From a virus: a DNA stretch of 48,075 bases. Shown here piece by piece: positions 1-48,075 of this stretch. The translations under genes were made by a program, and so were the position numbers. The notes beneath the pieces were generated by a model. The model saw nothing but the letters and a program-made list of their open reading frames with translations, did no database searches and had not been told where the DNA came from. Within the stretch, counting starts at the first letter, position 1; each line of letters begins with the position of its first letter. The stretch covers positions 1 through 48,075 of IMG/VR virus record IMGVR_UViG_3300025789_000058, one strand, 5' to 3'.

Positions 1-111
1 CTGTTGTATTTTCTTTTGAATTGAAATTTTATAATTCTTTTCACGTTCTTCTGAGGAACGTCTTGGAATTAGTATGTTTTCCTCTTTTAAGAAAGAAATT
101 AATTTTATCAT
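1..111 (-). CDS. LRR-family protein, second tandem copy (N-terminal 37 codons only)
   Basis: The first 37 codons of a gene that continues past the left edge. It starts at the ATG at 109-111. Its sequence is identical, base for base, to the start of the leucine-rich-repeat gene at 119-1021, so it is very probably a tandem paralogue. The N-terminus reads MIKLISFLKEENIL, a hydrophobic and basic leader with a possible prohead-protease site after L-K-E at residues 8-10. It follows the first LRR gene closely: that gene's stop is at 119-121. Whether the missing part also contains LRRs cannot be seen here. Confidence 0.75.
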   Translation of the reverse strand, partial: MIKLISFLKEENILIPRRSSEEREKNYKISIQKKIQQ

Positions 112-127
112 TATTTTATTATTTATA
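1..127. repeat. Perfect direct repeat, copy A (127 bp)
   Basis: Identical to 911-1037 over at least 127 bases, the visible maximum because copy A is cut by the window edge. It covers the 5' end of the second LRR gene and its upstream bases. Identity ends at position 128 versus 1038. Confidence 0.97.
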
Positions 128-1021
128 AATAGTCCCTTTAATATCTCCACCTTGTTGAATTATTATATTTTTAATTTCTTCTTTAGTGTATTTTTTTGAG
201 ATAGGAGTATTACTTAAATATAAACTCCCTCCTACTTCTAAATTATCTGGTAGTGAAGTTATAGGAGTATTACTTAAATCTAAACTCCCTCCTACTTTTA
301 AATTATCTGGTAGTGAAGTTATTTTAGTACTACTTAAATCTAAACTCCCTCCTACTTCTAAATTATCTGGTAGTGAAGTTATAGGGGTATTAGTTAAATA
401 TAAACCCCCTCCTACTTTTAAATTATCTGGAAGTGAAGTTATAGGGGTATTAGTTAAATATAAACCCCCTCCTACTTTTAAATTATTTGGTAGTGAAGTT
501 ATAGGAGTATCTCTTAAATCTAAATGTCCCCCCACTTCTAAATTATCTGGTAGTGAAGTTATAGGGGTATCACTTAAATCTAAATCATCTCCTACTTTTA
601 AATTATCTGGAAGTGAAGTTATAGGGGTATTAGTTAAATATAAATCATCTCCTACTTTTAAATTATCTGGTAATGAAGTTATAGAGGTATTAGTTAAATA
701 TAAACCCCCTCCTACTTCTAAATTATCTGGTAGTGAAGTTATTTTAGTACCACTTAAATATAAACCCCCTCCTACTTTTAAATTATCTGGTAGTGAAGTT
801 ATTTTAGTACCACTTAAATATAAATCCCCTCCTACTTTTAAATTATCTGGTAGTGAAGTTATAGGGGTATTAGTTAAATCTAAATCACCTTTAGACCCAT
901 CTTTTATATACTGTTGTATTTTCTTTTGAATTGAAATTTTATAATTCTTTTCACGTTCTTCTGAGGAACGTCTTGGAATTAGTATGTTTTCCTCTTTTAA
1001 GAAAGAAATTAATTTTATCAT
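119..1021 (-). CDS. Leucine-rich-repeat protein with capsid-targeting-like N-terminus
   Basis: A 300-residue protein. After an N-terminal leader (MIKLISFLKE) and a charged linker to about residue 48, it consists of about eleven 20-residue LRR units, each close to TSLPDNLKVGGxLxLSxT. A short charged C-terminus follows. LRR domains usually bind proteins. The leader matches other genes of this window and resembles the T4 capsid-targeting sequence, with L-K-E at residues 8-10 as the candidate cleavage site. I infer, without proof, a virion-packaged LRR protein. Units differ mainly at the start of each strand (LYL, LDL) and the next turn (SGTKI, TNTPI, RDTPI). A tandem paralogue follows immediately downstream. 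Confidence 0.85.
   Translation of the reverse strand: MIKLISFLKEENILIPRRSSEEREKNYKISIQKKIQQYIKDGSKGDLDLTNTPITSLPDNLKVGGDLYLSGTKITSLPDNLKVGGGLYLSGTKITSLPDNLEVGGGLYLTNTSITSLPDNLKVGDDLYLTNTPITSLPDNLKVGDDLDLSDTPITSLPDNLEVGGHLDLRDTPITSLPNNLKVGGGLYLTNTPITSLPDNLKVGGGLYLTNTPITSLPDNLEVGGSLDLSSTKITSLPDNLKVGGSLDLSNTPITSLPDNLEVGGSLYLSNTPISKKYTKEEIKNIIIQQGGDIKGTIYK
241..900. repeat. 60-bp tandem repeat array encoding LRRs (11 units)
   Basis: Eleven units of exactly 60 bases in perfect register, most beginning aattatctggtagtgaagtt on the plus strand. The array has no indels. Differences are confined to a few positions per unit and recur in different combinations between units, as expected from recombination among repeats. 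Each unit encodes one 20-residue LRR on the minus strand. Confidence 0.95.
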
Positions 1022-1037
1022 TATTTTATTATTTATA
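911..1037. repeat. Perfect direct repeat, copy B (127 bp)
   Basis: Partner of 1-127 at an offset of 910 bases. It covers the first 37 codons of the complete LRR gene plus 16 upstream bases. The perfect identity includes a non-coding stretch, which points to recent duplication or gene conversion rather than protein-level constraint. Confidence 0.97.
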
Positions 1038-1041
1038 TATC

Positions 1042-1049
1042 TATAAATA
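1042..1049 (-). promoter_or_regulatory. Putative late-promoter motif upstream of LRR gene
   Basis: Plus-strand TATAAATAT, reading ATATTTATA on the coding strand, 20 bases before the LRR start at 1021. It is one of the recurrent upstream motifs described in the findings. Confidence 0.35.
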
Positions 1050-1060
1050 TATTAATTTTA

Positions 1061-2368
1061 TTAAAAATTATAATTTTTAGAGTATTTATGTTTTACTGCA
1101 AAGCCATTTTCACATAGTATTTTTTTTATCTCTATTAAAAATTCTTTGCCATCATCTATAGAGTAATCAAAAAGAAATGCATCATAGGTAATTAGTACTA
1201 ATTTACTTTTGCATTTTTTAGATTCGATAAAATTTTTTATTTTTTCTATTTTAAAAATATTATTTTTAGTCTCTAGATTTTGTATAATATAATTAAAAAG
1301 CTTAAGCTTATTTATTTCTTGAGATTTTCTTAATAATTTTCCAGTAGGTAATATATAAGAACCATTTCTTTTATAAATATTCCAAGAATTCTCTATAAAA
1401 TAGTCTAATCTAGAAAAAAATTCTATATTTTTATATTGATCATCAATACCCCCATATAGTTGTTTAAATGAAATTTCTTTAGATTTATTATACTCCTCTT
1501 GTGTAAGTTCATCTTTTGAAAAGTATAATTTTCCTAATTGAGTATGTATAGACTCTTGAGGATTTGTAAATTTATAGTCTATTAACTGCGCTATTAGCCT
1601 AAGATGATATGCATCAAAATCAAATTCTACTAAATAATCAAATCTAGGAATAAAACACTCTCTAAATTCTGGAGTTTTAGGTACTGCTACAAAATTTATA
1701 TTTGAGAATGAATTTGATGGTCTACCAGTAGTATTATACATATTATAATATGAATAGACTATATTATCCTTTATTAGCAGATTTGGAGTAGTAAGATGAT
1801 ATGTGCTAATTAATTTAGAACTGTCTACTGCAATACCCTGAGTCTCAACCCAATTATATAAATATGAGGCCTTATTTAATATTTCATAATCTCTTTCTAA
1901 ATCAAATAAATTTTCTACTTTCTTATATAAACACTCATATTTTTCATAATGCTTTGTGATTGGTATAAGTTCATTTATATACTGTGATGGGGCTCTATTA
2001 TAATAAAAATCCCGATGTATTACTGTATCACACTCAAGCTTATTTTCTTCTATCCCCTGATCTAGTCTTATAAAATTTAAATCTACAGTATTATTAAGAT
2101 CTAGAAAGTAAGAGTGGAATTTTTTATCGAGTAAATAGACTTTCTTGTGTGAATTTATAAAAGATTGAATCTGGGCTATTTCTAAGCTAAATCCTTCGCT
2201 GTGGTTTACAGGGAATATGTAACCTTTGCTGCCATTATTATAATAGACCAGTGAGCATCTAGTAAGCGCAGGATGACTTTTTTCTGAAGAGGGTATTACT
2301 TGAATAAAACAAACATCACTTGATTCCAGCCTTGAAAGCTGATCAGACGTTTCTATAATAAAATACAT
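1061..2368 (-). CDS. Miniature family-A DNA polymerase-like protein
   Basis: A 435-residue protein with the three palm motifs of family-A DNA polymerases. A TGR motif lies at about 214-216, as in the TGRxSSxxPNLQNIP region. Motif A is DFDAYHLRLIA at 250-260, with the catalytic Asp at D250 but His255 where Glu is usual. Motif B is KEISFKQLYG at 297-306, with Lys, Phe and Tyr in register. Motif C is TYDAFLFD at 394-401, where the usual HDE is YDA and D396 is kept. The N-terminal ~120 residues look like a 3'-5' exonuclease fold without its acidic residues. The protein is far shorter than a normal PolA (about 600-930 aa). It lies after the tail genes, away from any replication gene in view. It may be a true reduced polymerase, a specialised terminal or repair polymerase, or an inactive relative. 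Confidence 0.7.
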   Translation of the reverse strand: MYFIIETSDQLSRLESSDVCFIQVIPSSEKSHPALTRCSLVYYNNGSKGYIFPVNHSEGFSLEIAQIQSFINSHKKVYLLDKKFHSYFLDLNNTVDLNFIRLDQGIEENKLECDTVIHRDFYYNRAPSQYINELIPITKHYEKYECLYKKVENLFDLERDYEILNKASYLYNWVETQGIAVDSSKLISTYHLTTPNLLIKDNIVYSYYNMYNTTGRPSNSFSNINFVAVPKTPEFRECFIPRFDYLVEFDFDAYHLRLIAQLIDYKFTNPQESIHTQLGKLYFSKDELTQEEYNKSKEISFKQLYGGIDDQYKNIEFFSRLDYFIENSWNIYKRNGSYILPTGKLLRKSQEINKLKLFNYIIQNLETKNNIFKIEKIKNFIESKKCKSKLVLITYDAFLFDYSIDDGKEFLIEIKKILCENGFAVKHKYSKNYNF

Positions 2369-2422
2369 ACATAACCTTTAATAGAATTTACATTATAATA
2401 TCAAATTTTATCTATCTATCTC

Positions 2423-3088
2423 TTAAGTTGTTGGTCTAGCATATTTATCATACTTTCCATTTATAAAATCTTTTATACCTAAAAACGTAATATCTAAAGT
2501 CTCTGTTAATCTTTTATTTGTATCTATGATCCCAGCTCTAGAATCAAATTGAGATATTCTTATAGTATTAAGTGGTCCAGTTAATTTCCAAAAAATAGAA
2601 GCTGTCTGCCACAAGGTTATATCATATGGAGTAGTACCATTATTTATAGAGCTGTACTCTTCTGGTGATATTTCTATAACATAGCCCTTATTATTTATTT
2701 TCTTAGCAAAATATCTAATAATATAACCTCTTATATAATCACTATCTAAAATATATGGATAGTATGGCACTGGGCCATTTGCATTTGCATTAGACGTCTG
2801 AGTTGGATTTATTGTCTTTGTAGATGAATTAGTAGACGATATTGCATTTATTACTGATTGAGGTGTATTACTACTCGCAAGATTTAATAGAGCTGGAGAG
2901 TTTAATATTTGCGTTTTAGGAGTTAATTTCTCGCCTGGTCCTGTGAGAGGATCTGGTCCTGAATATGCTGAGCCGTCATATGTTAAATAGTACTGACCTA
3001 CAAAAGATTGACCATTTAGAATAAAATCTCCTCCAGTAGTCTTTTGATTTGGTATTACTCTTGCAGATGGATAATATCTTAGTGGCAT
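2423..3088 (-). CDS. Putative baseplate or tail-tip protein
   Basis: A 221-residue protein starting MPLRYYPSARVIPNQKTTGG. It begins immediately after the stop of the giant hub gene (one base apart), so it is almost certainly in the tail operon. The first ~60 residues are rich in Gly, Tyr and Pro, a Ser/Thr/Asn linker covers about 75-108, and the C-terminal half contains a hydrophobic core with TLWQTASIFWKLTGPL. I have a weak memory of similar short proteins next to baseplate genes in environmental phages. No enzymatic motif or membrane segment is visible. Its role is inferred from position only. Confidence 0.6.
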   Translation of the reverse strand: MPLRYYPSARVIPNQKTTGGDFILNGQSFVGQYYLTYDGSAYSGPDPLTGPGEKLTPKTQILNSPALLNLASSNTPQSVINAISSTNSSTKTINPTQTSNANANGPVPYYPYILDSDYIRGYIIRYFAKKINNKGYVIEISPEEYSSINNGTTPYDITLWQTASIFWKLTGPLNTIRISQFDSRAGIIDTNKRLTETLDITFLGIKDFINGKYDKYARPTT

Positions 3089-3089
3089 A

Positions 3090-6000
3090 TTATATTAAAT
3101 TATTTATTTGTTGTAATGTAGTATATTGATTTATATCATATCTATTAGATTTAAAATACCCAATAACAAATTTAGTATATGATACAGGATCATTTCCTGG
3201 CGACGACGACGGCGCGTATTTAGATAGATATTCAAATAAAGTCATATTTGATCTATAGATCCCTGATGTATTATTTAAAGCTCCTTTTAATACCTGATTC
3301 CATTGTGCTTTTATACCATCCTCTAATGTAGGATATGATGTTATAATATTCTTACTAGTATCTGTGCCTACATTACCTGGATTTTTTGTTCTATAAGCTA
3401 CTGTAATTTTATCTCCAAATCCTTCAAATTGAGCTTGAGCTTGCATTAATATTTTTATACCTTTAGAAATATTAGGTAACGCTCTATCTTGTGCTGGAAT
3501 ATAGGTATTTTTTATAATATCATTTACACTTACATTTGATGCAGATACTATATTATTTTGAATAATAGCAGTCTGTTTTTGAAGCGGTATTGTACCAGAT
3601 TTAGATCTTACAGATGTATATGCATCACTATTTCTAAGTATAGTCATAAATCCATCTATAGTAGTAGTCCACTCACTATTTTGAAAATTATGAGATATTC
3701 TGCCTATTGAAAATGCAACTCTTTTTGGAAAATTTTGAGTACTTAATTTTGATCTACTATATCTATATGGCAGCAGCCCCTCATCTATAGTAAATAATTG
3801 AAATGGATATAGACTTGATATTCCATCCATAGTTATATTTACTCTTACTGGAATTATCATCGCATGTACATTACCAGACTCTTGATTTCTAATATGCGCC
3901 ATTTTTTCTATATAGTAATTTAAAGCCCTATTTTTTACATCATCTGTTAAAGAAAATGGCTGATTATCATTACTATTTACTTTAGCTCCATATATAGTTC
4001 TTACTACTTTATCAAAATTTATTGCTAGTTCTGCTCTGCTAAATCTATCAGTAGGTTGAGTATTACTATTTAAATTTCTTAAATTTTGAGCATCTCCAAT
4101 TTCATTTTTAAATCTATCCCGCGTCCCGTAATTATATATCCCAAAATCTGAAGTATCTTTTGAAAGACTTACTTGACTCCCCGGCACTGGATTTGCTGCA
4201 ATGGATATTAAATTTGAAATTTTATTACTTATATCAGTTCTTAATTCAAAAGATCTAGCTATTGAACCAACTCCATAAATTGGCAATTCAAATGCAGTAT
4301 CATTATTTTTATCATAATTTATACAAATACCGTGTGTAGTTATAGAAGTATCTGCTGCGCCATTTACTTGATCATCTACTATAATATAGCAATTAGCATT
4401 ATCATTATACGCTAATCTAAATGCATTTATTCCTCCAAGATATTTATTTAAATCTACTATTATAGTCTGTATAATAGACTGAAAATACACCTCATGATTA
4501 TCGCTTGCTTTAGCATATCCTGATATAGTTTTTAAAAGATAATTAATATCAACTAAAATATTCATGAATTTACCAACATAACCATCTGTTTGAGGCTCGC
4601 CGTATTCGCTATTTTGTAATGGTAGATATTGATTTATAATATTATCAGTCTCTGGATCAAAGATTGTCTGATTAAATTCCTGCTCTTCATTTTTTCCATT
4701 AGTATTTTGTATAGTTTTTTTATAGGATATAGTTCCATTACTTGAAAGAATATCTTTATCAAATAGACTATCATAGTCACTTTTATCTCCTGTAAAACGT
4801 ATTAAAAATTTTTCTGGGTCTATCGAAAATTGTTTTTTATTACTTAAAAAGAAATTAGTCTCTGGATTAAAATCTATATATGCCATAGGAGTTATGACTT
4901 CATTATTATAATTTGATCTATTATAAAGAATACCAGTGTGATTTAGCATCATAAGAAAAGATCCTAAGGTAATATAAATAGACTGTTTAGTGTCTTTATC
5001 TGGCACTTCCAAATTTAAAGATTCATCATATCCAGCGGTAAAAAGAGTAAATAATATTTCAAAATCTACTGGTTTCATATCATTATAATGATTTTTTAAT
5101 GTTGGATTATTTCCAGTTACATCAAAAGCATTTTCTCCACTCATTAAATATCTGCTATTTCCATAATAGGTATTTATTTTTAATCTCTCTTTTTCATCTA
5201 ATCCTCCATTTATGTATTTACTATATACATCATCAGTCAATTCAGCTTTTATTTGATCTACTGTAGGGAATATTCCATCAGGAAATATAGTTGAATATGC
5301 ACCTTCAGAAAATAAATCTTTATAAAATTGATTTTGTATTTCTTTTTTTATAGTACTTTGATTTGGATTATTATATACATATAGCATTATTGATTTAAGC
5401 ATAAGCTCAATAGCAGATTCAGATTCTATAGCGCTTTTAAATTGTTCTATATTATATTTAGCATTTATAGATTTTGTTTTATCTTTTATATCTTTATCAT
5501 AATCTTTTTGTGCGGCTGAAATAGATTTATTATAATCATCTACTGGTTTATTCTCTGATAAAGGCTGAGGTCCTTCTACAGTTTTTATTAATGATAAATC
5601 GGCTAATGCTTTTAATGTTCCAGGCAGTCCAGGGCCTCCTAAATATATTCGTACATTTGGGTCAATAGCTGATAATTCTATATATGAAAATAAATTAGAT
5701 CTAGATTTCCCATTTATATTAGAATATATAGCTTCAATTTTATATCTTGTATTTGAATTATTATATGCATCATAAATACTATTAGGATTATCTATATTCA
5801 TAGGTATAGCAATACCTATAGCATACTTTTTATCTGGACCATATTCTATAGCCTTTGTATGAAAATTACCTAAAAGCGTAGCAGAAATATCATGTCCAAA
5901 TGTTTGAATAGTATTTGTAAAAGCATTTGCATTAGGACTAGTTACTTTTAATAATCCAAGTAATCTAGGAATATCTAAAGTTACATATATATCATTAGAT

Positions 6001-7487
6001 AATGAATTAAATTGTTTTGGTGCTATATATTTACCATTTATATCATTATTTATATTTTTAAAAAATATTGCATTATTTATAAGAGGATTTCCCTCTCCTC
6101 TTATATAATATGCTATATCTTCATCTGCTGTAGATGATTGATTATTTGCAGATTTACTAAATTCATATTTTGAGATCCATGTATCTGTTTCTTCTTGAGC
6201 TATTGATTTATATATTCTTAAAAGTGCTTCATTAGGTTTATTTTGTTGTGCATATAATTTTGTTAATTTACTTATAGCTTGAGCATATCCAAATTGTTTA
6301 TAATCATTATTAAAAGTATTTTGATTTTTATTATAAAAATCGACTGCTTTTCTATTAGTTTCTTCAATAACTTCTTCTGTATTATTAATTTTTTCAACAT
6401 CTTGTGGGGTTATGATATGACCTGTATGAAATAATAAATTTTGAAAAGGGTCAGATATTTGTGATTGAGCCCATAAATTATTCGTATTATTCAAATCACC
6501 TATTGCTTTTGCTAAATCATCTTGTCTTTTAGCAGCTACTTGCGCTTCTGCCTGAGCCGTCTCTGCTTTTCTTCTTCTATCTAAATAATCTTTAAGTTGA
6601 TTTTCATAGGCTCTTGTCATACCAGGATGATTAATTTTCATATTATCCATAACTGCACCTAATGCAAGTGCTTTTATAGTACAATCATAGCCACCCTCTG
6701 AAGTCATGGCAAAATTAAATTGAGTTATAGTTGCAAGAAATCCGCCGTAATTCCCTAAAGATTTTTGAGTATTTGTATTTATTTTGATCATTAGCTCCTC
6801 TTTAGTCCAATCAGATTTAAAAGGATTTCCAATCATAAACATCTCTGATGAATTTAATTTCCCTAAATTATCAAAATATTTTGTATGACCCCACTCTATA
6901 AGAATTGTAAAACCTGGTCTAAAATATAGTACGTCTATAATATCAAGCTGTGATTTATCCCAAACTTTAAGATTTATATTTACAGTCCTAAGCGATCCCA
7001 TTTTACCAGTAGACTCCACTGTCATACTAGTAATACCTGGCATAGGTCTATAACCATACTTTTTAATTTCACTATCTCCAAGCATGCCATATGATCCACC
7101 TAGACCATATCTAAGATTCATAGATCCATCTGTAAGAGGTGGTTTTATTGTATATTGTGAAGTACCTCCATATAATACAAATTTTTCAGCAAGACTGCTC
7201 TCATTTGGTAATGTGTCGCCTATTATATCTTCATAATTTTTATAAAGAGGGGATTTTTGTTGATTAGTAATAGAGGCGCCTGGATTATCGACTGATTCAT
7301 TTTCAATTAAATCAACTGAAGACACTACTCTTATCCAAGAATTTTTATTTGCAAAATAGATTAGATCTTCTTGACTTCTATTCTTTTCAGAAAGTTTTTC
7401 ACTTCTTTTTTTAAGCTGATTTGCAGCCCAGGGGTATATTGAATAACCTGCAATATTACATATTTGCTCTAAATCTGCTGTAGGCAT
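3090..7487 (-). CDS. Giant baseplate hub protein with C-terminal peptidoglycan-hydrolase-like domain
   Basis: A 1465-residue protein, the second longest here. Residues ~145-285 (SMTVESTGKMGSLRTVNINL, VLYFRPGFTILIEWG, then GYDCTIKALALGAVMDNMKI) resemble hub proteins of myovirus baseplates that bridge tube and spike (T4 gp27 / P2 gpD type). A charged region rich in Ala, Gln and Lys at ~285-330 looks coiled-coil. The middle is long and unassigned. The last ~110 residues (GFGDKITVAYRTKNPGNVG, a conserved DGIKAQ segment, and FEYLSKYAPSSSPGNDPVSY) match the style of phage virion-associated murein hydrolases that begin with an RNPGN motif. This suggests a hub fused to a tail lysozyme, equivalent to T4 gp5 plus gp27. 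It follows the LysM-like protein by three bases. Confidence 0.7.
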   Translation of the reverse strand: MPTADLEQICNIAGYSIYPWAANQLKKRSEKLSEKNRSQEDLIYFANKNSWIRVVSSVDLIENESVDNPGASITNQQKSPLYKNYEDIIGDTLPNESSLAEKFVLYGGTSQYTIKPPLTDGSMNLRYGLGGSYGMLGDSEIKKYGYRPMPGITSMTVESTGKMGSLRTVNINLKVWDKSQLDIIDVLYFRPGFTILIEWGHTKYFDNLGKLNSSEMFMIGNPFKSDWTKEELMIKINTNTQKSLGNYGGFLATITQFNFAMTSEGGYDCTIKALALGAVMDNMKINHPGMTRAYENQLKDYLDRRRKAETAQAEAQVAAKRQDDLAKAIGDLNNTNNLWAQSQISDPFQNLLFHTGHIITPQDVEKINNTEEVIEETNRKAVDFYNKNQNTFNNDYKQFGYAQAISKLTKLYAQQNKPNEALLRIYKSIAQEETDTWISKYEFSKSANNQSSTADEDIAYYIRGEGNPLINNAIFFKNINNDINGKYIAPKQFNSLSNDIYVTLDIPRLLGLLKVTSPNANAFTNTIQTFGHDISATLLGNFHTKAIEYGPDKKYAIGIAIPMNIDNPNSIYDAYNNSNTRYKIEAIYSNINGKSRSNLFSYIELSAIDPNVRIYLGGPGLPGTLKALADLSLIKTVEGPQPLSENKPVDDYNKSISAAQKDYDKDIKDKTKSINAKYNIEQFKSAIESESAIELMLKSIMLYVYNNPNQSTIKKEIQNQFYKDLFSEGAYSTIFPDGIFPTVDQIKAELTDDVYSKYINGGLDEKERLKINTYYGNSRYLMSGENAFDVTGNNPTLKNHYNDMKPVDFEILFTLFTAGYDESLNLEVPDKDTKQSIYITLGSFLMMLNHTGILYNRSNYNNEVITPMAYIDFNPETNFFLSNKKQFSIDPEKFLIRFTGDKSDYDSLFDKDILSSNGTISYKKTIQNTNGKNEEQEFNQTIFDPETDNIINQYLPLQNSEYGEPQTDGYVGKFMNILVDINYLLKTISGYAKASDNHEVYFQSIIQTIIVDLNKYLGGINAFRLAYNDNANCYIIVDDQVNGAADTSITTHGICINYDKNNDTAFELPIYGVGSIARSFELRTDISNKISNLISIAANPVPGSQVSLSKDTSDFGIYNYGTRDRFKNEIGDAQNLRNLNSNTQPTDRFSRAELAINFDKVVRTIYGAKVNSNDNQPFSLTDDVKNRALNYYIEKMAHIRNQESGNVHAMIIPVRVNITMDGISSLYPFQLFTIDEGLLPYRYSRSKLSTQNFPKRVAFSIGRISHNFQNSEWTTTIDGFMTILRNSDAYTSVRSKSGTIPLQKQTAIIQNNIVSASNVSVNDIIKNTYIPAQDRALPNISKGIKILMQAQAQFEGFGDKITVAYRTKNPGNVGTDTSKNIITSYPTLEDGIKAQWNQVLKGALNNTSGIYRSNMTLFEYLSKYAPSSSPGNDPVSYTKFVIGYFKSNRYDINQYTTLQQINNLI

Positions 7488-7490
7488 AAC

Positions 7491-7808
7491 TTATCTTACT
7501 GTGTTTATTTGATTATAATTATTTACTATTGATCTAATATCTGAAGGAAGTCTTAATTGTACTCCTATTGGAGGGAAAACACTATCACATGATAATGAAT
7601 TTGCAGATGCGATTACCCACCAATATCCAGGATCTCCATAGATATTATTTGACATAACATCCATTCTATCTCCTAATACAGTAATAACATAAATATCATT
7701 ATCAGACAGAGGAATATCTGGATATATAGCATTTACATATATAGATTTTGATCTAGGATCTACTGGATCGCTCTTTATTGTTAATATATTTTGATATCTA
7801 TTTATCAT
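7491..7808 (-). CDS. LysM-like baseplate protein (gp53 / gpX type)
   Basis: A 105-residue protein with the signature of phage LysM-like tail proteins. It has a two-strand lead-in, then DIYVITVLGDRMDVMSNNIY, then GDPGYWWVIASANSL, and ends in PPIGVQLRLPSD. In T4 gp53 and P2 gpX this small fold sits in the baseplate around the hub. The neighbours fit: the tube-cap-like protein is upstream and the giant hub gene downstream. The start at 7806-7808 is the only ATG that keeps the whole domain. The upstream gap of 85 bases has an out-of-frame Pro/Thr-rich stretch (see findings). Confidence 0.75.
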   Translation of the reverse strand: MINRYQNILTIKSDPVDPRSKSIYVNAIYPDIPLSDNDIYVITVLGDRMDVMSNNIYGDPGYWWVIASANSLSCDSVFPPIGVQLRLPSDIRSIVNNYNQINTVR

Positions 7809-7850
7809 TGTTTTATATTAATTATAGGTAATTATAATGGTATTTCTGGA

Positions 7851-7888
7851 ATAGGAGTTTGAGTAATAGGAGTAGGAGTAGGAGTTTG
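7851..7888. repeat. GGAGTA-type short tandem repeat in intergenic gap
   Basis: On the plus strand the gap between 7809 and 7893 contains imperfect repeats of ggagta/ggagtt with tandem copies at about 7869-7884. On the coding strand it would read Thr-Pro repeats, in a frame different from the upstream gene's. Confidence 0.7.
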
Positions 7889-7893
7889 TTGAT

Positions 7894-9462
7894 TTATTTT
7901 GGATAAACATCTAATTTAGATCGTAAAAATCCCTGTTTTGTACCATTTGTAATTAAATTAGTAATAGAATCTGGCGTTGATCTACTTGGTAATATATCAT
8001 GTATAGGTTTAAAAGTTATAGACACATCTAAAACATGTGGTAATTCTTGTAAACTAGATTTATCATCTATATTTATTTCCCAAGGTATACTATTGTCTAC
8101 AGTGATATTTACATTTTCTAAAAATCCAGGTACTCTATATAAATAGTCCCCTAAAGTAATTTTTACTAGAGGCGCTCTCATAGTCTGATTTCCATTAGTA
8201 GAGTAATCTGGGTAGACTTGAGATATTAAATAATTAAGTTTATTATATAGAGGTTGTAGTTCACTTGCACTAAATGCTGCTACTTTAAAAGAAAATGATA
8301 TACTTCTTGAAAATCCTTGATAAGTATAAAATTCTTCTCCTCTACCATAATATCTAAAAGAATTTAGTACTGCAGAATTTGAGTCTGTAAATCCATTAGA
8401 TAATAGTACTCTAAATATAAGGGCCACATAGTTATTTGGATGATCATTATCTACACACTCAAATCCAAATTTTATACTATCAGTCTTTGGTATTTTAAAT
8501 ATACTAGCCATTATTTTATAAGGATCATCTCCATCTATAGGATTTATAGCTTGTGGATATCGTAAATTTATAACATCATTTCTTGATCCTGAAGTCTCTG
8601 AAACATTATATACTCCTATGCGTTTTTGCATAGAGCCTGTATTAGTATAAGGTTCTGTTTTAGTAAAATCCTTGCTGCCTTTTACAGGAGTCTGTTGTGC
8701 AATTTGAGCATATGTCATATTACTACCTATTAAATTTATAGTAGTATCAAATGCTCTTTTTATTACTGTATTTCCAGATTGATACCCTGAATTTGGTCCA
8801 CCTGGATAATTAAATAGTGTATTTGCAGTTATAGAAATACCTAAACTTTTAGCAAGTGCTAGATCTATTATTGGCACATTAAATACTGTAGTAGGTGCAG
8901 TAGTCATATTGCTAATCTTTAATTTAGTAAGTAATAATAATCTATTATTTACTGCATCATTAGATATATTTTGAAATCCTACTGTATCTGCATAGTATTG
9001 ATCTCTAGCACCAAAATTAACACTGCCCACTCTTGTAAGATGTCCTCCGGTGCCCTGTATTTTAACTTGACCTAAAAGATTATCTACACTATATACTCGA
9101 GTATTTTCTACAATTCCAGGCAAAGTTTGTGAATTATATGAATCTATAAAACTAGGACCAGTTTCCATTTTAGGATTTGTAAATTGTAAAGTTCTCTGTT
9201 TATCTAAAAATATTTTACCTTTTACTGGATCATTTAAAAATGCCTTAATCCTCTGCGTGTCTATTTCTCTTGAAGGGTATGTACCTCCTCTAATAGGAAA
9301 ATCTACTAATGTCCCAATATCCGCTTTTATAGTAATGCCTCCAACATCAGCAGAGCCGCTATTATTAAATTTCACATATGGCTGTCCAGAATAACCTCCT
9401 CCTTTTTGATCTTGTGAAAATTTTAAAGATGTGTATTTAGTTTGTAGATTTATAAGTGCCAT
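7894..9462 (-). CDS. Baseplate tail-tube initiator/cap (gp48/gp54-like)
   Basis: A 522-residue protein. The C-terminal 180 residues have the pattern of T4 gp48/gp54-type proteins: a segment on tail-axis loading (FYTYQGFSRSISFSFKVAAF), then LYNKLNYLISQVYPDY, then VKITLGDYLYRVPGFLENVN, and finally LPHVLDVSITFKPIHDILPS. The N-terminal half is Gly/Asn/Ser-rich beta structure. In T4 these proteins cap the hub and nucleate the tail tube. The position directly after the tape measure gene matches T4 order 29-48-54. Only one such gene is present, so it may do both jobs. It begins eight bases after the tape measure gene stops. Confidence 0.6.
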   Translation of the reverse strand: MALINLQTKYTSLKFSQDQKGGGYSGQPYVKFNNSGSADVGGITIKADIGTLVDFPIRGGTYPSREIDTQRIKAFLNDPVKGKIFLDKQRTLQFTNPKMETGPSFIDSYNSQTLPGIVENTRVYSVDNLLGQVKIQGTGGHLTRVGSVNFGARDQYYADTVGFQNISNDAVNNRLLLLTKLKISNMTTAPTTVFNVPIIDLALAKSLGISITANTLFNYPGGPNSGYQSGNTVIKRAFDTTINLIGSNMTYAQIAQQTPVKGSKDFTKTEPYTNTGSMQKRIGVYNVSETSGSRNDVINLRYPQAINPIDGDDPYKIMASIFKIPKTDSIKFGFECVDNDHPNNYVALIFRVLLSNGFTDSNSAVLNSFRYYGRGEEFYTYQGFSRSISFSFKVAAFSASELQPLYNKLNYLISQVYPDYSTNGNQTMRAPLVKITLGDYLYRVPGFLENVNITVDNSIPWEINIDDKSSLQELPHVLDVSITFKPIHDILPSRSTPDSITNLITNGTKQGFLRSKLDVYPK

Positions 9463-9469
9463 TATATTA

Positions 9470-11869
9470 CTAATATTTTGTTTGAGATGCGCCTGTTTGA
9501 CCTCCAGTATGATATGGATGAGTATTTGTACTATCTGCTGCTGGTAAATTATAATACACGGTCTGATTAGCCTGTCCTACTTTATGACCTTCTTGTTGTA
9601 TAGTACTAGTTAATTGAATTGTTACTGGTTGTACTCTATTTTGAGTAGGCGTAGTAGATGGTGTGGCTGCTGATGTATTATCTCTAAAACCTACTTGGTT
9701 AGCTGCAGCTGCTGGGGAAATACTTAAAGTTTCTATTTCTCCAGCCGCATATCCAGCTGCTGCAGCTACAGCCGCAGTCTTTGCTGCTCCTATTAATAAT
9801 CCAGCACCCGCTCCGGCAGTTGCTCCCCCTGTTACAAATGCCAATCCTACTAAACTAGCCCCTATTGCAGCTTGAACTCCAGCCAATATCCATAGCCACT
9901 TTGCAGTTGAATGAAGTACATTTGCCATATTTTTTGGTAAATCTTTTATAAAGTCTGATATTGTATGTACCACCCCTTGAATTTTTGTTATCATATTATG
10001 TACAAAACCTGAATTTTGTAACATATCTTGAAAACTTTTTATTATCCCACCTAGCTCCCCTTCGAGCATTCTACCTAAAGTATCTTTGATATTATCAACT
10101 ATACTATTCCACCTGTCTGCTATTGATGCTGATCTGTCCTGCTCTGCAGCCTGCTTTCCTAATATATCTACTATTTGATCTTGCGTTTTATGCTGCTTAA
10201 TTAAAGTATTATAAGTTTCTCCTGCAGTTGCATTTTCTGCTATACCATATTTATGTACTAATTCTTGCTTTTTTATGATCTCTGCCAAGCTCTCTTCAGA
10301 CATATTCATAGCTTCTGCGTATGATTGTCTTTCGATAGTATTCATCTTCTCAAACTCAAGCATACTAGGAATCCTCTTTCCTATCTCTGCCATTAATCCA
10401 GCTGTATCGTGTGTAAGTGAAAGGTACCTTAGCCTCTGTAAATTAAGATCTTTTCCTGTAATAAGCTGAGCTTCAAATTCTTTACCTATGCTAGTTTCAA
10501 AATCAAGAAATCCATTTGTTGTTGCGTTAACTTGATCTAATGAAAGTCCTAAGGCATGTGCCTTTACTACTGCTGCTGCAAGAGCTGGAACATTGCCTTT
10601 GAAATTTAAGAGTACCAATGAAGATACTTTAGCCATCTCATTCATCATCTGTCTTTGGGACATCAATGATTTTGTTCTGCTCCCTTCTACTTGTCTTATA
10701 GCATCTATGGTATAATACGTGTCTTTAAAGGATTTCCCACTCAAAGCAGAATTGTCCATTATAGACCCAAAATGTTCTGCTGTTAAACCAAACTGTCTTT
10801 GTAGTATTGCAGCTGTCTCTGTTGTCTCTTTATTATTGTCTAAAAAAAGACCTGATGCTTCAGTAAGAGTTGAATAGGCCTCTCTAAGTTGTTTTGTATT
10901 AAAGAATAGATCTCCTGATGTGTTTGCCATATCAAGAAAAGAATTCTGTAACCCTCTTGCAGCCTGTTCTCCTATGCCAAGATTCTTAGCAAATTCAAAT
11001 ATTTGACTATTCCAACCAATAAGTAAATCATATGCCTTCTTGGCAATGTCTACTATAAAACTAAAAGCTTTTTTTATACCATCCCATATCGCATTCTGGG
11101 CTTTCATTACAAGACCAAATTGAATCATTGGATCACTGAGTGCTTCTTTTACAGATGTCTTGAGTATCTTCCATCTATTTATCTCTGTTGTTTCACCATC
11201 TATTCTTCTGTCTATCTGCTTATTGAGCTCCTCATAATACTTAGTCATGATGCCAAAATTGTCCTTCATAGACCCGGCAATTCTATCTGTCAATCTTAGC
11301 TCCTTACCTCTTATTTTTTCTGCATCTTTTGCTTGATTTACCTGAAGCTCTCTTAGTTTAAGCTGCTCTTGTAGAGACATTTGGACTTTAAATAGAGCCA
11401 GAGCTTCAGCTTGTGTTGAATCAATAGTGCTATTTAGTACATCTAGTTGAGAATGATATGTTCCTATAAGCTTTTGTTGTCTATCATACTCTTTTGTTCC
11501 TAACTTTAACCTAAGACTAGATGCTTTTTCTATTTTGTCAAGTATATCTCTCTCTTGTCCTGCTATCTTTTCTGCTGATTTTCTAACTTGTTCATTAATG
11601 TCTTTTAATCTACTATCAACAGTTCTACTCTTTGTTTTAACTTCATAAATACTATTCTCTATACTCTTAATATCAAGGGCGCTCTTTTTTGTTATATCAT
11701 ACGAAGAGCGAATCTTTTCAACTGCAGAAGCCACTTTCTTCAATTCACTTAGTGTCTCCTTAGTATTTGTAGTTAGATCACCAGAAGCCTGAGCAAGTTG
11801 TTTATAGAAGTCAAACGCTTCTCTGAGCTGTTTTGGATCAGGTCCTTGATTTATATTTTCGTTCGCCAT
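9470..11869 (-). CDS. Tail tape measure protein (gp29-like)
   Basis: A 799-residue protein, longer than T4 gp29 (590). The first ~230 residues are heptad-rich coiled coil. A central helical region follows (~250-620). Residues ~645-715 contain a hydrophobic Ala/Gly-rich stretch (VHSTAKWLWILAG-like, then GGATAGAGAGLLIGAAKTAA) that could insert into a membrane. The C-terminus is low-complexity with Gln/Thr. Tape measure proteins set tail length and are ejected first. It lies between the gp26-like chaperone/hub gene pair and the tube-cap gene, the canonical place. Start ATG is at 11867-11869, and a promoter-like ATATTTATA lies 17 bases before it. Its codon use appears somewhat less AT-biased than that of neighbouring genes. 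Confidence 0.85.
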   Translation of the reverse strand: MANENINQGPDPKQLREAFDFYKQLAQASGDLTTNTKETLSELKKVASAVEKIRSSYDITKKSALDIKSIENSIYEVKTKSRTVDSRLKDINEQVRKSAEKIAGQERDILDKIEKASSLRLKLGTKEYDRQQKLIGTYHSQLDVLNSTIDSTQAEALALFKVQMSLQEQLKLRELQVNQAKDAEKIRGKELRLTDRIAGSMKDNFGIMTKYYEELNKQIDRRIDGETTEINRWKILKTSVKEALSDPMIQFGLVMKAQNAIWDGIKKAFSFIVDIAKKAYDLLIGWNSQIFEFAKNLGIGEQAARGLQNSFLDMANTSGDLFFNTKQLREAYSTLTEASGLFLDNNKETTETAAILQRQFGLTAEHFGSIMDNSALSGKSFKDTYYTIDAIRQVEGSRTKSLMSQRQMMNEMAKVSSLVLLNFKGNVPALAAAVVKAHALGLSLDQVNATTNGFLDFETSIGKEFEAQLITGKDLNLQRLRYLSLTHDTAGLMAEIGKRIPSMLEFEKMNTIERQSYAEAMNMSEESLAEIIKKQELVHKYGIAENATAGETYNTLIKQHKTQDQIVDILGKQAAEQDRSASIADRWNSIVDNIKDTLGRMLEGELGGIIKSFQDMLQNSGFVHNMITKIQGVVHTISDFIKDLPKNMANVLHSTAKWLWILAGVQAAIGASLVGLAFVTGGATAGAGAGLLIGAAKTAAVAAAAGYAAGEIETLSISPAAAANQVGFRDNTSAATPSTTPTQNRVQPVTIQLTSTIQQEGHKVGQANQTVYYNLPAADSTNTHPYHTGGQTGASQTKY

Positions 11870-11886
11870 CTGCTAATGTGTATAGG

Positions 11887-11894
11887 TATAAATA
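11887..11894 (-). promoter_or_regulatory. Putative late-promoter motif upstream of tape measure gene
   Basis: Plus-strand TATAAATATC (GATATTTATA on the coding strand), 17 bases before the tape measure start. It sits between that start and the stop of the short frameshift-partner gene. Confidence 0.4.
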
Positions 11895-11904
11895 TCAGAC
11901 ATGA

Positions 11905-12168
11905 CTACTTTTTAGCTCGCGCTTTAGAAACAAAATCTGGGGGTTTAACCATCGCATTCTTTGTATCATCAGACATCTTGAACTTCTTCATATCAGTCTT
12001 CTCGGTTATCGTCTGTGACTGCTGGTTGCGCTGTTCTTGAACCTTTCCTAAGAACTCATTGATCTTCTTAAGGCTGAACTTCCTATGTGAAATCGGCATA
12101 TCCCAGACATTCTGCCAGCTAAATCCTCCATTTCCATGATAAACTAATTCAAAAACTTCCGTCATCAT
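11905..12168 (-). CDS. Tail assembly partner ORF in gp51 position; probable frameshift extension
   Basis: 87 residues when read from the ATG at 12166-12168: MMTEVFELVYHGNGGFSWQN, then VWDMPISHRKFSLKKINEFL and a basic Gln-rich tail. The frame is open without stops for 30 codons upstream (to 12258), and that stretch reads like protein (DPIEYQHCPFFPGPEYRSL), overlapping the 3' end of the gp26-like gene. The natural product is therefore probably a C-terminal extension made by +1 frameshifting, giving a protein of about 360 residues. Internal initiation at the double ATG could also make the short form. The position matches T4, where gene 51 follows gene 26, and the logic resembles the lambda G/GT tail chaperones. 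Confidence 0.75.
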   Translation of the reverse strand: MMTEVFELVYHGNGGFSWQNVWDMPISHRKFSLKKINEFLGKVQEQRNQQSQTITEKTDMKKFKMSDDTKNAMVKPPDFVSKARAKK

Positions 12169-12223
12169 AAGAGATCTGTACTCTGGTCCTGGAAAGAACG
12201 GGCAGTGCTGGTACTCTATAGGA

Positions 12224-12988
12224 TCAGAGTTCTGTACCTGGAAAAAAGAACTGGGCAGTCATCGGAAGATCTACCTCGGCCTCCTGTCCGTCTTTGAATT
12301 TTATGGTGATCTTCGTTGATATATCTGGCGTGATCGAGTTTATGTACTTCCTTAGATCTACAGAATCCTTTGCCATCAACGCTGTATCTACAAATTCGCG
12401 TATTGTCTTTGCATTATAATCTCCATTTATTGATGTGATCTGGTGCTTCATGCGTAGACTAATCGCTCCTGGCTCAGTTCCTAGCGCTTTCTTTAGACCT
12501 TTAGCTTCCTCATCAATTCGCTTATCGTCTCCTACTGTAAGTAGCTTAAATGTGATCTTATTCTTTGAAAATGGCAGAGTAAATTCAAACTCATTTTTTC
12601 CTGTGAATAGGCTCTCATCTATCTTTTTATATTCCATAGTCTGAAGGTCTGCGTTGATGACTTCTTCCTCTCCTGTCTCTGGATGTGGATACTTAAATTG
12701 GTAGTCCTTGCCGTAAGCTAAGATCCTTGCTGAGATGAGTAGTCCATTTCTATCACCAAGTATTAGATCATCATAGTTAATATCTGAGGAGATTAGTGCC
12801 TTAAGAGTCTTCTCTATAGCCGTGCCGCTTTTGAGATTATTCACGTTTGTAAGTAGGTCTTCGTGTCGAGCTGTCATATATTTCATCTCTATTTGACCTG
12901 AAGATAGTGGATTTTCTTTAGAATAAACTAATCCTCTACTTGGTAATTCTACTATTTCTGTAGGTACTACAAATTTCTGTTCTGCCAT
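12224..12988 (-). CDS. gp26-like baseplate hub / tail assembly protein
   Basis: A 254-residue protein from the ATG at 12986-12988 (MAEQKFVVPTEIVELPSRG). A TTG six bases upstream is a weaker alternative. The start PSRGLVY...GQIEMKYMTARHEDLL is characteristic of the T4 gp26 family of baseplate hub proteins. It is followed by alpha/beta sequence with GAISLRMKHQITSING and a C-terminus ending QFFFPGTEL. T4 gp26 is 208 residues. The protein is thought to help hub or tail assembly. Its last 12 codons overlap an open +1 frame with a slippery U run (see the frameshift entry). It begins a tail operon, with a promoter-like motif 16 bases upstream. Confidence 0.8.
   Translation of the reverse strand: MAEQKFVVPTEIVELPSRGLVYSKENPLSSGQIEMKYMTARHEDLLTNVNNLKSGTAIEKTLKALISSDINYDDLILGDRNGLLISARILAYGKDYQFKYPHPETGEEEVINADLQTMEYKKIDESLFTGKNEFEFTLPFSKNKITFKLLTVGDDKRIDEEAKGLKKALGTEPGAISLRMKHQITSINGDYNAKTIREFVDTALMAKDSVDLRKYINSITPDISTKITIKFKDGQEAEVDLPMTAQFFFPGTEL
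12239..12250 (-). promoter_or_regulatory. Candidate +1 programmed ribosomal frameshift site
   Basis: On the coding strand the zero-frame codons are TTC TTT TTT CCA. A Phe-tRNA on the last TTT could slip one base forward onto TTC and continue with CAG in the +1 frame. The overlap where both frames are open is only 12226-12258. The product would be residues 1-249 of the gp26-like protein plus 111 residues. The type of site resembles influenza PA-X (UUU C slip). It has not been shown experimentally. Confidence 0.55.
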
Positions 12989-13004
12989 GTGCAACTGTTT
13001 TTTA

Positions 13005-13012
13005 TATAAATA
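13005..13012 (-). promoter_or_regulatory. Putative late-promoter motif upstream of gp26-like gene
   Basis: Plus-strand TATAAATAT, 16 bases before the gp26-like start at 12988. It lies in the 82-base gap after the GIY-YIG gene, which contains nothing else recognisable. Confidence 0.4.
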
Positions 13013-13070
13013 TTTAGAATATAAATTTTTTCTTTATAGATTATAAATAAACTTTTTGAGATTAAAAAGA

Positions 13071-13781
13071 TTATGTATTAAGTTCTATTATAAGTCCACT
13101 ATTTATCATTTCTCGAATCTTTCTTCTATGAACTTTAAATTCACGAGCAGCTTCACTAATGGACTTATAAATCTTTTTAGTCTCTATATTCATAATAGGT
13201 TTTGACATGTGATTGTTATCAGTCATTCTTTTTGATGCTAACACTTTAAATTCTAGTCGTTTCATACAATTTTTTTCTCCACTAAAAATTAAACTTTTTA
13301 ACTTTTTCATCTCTGGAGTATTTTGTGCAATCTTCTGAGCTAAACTTTTTCGATATTTCGTTATTCCAGATTCTTTTTTTCCTATATGAGATAATCTTTG
13401 TTTTTCTTTAATATCAGGTCTTTTATTTGGATTTTTATCTCCTGATGAAGATATCGATATCTTTTTTCTAGATTCTTGCGAAAGATTCGTATTTCCATCA
13501 CCCCCATCTGTTAAATTTACCAAAGTTCCATTTTTCAAATCTTTTCTACCGTAGTATGAAATCCAAAAAATTTCTTTATTTTTAGCTTCATCTGGAGTTA
13601 GCCATTCATCACTTATAATCTCTACTATATAATCTGTACTATTTACTACATTATTCCAATGAGAATTTCTTTTGCTTTTTTGATAAGCTCTACTATAATA
13701 ATCTTCTTTAATTAAACCACCTATACCTATATAAAATACCTCATTTTTATCTAATCTTATGTGTCTATAAACATATGCCAT
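13071..13781 (-). CDS. GIY-YIG homing endonuclease, free-standing
   Basis: A 236-residue protein from the ATG at 13779-13781 (MAYVYRHIRLDKNEVFYIGIG). A TTG 18 bases upstream also stays in frame but has less support. The start is a GIY-YIG nuclease core: VYRH and FYIGIG, then an Arg-containing helix, with the catalytic Glu probably in EIFWISYYGRKDL. The rest has Ser/Lys-rich DNA-binding modules of NUMOD type (SQESRKKISISSSGDKNP) and a C-terminal helix-turn-helix-like segment (SISEAAREFKVHRRKIREMI). It interrupts the tube to gp26-like order, as free-standing homing genes do in T4-like phages. It is selfish DNA, not part of the virion. Confidence 0.9.
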   Translation of the reverse strand: MAYVYRHIRLDKNEVFYIGIGGLIKEDYYSRAYQKSKRNSHWNNVVNSTDYIVEIISDEWLTPDEAKNKEIFWISYYGRKDLKNGTLVNLTDGGDGNTNLSQESRKKISISSSGDKNPNKRPDIKEKQRLSHIGKKESGITKYRKSLAQKIAQNTPEMKKLKSLIFSGEKNCMKRLEFKVLASKRMTDNNHMSKPIMNIETKKIYKSISEAAREFKVHRRKIREMINSGLIIELNT

Positions 13782-13886
13782 AAAATAAAAGTGAGCCAAA
13801 ATAAAATAAAGTCCTCGTACGACTCTACTTTATAATGGCTCAATAAGTTTATTTATAATATGATGTACGAGATCAGACTATTCTAT

Positions 13887-13894
13887 AATAAATA
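13887..13894 (-). promoter_or_regulatory. Putative late-promoter motif upstream of GIY-YIG gene
   Basis: Plus-strand AATAAATATCA, the same extended form as before the gp13-like gene. It is 105 bases before the GIY-YIG ATG. The 179-base gap 13782-13960 around it holds no gene. A palindromic core tcgtacga at about 13816 is present but too weak to call a terminator. Confidence 0.3.
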
Positions 13895-13960
13895 TCAGAT
13901 AAAATAAGAAAAGCCCACCAAAAAGATGAGCTCCTTCTTATATCTATTGTTAATGATTTA

Positions 13961-14449
13961 TTAATAATTTAGTATGGCGTAGTCATAACCCAAAGTCAGA
14001 GTTAATTCAATTGGATCTGTTGTACTCCAGTCATAATTACCAGCTGAGAATGTCTTAATAAATGCACCTTTCACAATCCACTCGCTTACTATATCTCCAA
14101 CTGGTCCTACTATATCTAATGTTATGTCTTTCTTATAGAAGTCAGAATAGCCATCACGACCAGTAACTGATTCATGATGCAATCGGACCCACTCCATACA
14201 TGCCTGGGTGCCTGATGGACTGATGGGATTATAAAGAGAAAGCTCAATATCTTTCCATTCAGCTTTACCCTTTATCTTGAAATAAGTATTAATATGATCC
14301 AATTTGATTTCTCCCATTTCAACACTAGGAGCTGATGCTTTTTTAATCATGTATGAGGGAATGCCATCAATATACATAATAAACCTATTGCTTACCGTAG
14401 GTTCAAATGCCGTATAAAAGATTTCTGCGGGATCCAAAATTCCTGCCAT
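13961..14449 (-). CDS. Tail tube protein (gp19-like)
   Basis: A 162-residue protein, the same size as T4 gp19 (163). It starts MAGILDPAEIFYTAFEPTVS and contains NRFIMYIDGIPSYMIKKASA, a typical beta-rich tube opening. Residues GKAEWKDIELSLYNPISPSG and YDWSTTDPIELTLTLGYDYA at the C-terminus match the family's pattern. It polymerises inside the sheath to form the DNA conduit. It sits two genes after the sheath, with one unknown gene between, and upstream of the inserted GIY-YIG gene. A promoter-like motif lies 29 bases before the ATG, consistent with its high copy number. Confidence 0.92.
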   Translation of the reverse strand: MAGILDPAEIFYTAFEPTVSNRFIMYIDGIPSYMIKKASAPSVEMGEIKLDHINTYFKIKGKAEWKDIELSLYNPISPSGTQACMEWVRLHHESVTGRDGYSDFYKKDITLDIVGPVGDIVSEWIVKGAFIKTFSAGNYDWSTTDPIELTLTLGYDYAILNY

Positions 14450-14478
14450 TTTATTATAGTTTTATGTTGTTATTTAAT

Positions 14479-14486
14479 TATAAATA
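14479..14486 (-). promoter_or_regulatory. Putative late-promoter motif upstream of tail tube gene
   Basis: Plus-strand TATAAATATC, 29 bases before the tube start and just before the stop of the preceding gene at 14490. Confidence 0.4.
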
Positions 14487-14489
14487 TCT

Positions 14490-15131
14490 TTACTTTGCTT
14501 TTTTTGCTTGTGCTTTCCACATTGCAGCAGCTGCTACTTTTTGTCCTGATTCTTTTGAACCATATTCTTTTGCTGCTTTTGCGGCTAATTTATCAAAGCC
14601 TTTGCCTGCTTTACCAATGTCTTTTCCAGCTTTGGCTTTTTTAGCTACTACTGATTTCTCTTTCTTAGTCATTCCAGTAGATGGCTTCTTTTTAGCTTCA
14701 TTTAATTCTATTGTAATATCTCCATTTGGGCTAACTTTTTTTACTACTCCCTTTTTAGTTTCAGAGCCACTTTTTAATTCAATAGGATCGCCTTCTTCAT
14801 GATTATGATATTGAGCTGTCCACAGTTTACCATCTAATTTTGTCTTGAAATTATCTCCACTAGCTATATGTATCATGGCTTCATCTAGATCATCTCCAAT
14901 AAATTCTTCATATGCATATTTCATAGCCTCTTCAGCTTCAGATCCATTCATTACATTTCCAAGTATATACTCTAGAATTTTAATATCTGATACTCCAAAT
15001 TCTCTTAAAGTTTGTAATATTCCAAAAGCCTCTTGTCTTGGATTTGGAAATGCCTCATTTAGTATTTTGTCTTTGAGAGTCTCATATAGTGCAACTGGCA
15101 CTTTAACTCTTACGATTGTATTTTTATTCAT
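14490..15131 (-). CDS. Unknown virion-region protein with Lys/Ala-rich C-terminus
   Basis: 213 residues, function not recognised. Residues 1-95 are helical and acidic (EYILGNVMNGSEAEEAMKYA). The middle (about 105-145, GDPIELKSGSETKKGVVKKV) looks like a small SH3/KOW-type barrel. The last ~60 residues are extremely Lys/Ala-rich and end in YGSKESGQKVAAAAMWKAQA, a tail I recall from other phage structural genes. It lies between the sheath and tube genes, which are adjacent in T4. It could be a tail-associated or packaged basic protein. No signal peptide or membrane segment is present. Confidence 0.7.
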   Translation of the reverse strand: MNKNTIVRVKVPVALYETLKDKILNEAFPNPRQEAFGILQTLREFGVSDIKILEYILGNVMNGSEAEEAMKYAYEEFIGDDLDEAMIHIASGDNFKTKLDGKLWTAQYHNHEEGDPIELKSGSETKKGVVKKVSPNGDITIELNEAKKKPSTGMTKKEKSVVAKKAKAGKDIGKAGKGFDKLAAKAAKEYGSKESGQKVAAAAMWKAQAKKAK

Positions 15132-15143
15132 ATTTATTTTTTA

Positions 15144-16907
15144 TTATGCAAAGCTTGCGCCAGTTGGTAATATATTAAATGTAAGTTGTATAAATTCAGC
15201 AGTTCTAGTTGGTTGTATGTATATAGTACCCACTAATTCATTTCTATCTACTACATCTGGTGTATTATTAGTTTCATCCATTACTACAGAGTAGCTATAA
15301 AGACCTTGACGCTGTTGTACTGAAGCTAAATATGGATTTACAGCATTCAAGAATTTATTACGAGTTACTTGCGTATTTGGTTCGAATACTAGATTTCCAG
15401 AAACTTGAATAATATATCTTTTAAGAGCAATCAGTAGTCTACGTACATTTACTCTATCAAGAGCAGATGCAGCAGCTTGAAGAGTCTTTTGACCATATAT
15501 CACTGTTCCCACTGTAGGGAAATTTGCAATTGGATTTACTTTAGAAGAGTATAGTGTATTTCTATCAGTAACTGAAAGTTTTCTTTCTGGTTGAAGTACT
15601 GTAGTTAGACCACCTCTTGTAAAACCAGCGGGTGCAAACCACTCAGCAGCAATCTTGTCATTATATTCATATACTGCTGGCACCATAGTAGAAGCAGGTA
15701 CCCAGTTGATCTTTCCAGTCTCTTGAGATTTTACCTGCACCCATGGCCAATATGTAGCTCCATACGAGCTATCAAAAGTTTTAGCTTGAGTCGTTACTGT
15801 ATTGATATTCTGACCATAGCCTACCATATCAACTACTGCAATATTATCGCCTCTAGTTTGAGCTAATTGAAGTAGAGATGATATTTCAGAAGAGGCATTT
15901 TGAGATGTTAAACCTGGAGCAAAAATAGCATTAAAATCATATGCATCTTTGTTACCTAATAGATTTATAACATTATCATAATCAGAAGCATGAAGACCTT
16001 GTATATTACTATTTGGAGTAGATACTACTGAGTTTACTGTAGGTATATTCTGGAACATATTTACTGCCTCTATTCCATAAGATCCATAGATTGCTCCAGT
16101 TGATCCTCCAAATGCACCATTATTTGATCCTGAACCTATAAGTGGCAGAGATGAAGTGTATTGAGATTGTGGAGTACCATATGGTGTAAAATAATCTGGA
16201 GTTTTTAGATTCACAGATTTTACTCTTACATATGCTGATTTATTTACATAAGAACCAGTAGTTTGTATGTAGAAATTACCTGTACTAGGATCTGAAGTTA
16301 AATTTTGAGCTTGATCACCAATTACATAAGTAATATAGTTATTCTGATTTGGATCTAGAGATAGTCCATTCCAAGATTCAAGTACTGTTTTACTATTTTG
16401 ATAATCATCACCTCTACGAATATTCAAATTAAATGTACCAGAGCCAGTATCAGAATAAGTAATTTCATATCTGATATTTACAGAAGATCCTGATGGCAGA
16501 GCCCCATTTACAGCAGAAGACGCACTATAAGAATTATCCATTATAGTACCCTGAGATATTGTCTCAAGTACAAATGATGGAATTGATCCAGAAGCAGCAA
16601 TACTTGCAGTTGCAGAAGTATATGATCCAGATACTACACGAGTTACTAGAAGTGATTGACCCCCTTGTTGGAAATATCCTAATGCAGCAATGCTAGTAAG
16701 ATATTCATAAGGTGTAGCTCCAGAAATAAAAGTAGAACCAAATAAACTCTTATATTGAGAGTATGTAGTTACTACTGTTGGAATGTTTACAGGACCGATA
16801 ACTGTAGGACCTATTATAGCCGCACCTGCAGCAATAGGACCTTGTGTTATTTGACTCTGATCATTTTCTATGGCAAATACGCCAGGACTTATTAATGTTT
16901 CAGCCAT
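15144..16907 (-). CDS. Contractile tail sheath protein (gp18-like)
   Basis: A 587-residue protein that starts MAETLISPGVFAIENDQS, the characteristic sheath opening. The N-terminal domain contains AAGAAIIGPTVIGPVNIPTV and TPYEYLTSIAALGYFQQGG. The conserved C-terminal half includes NKIAAEWFAPAGFTRGGL-like sequence (residues DKIAAEWFAPAGFTRGG), then GTVIYGQKTLQAAASALDRV, NVRRLLIALKRYI and TYIQPTRTAEFIQLTFNILP-like closing strands. It contracts to drive the tube through the envelope. T4 gp18 has 659 residues, so the protruding domain is somewhat smaller. A promoter-like motif lies 22 bases upstream. Confidence 0.95.
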   Translation of the reverse strand: MAETLISPGVFAIENDQSQITQGPIAAGAAIIGPTVIGPVNIPTVVTTYSQYKSLFGSTFISGATPYEYLTSIAALGYFQQGGQSLLVTRVVSGSYTSATASIAASGSIPSFVLETISQGTIMDNSYSASSAVNGALPSGSSVNIRYEITYSDTGSGTFNLNIRRGDDYQNSKTVLESWNGLSLDPNQNNYITYVIGDQAQNLTSDPSTGNFYIQTTGSYVNKSAYVRVKSVNLKTPDYFTPYGTPQSQYTSSLPLIGSGSNNGAFGGSTGAIYGSYGIEAVNMFQNIPTVNSVVSTPNSNIQGLHASDYDNVINLLGNKDAYDFNAIFAPGLTSQNASSEISSLLQLAQTRGDNIAVVDMVGYGQNINTVTTQAKTFDSSYGATYWPWVQVKSQETGKINWVPASTMVPAVYEYNDKIAAEWFAPAGFTRGGLTTVLQPERKLSVTDRNTLYSSKVNPIANFPTVGTVIYGQKTLQAAASALDRVNVRRLLIALKRYIIQVSGNLVFEPNTQVTRNKFLNAVNPYLASVQQRQGLYSYSVVMDETNNTPDVVDRNELVGTIYIQPTRTAEFIQLTFNILPTGASFA

Positions 16908-16929
16908 TTATTATATGTGTTTTTATAAC

Positions 16930-16937
16930 AATAAATA
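16930..16937 (-). promoter_or_regulatory. Putative late-promoter motif upstream of tail sheath gene
   Basis: Plus-strand AATAAATATCA, 22 bases before the sheath start. Confidence 0.4.
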
Positions 16938-16948
16938 TCATCATTTTT

Positions 16949-17185
16949 TTATGAAATCTCTCCGGACTCTATATTTATCATAACATTTCCATATTTTGAT
17001 TTAATTTCATCAAAAATAGTGTTTTCTTTTTGTTTTAGGGCTTTTATTTTAGATTTTTCTTCATCTATTTTTAGCTCTATTGCTATTTTCTGAAATTGTA
17101 ATTCTCCTAAAGCAGATGCTATTTCTAGAGCATCTTGTCTTATTAGATTTATAATTTTAAGTTCCTCTTCTGTAAGTTTATTCAT
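16949..17185 (-). CDS. Small coiled-coil protein of unknown function
   Basis: 78 residues, almost entirely helical with leucine/isoleucine heptads (LTEEELKIINLIRQDALEIA, then ELQFQKIAIELKIDEEKSKI). It lies between the sheath and the beta-solenoid fibre gene. It could be a small structural or fibre-chaperone protein; nothing in the sequence decides. It has its own promoter-like motif 14 bases upstream, and an ATG at 17183-17185. Confidence 0.65.
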   Translation of the reverse strand: MNKLTEEELKIINLIRQDALEIASALGELQFQKIAIELKIDEEKSKIKALKQKENTIFDEIKSKYGNVMINIESGEIS

Positions 17186-17199
17186 AACGTTTATTTTAT

Positions 17200-17207
17200 T
17201 ATAAATA
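17200..17207 (-). promoter_or_regulatory. Putative late-promoter motif upstream of small coiled-coil gene
   Basis: Plus-strand TATAAATAT, 14 bases before the ATG at 17185. Confidence 0.35.
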
Positions 17208-17238
17208 TGCTTATATTTTTATAAACATCAACTATTTT

Positions 17239-18831
17239 TTAAAAAATTGATACGACTGTTCCAGGGTTTACTAATGAGTTCCAGTTTAAAGTATTTGAAA
17301 ATGTGGGTTTCCATACCCATATGGTTTGTCCTGCTGAGCTATCTATATCTGTTACTGTAACATAATGACTACTTTGTGTAGCTCCACTAGAAAGAATAAA
17401 TGTAGCTTTAGTACCAGGTGTACCTGATTTTATAATATTAGGGTTTGTTATTGTAGTTGTAAGTAAGTTTAAAGAAGTACTTACTGTATATGTAATACCT
17501 GTAGAAAGTATCATAGTTACATTAAATCCCCCTGTCATATTAAGTGTACCTGCAGTATATCCAGCAGAACCTGCAAATGTTACTGTTTGGTTAGAGGTAG
17601 TTATATTAAAAGTAGTTACTGATAATAGAGAGTTTATTGTTAAAGTCATAGATGCCCCAGTTAAAGACATAGTACCCCAGGTCATACCTGTAGTATTAAG
17701 TGTTGTTGTTCCAGTTATAGTAAAAGTACCTGTGGGGCTTATTACACCTGATGTATAAGTTATAGTCCCAGTAGAATATGAATTTGTACCTAATGTTATA
17801 GTATTTACACCTGCATCAAATACTACACTATTCTGTAGTCCAGCCGAAGATGTACTCATAGTACATGTACCTTTTATATAAAAAGTAGTAGTACCACTCA
17901 TATTATAGTATTGAAGAGTACCTCCTGATATATAAATACCATATCCATTAACTACACAAGTGGCACTATTAGCATTTGAAATACCTAATGAAGTATATGC
18001 ATTACTTATTAATGTTATAGTTGATGAACTAGCAAAAGAAAGTTTTAAATTCAAATAATTCCCTAATCCACCATTATTAAGATCTAATGTAGTAGCACCA
18101 GTCATAGCCAGTGTAGAGTTAGTTGTACCTGTTACAGTACCTGCTATATATGTTATAGTACCTGTATTATAAGTTAATGTACCTGCATATCCACTCCAAG
18201 TTATTACACCAGATGTATTGATTATAAGATTATTCTGTAATGTACCATTTCCACTTGTTAATGTTCCAGTACCTACTAATTGAATAACTGCTGTACCTGT
18301 TGTAGTACAAGTTGTTCCATTAGCTACATGAAGATAAAAGGACGTTTTACAAAATATATTACCGCTATTTATAGTAGTAGTTAATGCTGTAGTAGATGCC
18401 GAAGTTGATACAAGAGCGTTTACTGTTAAATCACCGCTTAGTGTAAAAGTAGAACTTGAACCATTACAATAGAATTGAAATGGCACGCCTATTATGTTTG
18501 CATTAGATGTTATAGTAGCAGTATGTGTTGTTGCATCACCATAACAAGCCAAAGTACCTGTACCAGACCATAGTGTATTTACTCCAATAGTAATATTACC
18601 AGATACGTTTATACCTGCATTTAATGTTAAAGTACTAGTATATCCTGTAGTATTAAGTGTTTTACATACACTGGTACTACTGATAGTACAAGCACCTGAA
18701 TTGGCATCTAGTATAGCATTATCTGTAGAAGTAGGTACTGCTCCTGTTGCACCTCCTCCACTTGTCAAGCTCCAGTTTGTAGCTGTTGACCAAGCAGAGT
18801 TACCTGAGTTTCTAAAGTAATAAGTTGCCAT
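17239..18831 (-). CDS. Beta-solenoid tail fibre or adhesin
   Basis: 530 residues, dominated by Thr, Ser, Gly, Asn and Ile in short alternating strands (TLNTTGYTSTLTLNAGI, GTITYIAGTVTGTTNSTLAM), the look of a right-handed beta-solenoid or other repetitive adhesin. The N-terminus MATYYFRNSGNSAWSTATNW is a cap seen in environmental phage fibres. The C-terminus (TQSSHYVTVTDIDSSAGQTI) is a distinct domain. No catalytic site for a polysaccharide lyase or hydrolase is obvious. It follows the giant SASYA fibre and a 79-residue partner, so it is probably part of the host-recognition apparatus. DNA codon repetition is high, so recombination is likely. Confidence 0.75.
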   Translation of the reverse strand: MATYYFRNSGNSAWSTATNWSLTSGGGATGAVPTSTDNAILDANSGACTISSTSVCKTLNTTGYTSTLTLNAGINVSGNITIGVNTLWSGTGTLACYGDATTHTATITSNANIIGVPFQFYCNGSSSTFTLSGDLTVNALVSTSASTTALTTTINSGNIFCKTSFYLHVANGTTCTTTGTAVIQLVGTGTLTSGNGTLQNNLIINTSGVITWSGYAGTLTYNTGTITYIAGTVTGTTNSTLAMTGATTLDLNNGGLGNYLNLKLSFASSSTITLISNAYTSLGISNANSATCVVNGYGIYISGGTLQYYNMSGTTTFYIKGTCTMSTSSAGLQNSVVFDAGVNTITLGTNSYSTGTITYTSGVISPTGTFTITGTTTLNTTGMTWGTMSLTGASMTLTINSLLSVTTFNITTSNQTVTFAGSAGYTAGTLNMTGGFNVTMILSTGITYTVSTSLNLLTTTITNPNIIKSGTPGTKATFILSSGATQSSHYVTVTDIDSSAGQTIWVWKPTFSNTLNWNSLVNPGTVVSIF

Positions 18832-18835
18832 TTAA

Positions 18836-19075
18836 TTATACTGTTAATGTTTGTCCTATAGGTATTTGAGGTATTAGATTAGCTAGAATAGCTGCACTGT
18901 CTATTTTACTCTGCTCTGTTATCATTCTATTAGTAATATTTTGAGCAATTTCTTCCTGTGATTGCGGTCTAAAATGTGCTACATCAACTACTATAGTTGT
19001 ATTAGATAGAGTCATTTCTACTGTTGTATTAATCCCGTCATCTACTTGGGTTACACTTAAAATTTTGTATTGCAT
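18836..19075 (-). CDS. Small fibre-cluster protein of unknown function
   Basis: 79 residues between the two fibre genes, separated by only three to four bases on each side, which suggests translational coupling. The first half is beta (YKILSVTQVDDGINTTVEMT, VVDVAHFRPQSQEEI) and the second half helical. It could be a fibre tip, connector or chaperone. I recognise no family. Confidence 0.65.
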   Translation of the reverse strand: MQYKILSVTQVDDGINTTVEMTLSNTTIVVDVAHFRPQSQEEIAQNITNRMITEQSKIDSAAILANLIPQIPIGQTLTV

Positions 19076-19078
19076 ATA

Positions 19079-22000
19079 TTATGTTCTTTTTATAGCTATA
19101 GTTAATTTTGACCAGGTGACTGTTGGTGAGCTGCCTGTTATTATATATTGTATTTGTGTATTTGCTGCTAATGATGAAGTTGCCCATGATGATATAGCTG
19201 CTGATGAGCTTTGAGCAGATGTCAATGTTGGTAAGTTACCTCCTGGAGCTACTATTGAAACACCATTTACTCTCAAATCAAATTGAATAGATCCTGAGTT
19301 ATTTGCATCTATATAGTAATTTGTTATTGTAAAAGGGTAGGTTGTTCTATAATATCCGGTCGCTGTAGTTGATATATAACCGCCTTGACCATCAAATGTT
19401 ACTCCTATCTGTTCTGTTATGGTTGCATATGATGCTGTAGTGGCATAGGAAGATGTTACAGCATATGAAGCAGATGTACTAGAAGAAGCATATGAAGCAC
19501 TAGTTGAATTTGAAGCATATGATGAACTAATTGCTTGTAATACATAACTTGCAGTTGTAGCATATGAAGCTGAACCAATTAATTGTCCTGTAAATGATCC
19601 CGTAAAAGAGCCTGTTGCTGTTAATATTGAACCATCCCATGTAAGATTTGTTACTCCTCCAAATGCTCCAGCATTATTATATTGAATTTGGCCAGTAGAT
19701 CCACCTGGAGTAGTAATTCCACTTGAGCTTCCACCTGCACCGCTACCTCTAAATAAACCCGCTTGATATATAGTAAATGAAGTTGCATCAGTGAATACGG
19801 CATTACCTCTTAATATCATATACCCTACATAAATAGCATTTGCTGCTGTATTAGGCGCTTCTGTAAATAATTCAGTATTTACTGCTGCTAGTGCTAAAGC
19901 TTGACTAGTATATATTGCATTTCCATAGTAAACATAAAAAGCTTTTGTGCTACTATTTGGGAAGTAATACACTCTTTGTATAGACCATCTATTATTTGCA
20001 ACAGCGGCTAATGTACCATTATTTGAATATTTTGAGGGATCAATTGTAGTATAACCAGCGCCACCATTTGTATCATAAACCCAATTATTAGTTCCTGATC
20101 CAGATTGATAGTATCTATATATTTTTGAAATTGTAAGACCTGCAGGCTCTGATATATAACTTGGATTATTTGGATCTATTGTGTAATTCCTTCCGTCTAC
20201 CCAAGCAGTACCACCTCCTAAAACTAATGAACCTGTTGAAGATCCACTTGGTGCTAAAGTATATCCTGAAATTTTCAAAGGACCGAATGCCTTTATAAAA
20301 TCAGATGTTCTTTGTTTCCAACCATAACCTGTACTAGGGAATGTTTGAAATGCATTTATATTTGTGTGGTTTTGATGTACTACTACTCCAATTGGAATTT
20401 TAGTATTAAAGTCACCATCTGTATATGGAATGCCTTGAGCTTCTATAACATTTGAACTATTGATAGCTACAAACTGTTGATCGAAAGAGGCTGAAAGTGC
20501 ATCAATTGTTTTTGATAATTGATTCCATTGTAAATATTGTATAGTTGTATATGGATCTCTACTCGCTGTTGATGCATTCAAATTTACAATAATTCCTGAA
20601 CCAGATGATATGTAATATGTATTTGTTCCAAGAGATGCAGAAATAATACCACCACTTAAAAGACCTGAGTATAAATTACCCTCTAACCATCTAAGACGAG
20701 TTACGTTATTAAATCCAGCGCCATTTTGAGAAAAATATAAGTCTTGTGTCGATCCTGATACATAAATGTATGATGATGATATTGAATTGTCTATATTTTT
20801 AACTACTGGTAGGAATTTAATCACTCCATTCGTTTCCACATCACCGTAAACTTTAATAGTTGGTGTAGTGGGCACAGTAGTTGAACCTGATATTATTATA
20901 CTACCCGATAGTGTAGTATTTCCATATAGATTATTATTTCCAATTTGAGTAGTCGATCCAGTAACATTGAAAGACCCCGTTAATTGTAAAGTTTGTATTA
21001 AAGGATTTATATAAGAAGCTGTTAATGCGTTAGACGAGCTTATTGCTATACTAACATATGAAGCTGTTACTGCATAAGAAGCAGATGCTACACTATTACT
21101 ATTTGTAAATATTGATCCTGTTACAAATGATGCTGTCAGCGCATTAGAAGCACTTGTAGATGTATTACTATATGAAGCAGTTATAGAATATGAACTTGAT
21201 AAAGCATATGAAGCTGTTCCAAATAAAGATCCGGTGTGTATTCCTATAAAAGAACCAGTAAAAGATCCAGTATTATAACTACCAGTAAAAGCATTAAATG
21301 ATGCAGTAGTTACAAGAGAACTTGTATTTATATTTTGAGTTGGTGCCCAAGATGCTGATAATGCATATGATGCGCTGGTTGAATTTATGGCGTAAGATGC
21401 TGATGTACTACTTGATGCATATGACGCAGAAGTAATACTACCATTATAATATGAAGCTGTTATTGAATAACTTGCGCTTACTGCATTTAGTACATAAGAA
21501 GCCGTACTTGCATTTTGAGCTTGAGATGAACTTATAGAATAAGACGCACTTAACGATTGAGATGCATAGCTTGCACTTATTGCATTAAGTACATACGATG
21601 CCGTCACTGCATTTAAAACATAAGATGCACTTTGCGCATTCTGAATATAGCTAGCAGTTAAACTATACGATGCTGATATTGAATATGAAGCAGTTCCAAA
21701 TAAAGATCCTGTATGTACTCCTATAAATGACCCAGTAAAACTTCCTGTATTATAACTAGATGTAAAACTATTTGGTACATAGTTTGGAGTATAAGACGCA
21801 GTACTTGCAAATGAAGAACTTATTGCATTTAATATATAACTCGCCGTCTGCGCATTCTGGACATAACTGGCTGTGCTAGAATATGATGCAGATGTAGTTG
21901 TATTGGAATATGAAGCCGATGTAGAATTTGATGCATAAGAGGCGCTAGTACTATAACTTGATGATACAGCATATGAAGCACTTAAGCTACTAGACGCGTA

Positions 22001-23569
22001 AGAACTACTTACAGCATTTTGAACAAAGCTAGCTGTATTAGAATACGATGCAGATGTTGAATTTGTCGCATACGATGCGCTAATACTATAACTTGATGAT
22101 ATTGAGTAAGAACTTGATACTGCGTTTAATATATAACTTGCCGTTACTGCATTTTGTGCTTGTGAAGAACTTAATGAGTATGAACTGCTTATAGAATTTT
22201 GTGATAAACTAGAGCTTGTAGAATATGAACTAGATATTGCATTTAAAATATACGAAGCAGTTTGTGCATTCTGAACATAGCTAGCAGTATTTGCTAATTG
22301 TGCTCGTGATGAACTTATAGAATAAGAAGCACTTAAACTATAACTAGAAGATATTGAATAAGAGGCGCTTAGACTACTAGAAGCATATGAACTACTTACT
22401 GCATTAAGTGAGTATGAGGCTGTACTTGCATTTTGAGCTTGAGATGCAGATAGAGCATACGAAGCGCTTGCCGCATTTTTAATATATGATGCAGTTATTG
22501 CATTATTTGCCCAAGAGGCAGTACCATATAAACTTGCAGTAACTCCATTTGTCACATATGCTGCTCCAGAAACTGTTATATCATTTTGATTTACCTGGAA
22601 TATATCACTTCTATTTGTGGAATTACCATTACCTACTATAAAAAGTGAAGATGTATTATTCTGAGCATTGTATACGCCTACTACAGTTTGATTTGAGCCA
22701 GATGCTATTGTAAATCCCCCTTCTGCATGTGAAAAATCTCCTATTGCTCGAGTAAATTGACCTTCAGCATGTGAATATTTTCCTAATGTTTGAGTACTAT
22801 CCCCTTCAGCATGTGAATAATTTCCTAGTGTTTGAGTATTAAATCCTTCAACATGAGAAGCAAGTCCTATAGCTTGAGTATTATACCCTTCTGCATGCGA
22901 ATAATATCCAGATGCAATTGTATAATACCCTTCGGTATGAGTAAATATTCCACTTATTGTCTGATCTGCTCCAAAAGGTAATAAAACTCCAGGTATTCCT
23001 ATATATACCTGAGTAGTATTTACTGATGTATCAGATAATGTTATTACTGTATTAGAACCATTATATAAAATACTAATTATATTAAATATTACTAAACCGT
23101 AACTGTCATCATATAGTGAATCATCTAGTAATATATATTCTGTAGAAAATTGACTGGTTACATTTCCATATATAGAATCTAAAGTTATAATACCATTTAT
23201 TATTGAAGTGGAATTATATCCATATTGGCCGGTATTTGTAACTACGCCTTCGGCATGTGAATAATCTCCTATAGCTCGATTGTTAGTCCCTTCAACATGA
23301 GAAGCAAATCCTATAGCTTGAGTATTACATCCTTCTGCATGCGAATAATATCCAGATGCAATTGTATTTACGCCCTGTTGTAAAGATAATAAATTATAAT
23401 TATATATAAAATTAGAATCTCCATAAAAATCTCCATTATTATTTACTTGCACAGACATATCTCCACCTGCCGCTGGAGATTTTAAAGCATAAGAGGCGGT
23501 ACCATATAAAGATCCTGTAAATGATCCACTTAAAGGATAGAGTAATTGTTTATTATTTAATTTAGACAT
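19079..23569 (-). CDS. Giant trimeric tail fibre with YadA-like and SASYA repeats
   Basis: A 1496-residue protein, the largest in the window. The order is: an N-terminal GSFTGSLYGTASYA attachment-like segment; YadA/Hia-type head repeats (ASGYYSHAEG, ASHVEG, GDYSHAEG) at about residues 70-110 and 205-290, around an intervening domain; a linker (SNQTVVGVYNAQNNTSSLFI); then a long array of 5-8 residue SASYA-type repeats (ASYALSASQAQNASTASYSL and so on) at about residues 340-870; a globular region (about 880-1310); a second short repeat block; and a C-terminal beta domain beginning VTFDGQGGYISTT. Repeats of this sort form long trimeric stalks. It is the likely receptor-binding long fibre. It starts right after the gp15-like gene with two bases between. 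Confidence 0.85.
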   Translation of the reverse strand: MSKLNNKQLLYPLSGSFTGSLYGTASYALKSPAAGGDMSVQVNNNGDFYGDSNFIYNYNLLSLQQGVNTIASGYYSHAEGCNTQAIGFASHVEGTNNRAIGDYSHAEGVVTNTGQYGYNSTSIINGIITLDSIYGNVTSQFSTEYILLDDSLYDDSYGLVIFNIISILYNGSNTVITLSDTSVNTTQVYIGIPGVLLPFGADQTISGIFTHTEGYYTIASGYYSHAEGYNTQAIGLASHVEGFNTQTLGNYSHAEGDSTQTLGKYSHAEGQFTRAIGDFSHAEGGFTIASGSNQTVVGVYNAQNNTSSLFIVGNGNSTNRSDIFQVNQNDITVSGAAYVTNGVTASLYGTASWANNAITASYIKNAASASYALSASQAQNASTASYSLNAVSSSYASSSLSASYSISSSYSLSASYSISSSRAQLANTASYVQNAQTASYILNAISSSYSTSSSLSQNSISSSYSLSSSQAQNAVTASYILNAVSSSYSISSSYSISASYATNSTSASYSNTASFVQNAVSSSYASSSLSASYAVSSSYSTSASYASNSTSASYSNTTTSASYSSTASYVQNAQTASYILNAISSSFASTASYTPNYVPNSFTSSYNTGSFTGSFIGVHTGSLFGTASYSISASYSLTASYIQNAQSASYVLNAVTASYVLNAISASYASQSLSASYSISSSQAQNASTASYVLNAVSASYSITASYYNGSITSASYASSSTSASYAINSTSASYALSASWAPTQNINTSSLVTTASFNAFTGSYNTGSFTGSFIGIHTGSLFGTASYALSSSYSITASYSNTSTSASNALTASFVTGSIFTNSNSVASASYAVTASYVSIAISSSNALTASYINPLIQTLQLTGSFNVTGSTTQIGNNNLYGNTTLSGSIIISGSTTVPTTPTIKVYGDVETNGVIKFLPVVKNIDNSISSSYIYVSGSTQDLYFSQNGAGFNNVTRLRWLEGNLYSGLLSGGIISASLGTNTYYISSGSGIIVNLNASTASRDPYTTIQYLQWNQLSKTIDALSASFDQQFVAINSSNVIEAQGIPYTDGDFNTKIPIGVVVHQNHTNINAFQTFPSTGYGWKQRTSDFIKAFGPLKISGYTLAPSGSSTGSLVLGGGTAWVDGRNYTIDPNNPSYISEPAGLTISKIYRYYQSGSGTNNWVYDTNGGAGYTTIDPSKYSNNGTLAAVANNRWSIQRVYYFPNSSTKAFYVYYGNAIYTSQALALAAVNTELFTEAPNTAANAIYVGYMILRGNAVFTDATSFTIYQAGLFRGSGAGGSSSGITTPGGSTGQIQYNNAGAFGGVTNLTWDGSILTATGSFTGSFTGQLIGSASYATTASYVLQAISSSYASNSTSASYASSSTSASYAVTSSYATTASYATITEQIGVTFDGQGGYISTTATGYYRTTYPFTITNYYIDANNSGSIQFDLRVNGVSIVAPGGNLPTLTSAQSSSAAISSWATSSLAANTQIQYIITGSSPTVTWSKLTIAIKRT
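19425..19575. repeat. SASYA-coding repeats, second short block
   Basis: Repeats of gcatatgaagca-like units near the C-terminus of the fibre gene, separated by about 1.4 kb from the main array. Confidence 0.8.
21010..22530. repeat. SASYA-coding degenerate tandem repeats, main block
   Basis: About 1.5 kb of imperfect units with a period of mostly 15-24 bases, encoding A-S-Y-A/S-x steps on the minus strand. A GSF(I)G(x)HTGSLFGTASY module recurs inside it at about 21190-21260 and 21690-21740, which suggests block duplication. Confidence 0.9.
22690..22960. repeat. YadA-like head repeat block, copy 1
   Basis: Encodes SHAEG/SHVEG units. Parts are nearly identical to 23240-23370, for example the stretch around 22845-22910 versus 23285-23350. 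Confidence 0.85.
23240..23370. repeat. YadA-like head repeat block, copy 2
   Basis: Second block of SHAEG/SHVEG-coding units nearer the fibre N-terminus, with near-identical DNA to part of 22690-22960. Confidence 0.85.
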
Positions 23570-23571
23570 GT

Positions 23572-24840
23572 TTATGCAAATTTACCTATAGCGAGTATAA
23601 TGTCAGTATTTGAAAGAGTATAACCTAATGTAGTTGTATCTACTACTAGTGTAGATGTGGAAATATCATCTGTTGTAAAAGACACTATAGATGATTTCTC
23701 TATAAAAGTACCATTGATAAAAAAACTAAAATTATCAATACTAGTAGGTGGTAGCCCAGCAGGTGCTACTGCAAATATTCCATTAAATTGTGCAGTATTA
23801 TCAGTAATTACAGTGGCCGCTATTTGAGTATTTATAGCTAGATAATGTACTACTGCTACATCAACTCCACTATTATTTGTTATATTATACACATTATTTA
23901 TTGAGTCTTTAACTAGCGCAGATTTAACTCCTGATGCCGCTGCTGTAGCTGCTCTGCTTGTTGCTGTCTCTGTGCCACTTGTTGTCTCTAGACCAAATAT
24001 AACTTTAGTTAATCCAAATGCTCTGCTTGCACCTGCTATTTTACTCATATCTGTATCTGGAATAAGATATCCATTTAATGTAAGATTAAAGCTGTTCCTA
24101 ACCAGCCTATCGTCTCCAAGATCATAAGATATTGTATCATTGAATGTTTCTATCGCACTATAAAATAGAAAGCGATTAGGATCGCCCCAGTAGCTTCTAG
24201 ATGCAAAGTTTAAAGATTCAATAATTCCATCCATTTGTTCTACAAAATATGTCCACACTATACATTCATATTCTACTGTGACATAATCTGGAATTATAGC
24301 CGCTATATATTCTGTTTCTGGAAATCTTGAATTTAGCGCATTAAAATTACTATAATTATTTCTTTGAGTATAGGCCTTTTGAAAATATTGAATATTCCTT
24401 GATTTATTTCCATCAAGTTTATTTCCTAAGTTTCTATTTTGAGTTATTGAATTTCTTTTAAACATCAAAAGAGGAGCCATTAATTTTCCTTTTTGATCTC
24501 TATAATACCCGTCTGACTGTACACTTTTCCAATTTTCAGGAGTTCCATATAATATAGGTATTGTTATTTTTGAATTATTTTGATTTACTGATAATTTTAA
24601 TATATTATTAAAATAGTACATTACAGCATCATCTATATCTTTTATGCCTATAGAAAATACTTTATCAGTATCATTTTTTAAAGAGTATTCATATGCTCTA
24701 TTAAACTCTGGTTGTCCTAATTTTTGAGGTTCAGTAAATACAGATTCAATAAGTCCAGCATCAGGAACATAGGGATTTTGTAGAGTTTGCATAAACTCTC
24801 TTCTATTCTTTGGTCTTGTTTGTTGTATTCCTCCTGGCAT
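23572..24840 (-). CDS. Tail sheath terminator/stabiliser (gp15-like) with C-terminal extension
   Basis: 422 residues; T4 gp15 has 272. Residues ~55-270 follow the gp15 layout: an early helix with DDAVMYYFNNILKLSV, ITIPILYGTPENW (T4 has a similar VPITYASKEHF), MAPLLMFKRNSI, a conserved VEYECIVWTYFVEQMDGIIE core, and NSFNLTLNGYLIPD. The protein should cap the tail and join it to the neck. The last ~150 residues (an Ala/Ser linker, then VAVVHYLAINTQI... to the end) are absent from T4 gp15 and look like an added beta domain. The gene overlaps the gp14-like stop by one base (TAATG). Confidence 0.75.
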   Translation of the reverse strand: MPGGIQQTRPKNRREFMQTLQNPYVPDAGLIESVFTEPQKLGQPEFNRAYEYSLKNDTDKVFSIGIKDIDDAVMYYFNNILKLSVNQNNSKITIPILYGTPENWKSVQSDGYYRDQKGKLMAPLLMFKRNSITQNRNLGNKLDGNKSRNIQYFQKAYTQRNNYSNFNALNSRFPETEYIAAIIPDYVTVEYECIVWTYFVEQMDGIIESLNFASRSYWGDPNRFLFYSAIETFNDTISYDLGDDRLVRNSFNLTLNGYLIPDTDMSKIAGASRAFGLTKVIFGLETTSGTETATSRAATAAASGVKSALVKDSINNVYNITNNSGVDVAVVHYLAINTQIAATVITDNTAQFNGIFAVAPAGLPPTSIDNFSFFINGTFIEKSSIVSFTTDDISTSTLVVDTTTLGYTLSNTDIILAIGKFA

Positions 24841-25331
24841 TATATCATATTTATATTTATACCTAGACTATCAGGACTAGTATAGTGTCCTTTTAGTATT
24901 ATTGAATATGAAGATCCATAATTTTCATATCCTGGTCTATAAGCATATTCATTATCTCTGCCCATTATAAGTTGATTCTCATTTACATTATCAATTTGAT
25001 AATAGAGCTCATTATACATAATTACATCACCCACTTCTGGAACTACATTAGCCTCTATAAGATGATCTTTTAAAAATCTAAATTCTATATCTTCAGTATT
25101 ATCTGGACCAAATTCAGTCTGATTAAATTGAAAATCTGATCTTTGCACAAGACAATATATAAGAACTGGTCCAATATAAGTTTTAGCGGAAGATTCTCCA
25201 TATGTATTTACTGGAGTGTCTTTAAGTACAATTTTATAATATCCAATAGACGTAGAAATAATATTTTCCATGTACTCTCTGGAAATTCTTTTCATTGTTC
25301 CTATATCTCTAACTGATCCAAATAATGGCAT
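24840..25331 (-). CDS. Neck protein (gp14-like)
   Basis: 163 residues; T4 gp14 has 256. It begins MPLFGSVRDIGTMKRISREY. Its strongest link to the neck family is VPEVGDVIMYNELYYQIDNV, which matches the gp14 pattern of a strand pair with E-G-D-x-I-Y. It lies in the order 13-14-15, as in T4. The reading overlaps the gp15-like start by one base. Assignment depends on gene order more than on similarity. Confidence 0.55.
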   Translation of the reverse strand: MPLFGSVRDIGTMKRISREYMENIISTSIGYYKIVLKDTPVNTYGESSAKTYIGPVLIYCLVQRSDFQFNQTEFGPDNTEDIEFRFLKDHLIEANVVPEVGDVIMYNELYYQIDNVNENQLIMGRDNEYAYRPGYENYGSSYSIILKGHYTSPDSLGININMI

Positions 25332-25341
25332 ATATTAAATT

Positions 25342-26505
25342 TTATCCTATGTATATCAATAGAGGTACTTGATTTAAAGTATTATTTATAGATTGAGCCT
25401 CTGCTGCTTTTCTTTCTAATTGAGCCTGCCTTGTCATATCATCTAATTCTATTCTCAGTCTCTCTTTTAGTGCCACTTGCGCTGTTTGTCCTTTTTGTAT
25501 TAGATCAGATCCATTTAGACTCATTTCTGATCCAGGATTGCCTATTTGTGTGTACTTACCTCTCACAAGTCCTAGTAATTCAGATGATAGCGCTAAAGTA
25601 TATTCATAAATCCATTGTCTACCTGGGCGATTAATCTGAGAATATGTAATAGTCCCATAAGGTGCTTGAGATGGATTTGCTACTAGATTAGCACTTCCTG
25701 AAAAAGGACTATTTATCATAGGATTTCCAATCTCACTTTTCTTTGAGTATCTTATCCAAAGAGTACTATTTACTTCTGGATTTGGAAATATCTTTAATTT
25801 ATTATTTATTATCTCAAAAGAATACGCACTTCTACGTACTATATTTGACATTTCAATTTCTTGAATTCTTTGAATATCCCAATATATAGGAAATAAAGTA
25901 AAGTTTAGTCCTGGTGAGTAGCTAGCCCAACCAAAATTTTCTGTTGCACCTTGATAATTAATAGATCCTCCTATATATGGATCATAGAATTGATTTATAG
26001 CTGGATTACCAGTATAGTATACTTCTTGAACTACTACTCTGTCTCCAGGTTGAATCCAACCATTAGATATACCAATAGCCTGTAAATCATATATCTGAGA
26101 TCCACTTAATATTGATATAGAGCCAGTGTACCATTCAACATCACCACCAACTCCTGCTGGAGCTCCATAAGTATCAGCTATAGTGATAATATTACTTAGA
26201 TTAGGAACTACTACAGTATTATTTAAATTAGATCCTGTAGGTGAACCCTCTAATGTAAGATAGTTATCTTTTATTTTAGATTGATAAATCTCTAGAGCAT
26301 ATGTTGATACTGCCTCCTCAAAACAAGCAAAAAATTGAGTATCTTGAAGTTCTACATCCATTGTAGGATAACCTAATTTCTTTGCGCAATAATCAGCTAC
26401 TCTTACTGATTCACTTGCAAATGTAGGGTCTAAATCATAGAGTCCAAAAGGCGTGCTTCCTGGTGAAAAAGATGCACTACCTGGCCAGTTTTGTGGGTTA
26501 CTCAT
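25342..26505 (-). CDS. Neck / head completion protein (gp13-like)
   Basis: 387 residues; T4 gp13 has 309. Residues 30-75 (ESVRVADYCAKKLGYPTMDV and FFACFEEAVSTYALEIYQ) are typical of the portal-facing helices of gp13-type proteins. The C-terminus has the charged helix seen in this family (GQTAQVALKERLRIELDDMT). The middle is beta-rich with W and Y. It joins the portal vertex to the tail. A promoter-like motif lies 17 bases upstream of the ATG. Confidence 0.75.
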   Translation of the reverse strand: MSNPQNWPGSASFSPGSTPFGLYDLDPTFASESVRVADYCAKKLGYPTMDVELQDTQFFACFEEAVSTYALEIYQSKIKDNYLTLEGSPTGSNLNNTVVVPNLSNIITIADTYGAPAGVGGDVEWYTGSISILSGSQIYDLQAIGISNGWIQPGDRVVVQEVYYTGNPAINQFYDPYIGGSINYQGATENFGWASYSPGLNFTLFPIYWDIQRIQEIEMSNIVRRSAYSFEIINNKLKIFPNPEVNSTLWIRYSKKSEIGNPMINSPFSGSANLVANPSQAPYGTITYSQINRPGRQWIYEYTLALSSELLGLVRGKYTQIGNPGSEMSLNGSDLIQKGQTAQVALKERLRIELDDMTRQAQLERKAAEAQSINNTLNQVPLLIYIG

Positions 26506-26522
26506 CTAAAGAATTATTTAAT

Positions 26523-26530
26523 AATAAATA
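26523..26530 (-). promoter_or_regulatory. Putative late-promoter motif upstream of neck/fibre operon
   Basis: Plus-strand AATAAATATCA, 17 bases before the gp13-like start. It would drive gp13, gp14, gp15 and the fibre genes. Confidence 0.4.
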
Positions 26531-26538
26531 TCAATATA

Positions 26539-27216
26539 TTAAACTCTGTAGTCTAAATATATTTTTGTGATTTTGTCTACTAGATCATGACGGTGATTGG
26601 TTTTCAAAGTAATAATTTTTACTATGCCTTCATCTTCAAGAGTCTTAAAGAATCCAAATCCACTATCTGTTTTATTTGGAAGATCGCACTGAGACATATC
26701 TCCTGTAATTATCATCTTTGAATTTTTACCTAGTCTACTTAGCGCAGTATAAACTTGAGATAATTTTGCATTTTGAAATTCATCTAATATGACTACTGAA
26801 TTATTTAATGTCATACCTCTCATAAATGCAAGTGGTAATATACTTATAATTCCATCTCTTAATAAATTATCAATTTTTTCTTTATTATAGAGATTATACA
26901 TATTATCTATAATTGGGGTAGTAAGCCCTATTAATTTTTCAGATACTCCACCAGGTAAAGCTCCAAGTTTTTCATTTTCAGTATATACAAATGGTCGTGC
27001 TACGTAAATCCTCTCAACTTCTTTTTTAAAAAGTAAATCTAGTCCTACATTACACGCTAATAAAGTTTTAGATGAACCAGCTGCGCCTTTTAGTACTGTT
27101 ATATCATGTGCTAATATTTGTTCTTTTGCTGCCTTTTGTTCTTCATTTAATTGGATTTGAAATTTTATAGGACCTTTAGGTCTTCTCTTTTCTGAAACTG
27201 TCTGATCTTGACTCAT
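26539..27216 (-). CDS. phoH: PhoH-like ATPase
   Basis: 225 residues. Walker A is GAAGSSKT at 44-51, and Walker B VVILDEFQNA is followed by ITGDMSQCDLPN, both typical of the PhoH family. The MRGMTLNNS segment and the NHRHDLV motif near the end also fit. PhoH-like proteins are common in phages; they are thought to bind ATP and affect RNA or phosphate-stress metabolism, but the phage role is unsettled. It sits between head and neck genes, has its own promoter-like motif, and follows a terminator, so it may be transcribed separately. Confidence 0.93.
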   Translation of the reverse strand: MSQDQTVSEKRRPKGPIKFQIQLNEEQKAAKEQILAHDITVLKGAAGSSKTLLACNVGLDLLFKKEVERIYVARPFVYTENEKLGALPGGVSEKLIGLTTPIIDNMYNLYNKEKIDNLLRDGIISILPLAFMRGMTLNNSVVILDEFQNAKLSQVYTALSRLGKNSKMIITGDMSQCDLPNKTDSGFGFFKTLEDEGIVKIITLKTNHRHDLVDKITKIYLDYRV

Positions 27217-27253
27217 ATTTACATTTTAAGAAATTAAATTAAACTCTCTTTTA

Positions 27254-27261
27254 TATAAATA
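27254..27261 (-). promoter_or_regulatory. Putative late-promoter motif upstream of phoH-like gene
   Basis: Plus-strand TATAAATATC, 37 bases before the ATG and just downstream (in transcription) of the terminator at 27287-27308. Confidence 0.4.
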
Positions 27262-27286
27262 TCTCATTATTATTATAAACATAAAA

Positions 27287-27308
27287 AAACCCAGTAGAAA
27301 CTGGGTTT
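27287..27308 (-). terminator. Rho-independent terminator after major capsid gene
   Basis: AAACCCAGT (27287-27295) pairs perfectly with ACTGGGTTT (27300-27308) around a 4-base loop. On the minus strand the stem is followed by a T run, and on the plus strand also by T5. It lies 28 bases after the capsid gene stop and before the PhoH promoter-like motif. Confidence 0.93.
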
Positions 27309-27335
27309 TTCTTTTATCTATTTTAACACTTAAAC

Positions 27336-29048
27336 TTAAACAATATTCAAGTCAGATACGAACAAGTTCGCATAGTATTCGGGACGAACCATTGTCATAG
27401 CGTAACGAGTCATAATGCCTTTTCTTGGAGTAAAGGTGTTAGGATCGTATACCAGAGGAGTCATGATCAATGGAACATATGGGGCATATACAGCACCACA
27501 CTCCAGGAATTGATTACCTCTAAAGCCCATCAGAATTACGTTCTCAGTCATGTATGGGTTTTTGTAAACCTTATAACGACTATTAAGAGCACCAATCTTC
27601 TGTACACCGAAAGCATACTTCATTGTGTCTGCTGCGCCATCAGTATCAGCTGCAAATCCTGGAATAGTTTCAAGGATAGTGGCTACTGCTGGAGAACATA
27701 CTAGGAAGTTTGCACCGCCACGCATTGTTTTCTGGTGGATGATATTAGAAAGCTTCTGCATCTTAATACCAATAGTCTGGAACCAAGTCATCTGAGTATA
27801 GTATACTCCACTTGTATTTGCAACAAATGCTGTACCAGTAGAGTTGATCTGATTACCAATCTTAGCTGACCAGTAGTCAACAGTTGGCGCCTTTTGAATC
27901 AGCATATCAAGAACTTCAAGATCAATTTCAAGAGTAATATACTCAGAAAGTAGACCAGTCAATTCAGCTTCAGCATCCAGAGAATGGTAAGCATTCAGAT
28001 CTTCTGCAAATTCTGGAGTCCATTGTGCTTTCAATTTACGAGTCTTTGCAGAGATAGTTTGGCTAACCATCTGAACGTTAACTTCAGGAATTGAAATAGA
28101 ACTAGGAGAATAAGCATTTGGTACAGATGGAGTACTTGTACGATCTTCAAAATCACCTATTGCGTTAAAGTCAGTCTGCTTATTATAGTATACAGTCATT
28201 AAGCTACCAGTCAGTAGGTTATTTGTTGCTGTAGGGAAAGTAGAAGAGCCACTTACAATTATAAAAGACAATGTATCTGTAATATTATTGTAAGAAGTAA
28301 ACTGATTTGCACTTGTAGTAGGATTTACTGTAGTTGCAAGACCAGCTACTGCACCAGTAATTTCAAAAGCACGAACACCGTACTGATTTAAATAAGGGAA
28401 TAATGTTGCACTAGCATTTGCAAAGTTTACAATTGCAACTGCGCCTGCAGCAACAGATGCAGAATAGTTTGCATCAAAATTAAGGTTTGCCCAAGAAACT
28501 TGAGAACCAGTCAATACTGAAGAGGCTGTATAGCTTGCACTAAATAAGTTTAATGAATACCCAAAAGTACCAGCGCCATAAAGACCACCTGTATTTGAGT
28601 TACCAAAATCCTTAGCATCTTTTGTACCATATACTGAGCCTCCTTGTGTAAAGCCAGGGTTACCAGCAGTACCATATTGGAAATCCAGATAGAATACTAG
28701 ACCAGCAGGCAGATTCATTGGCTGCACAGATACGAATTCTTTTGATGCTAATTGACCAAAGATTTTACGTACCAGTGGAAGAGCCACGCCAGCCCACTGT
28801 TCACCAGCGCCTGCTGTGAAAGTAGCACCTGAACCCGCAGAAGAGTTACCGCTTGATGTAGAAGTTTCAACTACAAGTTGCTTGGTTTGGTTTTCAAGAA
28901 TTTGCGCCATTGTGCGCTGATCATTTTCATTCAGGTTTTTCAATAGACCTGATTTAGCCCATTTCTTAACGAGCTTTTGAGATACCGCAAACTGAGTACC
29001 ATATGAACTCTGAGCGGTTTCTGTAAGTAGTGAATTTACTAAACTCAT
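27336..29048 (-). CDS. Major capsid protein (gp23-like)
   Basis: 570 residues; T4 gp23 has 521. It shows the HK97-type family pattern: an N-terminal propeptide region with LLTE at 7-10 and ILE at 50-52 as possible prohead-protease sites, then GEQWAGVALPLVRKIFGQ and FVSVQPMNLPAGLVFYLDFQ (T4 has a similar VGVQAMN...PTGLAF stretch). The C-terminal half contains RKLKAQWTPEFAEDLNAYHS, LDAEAELTGLLSEYITLEID and MTMVRPEYYANLFVSD at the end. A Gly/Ala-rich AGSGATFTAG motif at about 71-80 recurs in another head protein here. Codon choice has more C at third positions than most neighbours, as expected of a highly expressed gene. It is cotranscribed with the scaffold gene. Confidence 0.95.
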   Translation of the reverse strand: MSLVNSLLTETAQSSYGTQFAVSQKLVKKWAKSGLLKNLNENDQRTMAQILENQTKQLVVETSTSSGNSSAGSGATFTAGAGEQWAGVALPLVRKIFGQLASKEFVSVQPMNLPAGLVFYLDFQYGTAGNPGFTQGGSVYGTKDAKDFGNSNTGGLYGAGTFGYSLNLFSASYTASSVLTGSQVSWANLNFDANYSASVAAGAVAIVNFANASATLFPYLNQYGVRAFEITGAVAGLATTVNPTTSANQFTSYNNITDTLSFIIVSGSSTFPTATNNLLTGSLMTVYYNKQTDFNAIGDFEDRTSTPSVPNAYSPSSISIPEVNVQMVSQTISAKTRKLKAQWTPEFAEDLNAYHSLDAEAELTGLLSEYITLEIDLEVLDMLIQKAPTVDYWSAKIGNQINSTGTAFVANTSGVYYTQMTWFQTIGIKMQKLSNIIHQKTMRGGANFLVCSPAVATILETIPGFAADTDGAADTMKYAFGVQKIGALNSRYKVYKNPYMTENVILMGFRGNQFLECGAVYAPYVPLIMTPLVYDPNTFTPRKGIMTRYAMTMVRPEYYANLFVSDLNIV

Positions 29049-29080
29049 GTTTTTTTATTTTTGTTTTTAAATTAATTTGA

Positions 29081-30181
29081 TTAAAGTCCTGCTAATTTTT
29101 GCATTCTTGCTACAAAAGAGTCAGATTCAACTGTGTTTATTTTTGGAGCATTTCCTGCTGGCTTTGAAGCAAAACCATATGATTCTTTAAGTTGTGCTTT
29201 TGGAGTAGCTACTACTGCTTCATTAAGAGTTGCATATACATTCTTAACTTCTTTTACTGTAGTTGCTCTATCAAATGCATTTAAAACCTTTACTTTTTGG
29301 CTTTCAGTAAGAGATTTAGTTTTGAAGATCTTATTAACATAAAGAAGTTTTGCATTTAGAAGATTTATTTCATTAAGCTCTTTTTGCATTTTCTTGATTG
29401 CTTTCTTAGCCTCTTCAAGTTCTTCAGCTTTAATTTTGTAGTCAGTTTCTTTTTCTGATGCCTTTACTGCTGCGCCTTTAGCACCTGCTACTTTTGTTTT
29501 TTTAGCTTCATCCATTTCTTCTTCTTCACCTTCTTCTTCAAGTTCTGCTAGAATTTCATCAAGAGAAACTTCTGAATCATCTGACATTTCTGGAGCTTCA
29601 TCACCATCTGGTTCTGCATGTGTGCCAGCCATAGCTGATTTAATTGCATCTACAAGATCACCAAGTGTAATATCAACTACTTTAGTCTCTTGTTCAGGCT
29701 CTTGACCATCTTCTTCTTCCTCCTCATCTTCTTCTTTAGCCTCATCCATTTCATAAGACTCGTCTAATTCATCCTCTTCTTGATCTTCTTCGCCATCTTC
29801 GTCCATTGAACTAAGTTCATCTAAGATTTCATCTAGACTATCTTCATCCATCTCTTCTTCATGATGCATTTCATCCATTTCGTCCATTTCTTCTTCTTCA
29901 TTTTCTTCCATCTCATCATATTCTTCTTCAAGGTCTTCTATTTCACCTTTAGGAGCTTTAGCTGGAGCATATCCTGCTTCATGACTACGAGATGATTTCT
30001 TTGTGTGAACAATATGTTCGCCTTCTTCCATTTCATCCATTTCAGATTCTACGATAGACTTACGAAGCATAGCCTTAATTTTTGGCTCAAAAGCCTCATG
30101 AATTGTTGCTTTTGCATTTGCTATAGCACTTTCTCTTACGGCTTTAGCATCAGCAATTGCTTGTGTGTAAATACTTTCCAT
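29081..30181 (-). CDS. Prohead scaffolding core protein (gp22-like)
   Basis: 366 residues; T4 gp22 has 269. Residues 50-225 are extremely acidic with long runs of E, D and M. The first 45 residues form an Ala-rich helix. The C-terminus has the family's LTESQKVKVLNAF, matching T4 gp22's LTESQKEKV, followed by a helix with TLNEAV. Such proteins build the inner core around which the capsid assembles and are then cut by the protease. It is transcribed after a terminator-promoter gap and directly precedes the capsid gene by 32 bases, so the two probably share a high-level transcript. Confidence 0.88.
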   Translation of the reverse strand: MESIYTQAIADAKAVRESAIANAKATIHEAFEPKIKAMLRKSIVESEMDEMEEGEHIVHTKKSSRSHEAGYAPAKAPKGEIEDLEEEYDEMEENEEEEMDEMDEMHHEEEMDEDSLDEILDELSSMDEDGEEDQEEDELDESYEMDEAKEEDEEEEEDGQEPEQETKVVDITLGDLVDAIKSAMAGTHAEPDGDEAPEMSDDSEVSLDEILAELEEEGEEEEMDEAKKTKVAGAKGAAVKASEKETDYKIKAEELEEAKKAIKKMQKELNEINLLNAKLLYVNKIFKTKSLTESQKVKVLNAFDRATTVKEVKNVYATLNEAVVATPKAQLKESYGFASKPAGNAPKINTVESDSFVARMQKLAGL

Positions 30182-30288
30182 ACTCTTTTAAAGTTTTTTT
30201 TGGTATTTTTCTAATTGCTCATTGGTAGGATGTGGAGCAATATACGGAAATTGATTATTAGTGTCATATTAGAAATAACACATCTGAT

Positions 30289-30296
30289 CATAAATA
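30289..30296 (-). promoter_or_regulatory. Putative late-promoter motif upstream of scaffold and capsid genes
   Basis: Plus-strand CATAAATATCAC (GTGATATTTATG on the coding strand). It lies between the terminator at 30317-30348 and the scaffold start, giving a leader of about 100 bases. Confidence 0.45.
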
Positions 30297-30316
30297 TCAC
30301 ACTTTTGGCGAAAACA

Positions 30317-30348
30317 AAAAAAAATGCGCAAAAATAGCACATTTTTTT
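30317..30348 (-). terminator. Rho-independent-like terminator after protease gene
   Basis: Plus-strand run of A ending ATGCGC (to 30329) pairs with GCACAT and a run of T (30337-30348) around a 7-base loop; one pair is a G-U wobble on the minus-strand RNA. It lies about 20 bases past the protease stop. The long A/T arms mean it could terminate in both directions. Confidence 0.7.
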
Positions 30349-30368
30349 AAAATATTTTTATTTTTTAT

Positions 30369-30998
30369 TTATTTTATGCAACAAACGCCGCTTTGCACAC
30401 ATATTATATCTCTTATAAGACTATGAGCTCTGCTGTATTTATCTTCTTTTACTAAATATTGTACTGATTCTCTTAAACCAGTTTGTAATTCAGGTTTCAT
30501 ATAACTGCCAAAATTACTAGGCGTGCTTACAAAATCCCAACATATAAGATCTAAATCATCTTCTACTTGCACAAGACCTTCTCCTATTTGAGTTACAGAT
30601 CCTAATGCTCTTGAAGAAATACCAACGCTTAAATTTCTATTAAATAATTTCATTAGTATTTCTCCAGAAGGTGTATCTAATATTTCTACTCTGCCATAAA
30701 GATCTTTACCTTCCCACCATATTTCTAATATAATATGACTTACATTTTTTAAGTTTATTATAGTAGTATCTGGATGGTCTAATTCTCCAAATGATCTATT
30801 CTCTTTAATTGGACCTTCTGCATATCTTTTAGCCTGTTCTTTTAATATCTCAAAAGGATATATTCTTTTATTTGCATTGGGTATATCTGCTGAAGATAAT
30901 TTACCTACTACTATCATAGCACCACCATTACGCATACCCTCTTTAAGCATGCCAATTGGTTTAAATAATGAATAGTCTATAAGAAGCTGTTTGTTCAT
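30369..30998 (-). CDS. Prohead maturation protease (gp21-like)
   Basis: 209 residues, the size of T4 gp21 (212). The catalytic His is in SFGELDHPDTT (H75), the catalytic Ser in SVGISSRALGS (S128 or S129), and the third region LICWDFVSTPS is conserved. The fold is a herpesvirus-assemblin-like serine protease. It cuts scaffold, capsid and packaged proteins after (L/I)-x-E. Its own N-terminus has MLKE at 17-20, a possible autocleavage site. It overlaps nothing, begins 3 bases after the 505-residue gene, and precedes a terminator. Confidence 0.92.
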   Translation of the reverse strand: MNKQLLIDYSLFKPIGMLKEGMRNGGAMIVVGKLSSADIPNANKRIYPFEILKEQAKRYAEGPIKENRSFGELDHPDTTIINLKNVSHIILEIWWEGKDLYGRVEILDTPSGEILMKLFNRNLSVGISSRALGSVTQIGEGLVQVEDDLDLICWDFVSTPSNFGSYMKPELQTGLRESVQYLVKEDKYSRAHSLIRDIICVQSGVCCIK

Positions 30999-31001
30999 TT
31001 A

Positions 31002-32519
31002 TTATATATTTACTATATCGCCTTTGTCTATTGCAGTATTAGCTGAATTCTTTTGATTTTGATTCAGTCGAGAATTACTTGCTATTTTTTGTTTAAGCGC
31101 TTGTTTATTTGAAGATGTAGGTATTAAAGTGTCCTCTTCCACCTTCTTTTTTTTCTTCTTAAGAAACTCCACTACTTTCTTTATAATAGCGTCTTTTTTC
31201 TCATCTGAATTTGAAGTTTTATTTTCTTCTTTCTTTGATACTGGAGAAATATGATTTATAGACTTTTGTCCTTTATCAGCAATATGATTTATTACATTTA
31301 GTTGATAATCATGAGTATCTCCATTTTCAAGTTCTACAGTTAAAGTGCCTCCCATTATATTTTTTATAATACCATGTCCATCAGGAGTCTCTACGCCTTG
31401 ATTAATTCCATATCTCCAATGAGTGTCTTCATTTATTTTTTTTTCTAAAAGACTCTCTATGATAGACTCCATTACTTTATGTTTTTTCTCAGGCTGCTTC
31501 ATTTGTTTCATGCCTTTATGACCTTTAGCATGAGATGACATTTCTTTTACACCTTTTGGTTTGCCCTTTTTATTCTCAGTCTTAGTCTCTTTTGTATTAG
31601 ATTTAATTTTTTCTAGACCTTTAGGTGATTTCATTTGATGGTGTGGATCTTTAAGCTCACTCTTTACTGGCACCATCTTACGTTTTTCATCTTCTTTGCG
31701 CATCTGTTTTGCATTTGATATTATAATATCATCATATGCAGTAGGATCTTTTTTAAGTCTATTGACTACTTTCTCAAGAGTTTTTTGATAAATCTCTTTT
31801 GAAATTTCTGGAAGTTTTGCAAGTTCTGTATTTACTGCTTTATAGACGAGTATAGGATTCATTCTATCAATAGAAAGATATAGCTCTTCTTGAGATTCTT
31901 TTATGATTTTCTTTGGAGATTTGCTTTCTTCTAATCCTTCATATGAACTCCACTTTCCACCATAATCTTTGCTTAAATATCCCGCAATATCTTTTGGAGT
32001 AAGATAACTCATATACGTTTTACCTCCCCAACCATATGGTTTTTTTCCTTTTACTATATCTCCTTCTATCCAACGACTTCCATCTTTATATAAAGAAACT
32101 GTAGTATTTCCATCTGTGAATTCTAAATAATCTGTAGAATCAAAGTCATCTTGATCATCATCTTCAGATTCACTCATTTTTTTAGACTCATTATGTCTAT
32201 CTATCATATCACGATCAGTAAATACATGAGCTCCAGGTCTTTCATGCCCCATTGCCTCTTCTTTACTCATATAGCCAAGTTCTTCAGTATCTCCATCTTG
32301 ATCTTCAATATACCACATTTGCTTATCCTCATATGGATCAAATATAATATTCTCAGCCTCTTTAATCACGCCTTTTTGCTTCAATATTTTGATAGCATCA
32401 TCATATGAAGTTAAATTTGATATCCAAGGCAGATTTTGATCTTTGCGAACTTCTATAAGAAATTTATCTTTTGATATTTCTCCAGCTCTGTGTTTTGCAA
32501 ATAAATTTGCTACTGTCAT
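31002..32519 (-). CDS. Large charged head-region protein of unknown function
   Basis: 505 residues. The start MTVANLFAKHRAGEISKDKF plus NLTSYDDAIKILKQKGVIKE looks like a conserved phage domain, but I cannot name it. Residues 115-140 are acidic, the middle is very Lys-rich, and about residues 365-430 form a small KOW/SH3-like unit (GVETPDGHGIIKNIMGGTLT). A further Lys-rich stretch ends the protein. It lies immediately before the protease gene, where T4 has genes 67 and 68. Several (L/I)-x-E sites, for example in MESIIESLLEKKINED, suggest a core protein that is processed and packaged. That role is inference. Confidence 0.65.
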   Translation of the reverse strand: MTVANLFAKHRAGEISKDKFLIEVRKDQNLPWISNLTSYDDAIKILKQKGVIKEAENIIFDPYEDKQMWYIEDQDGDTEELGYMSKEEAMGHERPGAHVFTDRDMIDRHNESKKMSESEDDDQDDFDSTDYLEFTDGNTTVSLYKDGSRWIEGDIVKGKKPYGWGGKTYMSYLTPKDIAGYLSKDYGGKWSSYEGLEESKSPKKIIKESQEELYLSIDRMNPILVYKAVNTELAKLPEISKEIYQKTLEKVVNRLKKDPTAYDDIIISNAKQMRKEDEKRKMVPVKSELKDPHHQMKSPKGLEKIKSNTKETKTENKKGKPKGVKEMSSHAKGHKGMKQMKQPEKKHKVMESIIESLLEKKINEDTHWRYGINQGVETPDGHGIIKNIMGGTLTVELENGDTHDYQLNVINHIADKGQKSINHISPVSKKEENKTSNSDEKKDAIIKKVVEFLKKKKKKVEEDTLIPTSSNKQALKQKIASNSRLNQNQKNSANTAIDKGDIVNI

Positions 32520-32533
32520 GTTTTATATTTTTT

Positions 32534-32541
32534 TATAAATA
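32534..32541 (-). promoter_or_regulatory. Putative late-promoter motif upstream of 505-residue head gene
   Basis: Plus-strand TATAAATAT, 14 bases before the ATG at 32519. Confidence 0.35.
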
Positions 32542-32547
32542 TAGAGA

Positions 32548-33504
32548 TTATTTTAATTTTTTATGCTTTGCATAAATAGATTTAATCATTTCTGTGATTT
32601 TATCCATTGTCTTTCTGGTGTGAGTCATTTCTTTAAGCTCACTTCTAGAATTAAGTTCTTCTTTTAATTGAGTTAAATACTCCATCATTCTAGATATTTT
32701 ACCTAATTCTTTTCTTACTATACCTACTCCAGTATGATATTGCTCGGCATTATTACGCTCTTTTACTGCCTTTTTAAATCTTGAGTAACTTTCTTGCAAT
32801 TGATCTGATTCATCCCAAAGTGATTTATACTGAAATCCACCTTTTGATGGTCTATTTGGAATTGAAGGTGCTGGAGTGAAACCAAATTTATCTACATCAT
32901 ATATATGCTTACGCTCTCCTGCTGTAAGTTTTGGTTCTTTGTCTTTAGTCTCTTTTATTGGTCTATATTGTGTTGAGTACCCTGTTACAATTTTTCCATC
33001 TTTAGTTTTACCTGCAATTCTTACTCGACTTCCGTCTTTCATTATTCTAGTTATTGTAACCTCATCATATCCATATTTTACCTTATCTCCTACTTTAACT
33101 TCAGAGCCATCGTGTATTTTAGCAGATTTTAATTTTGCAAATATACGATCAGAGTCAGATTTAAACTTTCCTGATTCTTGTGAAGTGTATATATTATCTT
33201 TTTCTGGAGATCTATGATTCTGCGCCTCTTTTTTTATTTTTTTCCCTATTGGCGCAGCATAGGCCATTCCAGGTCCAGGAGTAAATGTAGCACCACTACC
33301 AGCAGTTGCTCCACCACTTGTTGCAGACATTTCATCTAAAGTTATATTATGCTTAGAAAGAAAATCTTGCAGATCTTTAATATTTAATTTTCCAGATTGT
33401 ATTGCCTGTGCTATTGAATTTGAAATATTCCCAATTTCATTTTTAACATCTGTTAGACTTTTTTCTTCTTCTAGAAGATGACTCATCATTGAATGTATAT
33501 CCAT
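32548..33504 (-). CDS. Charged head-region protein with capsid-like Gly/Ala motif
   Basis: 318 residues. It starts MDIHSMMSHLLEEEKSLTD, an amphipathic lead with L-x-E. Residues ~60-90 hold GGATAGSGATFTPGPGMAYA, which shares AGSGATFTxGxG with the capsid protein's N-terminal region. A KOW/SH3-like unit follows (VKVGDKVKYGYDEVTITRIM), and the C-terminus is helical and basic. Function is unknown. It is in the T4 gene 67/68 position, with stop and start of adjacent genes 3-28 bases apart. It may be an inner-core protein, a packaged protein or a capsid accessory. Confidence 0.65.
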   Translation of the reverse strand: MDIHSMMSHLLEEEKSLTDVKNEIGNISNSIAQAIQSGKLNIKDLQDFLSKHNITLDEMSATSGGATAGSGATFTPGPGMAYAAPIGKKIKKEAQNHRSPEKDNIYTSQESGKFKSDSDRIFAKLKSAKIHDGSEVKVGDKVKYGYDEVTITRIMKDGSRVRIAGKTKDGKIVTGYSTQYRPIKETKDKEPKLTAGERKHIYDVDKFGFTPAPSIPNRPSKGGFQYKSLWDESDQLQESYSRFKKAVKERNNAEQYHTGVGIVRKELGKISRMMEYLTQLKEELNSRSELKEMTHTRKTMDKITEMIKSIYAKHKKLK

Positions 33505-33507
33505 ATT

Positions 33508-34362
33508 TTATATTGTTTTTTTGAGTTCTTCTATTAAATCTATATATTGCAATATTCCAGATAATGTTTCATCTTTTACTCTACTAGTCTGCTTTATAGG
33601 TTTTATAAATTTAGAAATTTCTTCTAATTTTATTTTTATAACTTGATCTGGTATTTTTTTCATTAATATTTCAATATCTGCTTTTATTGCAGACATCTCC
33701 TCATTAAGATATTTTTTTAATTTTGTAGTATCTGATATACTTGTAATATATTTATTTAATACTTGCTTTTGTCTTTCTGATAAATTATCATACTTATCAT
33801 TAAACTTTTCTACTAGTATTTTATAAGTAAGAATTCTAATCTCTTTATCCTCTTTCATTAAATCTTCTACTATACTTTTTGAAGCTGGTAGTTGATTTAA
33901 ATTTGTCTTTGTAATATGCTCTAATATTACTACTTTATTTAAAAAGATATGCTTAGAATCTGTTTCATTTACATTTTCAGATTCAAAAGTATTATATATT
34001 GCAGCATATGTTTTATAATTATCTATTTTCGCTTTAAAAAATTCATCTAAATCATAATTAGCTTTAATTTCTCTAATAAGATTATATTTCATTTTTTGTA
34101 AAGACTCCTTATTTAGCTTTTTATACTGCTCTAATACTGTAGAAATTAACATTTCAGCTTTTGATTCTGAAAGTTTAGGACTTGTAGTAAGAGTATTATA
34201 CATAGCGTACTCTCTACCAAGTTCAGTATTAGTAAAATATTTTTTCAATATCTTTACAGCTTTAGACTCTCTATTTGCTATTAGATCTGAAGTAGTCTGT
34301 CTTACAAGAAGTTCAAATAATACCCCAGAGTTGCGATATTTTGAATGCTTTATTTTTGTCAT
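33508..34362 (-). CDS. Conserved helical head-region protein
   Basis: 284 residues. It opens MTKIKHSKYRNSGVLFELLV followed by RQTTSDLIANRESKAVKIL, a highly helical, basic and acidic alternation throughout, with no membrane segment. I have a loose memory of similar proteins following the portal gene in other environmental T4-like phages, without a known function. It immediately follows the portal gene and has its own promoter-like motif 19 bases upstream. A role in prohead assembly is likely from position only. Confidence 0.65.
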   Translation of the reverse strand: MTKIKHSKYRNSGVLFELLVRQTTSDLIANRESKAVKILKKYFTNTELGREYAMYNTLTTSPKLSESKAEMLISTVLEQYKKLNKESLQKMKYNLIREIKANYDLDEFFKAKIDNYKTYAAIYNTFESENVNETDSKHIFLNKVVILEHITKTNLNQLPASKSIVEDLMKEDKEIRILTYKILVEKFNDKYDNLSERQKQVLNKYITSISDTTKLKKYLNEEMSAIKADIEILMKKIPDQVIKIKLEEISKFIKPIKQTSRVKDETLSGILQYIDLIEELKKTI

Positions 34363-34381
34363 GAATTCAATTGATTCTGTT

Positions 34382-34389
34382 TATAAATA
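34382..34389 (-). promoter_or_regulatory. Putative late-promoter motif upstream of 284-residue head gene
   Basis: Plus-strand TATAAATATATC, 19 bases before the ATG at 34362, in the gap after the portal gene. Confidence 0.35.
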
Positions 34390-34408
34390 TATCAACTTAT
34401 CTGCTAAT

Positions 34409-37400
34409 TTAGTCTTCTTTTATATTTCTTTCATCTAAGAGCGAAGATTCTTCTGATTTTTCTTCAAAAAGAGAAACTTTTTTTCCTGGAAACATCTTTT
34501 CCAAACTCTCTTTATTCTTTAGATATACGGCCATAGTACTTTCAAAACTCATTGGTCCGCCTTTATATTTAGGTTTTAATGAGTCTTCTCCAGTCTCTGC
34601 ATTAGATTTCATACCATATCTTCCAATACCATCTCTGCCAAAAGCACTACTATCTGTACCAAATGTAGATTTATATTTTCTAGGTCGACCTGGTAATTTT
34701 ACAGGCTCATTTGGATTTGTTTCATTATATCCAGTAGGCACATTTAAAACTTTTTGTCCTCCATAAAGACCAGCAATTTGATGTGGAGTTCCATAAGCCT
34801 GTCCAGATTCTAGTGGATCATTACCTTCTGTAGTTATTTGATCATATCTGAATTTACGTTTTTGATCTTCTACTATCATATCCTCAAGTTCACCAAAACT
34901 ATCAGGTGACATATGGAATATATTTTCCCATACATATTCTCTTGGTAATATATTGCCTTCTATAGATTGATTAGCAAGATCAATTTTCTCTTTAAATAAA
35001 GCTATTCTCTCTTGATCATATATAATTGATGGGTTTGTAAGTGATAAGCTAAAATTAGCCATAGAATCATCTGTGTACCCATTTGCATAAAGATGTACAA
35101 GCGCAATCTTTTTTAGCTCTGATGCAATAATTCTTTGAATTCTTTCTATAGTACGTGCAAATCTAATATCTTCTGCAGCAAGAGTTGCTTTACCTGTGAG
35201 ATCTTTCTCATATCCCATAAAAGCTTTAGGAATTTTCAAAGCAGCAAATAACTTCTCTCTAAAATATGCTACATCATCTATTCCATTATATTCAAGTCCT
35301 TTTGCGGTGTCTATTCTTGTTGTAGAATCATTGCCTCGTACTGGAATAAAGAAGTCTTCTAGTAGATTTTGCTGATTATATTTAAGATTATATTGTCCAG
35401 TATTAGGATCTATAAGAGGCGTTTTTTTCATCTTATTGATCATTTTTTGAACATAATTTTCAACTTCATTTGGTGGAATTGCACCCACATTTACATAAAA
35501 TACTCTGCGTTCTGGGGCTCTAGTAATACGATGTATTAACATTGCATCTTCAATAAGCGTATATTGCTTAAATAGCTTTCTTGCAGGCTCTAGATATGAT
35601 CTACCATAGGGTAAATAATTAACGTCTCCAATTAGCCTAAAATGCGCCATTTCATAGTTATCAAACCACACACCTGGATCTTGATTATTAAATGCTGATG
35701 TATATCCAGAAGTAGCCGATAGTGCTGCATTAGGGTCAAATTTAAAACGTACCTCATTTGGATTATGTGGATTATACCCCTCTTGACGTACTATATTATA
35801 TGCAGAAAATGGAATTACATTATATACTCCATATTTTTCAGAAATTTCCATTTTAAGATAAAAATCTCCATATTTACACATATTTCTTATCCAAGACCAG
35901 AGATTAAATTCTATATTTAAGACAGAATAAAATAAATTTTCAAGTAATTTTTGTATAGTCTCATCTGAAGATCTTATAGTAAGTACTTGACCTTGTTCAT
36001 TTTTAAGTGTACAGTTGTGTGTATATATCTTAGACCCGTCTTTAGCCTCTATAGCAAATATGTGATTGTCTCCTGCATTTACTATGTCATAAACATCTTC
36101 ATATCCGCATTCTTCTATTGATACAACTTTATGATTAGATGATTTTGCAAAATCTTCTAAAGTTGAATATCCATTACCCAACACTATTCTTCTCAACTTA
36201 TTGATAGTAATAGAATTACTATTACAAAAATCTGATACTAAAAATCTTTTTCCCTCTTTGTAAGTATTATTGCAATATGACCTAAATTTAATTATAGTAT
36301 CAGCGCTATGGTTAGAAAGTATTTTATTTATTAGGGTTTTAGTATTATTACACTTATACACAGCAAAGAGATCTCTAATTATTTTTCTCCACTCAAATGT
36401 TATAATATTAAGTTCTTTTTGTATATCTCCTAAAATATTTTTGTGGGGATCATTTTTTATTCTATCTATTATATATGCTAAGTTTATAGATTTTTTTCTA
36501 GTAGTTTGTGTATTATATCTACCATTTTTTTCTTTTGAAATTTTATATCCTTTTCCATACATTCCATTTTTAGATCCACGGTGTCCATATACGATTTTTC
36601 TTTCTTCTGAACTCAAATTTTCCATGTAACTTTTCATGGAATCTGATTTCTTTTTCAAAAAAGACTGCTTATCTACATTTTCCCAAAAATGTTTTTGTCC
36701 TTCCATTAATTTTACGTAGTAATCATTTTTTTTGGACGGATCTGAATTTATACTAACCCAAAGGTTTTTATTATATTCAGCATGAATTTTATTATGCTCA
36801 TTCCATCCTACCCACTTTAGAAAATTAGGATTATTATTTCTTTTATCAAAAGAGTCATGGTGTACTACTGGTTTTTCTTTTGCTGGAATCTGATTCCTCT
36901 GTTCTTTTAAAAATGGAACCTGATTTGCTACTATCCTATGAGTATATTCGAATTTATCCCCACTCCATATTTTTTCATATCCAGGCATGCTAGTTCCTTC
37001 TGATATTTTAGTAGAAAGAGCTAATATACTAGTACCAATTTTTATGTCACTAGTAGTTATTTGAGATCCGCCGCTATCTATCCAAATATGATTAGATGTA
37101 GCTTTTACTTCAGTTCCATCATCGAAGGTTATTTTATATACCCTTTTCTTCCCATTATAGGCCACTTTTTCAGCTTTTACTGGACGGAATTCATTAGTTT
37201 TTTCATCTAAACCATATATCCATATGTCTTTTGCTCCTGAGTCGTACAATTCTTTTATGGTCTTCTTAGTTCCATCTAAAAGAGGTATAACTGTATCTGC
37301 TCCAAGACATTCATCCGCTATAATATCCAATGCTGAAGCTATAATTGCATCTGTGTCCATAGCATCATAATCAGCATATATCTGAACTCTTGCAGATTGA

Positions 37401-37618
37401 TAATTTTGGGCCAAATTTAGATTTACGCCATACGCAGTAGATGTAGTATAGACTTTGTGAAATCTATCTATAAGACTATTTGTCTGGATAACGCCATTTG
37501 ATTGGATATTATCTGGATCCATAACACTTAGCATATTACCGCCATCATTACGGATTATTACATCAGTACTAAATAGTCTTCTTAATGCTGAAAATAGATT
37601 TTGTTGATTATTTGCCAT
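34409..37618 (-). CDS. Portal protein (gp20-like) interrupted by an intein
   Basis: 1069 residues in one open frame; without the intein (residues 104-535) the mature portal is 637 residues, compared with 524 in T4. Portal signatures: N-terminal SLIDRFHKVYTTSTAYGVNL, and in the C-extein LIEDAMLIHRITRAPERRVF, DFFIPVRGNDSTTRIDTAKG, LEYNGIDDVAYFREKLFAAL and IPKAFMGYEKDLTGKATLA. The portal forms the dodecameric DNA gate and the scaffold for terminase docking. The frame runs 10 bases after terminase, so the two are cotranscribed. The intein inserts after DIIADE, and the first extein residue after it is Cys. Confidence 0.95.
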   Translation of the reverse strand: MANNQQNLFSALRRLFSTDVIIRNDGGNMLSVMDPDNIQSNGVIQTNSLIDRFHKVYTTSTAYGVNLNLAQNYQSARVQIYADYDAMDTDAIIASALDIIADECLGADTVIPLLDGTKKTIKELYDSGAKDIWIYGLDEKTNEFRPVKAEKVAYNGKKRVYKITFDDGTEVKATSNHIWIDSGGSQITTSDIKIGTSILALSTKISEGTSMPGYEKIWSGDKFEYTHRIVANQVPFLKEQRNQIPAKEKPVVHHDSFDKRNNNPNFLKWVGWNEHNKIHAEYNKNLWVSINSDPSKKNDYYVKLMEGQKHFWENVDKQSFLKKKSDSMKSYMENLSSEERKIVYGHRGSKNGMYGKGYKISKEKNGRYNTQTTRKKSINLAYIIDRIKNDPHKNILGDIQKELNIITFEWRKIIRDLFAVYKCNNTKTLINKILSNHSADTIIKFRSYCNNTYKEGKRFLVSDFCNSNSITINKLRRIVLGNGYSTLEDFAKSSNHKVVSIEECGYEDVYDIVNAGDNHIFAIEAKDGSKIYTHNCTLKNEQGQVLTIRSSDETIQKLLENLFYSVLNIEFNLWSWIRNMCKYGDFYLKMEISEKYGVYNVIPFSAYNIVRQEGYNPHNPNEVRFKFDPNAALSATSGYTSAFNNQDPGVWFDNYEMAHFRLIGDVNYLPYGRSYLEPARKLFKQYTLIEDAMLIHRITRAPERRVFYVNVGAIPPNEVENYVQKMINKMKKTPLIDPNTGQYNLKYNQQNLLEDFFIPVRGNDSTTRIDTAKGLEYNGIDDVAYFREKLFAALKIPKAFMGYEKDLTGKATLAAEDIRFARTIERIQRIIASELKKIALVHLYANGYTDDSMANFSLSLTNPSIIYDQERIALFKEKIDLANQSIEGNILPREYVWENIFHMSPDSFGELEDMIVEDQKRKFRYDQITTEGNDPLESGQAYGTPHQIAGLYGGQKVLNVPTGYNETNPNEPVKLPGRPRKYKSTFGTDSSAFGRDGIGRYGMKSNAETGEDSLKPKYKGGPMSFESTMAVYLKNKESLEKMFPGKKVSLFEEKSEESSLLDERNIKED
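36014..37309 (-). mobile_element. Intein in portal gene with HNH endonuclease domain
   Basis: 432 codons. The N-terminal splice motif is CLGADTVIPLLDG, the B block is GTEVKATSNHIWID (Thr-x-x-His), and the C-terminal motifs are VYDIVNAGDNHIFAIEA and IYTHN|C. Between them is an HNH-type nuclease: VVHHDSFDKRNNNPNFLKWV (His-His and Asn residues in register) with a GSKNGMYGKG NUMOD3-like DNA-binding motif. Terminal residues C1, N432 and the +1 Cys extein residue are all present, so splicing should be possible. Removal restores the frame exactly. Confidence 0.92.
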
Positions 37619-37627
37619 TTTATATTT

Positions 37628-40336
37628 TTATATTAACCATGAAATATCCTCTGAATGAGTACCTCCCATATGAGGAATATCCATTTTCCAAGGATTTGTA
37701 TTTGAATTATTTATTGAATTATATATTAAATTTGAATTTCCTGATTTAGTCATAGAGTCAAGACTAGCATAAGTTAAGCTCTCTGCAGTTTTTCTAAATC
37801 TTATAGATGAGTCTCTCATATACATGCCTATTGCAAAAGACATTACTAAATCATCATTATATCCACTTAGCGCTTGAGGTTTGCTATTTTTCCATATAAA
37901 AACTCTCAATTCTTCTAAAAGCCTCACTGATCTTATATTGACCTGCTTTGTCTCTATAAAATCTCTCATTCTTTCAATAATAATAGGTCTTGATTTTGTA
38001 GTCATTGTAAATCCAGGAACTAGAGTACTAGTATTATCAAATCTATTCATTTGCTTGTCCTGATCTAGACTAAAATCTGCTTTATGACTATAATGTAAAT
38101 TTGTATATCCTCTTTCTAAAATAGATTGAAGAACATCCCAACCAATATTTGCATTTTCTACTGCAACTAGAGCATTATTATATTCTGCAGCTGTTGCTAA
38201 TATTATATTTGCATATTCTCGTGTATCACACTGAGATTGAAATTCTGCTACTTGAGTTAATGTATCTACATCAATTACATGAAATGCTGAGTAGTCTGCA
38301 CCATCACCTCTAGCAACATCTGCTGAAAGTAGATATGTTTTTGTAGGAGCTGGATATTCCCAAATCCATAATGATTTATCTAACCCTCTTCTTTCTAAAG
38401 GTTCTAATACTATATTCTCTTCATACCATGAAAGTATTTCTGGAATTATTACTGTAGCACCAGAACTTGAGAAATCGCAATCGCAATTATGAACTATACC
38501 ATGTTCTGTTACATATGTATGATCTTCTTCAACTTCTATATTATAAACATAACATTCATATTCGCCCTCTAAGTCTTCTTTTATTAATTTTGCTTTTCTA
38601 TCTCCACCTAAATATATGCTAGATAACTCTTCATTTTTTGTTTTTAAAAAAGATCCATTAAATTTAGGATGACATATACACATTCTTCCTAATATTTCAG
38701 ATATATAAGGATCTAAATTTTTTGGATATTTAATACTTATATTATTAGCCCCCAATAAATTAGATAAATAATAAATATCATAATACAGATCTTCAGATGT
38801 TGTTATATATTGCTTATTATAATCTAATTTTAAACATCCACCCCCTAGTAAATATCCTTCTAATACACCTTTAGATAATTCTATATTATTATTATTATAG
38901 TAAAAATTAGATAATTTTTTATTTATAGAACTATCGCCTTCTACAAACATAGAAATTACTTGAGAAATTATTTCTGAGCATATAGAAATCTGACCCGTAT
39001 TATCTTGTCTTCTTATATTAAAGGAGCTTACTCCAAATACAAGTTCTATATATTTTTGTAAATCTTGCACCCATGTATTTAATTCTGTAGAATAATTAAA
39101 TGCATATGTTACTCTTAATCTAGTCTTAGATCCTTCAGCTAAATATAATCCTATTATCTTTCCTAATTCATAACCTAATTCTATATTACAATTATGCTTT
39201 ATTTTATGTTTTCTGTCATTTATATAAAAAGTAGAACCAGCGCATATTTTTTTAAAATGTAAAGGATTAAATAATTCATAAATATCTATAGTATCTATTT
39301 CTCTTTTTAAATTTATGTTTTTTGGTATAGTATATACTTCATCTATCTTAGAAATAGCATCATATTTATTACTATTTTCATTAGATAAAAATGGGTGATC
39401 TTTTGTAACATAAACACATTTAGAATTTTTACTGGTTTTTATTTTGTATAAATCATTACTTTCTTTTTTATATAATCTTTTTACTCTTTTAAAATTTCCA
39501 ATGTGAGTTAATACTAAATCATCAATTTTTATATCTTTTATCTCTTTTAATCCTACTGATGTAAAAATTCTAGTATTTGCACTAAAACACTCTTGTGCCG
39601 CCATTCTTATTCCAAGATCTTGATCTTGTTTATCTCTCCAAATTTGAGTTCTTTCAGGATGTACTGTCCATGGAAGTGATACAGGCACAAAACTATTTTC
39701 TTTCTTCTGAGCTTTTATATAGGATTTATGAAACCAATTACCAACACCATTAGGAGTAGATAGCGCTATACACTTACCACCAGTTGCTAATGTTTGTTGA
39801 GCTGAGCCAAAAAGTTCTTCTGCATTATCGATAAATGCAGCCTCATCCATTATAAGTAATGATACAGCTTCAGAACGTGCTGAATCACTAGCTCCAGATA
39901 CTGCTTTAACTTGACTGCCATTTGTAAGTCTTAAACTAAGTCTATTATCCTCAGTAGATCCAATCTTAAGCCAAATAGGTAGATTATCATATGCAAATCT
40001 TACTTTAGTAACCATATTCTTAGCCGTCTCTTGCTTTGTTGCAATAACTAAGACGTTTTTATCTTTATGGAATAACATCAACCACAGACTATATGCTGAT
40101 GCTAAAGTAGATATACCTAGCTGCCTTGATTTATTTATAATAACATTTTTATCCCCTGAAAATAATTTTAATACTGCCTCTTGAAATGGATATAAATCAA
40201 ATAACTGCCTCCCTCTTTGAGGGTGTTGAATCATATAATATTTTCTCATAAAATAGACAGGATCTGTAGCACATTTTACAAACTCCTCTCTAATTTTATC
40301 TTTTATATTAAGTTGTTTATTTTCATTTTCTGGCAT
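37628..40336 (-). CDS. Terminase large subunit (gp17-like) interrupted by an intein
   Basis: 902 residues; 534 without the intein. T4 gp17 has 610. ATPase: NKSRQLGISTL at 69-79 as Walker A, LLIMDEAAFID at 160-170 as Walker B, LSTPNGVGN as the coupling motif. Nuclease: SADVARGDGADYSAFHVID with D673, LVAVENANIGWDV with the Glu, and GYNDDLVMSFAIGMYMR with the final Asp. The intein inserts at AAQE before Cys-Asp-Cys-Asp, between ATPase and nuclease. It packages DNA into the prohead. Its ATG is preceded by a promoter-like motif at 12 bases. The gene lies next to the portal gene, as expected. Confidence 0.96.
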   Translation of the reverse strand: MPENENKQLNIKDKIREEFVKCATDPVYFMRKYYMIQHPQRGRQLFDLYPFQEAVLKLFSGDKNVIINKSRQLGISTLASAYSLWLMLFHKDKNVLVIATKQETAKNMVTKVRFAYDNLPIWLKIGSTEDNRLSLRLTNGSQVKAVSGASDSARSEAVSLLIMDEAAFIDNAEELFGSAQQTLATGGKCIALSTPNGVGNWFHKSYIKAQKKENSFVPVSLPWTVHPERTQIWRDKQDQDLGIRMAAQECFSANTRIFTSVGLKEIKDIKIDDLVLTHIGNFKRVKRLYKKESNDLYKIKTSKNSKCVYVTKDHPFLSNENSNKYDAISKIDEVYTIPKNINLKREIDTIDIYELFNPLHFKKICAGSTFYINDRKHKIKHNCNIELGYELGKIIGLYLAEGSKTRLRVTYAFNYSTELNTWVQDLQKYIELVFGVSSFNIRRQDNTGQISICSEIISQVISMFVEGDSSINKKLSNFYYNNNNIELSKGVLEGYLLGGGCLKLDYNKQYITTSEDLYYDIYYLSNLLGANNISIKYPKNLDPYISEILGRMCICHPKFNGSFLKTKNEELSSIYLGGDRKAKLIKEDLEGEYECYVYNIEVEEDHTYVTEHGIVHNCDCDFSSSGATVIIPEILSWYEENIVLEPLERRGLDKSLWIWEYPAPTKTYLLSADVARGDGADYSAFHVIDVDTLTQVAEFQSQCDTREYANIILATAAEYNNALVAVENANIGWDVLQSILERGYTNLHYSHKADFSLDQDKQMNRFDNTSTLVPGFTMTTKSRPIIIERMRDFIETKQVNIRSVRLLEELRVFIWKNSKPQALSGYNDDLVMSFAIGMYMRDSSIRFRKTAESLTYASLDSMTKSGNSNLIYNSINNSNTNPWKMDIPHMGGTHSEDISWLI
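38486..39589 (-). mobile_element. Intein in terminase gene with degenerate LAGLIDADG domain
   Basis: 368 codons. It begins CFSANTRIFTSVGLKEIKDI, has the B-block VYVTKDHPFLS, and ends YNIEVEEDHTYVTEHGIVHN|C. A LAGLIDADG pair lies between: the first motif is ELGKIIGLYLAEGS, the second VLEGYLLGGGCLK, where the acidic residue of the canonical GxxxGDG is Gly. Terminal splice residues are present, so protein splicing should work; endonuclease activity is doubtful. The end is inside the terminase nuclease lead-in, a site where inteins are often seen. Confidence 0.92.
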
Positions 40337-40348
40337 AAAAACTTTTAT

Positions 40349-40356
40349 AATAAATA
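40349..40356 (-). promoter_or_regulatory. Putative late-promoter motif upstream of terminase gene
   Basis: Plus-strand AATAAATATAC, 12 bases before the terminase ATG. A second match of the 8-mer is at 40399-40406. The gap 40337-40432 contains no gene. Confidence 0.4.
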
Positions 40357-40432
40357 TACTATATTTTTTTATGTATATTTATATCATAATAATATAAAAT
40401 AAATATTATATAAAATCTATCTTAAAAGTTCT

Positions 40433-40882
40433 CTATGTAGTTTCAGGTTTTTCTACTGGAGTTTCTTCTTTTGGAATTTCAGATTTAGGTCCTATTTCTG
40501 ATTCTGGTCCTTGAGCTTTTGCTGGAGCGCCAAATCTTTGTAATCTTGATATTGCAGTAGTAGCTCTTTGTATTTCTGCTATATTTAAAAGATAGTATCT
40601 CTTTCCTAATACAGTTGCTTCATAGGCTTTGCCCATATAAGTCATATAAAATATTTGACTATTTTTAAGAAGTACTTTAAATGTAGTAGGTTTTTCAGAC
40701 ATAATAAACACTCCAGAAAGATATTCTTTAAAATTATCACCCATGAGCGTAATAAGATTTTGATTTAATCTTTTATACTTTTTAAGAATATATCCCATCG
40801 GATCAGCATCAAATTCTGGATTTGAATGATCTTCATGAACTTCTTTTATTATTACTTTTAGTATATCTGCTAATTTTATCAC
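40433..40882 (-). CDS. Small protein with capsid-targeting-like N-terminus
   Basis: 149 residues from a GTG start at 40880-40882 that overlaps the nuclease stop (GTGA), so translation is coupled. The leader reads MIKLADILKVIIKEV with I-K-E at residues 12-14, longer by four residues than its relatives. The middle has beta strands (TTFKVLLKNSQIFYMTYMGK, GKRYYLLNIAEIQRATTAIS), and the last ~40 residues are Pro/Glu-rich and disordered. The function is unknown. It ends the cargo gene block, just before terminase. It is probably packaged if the leader acts as in T4. Confidence 0.65.
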   Translation of the reverse strand: MIKLADILKVIIKEVHEDHSNPEFDADPMGYILKKYKRLNQNLITLMGDNFKEYLSGVFIMSEKPTTFKVLLKNSQIFYMTYMGKAYEATVLGKRYYLLNIAEIQRATTAISRLQRFGAPAKAQGPESEIGPKSEIPKEETPVEKPETT

Positions 40883-41523
40883 TTTTTTTCAAATTTAAAT
40901 CCTGTTAATTTTTCAATCTCTTCAAGATCAGTTTGCCAATGATCTAATCCTAATGGATGATCTGTTGAATTTTTAAATATATAAGACTTAAATTCGCCAG
41001 TCTTTTTAATATAAATAACTTTCCAACATGCCGTAGGAATAGTTAAAGATTTTATTTTTTTAGCACATCCCACTGATCCACACCATACATATATAGAGTC
41101 ATATTTAAGAGCTAATTTTCTAGTTTGAGTTTCTAATGATTTCCAATCTCCAGCATTAAGAGAGTGATATTGTGGAGCCATATTAGAAAAATAAAAACAC
41201 TCTTGTAAAAGTTTTTTATCTCCACATTCATTATCTGCTGCAGGACACATATGTCCACGATCAGTACCAGAACCCACATAATCTTTTGCTAAATTAGTCT
41301 CTTCATATAGAAGTGGATCTGGTGCAAATGCATCTTGTCTAGGGAGTGGAGTAGAACATTCAACTCTAGCTTTAGTCTCCCACCATTGTACTAATACTGG
41401 ATAATGTAGACTTTTTGAATATGTAGTAGTATATCCAGTATGATATACTGTTACTGTGTCTTGACCATAGCAAATGAGTATAGATAATATACTTACTATA
41501 ACTAATAATATTATTTTTTTCAT
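40879..41523 (-). CDS. Exported DNA/RNA non-specific endonuclease
   Basis: A 214-residue NUC1/Serratia-type nuclease. The catalytic motif TDRGHMCPAAD (H91) and the metal-binding pattern FSNMAPQYHSLNAGDWKSLE (N123) are both intact. I chose the ATG at 41521-41523 because it begins a clean signal peptide (MKKIILLVIVSILSILICYG) ending in a G-Q cleavage site of the type common in Bacteroidota; an upstream ATG would add 17 charged residues. The enzyme should be exported to the periplasm, where it could degrade nucleic acid, for example during lysis or against infecting DNA. It is likely host-derived. It overlaps the upstream stop region slightly and the following gene by four bases. Confidence 0.88.
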   Translation of the reverse strand: MKKIILLVIVSILSILICYGQDTVTVYHTGYTTTYSKSLHYPVLVQWWETKARVECSTPLPRQDAFAPDPLLYEETNLAKDYVGSGTDRGHMCPAADNECGDKKLLQECFYFSNMAPQYHSLNAGDWKSLETQTRKLALKYDSIYVWCGSVGCAKKIKSLTIPTACWKVIYIKKTGEFKSYIFKNSTDHPLGLDHWQTDLEEIEKLTGFKFEKK

Positions 41524-41542
41524 ATTTATATTTAATATTTGA

Positions 41543-41980
41543 CTAATGTGATGATCTCTCTTGTGCATACTCATTTACGCTATGAATATAATCGCTTGCT
41601 AATGTTATATATGCTGCAACCCATCCTGGAAGTTCAGTTCCTGGTTGTATTATATTATATAATTGACTTGCATTTTTAATCATATCTTTGATTTCTGCTC
41701 TTGCCATAGTAGCCTGATGTCCAGAGTCTGGTTGACCCCATACATCATTTTCATGAGATTCTTTACCACAATCTGAACAATAACCATTAGGTTCTATTTG
41801 ACCATCACATTCTAAACATGTCATATCTTCAATTGGATAAATTGATTTTATTGAATTCATATCTTGATTTTGTAAAGATGGCATTGTATATGAATCTCTG
41901 CTTTCATTACCATATGATATTCTAGGAGTCTCTTTTGAATTTCCAGTAAATTCTTTTATAAATTGTGATAATTTTATCAT
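41543..41980 (-). CDS. Zinc-ribbon protein with capsid-targeting-like N-terminus
   Basis: 145 residues. The leader MIKLSQFIKEF has I-K-E at 8-10. A zinc ribbon follows: C55-x2-C58-x9-C68-x2-C71. The C-terminal helix pair (ATMARAEIKDMIKNASQLYN, then LPGWVAAYITLASDYIHSVN) is one I associate with other phage proteins of unknown function. It may bind nucleic acid through the ribbon. It has its own promoter-like motif 13 bases upstream. If the leader is a capsid-targeting signal, the protein is packaged and trimmed. Confidence 0.72.
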   Translation of the reverse strand: MIKLSQFIKEFTGNSKETPRISYGNESRDSYTMPSLQNQDMNSIKSIYPIEDMTCLECDGQIEPNGYCSDCGKESHENDVWGQPDSGHQATMARAEIKDMIKNASQLYNIIQPGTELPGWVAAYITLASDYIHSVNEYAQERSSH

Positions 41981-41993
41981 ATTTTTATTTTTT

Positions 41994-42001
41994 TATAAAT
42001 A
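41994..42001 (-). promoter_or_regulatory. Putative late-promoter motif upstream of zinc-ribbon gene
   Basis: Plus-strand TATAAATAT, 13 bases before the ATG at 41980, in the short gap after the 80-residue gene. Confidence 0.35.
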
Positions 42002-42012
42002 TTAATTATTTT

Positions 42013-42255
42013 TTATTCTTTTACAGAAAACCAGTCACTACACCACTTATTTGGATCTTCTATATCCATAACTCCACTCCCATTCCAAGACTGAAAATAT
42101 TGATTTCCACAAATATGCTGATCATTAGTAAAATGATAATATTTACATTTTGCACAGCTAAAACCATGTTCACTATACATAAAAGGTTCGTGATTTGAAG
42201 GAAGATCTATAGGACCTTTATTTTCCTCTTGTAATATTTTTATTAAACTTATCAT
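42013..42255 (-). CDS. Small four-cysteine protein with capsid-targeting-like N-terminus
   Basis: 80 residues. The leader MISLIKILQEEN has L-Q-E at 8-10. Four cysteines follow (C34-x2-C37-x11-C49-x22-C72), with an HxICG segment and a C-terminal WCSDWF, spaced like small iron-sulfur or zinc proteins of the HiPIP-like type found in phages. The function is unknown. It begins directly at the stop of the preceding PD-(D/E)XK-like gene (one base apart), so they are cotranscribed. Confidence 0.7.
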   Translation of the reverse strand: MISLIKILQEENKGPIDLPSNHEPFMYSEHGFSCAKCKYYHFTNDQHICGNQYFQSWNGSGVMDIEDPNKWCSDWFSVKE

Positions 42256-43272
42256 TTATATCTCTTTAGAATGATTAAATAATTTTTCTGGATATATTCC
42301 AAATCTGGCATTTTCTATTCCAGCCTGATTATGTCCATACCTATATGATACGGCCATTATTGGATTATATTCACCAGTAGGAACATTTCCATATTCATAA
42401 ATTCCATGCGTTCCTATTAATTTATATACAGACCCTGATTTTTTTATTCCTAAATTACCTATAACTAATATTTGCACTTTATTTAATCCAAAGCTCTCTC
42501 CAACTCCAAATACTGACTGCTCTTTTAATTCATTACTTTTAATATTTCTATAATAAGAATCACGCGGATTTATAATATAGTCATATTCTTTTTTTTCATC
42601 TAACTCTTTTTTAGATTTAATAACTGCTTTAACATCTTTTACAAAATTTTCTACTTCCTGATTTGAATTTTTTATAAAATAGTTTATTCCACTATATTGC
42701 TGATATTTTGTTCCTCCTTTATGAGATACAAATATTTCATCTCCACTATCAGAAAATAATACATAATCTGCTTTTTTATTAGTATAATCTCTTCTTCCTC
42801 CAATTATATTTTTATATACTTTTCCATCTTCTAATTCTATATCAACTGATCCTCCAAATTTATCAAGATCTGCTAAAAAAGATTCAAGTCCAGACTGTTC
42901 TCCTTTTGCACCTCTTAAATTTTCAGCTTTTGATACTACTATATAAACCTCTTGACCTGTTTTATAATCCCCAATATCACTATTTATTTTTATTTTATAG
43001 GTTTCATATATAGATGATTTTGAACCTGCAGAGTAGTCTTTTCTGTCTATTTTATTTAGACTATAGTTTTTTTCTTTTACTCCTAAAGACTCCATAATAT
43101 TCTTTATTACCTCATCTGGTTTATCGGATTCGGGTATTATATATCTAAGATGCTCTCCACGACTTATTTTTCTGCCACCTCTATATCCTCTATGATCAAG
43201 TTCTTTTTGTATATCATTAAATAATGGCATACTTGTTTTTATTTCAAATAATAAATCAATAAGTTTTATCAT
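42256..43272 (-). CDS. PD-(D/E)XK-like protein with capsid-targeting-like N-terminus
   Basis: 338 residues. The leader MIKLIDLLFEIKT has L-F-E at 8-10. The likely nuclease motif is KADYVLFSDSGDEIFVSHKG: D169, then an S-x-K (residues 183-185) in the place of the usual E-x-K, with QQYSGI following. This pattern resembles phage proteins with a restriction-endonuclease-like fold. The last quarter has a compact beta region (GVGESFGLNKVQILVIGNLG). It might digest host DNA after ejection, or protect phage DNA; both are speculative. It starts three bases after the endolysin gene. Confidence 0.65.
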   Translation of the reverse strand: MIKLIDLLFEIKTSMPLFNDIQKELDHRGYRGGRKISRGEHLRYIIPESDKPDEVIKNIMESLGVKEKNYSLNKIDRKDYSAGSKSSIYETYKIKINSDIGDYKTGQEVYIVVSKAENLRGAKGEQSGLESFLADLDKFGGSVDIELEDGKVYKNIIGGRRDYTNKKADYVLFSDSGDEIFVSHKGGTKYQQYSGINYFIKNSNQEVENFVKDVKAVIKSKKELDEKKEYDYIINPRDSYYRNIKSNELKEQSVFGVGESFGLNKVQILVIGNLGIKKSGSVYKLIGTHGIYEYGNVPTGEYNPIMAVSYRYGHNQAGIENARFGIYPEKLFNHSKEI

Positions 43273-43275
43273 TTT

Positions 43276-43866
43276 TTATTTTATAGAATTATAAATAATA
43301 TTAAAGTTTTTAATTCTTTCTTCTATCCCAATATGACCCCCATTTACACATTTTGTTACTGCTGTTACTGCTTCTACTGATGCATCTGTACACTTTGATA
43401 GACATCTTTGAAAAAACCATGCTGCTGAAGCTAGTGGATATTTAGTAGAAACTAGATCTGGGTTTGCTACACAATCTTCTCCTATTGCTTTTGAAAATAG
43501 GGCGTAATTATCTTTTCCGGTAAGTTGAATATATCCTCTGCCTCTAAATTTATATCCCTCTCCAGATATTTCTGAACCATTGCCCATTCTATTAGCATAT
43601 ATTAAATTAGCTATTTTTTCAGGTTTACGTTCATATAAATTGGCTTTATCATCAGTAGGAAAATACTTGCTAAATATAGATCTTAATCCTTTAGCTCCAT
43701 AATTTAGATTCTCAATAATTGATTTAAAATTTCCAGATTCGTGCATTACTTGTGCTAAAAAATGAGCTAATTTTAATGGCGTATCTAATCCAAATTTAGC
43801 TATTGTATCTGGTAATTGCTCTATAACATTATCAGGAATATGTCCTTTTAATTTTTGAATATCCAT
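43276..43866 (-). CDS. GH19-type endolysin (chitinase-like lysozyme)
   Basis: 196 residues. Motifs: LAHFLAQVMHESGNFKSIIE with catalytic E43, NLNYGAKGLRSIFSKYFPT, RMGNGSEISGEGYKFRGRGY, YIQLTGKDNY and LASAAWFFQ. This is the pattern of glycoside hydrolase family 19 phage endolysins, which cut peptidoglycan sugar chains. No signal peptide is present, so it relies on the adjacent holin. The three-base spacing and order holin then endolysin make a lysis cassette. Confidence 0.9.
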   Translation of the reverse strand: MDIQKLKGHIPDNVIEQLPDTIAKFGLDTPLKLAHFLAQVMHESGNFKSIIENLNYGAKGLRSIFSKYFPTDDKANLYERKPEKIANLIYANRMGNGSEISGEGYKFRGRGYIQLTGKDNYALFSKAIGEDCVANPDLVSTKYPLASAAWFFQRCLSKCTDASVEAVTAVTKCVNGGHIGIEERIKNFNIIYNSIK

Positions 43867-43869
43867 ATC

Positions 43870-44187
43870 TTAATTTTCAATGGGTTTATCACTATTAGTT
43901 TTCTGTGTTCCAAAATAATATGAGAATATCATTAGAGTTAATGTCTTAATCATATCAAATAACTGATTACTCATTTCATCAGTCAATAATTTAATCTTAA
44001 ATGCAATTACTTTATCTACTATAAATAAGGCAACTAAAGATGCAAATATCATTAATATAAACCTAACTAATACATCTCTAGTTTGATGTATAAATAATTT
44101 ATTAACATAGACTGCTGATCCTATTATGAAGCCAAGCCCCATAACTATACCAGAAATCATTATTATCATATTATCACTTGAAAACAT
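43870..44187 (-). CDS. Holin-like membrane protein
   Basis: 105 residues with three hydrophobic helices: about 7-27 (IIMISGIVMGLGFIIGSAVY), 39-63 (VRFILMIFASLVALFIVDKV) and 76-95 (FDMIKTLTLMIFSYYFGTQK), plus a short charged C-terminus (TNSDKPIEN). That layout and its place directly before the endolysin gene fit a class-I-like holin. It could instead be another small inner-membrane protein. The start follows the basic 156-residue gene by 11 bases. Confidence 0.75.
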   Translation of the reverse strand: MFSSDNMIIMISGIVMGLGFIIGSAVYVNKLFIHQTRDVLVRFILMIFASLVALFIVDKVIAFKIKLLTDEMSNQLFDMIKTLTLMIFSYYFGTQKTNSDKPIEN

Positions 44188-44198
44188 ATTTTAAATTT

Positions 44199-44669
44199 TT
44201 ATGACTTTACTAATTTTATTTTATCAATAAAATCTGCTCGGCGTATTGCTGGGATTTTTTTTATTTTTTCGATTATACCATCGATTATAGTTTTATCAAA
44301 TTTATCAAATGGTGCTGGATCTACTTTTACACTAATATCTACAATATATTTTTTAAGTTTTTCTGCGGATGGCTGCCGATTATTTGTAACACGTACTACA
44401 GTAATACCTGTGATAGCTCTTATATCAGAGAGAATATCTGCAAGAGATCTTTGAGTAGTATCTGCCATAAGTGTACCATTTATTTGATATATTTTAGGAC
44501 TAAGTGATTCTTCTACAGTTGAGTTTATTTTTTTAGCCGCAGCGACTGCCTTTTTAAAAGCTACACCACCTTTACGAGCAGGTTTCTCTCCTCGTTTATG
44601 TTTAGCTTGAATATTTGCCCAAAGTCCAGGTTTATTGACTTCTTTTAATATGTCTATTAATTTTATCAT
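44199..44669 (-). CDS. Basic protein with capsid-targeting-like N-terminus
   Basis: 156 residues. The leader MIKLIDILKEVNK has L-K-E at 8-10. Right after it comes the basic motif PGLWANIQAKHKRGEKPARK followed by KAVAAAKKIN, which looks DNA-binding; I associate the LWANI-AK-K motif with other phages. The C-terminal half (residues ~60-156) alternates strands and helices (DILSDIRAITGITVVRVTNN) and may be a small alpha/beta domain. I infer a packaged DNA-binding protein. It follows the cupin-like gene with one base between. Confidence 0.7.
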   Translation of the reverse strand: MIKLIDILKEVNKPGLWANIQAKHKRGEKPARKGGVAFKKAVAAAKKINSTVEESLSPKIYQINGTLMADTTQRSLADILSDIRAITGITVVRVTNNRQPSAEKLKKYIVDISVKVDPAPFDKFDKTIIDGIIEKIKKIPAIRRADFIDKIKLVKS

Positions 44670-44670
44670 A

Positions 44671-44928
44671 TTATAATTTTAATATTTTTATTTTTAGTAA
44701 CCCTCTCCCCTTTATTACTCTATGCCACACTCCTCTGGGTATAAATATTTGACCTTTTATTTCAATTGGTAAATTATTATCTAATTGAAATTTCCAATCT
44801 GCGCTGTCTATAGATTCTATTATTCTGTCTTCTTTATCTCTGTGCCACTGTAATTCTATAGGATCAATATTCTCATCAAATTCTCTGATCAAAACTTCAT
44901 TTTCTAAAACATCTTTATATGGTCTCAT
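44671..44928 (-). CDS. Small cupin-like protein
   Basis: 85 residues. The motif IELQWHRDKEDRIIESIDSA, then W-F-Q-L-D, IKGQIFIPRGVWHRVIKGRG and a final strand LLKIKIL match the two-motif pattern of a small single-domain cupin. His and Glu residues (WHRDKED, WHR) could bind a metal. The function is unknown; similar short phage proteins exist, in my memory, without a known substrate. It follows the DUF5872-like gene with one base between, so it is in the same operon. Confidence 0.65.
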   Translation of the reverse strand: MRPYKDVLENEVLIREFDENIDPIELQWHRDKEDRIIESIDSADWKFQLDNNLPIEIKGQIFIPRGVWHRVIKGRGLLKIKILKL

Positions 44929-44929
44929 A

Positions 44930-45529
44930 TTACCAAAATCCTGAAAAATTACTTTTTAATCCTAAAAGTTTTGCAAATCGTGGCAATCTGCATGCCCACC
45001 AGCCAGCTTGAGTTTTATCTTTTTTCTGTGCGCATTTATGTCTTGCTGCAAAGCTCTTTCTGGCTGCTGGATTATTAATTTTAGCCTTAAGCCCAGTAGT
45101 ATCTCCAAAACTAACCTTCTTTATCTTTCCTGTCTTGGGATTCCTGACAAATACATAAAACTTCTTGCTGCCTCCTCTATGTGGTTTATTGAGCTCTACA
45201 TGCTTTTTTGGTTTAGACTTTGCTTTAACCTCTAGTAAAAAATCAATTGTCATTGGGTAGTCTAGCGGAACTGATATGCCATTGTAGTTTCCGGTTAATC
45301 CTAGATCAGTTTCTGTCAGGTACCATGTATCTTCATCGCCTAATGATAAAAGTCCTCTATTTAGCAACTGACGCGCTTCTGTGAAAAGAGCCACAAAGTT
45401 TGCTGATTGAGGACGATAAATATTTTCATTTAAATCAAGTGAATTGTCCAAATGATAAGCAAGCCCCTCAGATATAAGGAGCTTGTTTACAGATTCATCT
45501 AAAGTTATCTTGCTTCTATCACAGCACAT
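44930..45529 (-). CDS. DUF5872-like basic phage protein
   Basis: 199 residues. The C-terminal 90 residues (HRGGSKKFYVFVRNPKTGKI, then KVSFGDTTGLKAKINNPAAR, KSFAARHKCAQKKDKTQAGW and WACRLPRFAKLLGL) form a domain I recognise as a conserved phage DUF. The Cys-x..-Cys pair and Arg/Lys suggest a nucleic-acid or metal site, but it is not defined. The N-terminal half (RQLLNRGLLSLGDEDTWYL, TIDFLLEVKA) is a separate domain. It begins one base after the Dps-like gene. Confidence 0.7.
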   Translation of the reverse strand: MCCDRSKITLDESVNKLLISEGLAYHLDNSLDLNENIYRPQSANFVALFTEARQLLNRGLLSLGDEDTWYLTETDLGLTGNYNGISVPLDYPMTIDFLLEVKAKSKPKKHVELNKPHRGGSKKFYVFVRNPKTGKIKKVSFGDTTGLKAKINNPAARKSFAARHKCAQKKDKTQAGWWACRLPRFAKLLGLKSNFSGFW

Positions 45530-45530
45530 A

Positions 45531-45905
45531 TTAGTGTAAATATTGTAGTTTATAAAGGGTTGTCTCTATCAGCTGGTAGATCTCATCAATTAGATTCTGA
45601 AGATATGTGTCTTGTGGAAGTCTAGTTCTAATAGTATCTACATATTTAGATAGAGCCATAAAATAAACTATAGGATCATTATCTTCTCTAAAAATTGCTG
45701 GACCGTCATATTCAGTAATAATTCCATATTTGCCTTGATATGCTTCTACCCACTCATCTACTAGATCAACTATCTCATCATAGTATTCATTAAGAGCTTT
45801 ATGTTCAGCAAAAGAAGAATCTCCTTGAGCTTGCCAATGAAATATATGAGCTTGTGTTCTCGAAGCTAAAAGAGTTGATACGAATTTTGGTACAAACGGA
45901 TTCAT
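45531..45905 (-). CDS. Dps/ferritin-like helical protein
   Basis: 124 residues. Residues ~14-60 (ASRTQAHIFHWQAQGDSSFA, then EHKALNEYYDEIVDLVDEWV) have the layout of a Dps-like helix pair with His and Glu residues at metal-binding spacing, followed by a second helical pair. The protein is shorter than a full Dps (about 160-170). It could bind iron or DNA, or be a phage-specific relative without iron activity. It lies between the DUF3008-like and DUF5872-like genes. Confidence 0.65.
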   Translation of the reverse strand: MNPFVPKFVSTLLASRTQAHIFHWQAQGDSSFAEHKALNEYYDEIVDLVDEWVEAYQGKYGIITEYDGPAIFREDNDPIVYFMALSKYVDTIRTRLPQDTYLQNLIDEIYQLIETTLYKLQYLH

Positions 45906-45910
45906 ATTTT

Positions 45911-46687
45911 TTATTTTAAATCTAATTTTTTAATTGTATCTACTATAAATTTAGCAGCATCTTTAGAAGAATATCCAAATTCTTTTGCAATTCTTTTTAC
46001 AAATGATTCAACCATTTTTTGCTCAGCAGATAAATTACTAGAAATTTCATCCATATAATTTTCATTTAAATCTTCTTTATCCCCTTCTTCTTTTTTAGAT
46101 TTAGAAACTTTTTCAAGTTTACTCATCAAATTTTCTATTTGAGATGATATAGCGGAAATATGATCTTTGTGCTCTGATGCAGTTTTAGGATTTTCTTTAA
46201 TCGCTTTTATATGATCTTTGCGCTTCTTTTCAAGTTTATCAATTGTAGTAGTTAATTTTTTAGCTACACTATCTTTCTTCTCTTCTAGCTTTTTCATATC
46301 ACCTTCATATTGTTTATGAATATCTTCTGCTACTTTTTTAGCCTCATCTTGAGTTGGATATACACCATGTATAGTCTGATGATCAATACCATGATGTTGA
46401 GCGCCCATTACTGGATCAATTTGTTTAACCATATTATCAGGAGTACATCCAGGATATGGCTTAAGTACTGTATGAATAGTACCTATTGCATTATCATAAT
46501 TTTCTTTTACTACTTTCTTTTTAGTAGGAAGTCCTTTAGTTTTAGTAGAAGCAAACTCTTTTGCTGATTTCTTTGTCATTGATTTAGCTAGTTTAGATAT
46601 TTTTTTTGATGGAGATTTCATTTTTCCTGTTTGCACAGCATGAACCATGCCCATTAAATGTTGTTGTGATTTTGATTGACTTGGCAT
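45911..46687 (-). CDS. DUF3008-like basic/coiled-coil protein
   Basis: 258 residues. The start MPSQSKSQQHLMGMVHAVQT with KSAKEFASTKTKGLP at about 40-54 is a DUF3008-type domain, common in phages and of unknown function. The middle has HTVLKPYPGCTPDNMVKQID. Residues ~120-205 are a long Lys/Glu coiled coil, and the last ~40 residues (VKRIAKEFGYSSKDAAKFIV) are a small helical domain. It overlaps the preceding gene's stop by one base, so translation is coupled. It may be a packaged or scaffold-type protein. Confidence 0.7.
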   Translation of the reverse strand: MPSQSKSQQHLMGMVHAVQTGKMKSPSKKISKLAKSMTKKSAKEFASTKTKGLPTKKKVVKENYDNAIGTIHTVLKPYPGCTPDNMVKQIDPVMGAQHHGIDHQTIHGVYPTQDEAKKVAEDIHKQYEGDMKKLEEKKDSVAKKLTTTIDKLEKKRKDHIKAIKENPKTASEHKDHISAISSQIENLMSKLEKVSKSKKEEGDKEDLNENYMDEISSNLSAEQKMVESFVKRIAKEFGYSSKDAAKFIVDTIKKLDLK

Positions 46688-47214
46688 TATATGTATATTA
46701 AATAATTATTTTTCTTTTTTAATTCTGGATAAATTTTAATGATTTTATTCATTATCATATCCACAATTCTTTCTCTTGATTTTGATACTGGATTAAATTC
46801 TAATTTATTTGGTTTTTTATTTAATAAATATTTTGGTATTATTTCATTAATTAATATTTTATAAATAGTATTTATTTTCCTATCATCTGGGCAAGATTTT
46901 ATAACTGTGGGATCTTTTAATAATTTAGGATTAAAAACTATTGGCGCGTCTTCATTTACTTTATATCCACTTTTAAACTCCTTAACTCCTATAATATACA
47001 CTGCTATAATAATATTGCCGCATCTATCCTCAAACTCCCATGCTACGTGATCTCCTAAAAATTTTCCACTAGAATACTCTGATTTACGATAATCATATGT
47101 AGAAAATTCATCTATTTTTAATTCATTTAATTTAATATACTTTTCTTCTAATAAGTCTGAGGCGTTATGCCCTTCTATAGACCACTCTTTTAATAAATTA
47201 AAAAAATCTTTCAT
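46687..47214 (-). CDS. Unknown protein with capsid-targeting-like N-terminus
   Basis: 175 residues. The leader MKDFFNLLKEWSIEGHN has L-K-E at 8-10, the T4-like Phe version of the common leader. Residues ~35-95 are beta-rich (YRKSEYSSGKFLGDHVAWEF, RCGNIIIAVYIIGVKEFKSG); the C-terminus is basic and helical. I recognise no family. A promoter-like motif lies only 4 bases before the ATG. It is the first visible cargo-type gene after the zinc-ribbon and metallopeptidase genes. Confidence 0.6.
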   Translation of the reverse strand: MKDFFNLLKEWSIEGHNASDLLEEKYIKLNELKIDEFSTYDYRKSEYSSGKFLGDHVAWEFEDRCGNIIIAVYIIGVKEFKSGYKVNEDAPIVFNPKLLKDPTVIKSCPDDRKINTIYKILINEIIPKYLLNKKPNKLEFNPVSKSRERIVDMIMNKIIKIYPELKKKNNYLIYI

Positions 47215-47218
47215 TTAC

Positions 47219-47226
47219 TATAAATA
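47219..47226 (-). promoter_or_regulatory. Late-promoter-like motif near start of 175-residue gene
   Basis: Plus-strand TATAAATAT, ending 4 bases before the ATG. This spacing is too short for an ordinary leader unless the transcript is nearly leaderless, so it may be chance. Confidence 0.2.
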
Positions 47227-47228
47227 TA

Positions 47229-47804
47229 TTATATTCTCACTTCTTTTGCAGCTTGTAAATTTTTCTTTATCTGCTCATATACTTTGGATTTATCTCCACC
47301 TTTCCAACTTTCAATTTCTCCATTTTCTGAAACAAAAGACTCATCTTGAGCATTATACCATTCTTCAAGGGCGTTTTCTACCTCCTCTAAACTTGAATTT
47401 TTATTTGAATTTAAAATACCTCTTTCATACTCTTCCCACTTTCCAGATCTTTTAATTTCAGCCTCCATCTCTATAACACAATCAAAACATTTTCCGTGTA
47501 TAAAGTACATTTTTTTATTTATATCATGAGATTTAAATGGAGTATTACAATTTGGACATTTTATAGGAAGAGCAATTAATTTCTTTATAGAATCTAATTT
47601 TGTGATTGTCTGCTTTATTCCTTTTTTTATTGTCCAAGTTTTTCCATTCTCTTCCCAAATGTCTCCTTCTGAATGGTCTTCAGTCTTCTTTTCATATCCT
47701 GACTGTATCTGGGTCTTATCTCCAGTTTTGCCCTTTAATAGATTTCTTAATCTGGATATATCTTTTTTTGAAAACTCTTTATTTAAAACCGTTTCTTTTT
47801 TCAT
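47229..47804 (-). CDS. Zinc-ribbon phage protein
   Basis: 191 residues. It begins MKKETVLNKEFSKKDISRLR, then KKTEDHSEGDIWEENGKTWT. A Cys4 site follows: C83-x2-C86 and C106-x2-C109 (CPNCNTPFKSHD and KCFDCV). The C-terminus has EEWYNAQDESFVSENGEIES, a segment I recall from other phage proteins. It may bind DNA, RNA or another protein; the function is unknown. Its start is 11 bases from the stop of the metallopeptidase gene. Confidence 0.75.
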   Translation of the reverse strand: MKKETVLNKEFSKKDISRLRNLLKGKTGDKTQIQSGYEKKTEDHSEGDIWEENGKTWTIKKGIKQTITKLDSIKKLIALPIKCPNCNTPFKSHDINKKMYFIHGKCFDCVIEMEAEIKRSGKWEEYERGILNSNKNSSLEEVENALEEWYNAQDESFVSENGEIESWKGGDKSKVYEQIKKNLQAAKEVRI

Positions 47805-47815
47805 ATTATATAACT

Positions 47816-48075
47816 TTATTTTTTTGATTCATATATCAATGGTTGAATTTCTCCATAATTTCTCATTATTATACCAGCTATATCGTGTGCGTCATTTTCA
47901 ATAGGGCTTCCAGTCTCTCCTGAATCTGGTTGTAATAGTCCTAATTCATTTTGCCTGTGATGAGTCAATTCATGGGCTAAAGTGCGCATTACATCTAAAA
48001 TATGTCTATTTTTAATATAGACTACAAGAGATCTGGTTTGATTTGAATATTCTCCAAAAGTTCTTTTTCCTAAGA
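47816..48075 (-). CDS. Zinc metallopeptidase-like protein (C-terminal part)
   Basis: A C-terminal fragment of 85-86 residues, with the start beyond the right edge. It reads LGKRTFGEYSNQTRS, then VMRTLAHELTHHRQNELG, then a GSPIENDAHDIAGIIMRNYG segment, ending IYESKK and a TAA at 47816-47818. HELTH is the HExxH zinc-binding motif, and the Glu of ENDAHDIA is a good third ligand. I am confident it is a real coding region. Function could be virion maturation or host-wall or protein cleavage; nothing decides. Confidence 0.85.
   Translation of the reverse strand, partial: LGKRTFGEYSNQTRSLVVYIKNRHILDVMRTLAHELTHHRQNELGLLQPDSGETGSPIENDAHDIAGIIMRNYGEIQPLIYESKK

Follow-up and report, generated by a model that had tools for sequence, protein, structure and literature searches.

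The window, a 48,075-nucleotide stretch of viral DNA (IMG/VR record IMGVR_UViG_3300025789_000058), encodes a set of proteins that begin with a common short leader ending in (L/I)-x-E. These leaders are very probably capsid-targeting sequences (CTS) of the kind found in phage T4, which this phage group has enlarged into a general loading system with interchangeable leader classes. The capsid-targeting reading had been proposed in the original prediction, and its three elements (an (L/I)-x-E leader, a gp21-type protease and unrelated downstream domains) all held. It is supported because the conserved leader columns are the targeting and processing residues of the T4 IPIII CTS, because one cargo family bears different leader classes across phages, because the leaders are absent from gp21-negative controls, because the pattern recovers known T4 gp21 substrates, and because, in the cargo of one relative, (L/I)-x-E lies immediately before the catalytic Cys of a predicted Ntn hydrolase.

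Leader-bearing genes and head genes of the window

All six proteins for which a leader had been proposed (starts at 40882, 41980, 42255, 43272, 44669 and 47214) carry one at these starts, as do two LRR paralogues at the left edge (MIKLISFLKE at starts 1021 and 111). The common 10-residue pattern is M-[IK]-x-[LF]-x-x-[ILF]-[LI]-x-E10, with E14 in the 40882 protein. The relevant features are:

82..111, minus strand: leader of the second LRR paralogue (start 111), identical to that of the first; the gene runs off the left window edge
992..1021, minus strand: MIKLISFLKE, then E; leader of an LRR protein (119-1021)
29019..29048, minus strand: MSLVNSLLTE, then T; N-terminus of the major capsid protein (gene 27336-29048), in the same register as the leaders
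29081..30181, minus strand: gp22-like scaffold protein, assigned by position and composition
29084-29107, minus strand: scaffold terminal residues RMQKLAGL, a motif that forms the class-D leader in relatives
30369..30998, minus strand: gp21-type (S77) head maturation protease (phrog_207, E=4.6e-44)
40841..40882, minus strand: MIKLADILKVIIKE, then V; GTG-start leader of a 149-aa protein (40433-40882)
41951..41980, minus strand: MIKLSQFIKE, then F; leader of a 145-aa zinc-ribbon-like protein (41543-41980)
42226..42255, minus strand: MISLIKILQE, then E; leader of an 80-aa Cys-rich protein (42013-42255)
43243..43272, minus strand: MIKLIDLLFE, then I; leader of a 338-aa protein (42256-43272, phrog_13937)
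44640..44669, minus strand: MIKLIDILKE, then V; leader of a 156-aa basic protein (44199-44669)
47185..47214, minus strand: MKDFFNLLKE, then W; leader of a 175-aa protein (46687-47214)

Homologues of the 41980 protein begin with MIKLISLLNE (L086) and MIKLASLLNE (L089) and a homologue of the 44669 protein with MIKLISILQE (L087), while E10 is kept in five homologues of the 42255 protein from other phages and is invariant in A3 for the 43272 protein; these homologues come from related genomes and hence are not independent. The 40882 leader contains a 4-aa insert which is absent from the homologue in L086 (MIKLLDILKE, then V), and a further homologue carries the leader MIKLKDILKKILKE. For the 47214 protein, the weakest case of the set, no homologue was found among the sequences gathered. 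The second LRR copy does not count as an independent case because its N-terminus is identical and its gene runs off the left edge. All other window leaders are separated by synonymous-site differences and are therefore not copies from one recent DNA duplication, a possibility ruled out for all but the two LRR copies. The residue after E is often large in the window leaders (V, F, E, I, V, W, E), whereas A, S or D occupies this position in the T4 cut sites considered.

The protease postulated to accompany the leaders is real, and its residues aligned with His, Ser and Asp of T4 gp21 are conserved. It is presumably the enzyme that cuts the leaders. An S77 homologue was also present in 11 of the 12 relatives searched. 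In relatives the major capsid protein begins with MANLVQSLLSE. The protease motif conforms to L/I-x-E only approximately, as the capsid protein has LVVE, with V at P3, at its mature-shell site.

The domains downstream of the leaders are unrelated to each other, and family-profile scans of the window cargo against Pfam and PHROGs named no IPI-III family. The PD-(D/E)XK-like character proposed for the 43272 protein in the original prediction could not be confirmed: the protein gave no Pfam family above cut-off, and its structure model reached a pLDDT of only 40. That nucleases are among the leader-bearing cargo of the window is thus far unproven; the one clear nuclease (40879-41574) carries no leader and has a signal-peptide-like N-terminus.

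Leader classes and cargo families in relatives

At least four sequence classes can be distinguished among the leaders, and they are exchanged among homologous cargoes. Class A reads MIKLxDILxE, class B MKKSELKxLIKExL, class C NFDLKKFLxENKL..LLxE and class D KRMQKLAGIIxE, the last being a copy of the scaffold C-terminal tail plus a cut site. Leaders of class B, class D and a short A-like type were found on FAM 126, classes A and B on both FAM 626 and FAM 122, and classes C and D on FAM 159. Within 1.2 million residues the class-D motif occurred 32 times at N-termini, 59 times at the C-termini of scaffolds and never mid-protein, and 24 of the 32 N-terminal motifs run straight into [LIV]-x-E. A scaffold-segment origin is not claimed for class C, whose motif was not found in scaffolds of the group despite a look-alike in T4 gp22 (EWLAENKLAV...). 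A conserved family encoded close to baseplate genes bears class B as well, and this class may represent a different helix.

Class-A cargo comprised 51 clusters when all sets were pooled. A common N-terminus was shared by 155 strong pairs of non-homologous proteins in phage LR756508 (484 kb), compared to 1, 1 and 2 pairs for internal and C-terminal segments. The cargo repertoire differs between phages and includes enzyme-like domains of the zeta-toxin kinase, nucleotidase (gp087 of Flavobacterium phage immuto, MKKVMGNLADLLLE), nucleotidyltransferase, Tpt1/ART-like and Ntn hydrolase types; a class-A protein of LR756508 (L301:4967-5401) showed a weak Tpt1/ART-like match. In immuto, gp003, gp076, gp077 and gp092 belong to class C and gp083 to class D.

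Leader genes are encoded on the strand of the terminase and close to it, with 29 of 50 at a distance of no more than 15 kb (12.3 expected). The proximity of some of them to head genes would also fit components of the assembly core such as T4 gp67 and gp68, which are likewise taken into proheads and cut by gp21 (PMC5694885), and the leader proteins would then be cut up and lost rather than delivered as cargo. We consider this unlikely, as (L/I)-x-E is frequent in such proteins: scaffolds contain 4.9 and T4 core proteins 4.6 of these motifs per 100 residues, but leader cargo only about 0.9-1.25. Loose (L/I)-x-E sites were 1.8-fold enriched in scaffolds, and cargo of classes A, C and D had fewer strong internal cut sites than expected (23 vs 45.4), compared to 319 vs 342 in leaderless genes. 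The enzyme-like domains and the changing repertoire also argue against core components.

Position of the cut motif and conservation of the leader

A cargo family of the relative L114, located outside the window, showed an invariant E-C pair after leaders of 5-20 aa. Foldseek hits of its structure model with E<=1e-3 were Cys Ntn hydrolases, and VIA-align against such enzymes gave Z values of 15-18.7, with residue 11, the Cys that would follow the cut, paired with the first mature residue of NAAA, IAT, BSH, PVA and acid ceramidase. The model thus predicts an Ntn fold with a catalytic Cys at the mature N-terminus, as in choloylglycine hydrolase, IAT, PVA and NAAA. Known Cys Ntn hydrolases mature either by losing Met or by cleaving themselves, whereas the junction in the L114 cargo, (L/I)-x-E and then C, implies activation by the head protease. 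Because the invariant Cys directly follows (L/I)-x-E, the protease cut would expose the catalytic nucleophile, and this junction provides the best, if indirect, evidence for the cut site.

Column conservation was assessed in 60 families with proteins chosen on M1, I2 and L/F4 only. The unselected columns 7, 8 and 10 were conserved (KL 1.34, 1.49 and 1.35 bits, respectively), compared to 0.25-0.59 bits for columns 5, 9 and 11. Columns 4, 7, 8 and 10 coincide with the targeting and processing positions of the T4 IPIII CTS, for which mutagenesis showed that positions 4 and 7 govern targeting and 8 and 10 processing (PMC9026906). The CTS of the T4 internal proteins IPI-IPIII was described by Mullaney and Black (1996; reviewed in PMC9026906). 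When applied to T4, the leader register selected IPII, IPIII, gp24 and gp61.1, and known gp21 substrates were thereby recovered. IPII and IPIII (MKTYQEFIAE) have a register equal to that of the leaders described here. The propeptide of gp24 (MAKINELLRE), a gp21 substrate with a short N-terminal propeptide (PMC5694885), shows the spacing of class A and of the capsid protein N-terminus in this group, although gp24 is a shell protein, unlike the cargo.

The hydrophobic spacing of the leader is helical, and together with the class-B family near baseplate genes this might indicate an amphipathic membrane- or tail-binding helix which is unrelated to head loading and in which (L/I)-x-E is incidental. 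Such a helix would not need the conserved E10, however, and the leaders are absent from gp21-negative controls, T4 IPs and gp24 show the same pattern, and (L/I)-x-E directly precedes the nucleophile Cys despite very different leader lengths. We therefore regard this explanation as highly improbable.

The motif search suggested in the original prediction was run in 14 gp21-positive relatives with the window excluded, and 23 of 2,269 gene starts (called by a simple caller) matched, compared to 0.35 expected from column permutation (200 runs, maximum 3). No match was found at 8,495 internal Met positions or among the 357 genes of three gp21-negative phages (two Cellulophaga and one Bacteroides phage). 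An artefact of composition in an AT-rich genome (GC 31%), where I, K, L and E are frequent residues and MIKL is a cheap start, was ruled out by these three controls and, with E10 kept in homologues, has a negligible probability. The pattern was not enriched in RM378 despite the presence of an S77 protease, strict leaders of classes A, C and D were all missing from the relative G007, and the MA9V-1 genome showed a few MKxFxxFINE leaders (then A) but no strong E10 peak.

Comparison with known systems and proposed loading mechanism

The leaders resemble the T4 CTS in being 10-residue N-terminal sequences on unrelated proteins, with hydrophobic positions 4 and 7, (L/I)8 and E10, and in both cases a gp21-type protease and varied accessory genes are found in the same genome. 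T4 has three IPs and Alt, whereas here the leader genes that can be recognised number up to about ten in single phages and dozens in LR756508. Further differences are the several distinct leader classes, the enzyme-like cargo and the lack of an IP family among the profile matches of the window cargo. T4 Alt, a head-packaged ADP-ribosyltransferase cut by gp21 at ITE-6, also has a short (L/I)-x-E leader; no Alt homologue was identified, however, and the remaining cargo is of other types (kinase, nucleotidase, Ntn hydrolase). N-terminal propeptides of internal proteins are likewise trimmed by the prohead protease in the ejection proteins of SPN3US and phiKZ, but the motif there is A-x-E or S/A/G-x-E, with a P3 specificity unlike that seen here, and SPN3US propeptides mostly exceed 100 residues. 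A literature search, limited in reach, yielded no earlier account of such leaders outside T-even phages and no virion proteomics for Mel-JY01. The comparison supports an enlarged new variant of T4 capsid targeting, in which more proteins are tagged and the tags are of several types.

We infer that the cargo is loaded into the head, cleaved and finally ejected. The leader is probably a short amphipathic helix that makes contact through residues 4 and 7, and late in infection it would dock each cargo into the prohead core. The gp21-type protease would then cut after (L/I)-x-E, leaving the cargo free inside the head, where DNA would be packaged around it before its ejection into the next host cell. 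We lean towards a system of general loading and activation, in which the leader classes imitate assembly surfaces and the head protease frees the cargo and switches some of it on. In such a system it would take the (L/I)-x-E cut to place the Ntn-hydrolase nucleophile at the N-terminus, and the activity of the enzyme would thereby be tied to capsid maturation.

If this is true, a short readable tag marks the host-injected genes of uncultured T4-like phages. Head-loaded proteins in T4 are anti-restriction factors (PMC12373910), and the tag would therefore directly catalogue likely counter-defence and takeover proteins of environmental phages. The leaders would also represent new natural tags for packaging proteins into phage heads, one of which (class D) apparently borrows the binding tail of the scaffold itself, and it would become possible to test where CTS leaders make contact. 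Activation of an enzyme by a head protease that exposes its catalytic Cys would connect effector activation to capsid maturation in a new way.

Leaders in the window phage and its relatives

The window, a complete IMG/VR virus record of 48,075 bases with a GC content of 31%, comes from a T4-like phage whose nearest isolate by major capsid protein (MCP) is Flavobacterium phage immuto (53% identity). Three of its genes matter for the following:

27336-29048, MCP, a gp23/phrog_138 protein
30369-30998, gp21-type protease (phrog_207, E=4.6e-44)
40879-41574, DNA/RNA non-specific endonuclease (PF01223, E=3e-35)

All six starts for which the original prediction had claimed an N-terminal leader ending in (L/I)-x-E proved real. 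The leader has ten residues with E at position 10 in five of them, while the 40882 protein has a GTG start and a four-residue insertion in its leader. Both LRR copies, one at 1021 and the other, truncated, with its start at 111, also carry the leader claimed for them. Leader genes lie on both sides of the holin-endolysin pair, upstream of the terminase, and P1' residues are larger in the window than at the T4 sites compared here. Where the window proteins have homologues in other phages, these retain the leader. All five homologues of the small Cys-rich protein from other phages preserve E10, and the 40882 family contains both 14-residue and 10-residue forms. A GLWANIQAKHKRGEKPARKGG module, a basic domain at 44199-44669, recurs in differing protein contexts in related phages, and another basic domain, a RHKCAQKKDKTQAGWWACRLP module, lies at 44930-45529.

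The endonuclease lies amid leader genes without a leader of its own; it has a signal peptide-like N-terminus and is probably exported rather than packaged. An intein-like insertion breaks up the terminase frame (37628-40336), and a similar interruption appears to be present in the portal frame (34409-37618).

The leader pattern and its T4 counterpart

The originally proposed regular expression was fixed beforehand and scored at the gene starts of 14 relatives, the window being excluded. It matched 23 of 2,269 starts, a raw count slightly inflated because genomes G004 and G008 are near-duplicates, versus 0.35 expected from column permutation (maximum 3 in 200 runs). There were no matches at 8,495 internal methionines, nor among the 357 genes of crAss001, phi14:2 and phiST, where a search for the S77 head maturation protease also gave no match. 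RM378 is S77-positive, yet showed no enrichment of the pattern. At the family level, 60 families were picked on M-I-x-[LF] alone; among the unselected columns, 7, 8 and 10 held 1.34, 1.49 and 1.35 bits, and columns 5, 9 and 11 held 0.40, 0.59 and 0.25 bits.

Mutagenesis of the T4 IPIII capsid-targeting sequence (CTS) assigned targeting to the capsid mainly to residues 4 and 7 and processing to residues 8 and 10 (summarised in PMC9026906); these functional residues correspond to the conserved leader columns in our phages. Applied to the T4 genome, the E10 pattern retrieved IPII and IPIII, both with a documented CTS, gp24, which is annotated as gp21-cleaved, and gp61.1. The N-terminal propeptides of gp24 and the IPs measure 10-20 residues (PMC5694885). 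The leader is the sole part shared by the three T4 IPs, whose targets are different Type IV restriction enzymes that they inhibit (PMC12373910). The IPs are the closest functional precedent for leader cargo, but they are not evidence on the function of the proteins described here. T4 gp61.1 (18966-19130 of the T4 locus) starts with the CTS-like leader MKTFKEFIKE followed by NISIGTTSGAVVNKGP, which resembles gp23 immediately past its cut site (NIAAGQTSGAVTQIGP); it is a candidate for an unrecognised head protein of T4.

Leader classes and the scaffold tail

When the N-terminal 25-mers of non-homologous proteins were compared without supervision, 155 strong pairs appeared in the first 305 kb of the 484-kb phage LR756508; two internal segments and the C-terminus gave 1, 1 and 2. 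Four classes emerged: A (MIKLxDILxE and relatives), B (MKKSELKxLIKExL), C (NFDLKKFLxENKL..LLxE) and D (KRMQKLAGIIxE). In this part of LR756508, dozens of small leader-bearing proteins cluster around the head genes, including a paralogous 'YRG' family with class-A-like leaders. Leader genes of classes A, C and D lay within 15 kb of the terminase in 29/50 cases versus 12.3 expected, and nearly all leader genes of these classes are on its strand.

Cargo families carried differing classes between phages, as expected if leaders are functionally equivalent modules:

FAM 126, classes B and D and a short A-like leader
FAM 626, classes A and B
FAM 122, classes A and B
FAM 159, classes C and D

In locus L103, a single 625-aa frame joins the 40433 and 42256 domains behind one leader. 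Class B may have more than one function. A further, very short type, M[KR]IRI(I/V)KE, occurs in L229 (genome G009) and L161 on members of cargo families whose counterparts in other phages bear leaders of class A or B.

The class-D motif, searched as [LMIW]Q[KQRE][LITV][AS]G[IVL] in 1.2 million residues, was confined to two places. In 59 cases it stood at the extreme C-terminus of the protein whose gene adjoins that of the capsid (in the window, RMQKLAGL ends protein 29081-30181), and in 32 it lay close to the start of unrelated proteins, with 24 of these running into [LIV]-x-E. Class D copies this scaffold tail. The sequences suggest that the tail is an assembly contact of the scaffold, perhaps with the shell, which class-D cargo would borrow with an added release site.

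Cargo identity and predicted leader cleavage

Leader-bearing proteins could alternatively be assembly-core proteins. For loose (L/I)-x-E sites, scaffolds showed a 1.8-fold and T4 core proteins a 2.6-fold enrichment. Class A/C/D cargo held 23 strong internal sites ([LIVFM][LI]xE) where shuffling predicted 45.4, a ratio of 0.51 (0.93 for leaderless genes); the seven window cargoes alone, with 3 versus 3.3 expected, are too few for depletion to show. The sequences thus favour cargo rather than core. Across the group, cargo included a zeta-toxin-like kinase, an NT5C nucleotidase, a nucleotidyltransferase, LRR proteins, a predicted Ntn hydrolase and a weak Tpt1/ART-like match, and the majority matched no known family. 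A core-like window protein (32548-33504, starting MDIHSMMSHLLEE) contains SATSGGATAGSGATFTPGPGMAY, close to a segment of the capsid protein past its presumed mature-shell cut site; that site reads [LI][VIT]xE, not strictly (L/I)-x-E.

A relative (L114) with homologues of several window cargoes also encodes a class-A protein (2705-3598) reading MIKLIDLLKE|CVIAAV. The leaders of its homologues, 5-20 residues long, are unrelated, yet every complete homologue has an invariant Cys directly after (L/I)-x-E. In its AlphaFold2 model (pLDDT 75) residues 1-8 are disordered and the fold begins at residue 12. Foldseek hits (E<=1e-3) were Cys Ntn hydrolases, among them IAT, bile salt hydrolase (BSH) and penicillin V acylase (PVA), and one structural-genomics protein. 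In VIA-align comparisons (Z 15-18.7), model residue 11 fell on the residue that opens the mature chain of NAAA (126), IAT (103), BSH (2), PVA (1) and acid ceramidase (143). S77 proteases were present in 3/3 of the longest records tested with this gene (the contigs of L114 and L316, and MA9V-1). Cys Ntn hydrolases require a free N-terminal Cys, and a cut after E10 would supply it to the predicted enzyme. By sequence and T4 analogy, we infer that cargo would be loaded into the head, trimmed of its leader and ejected.
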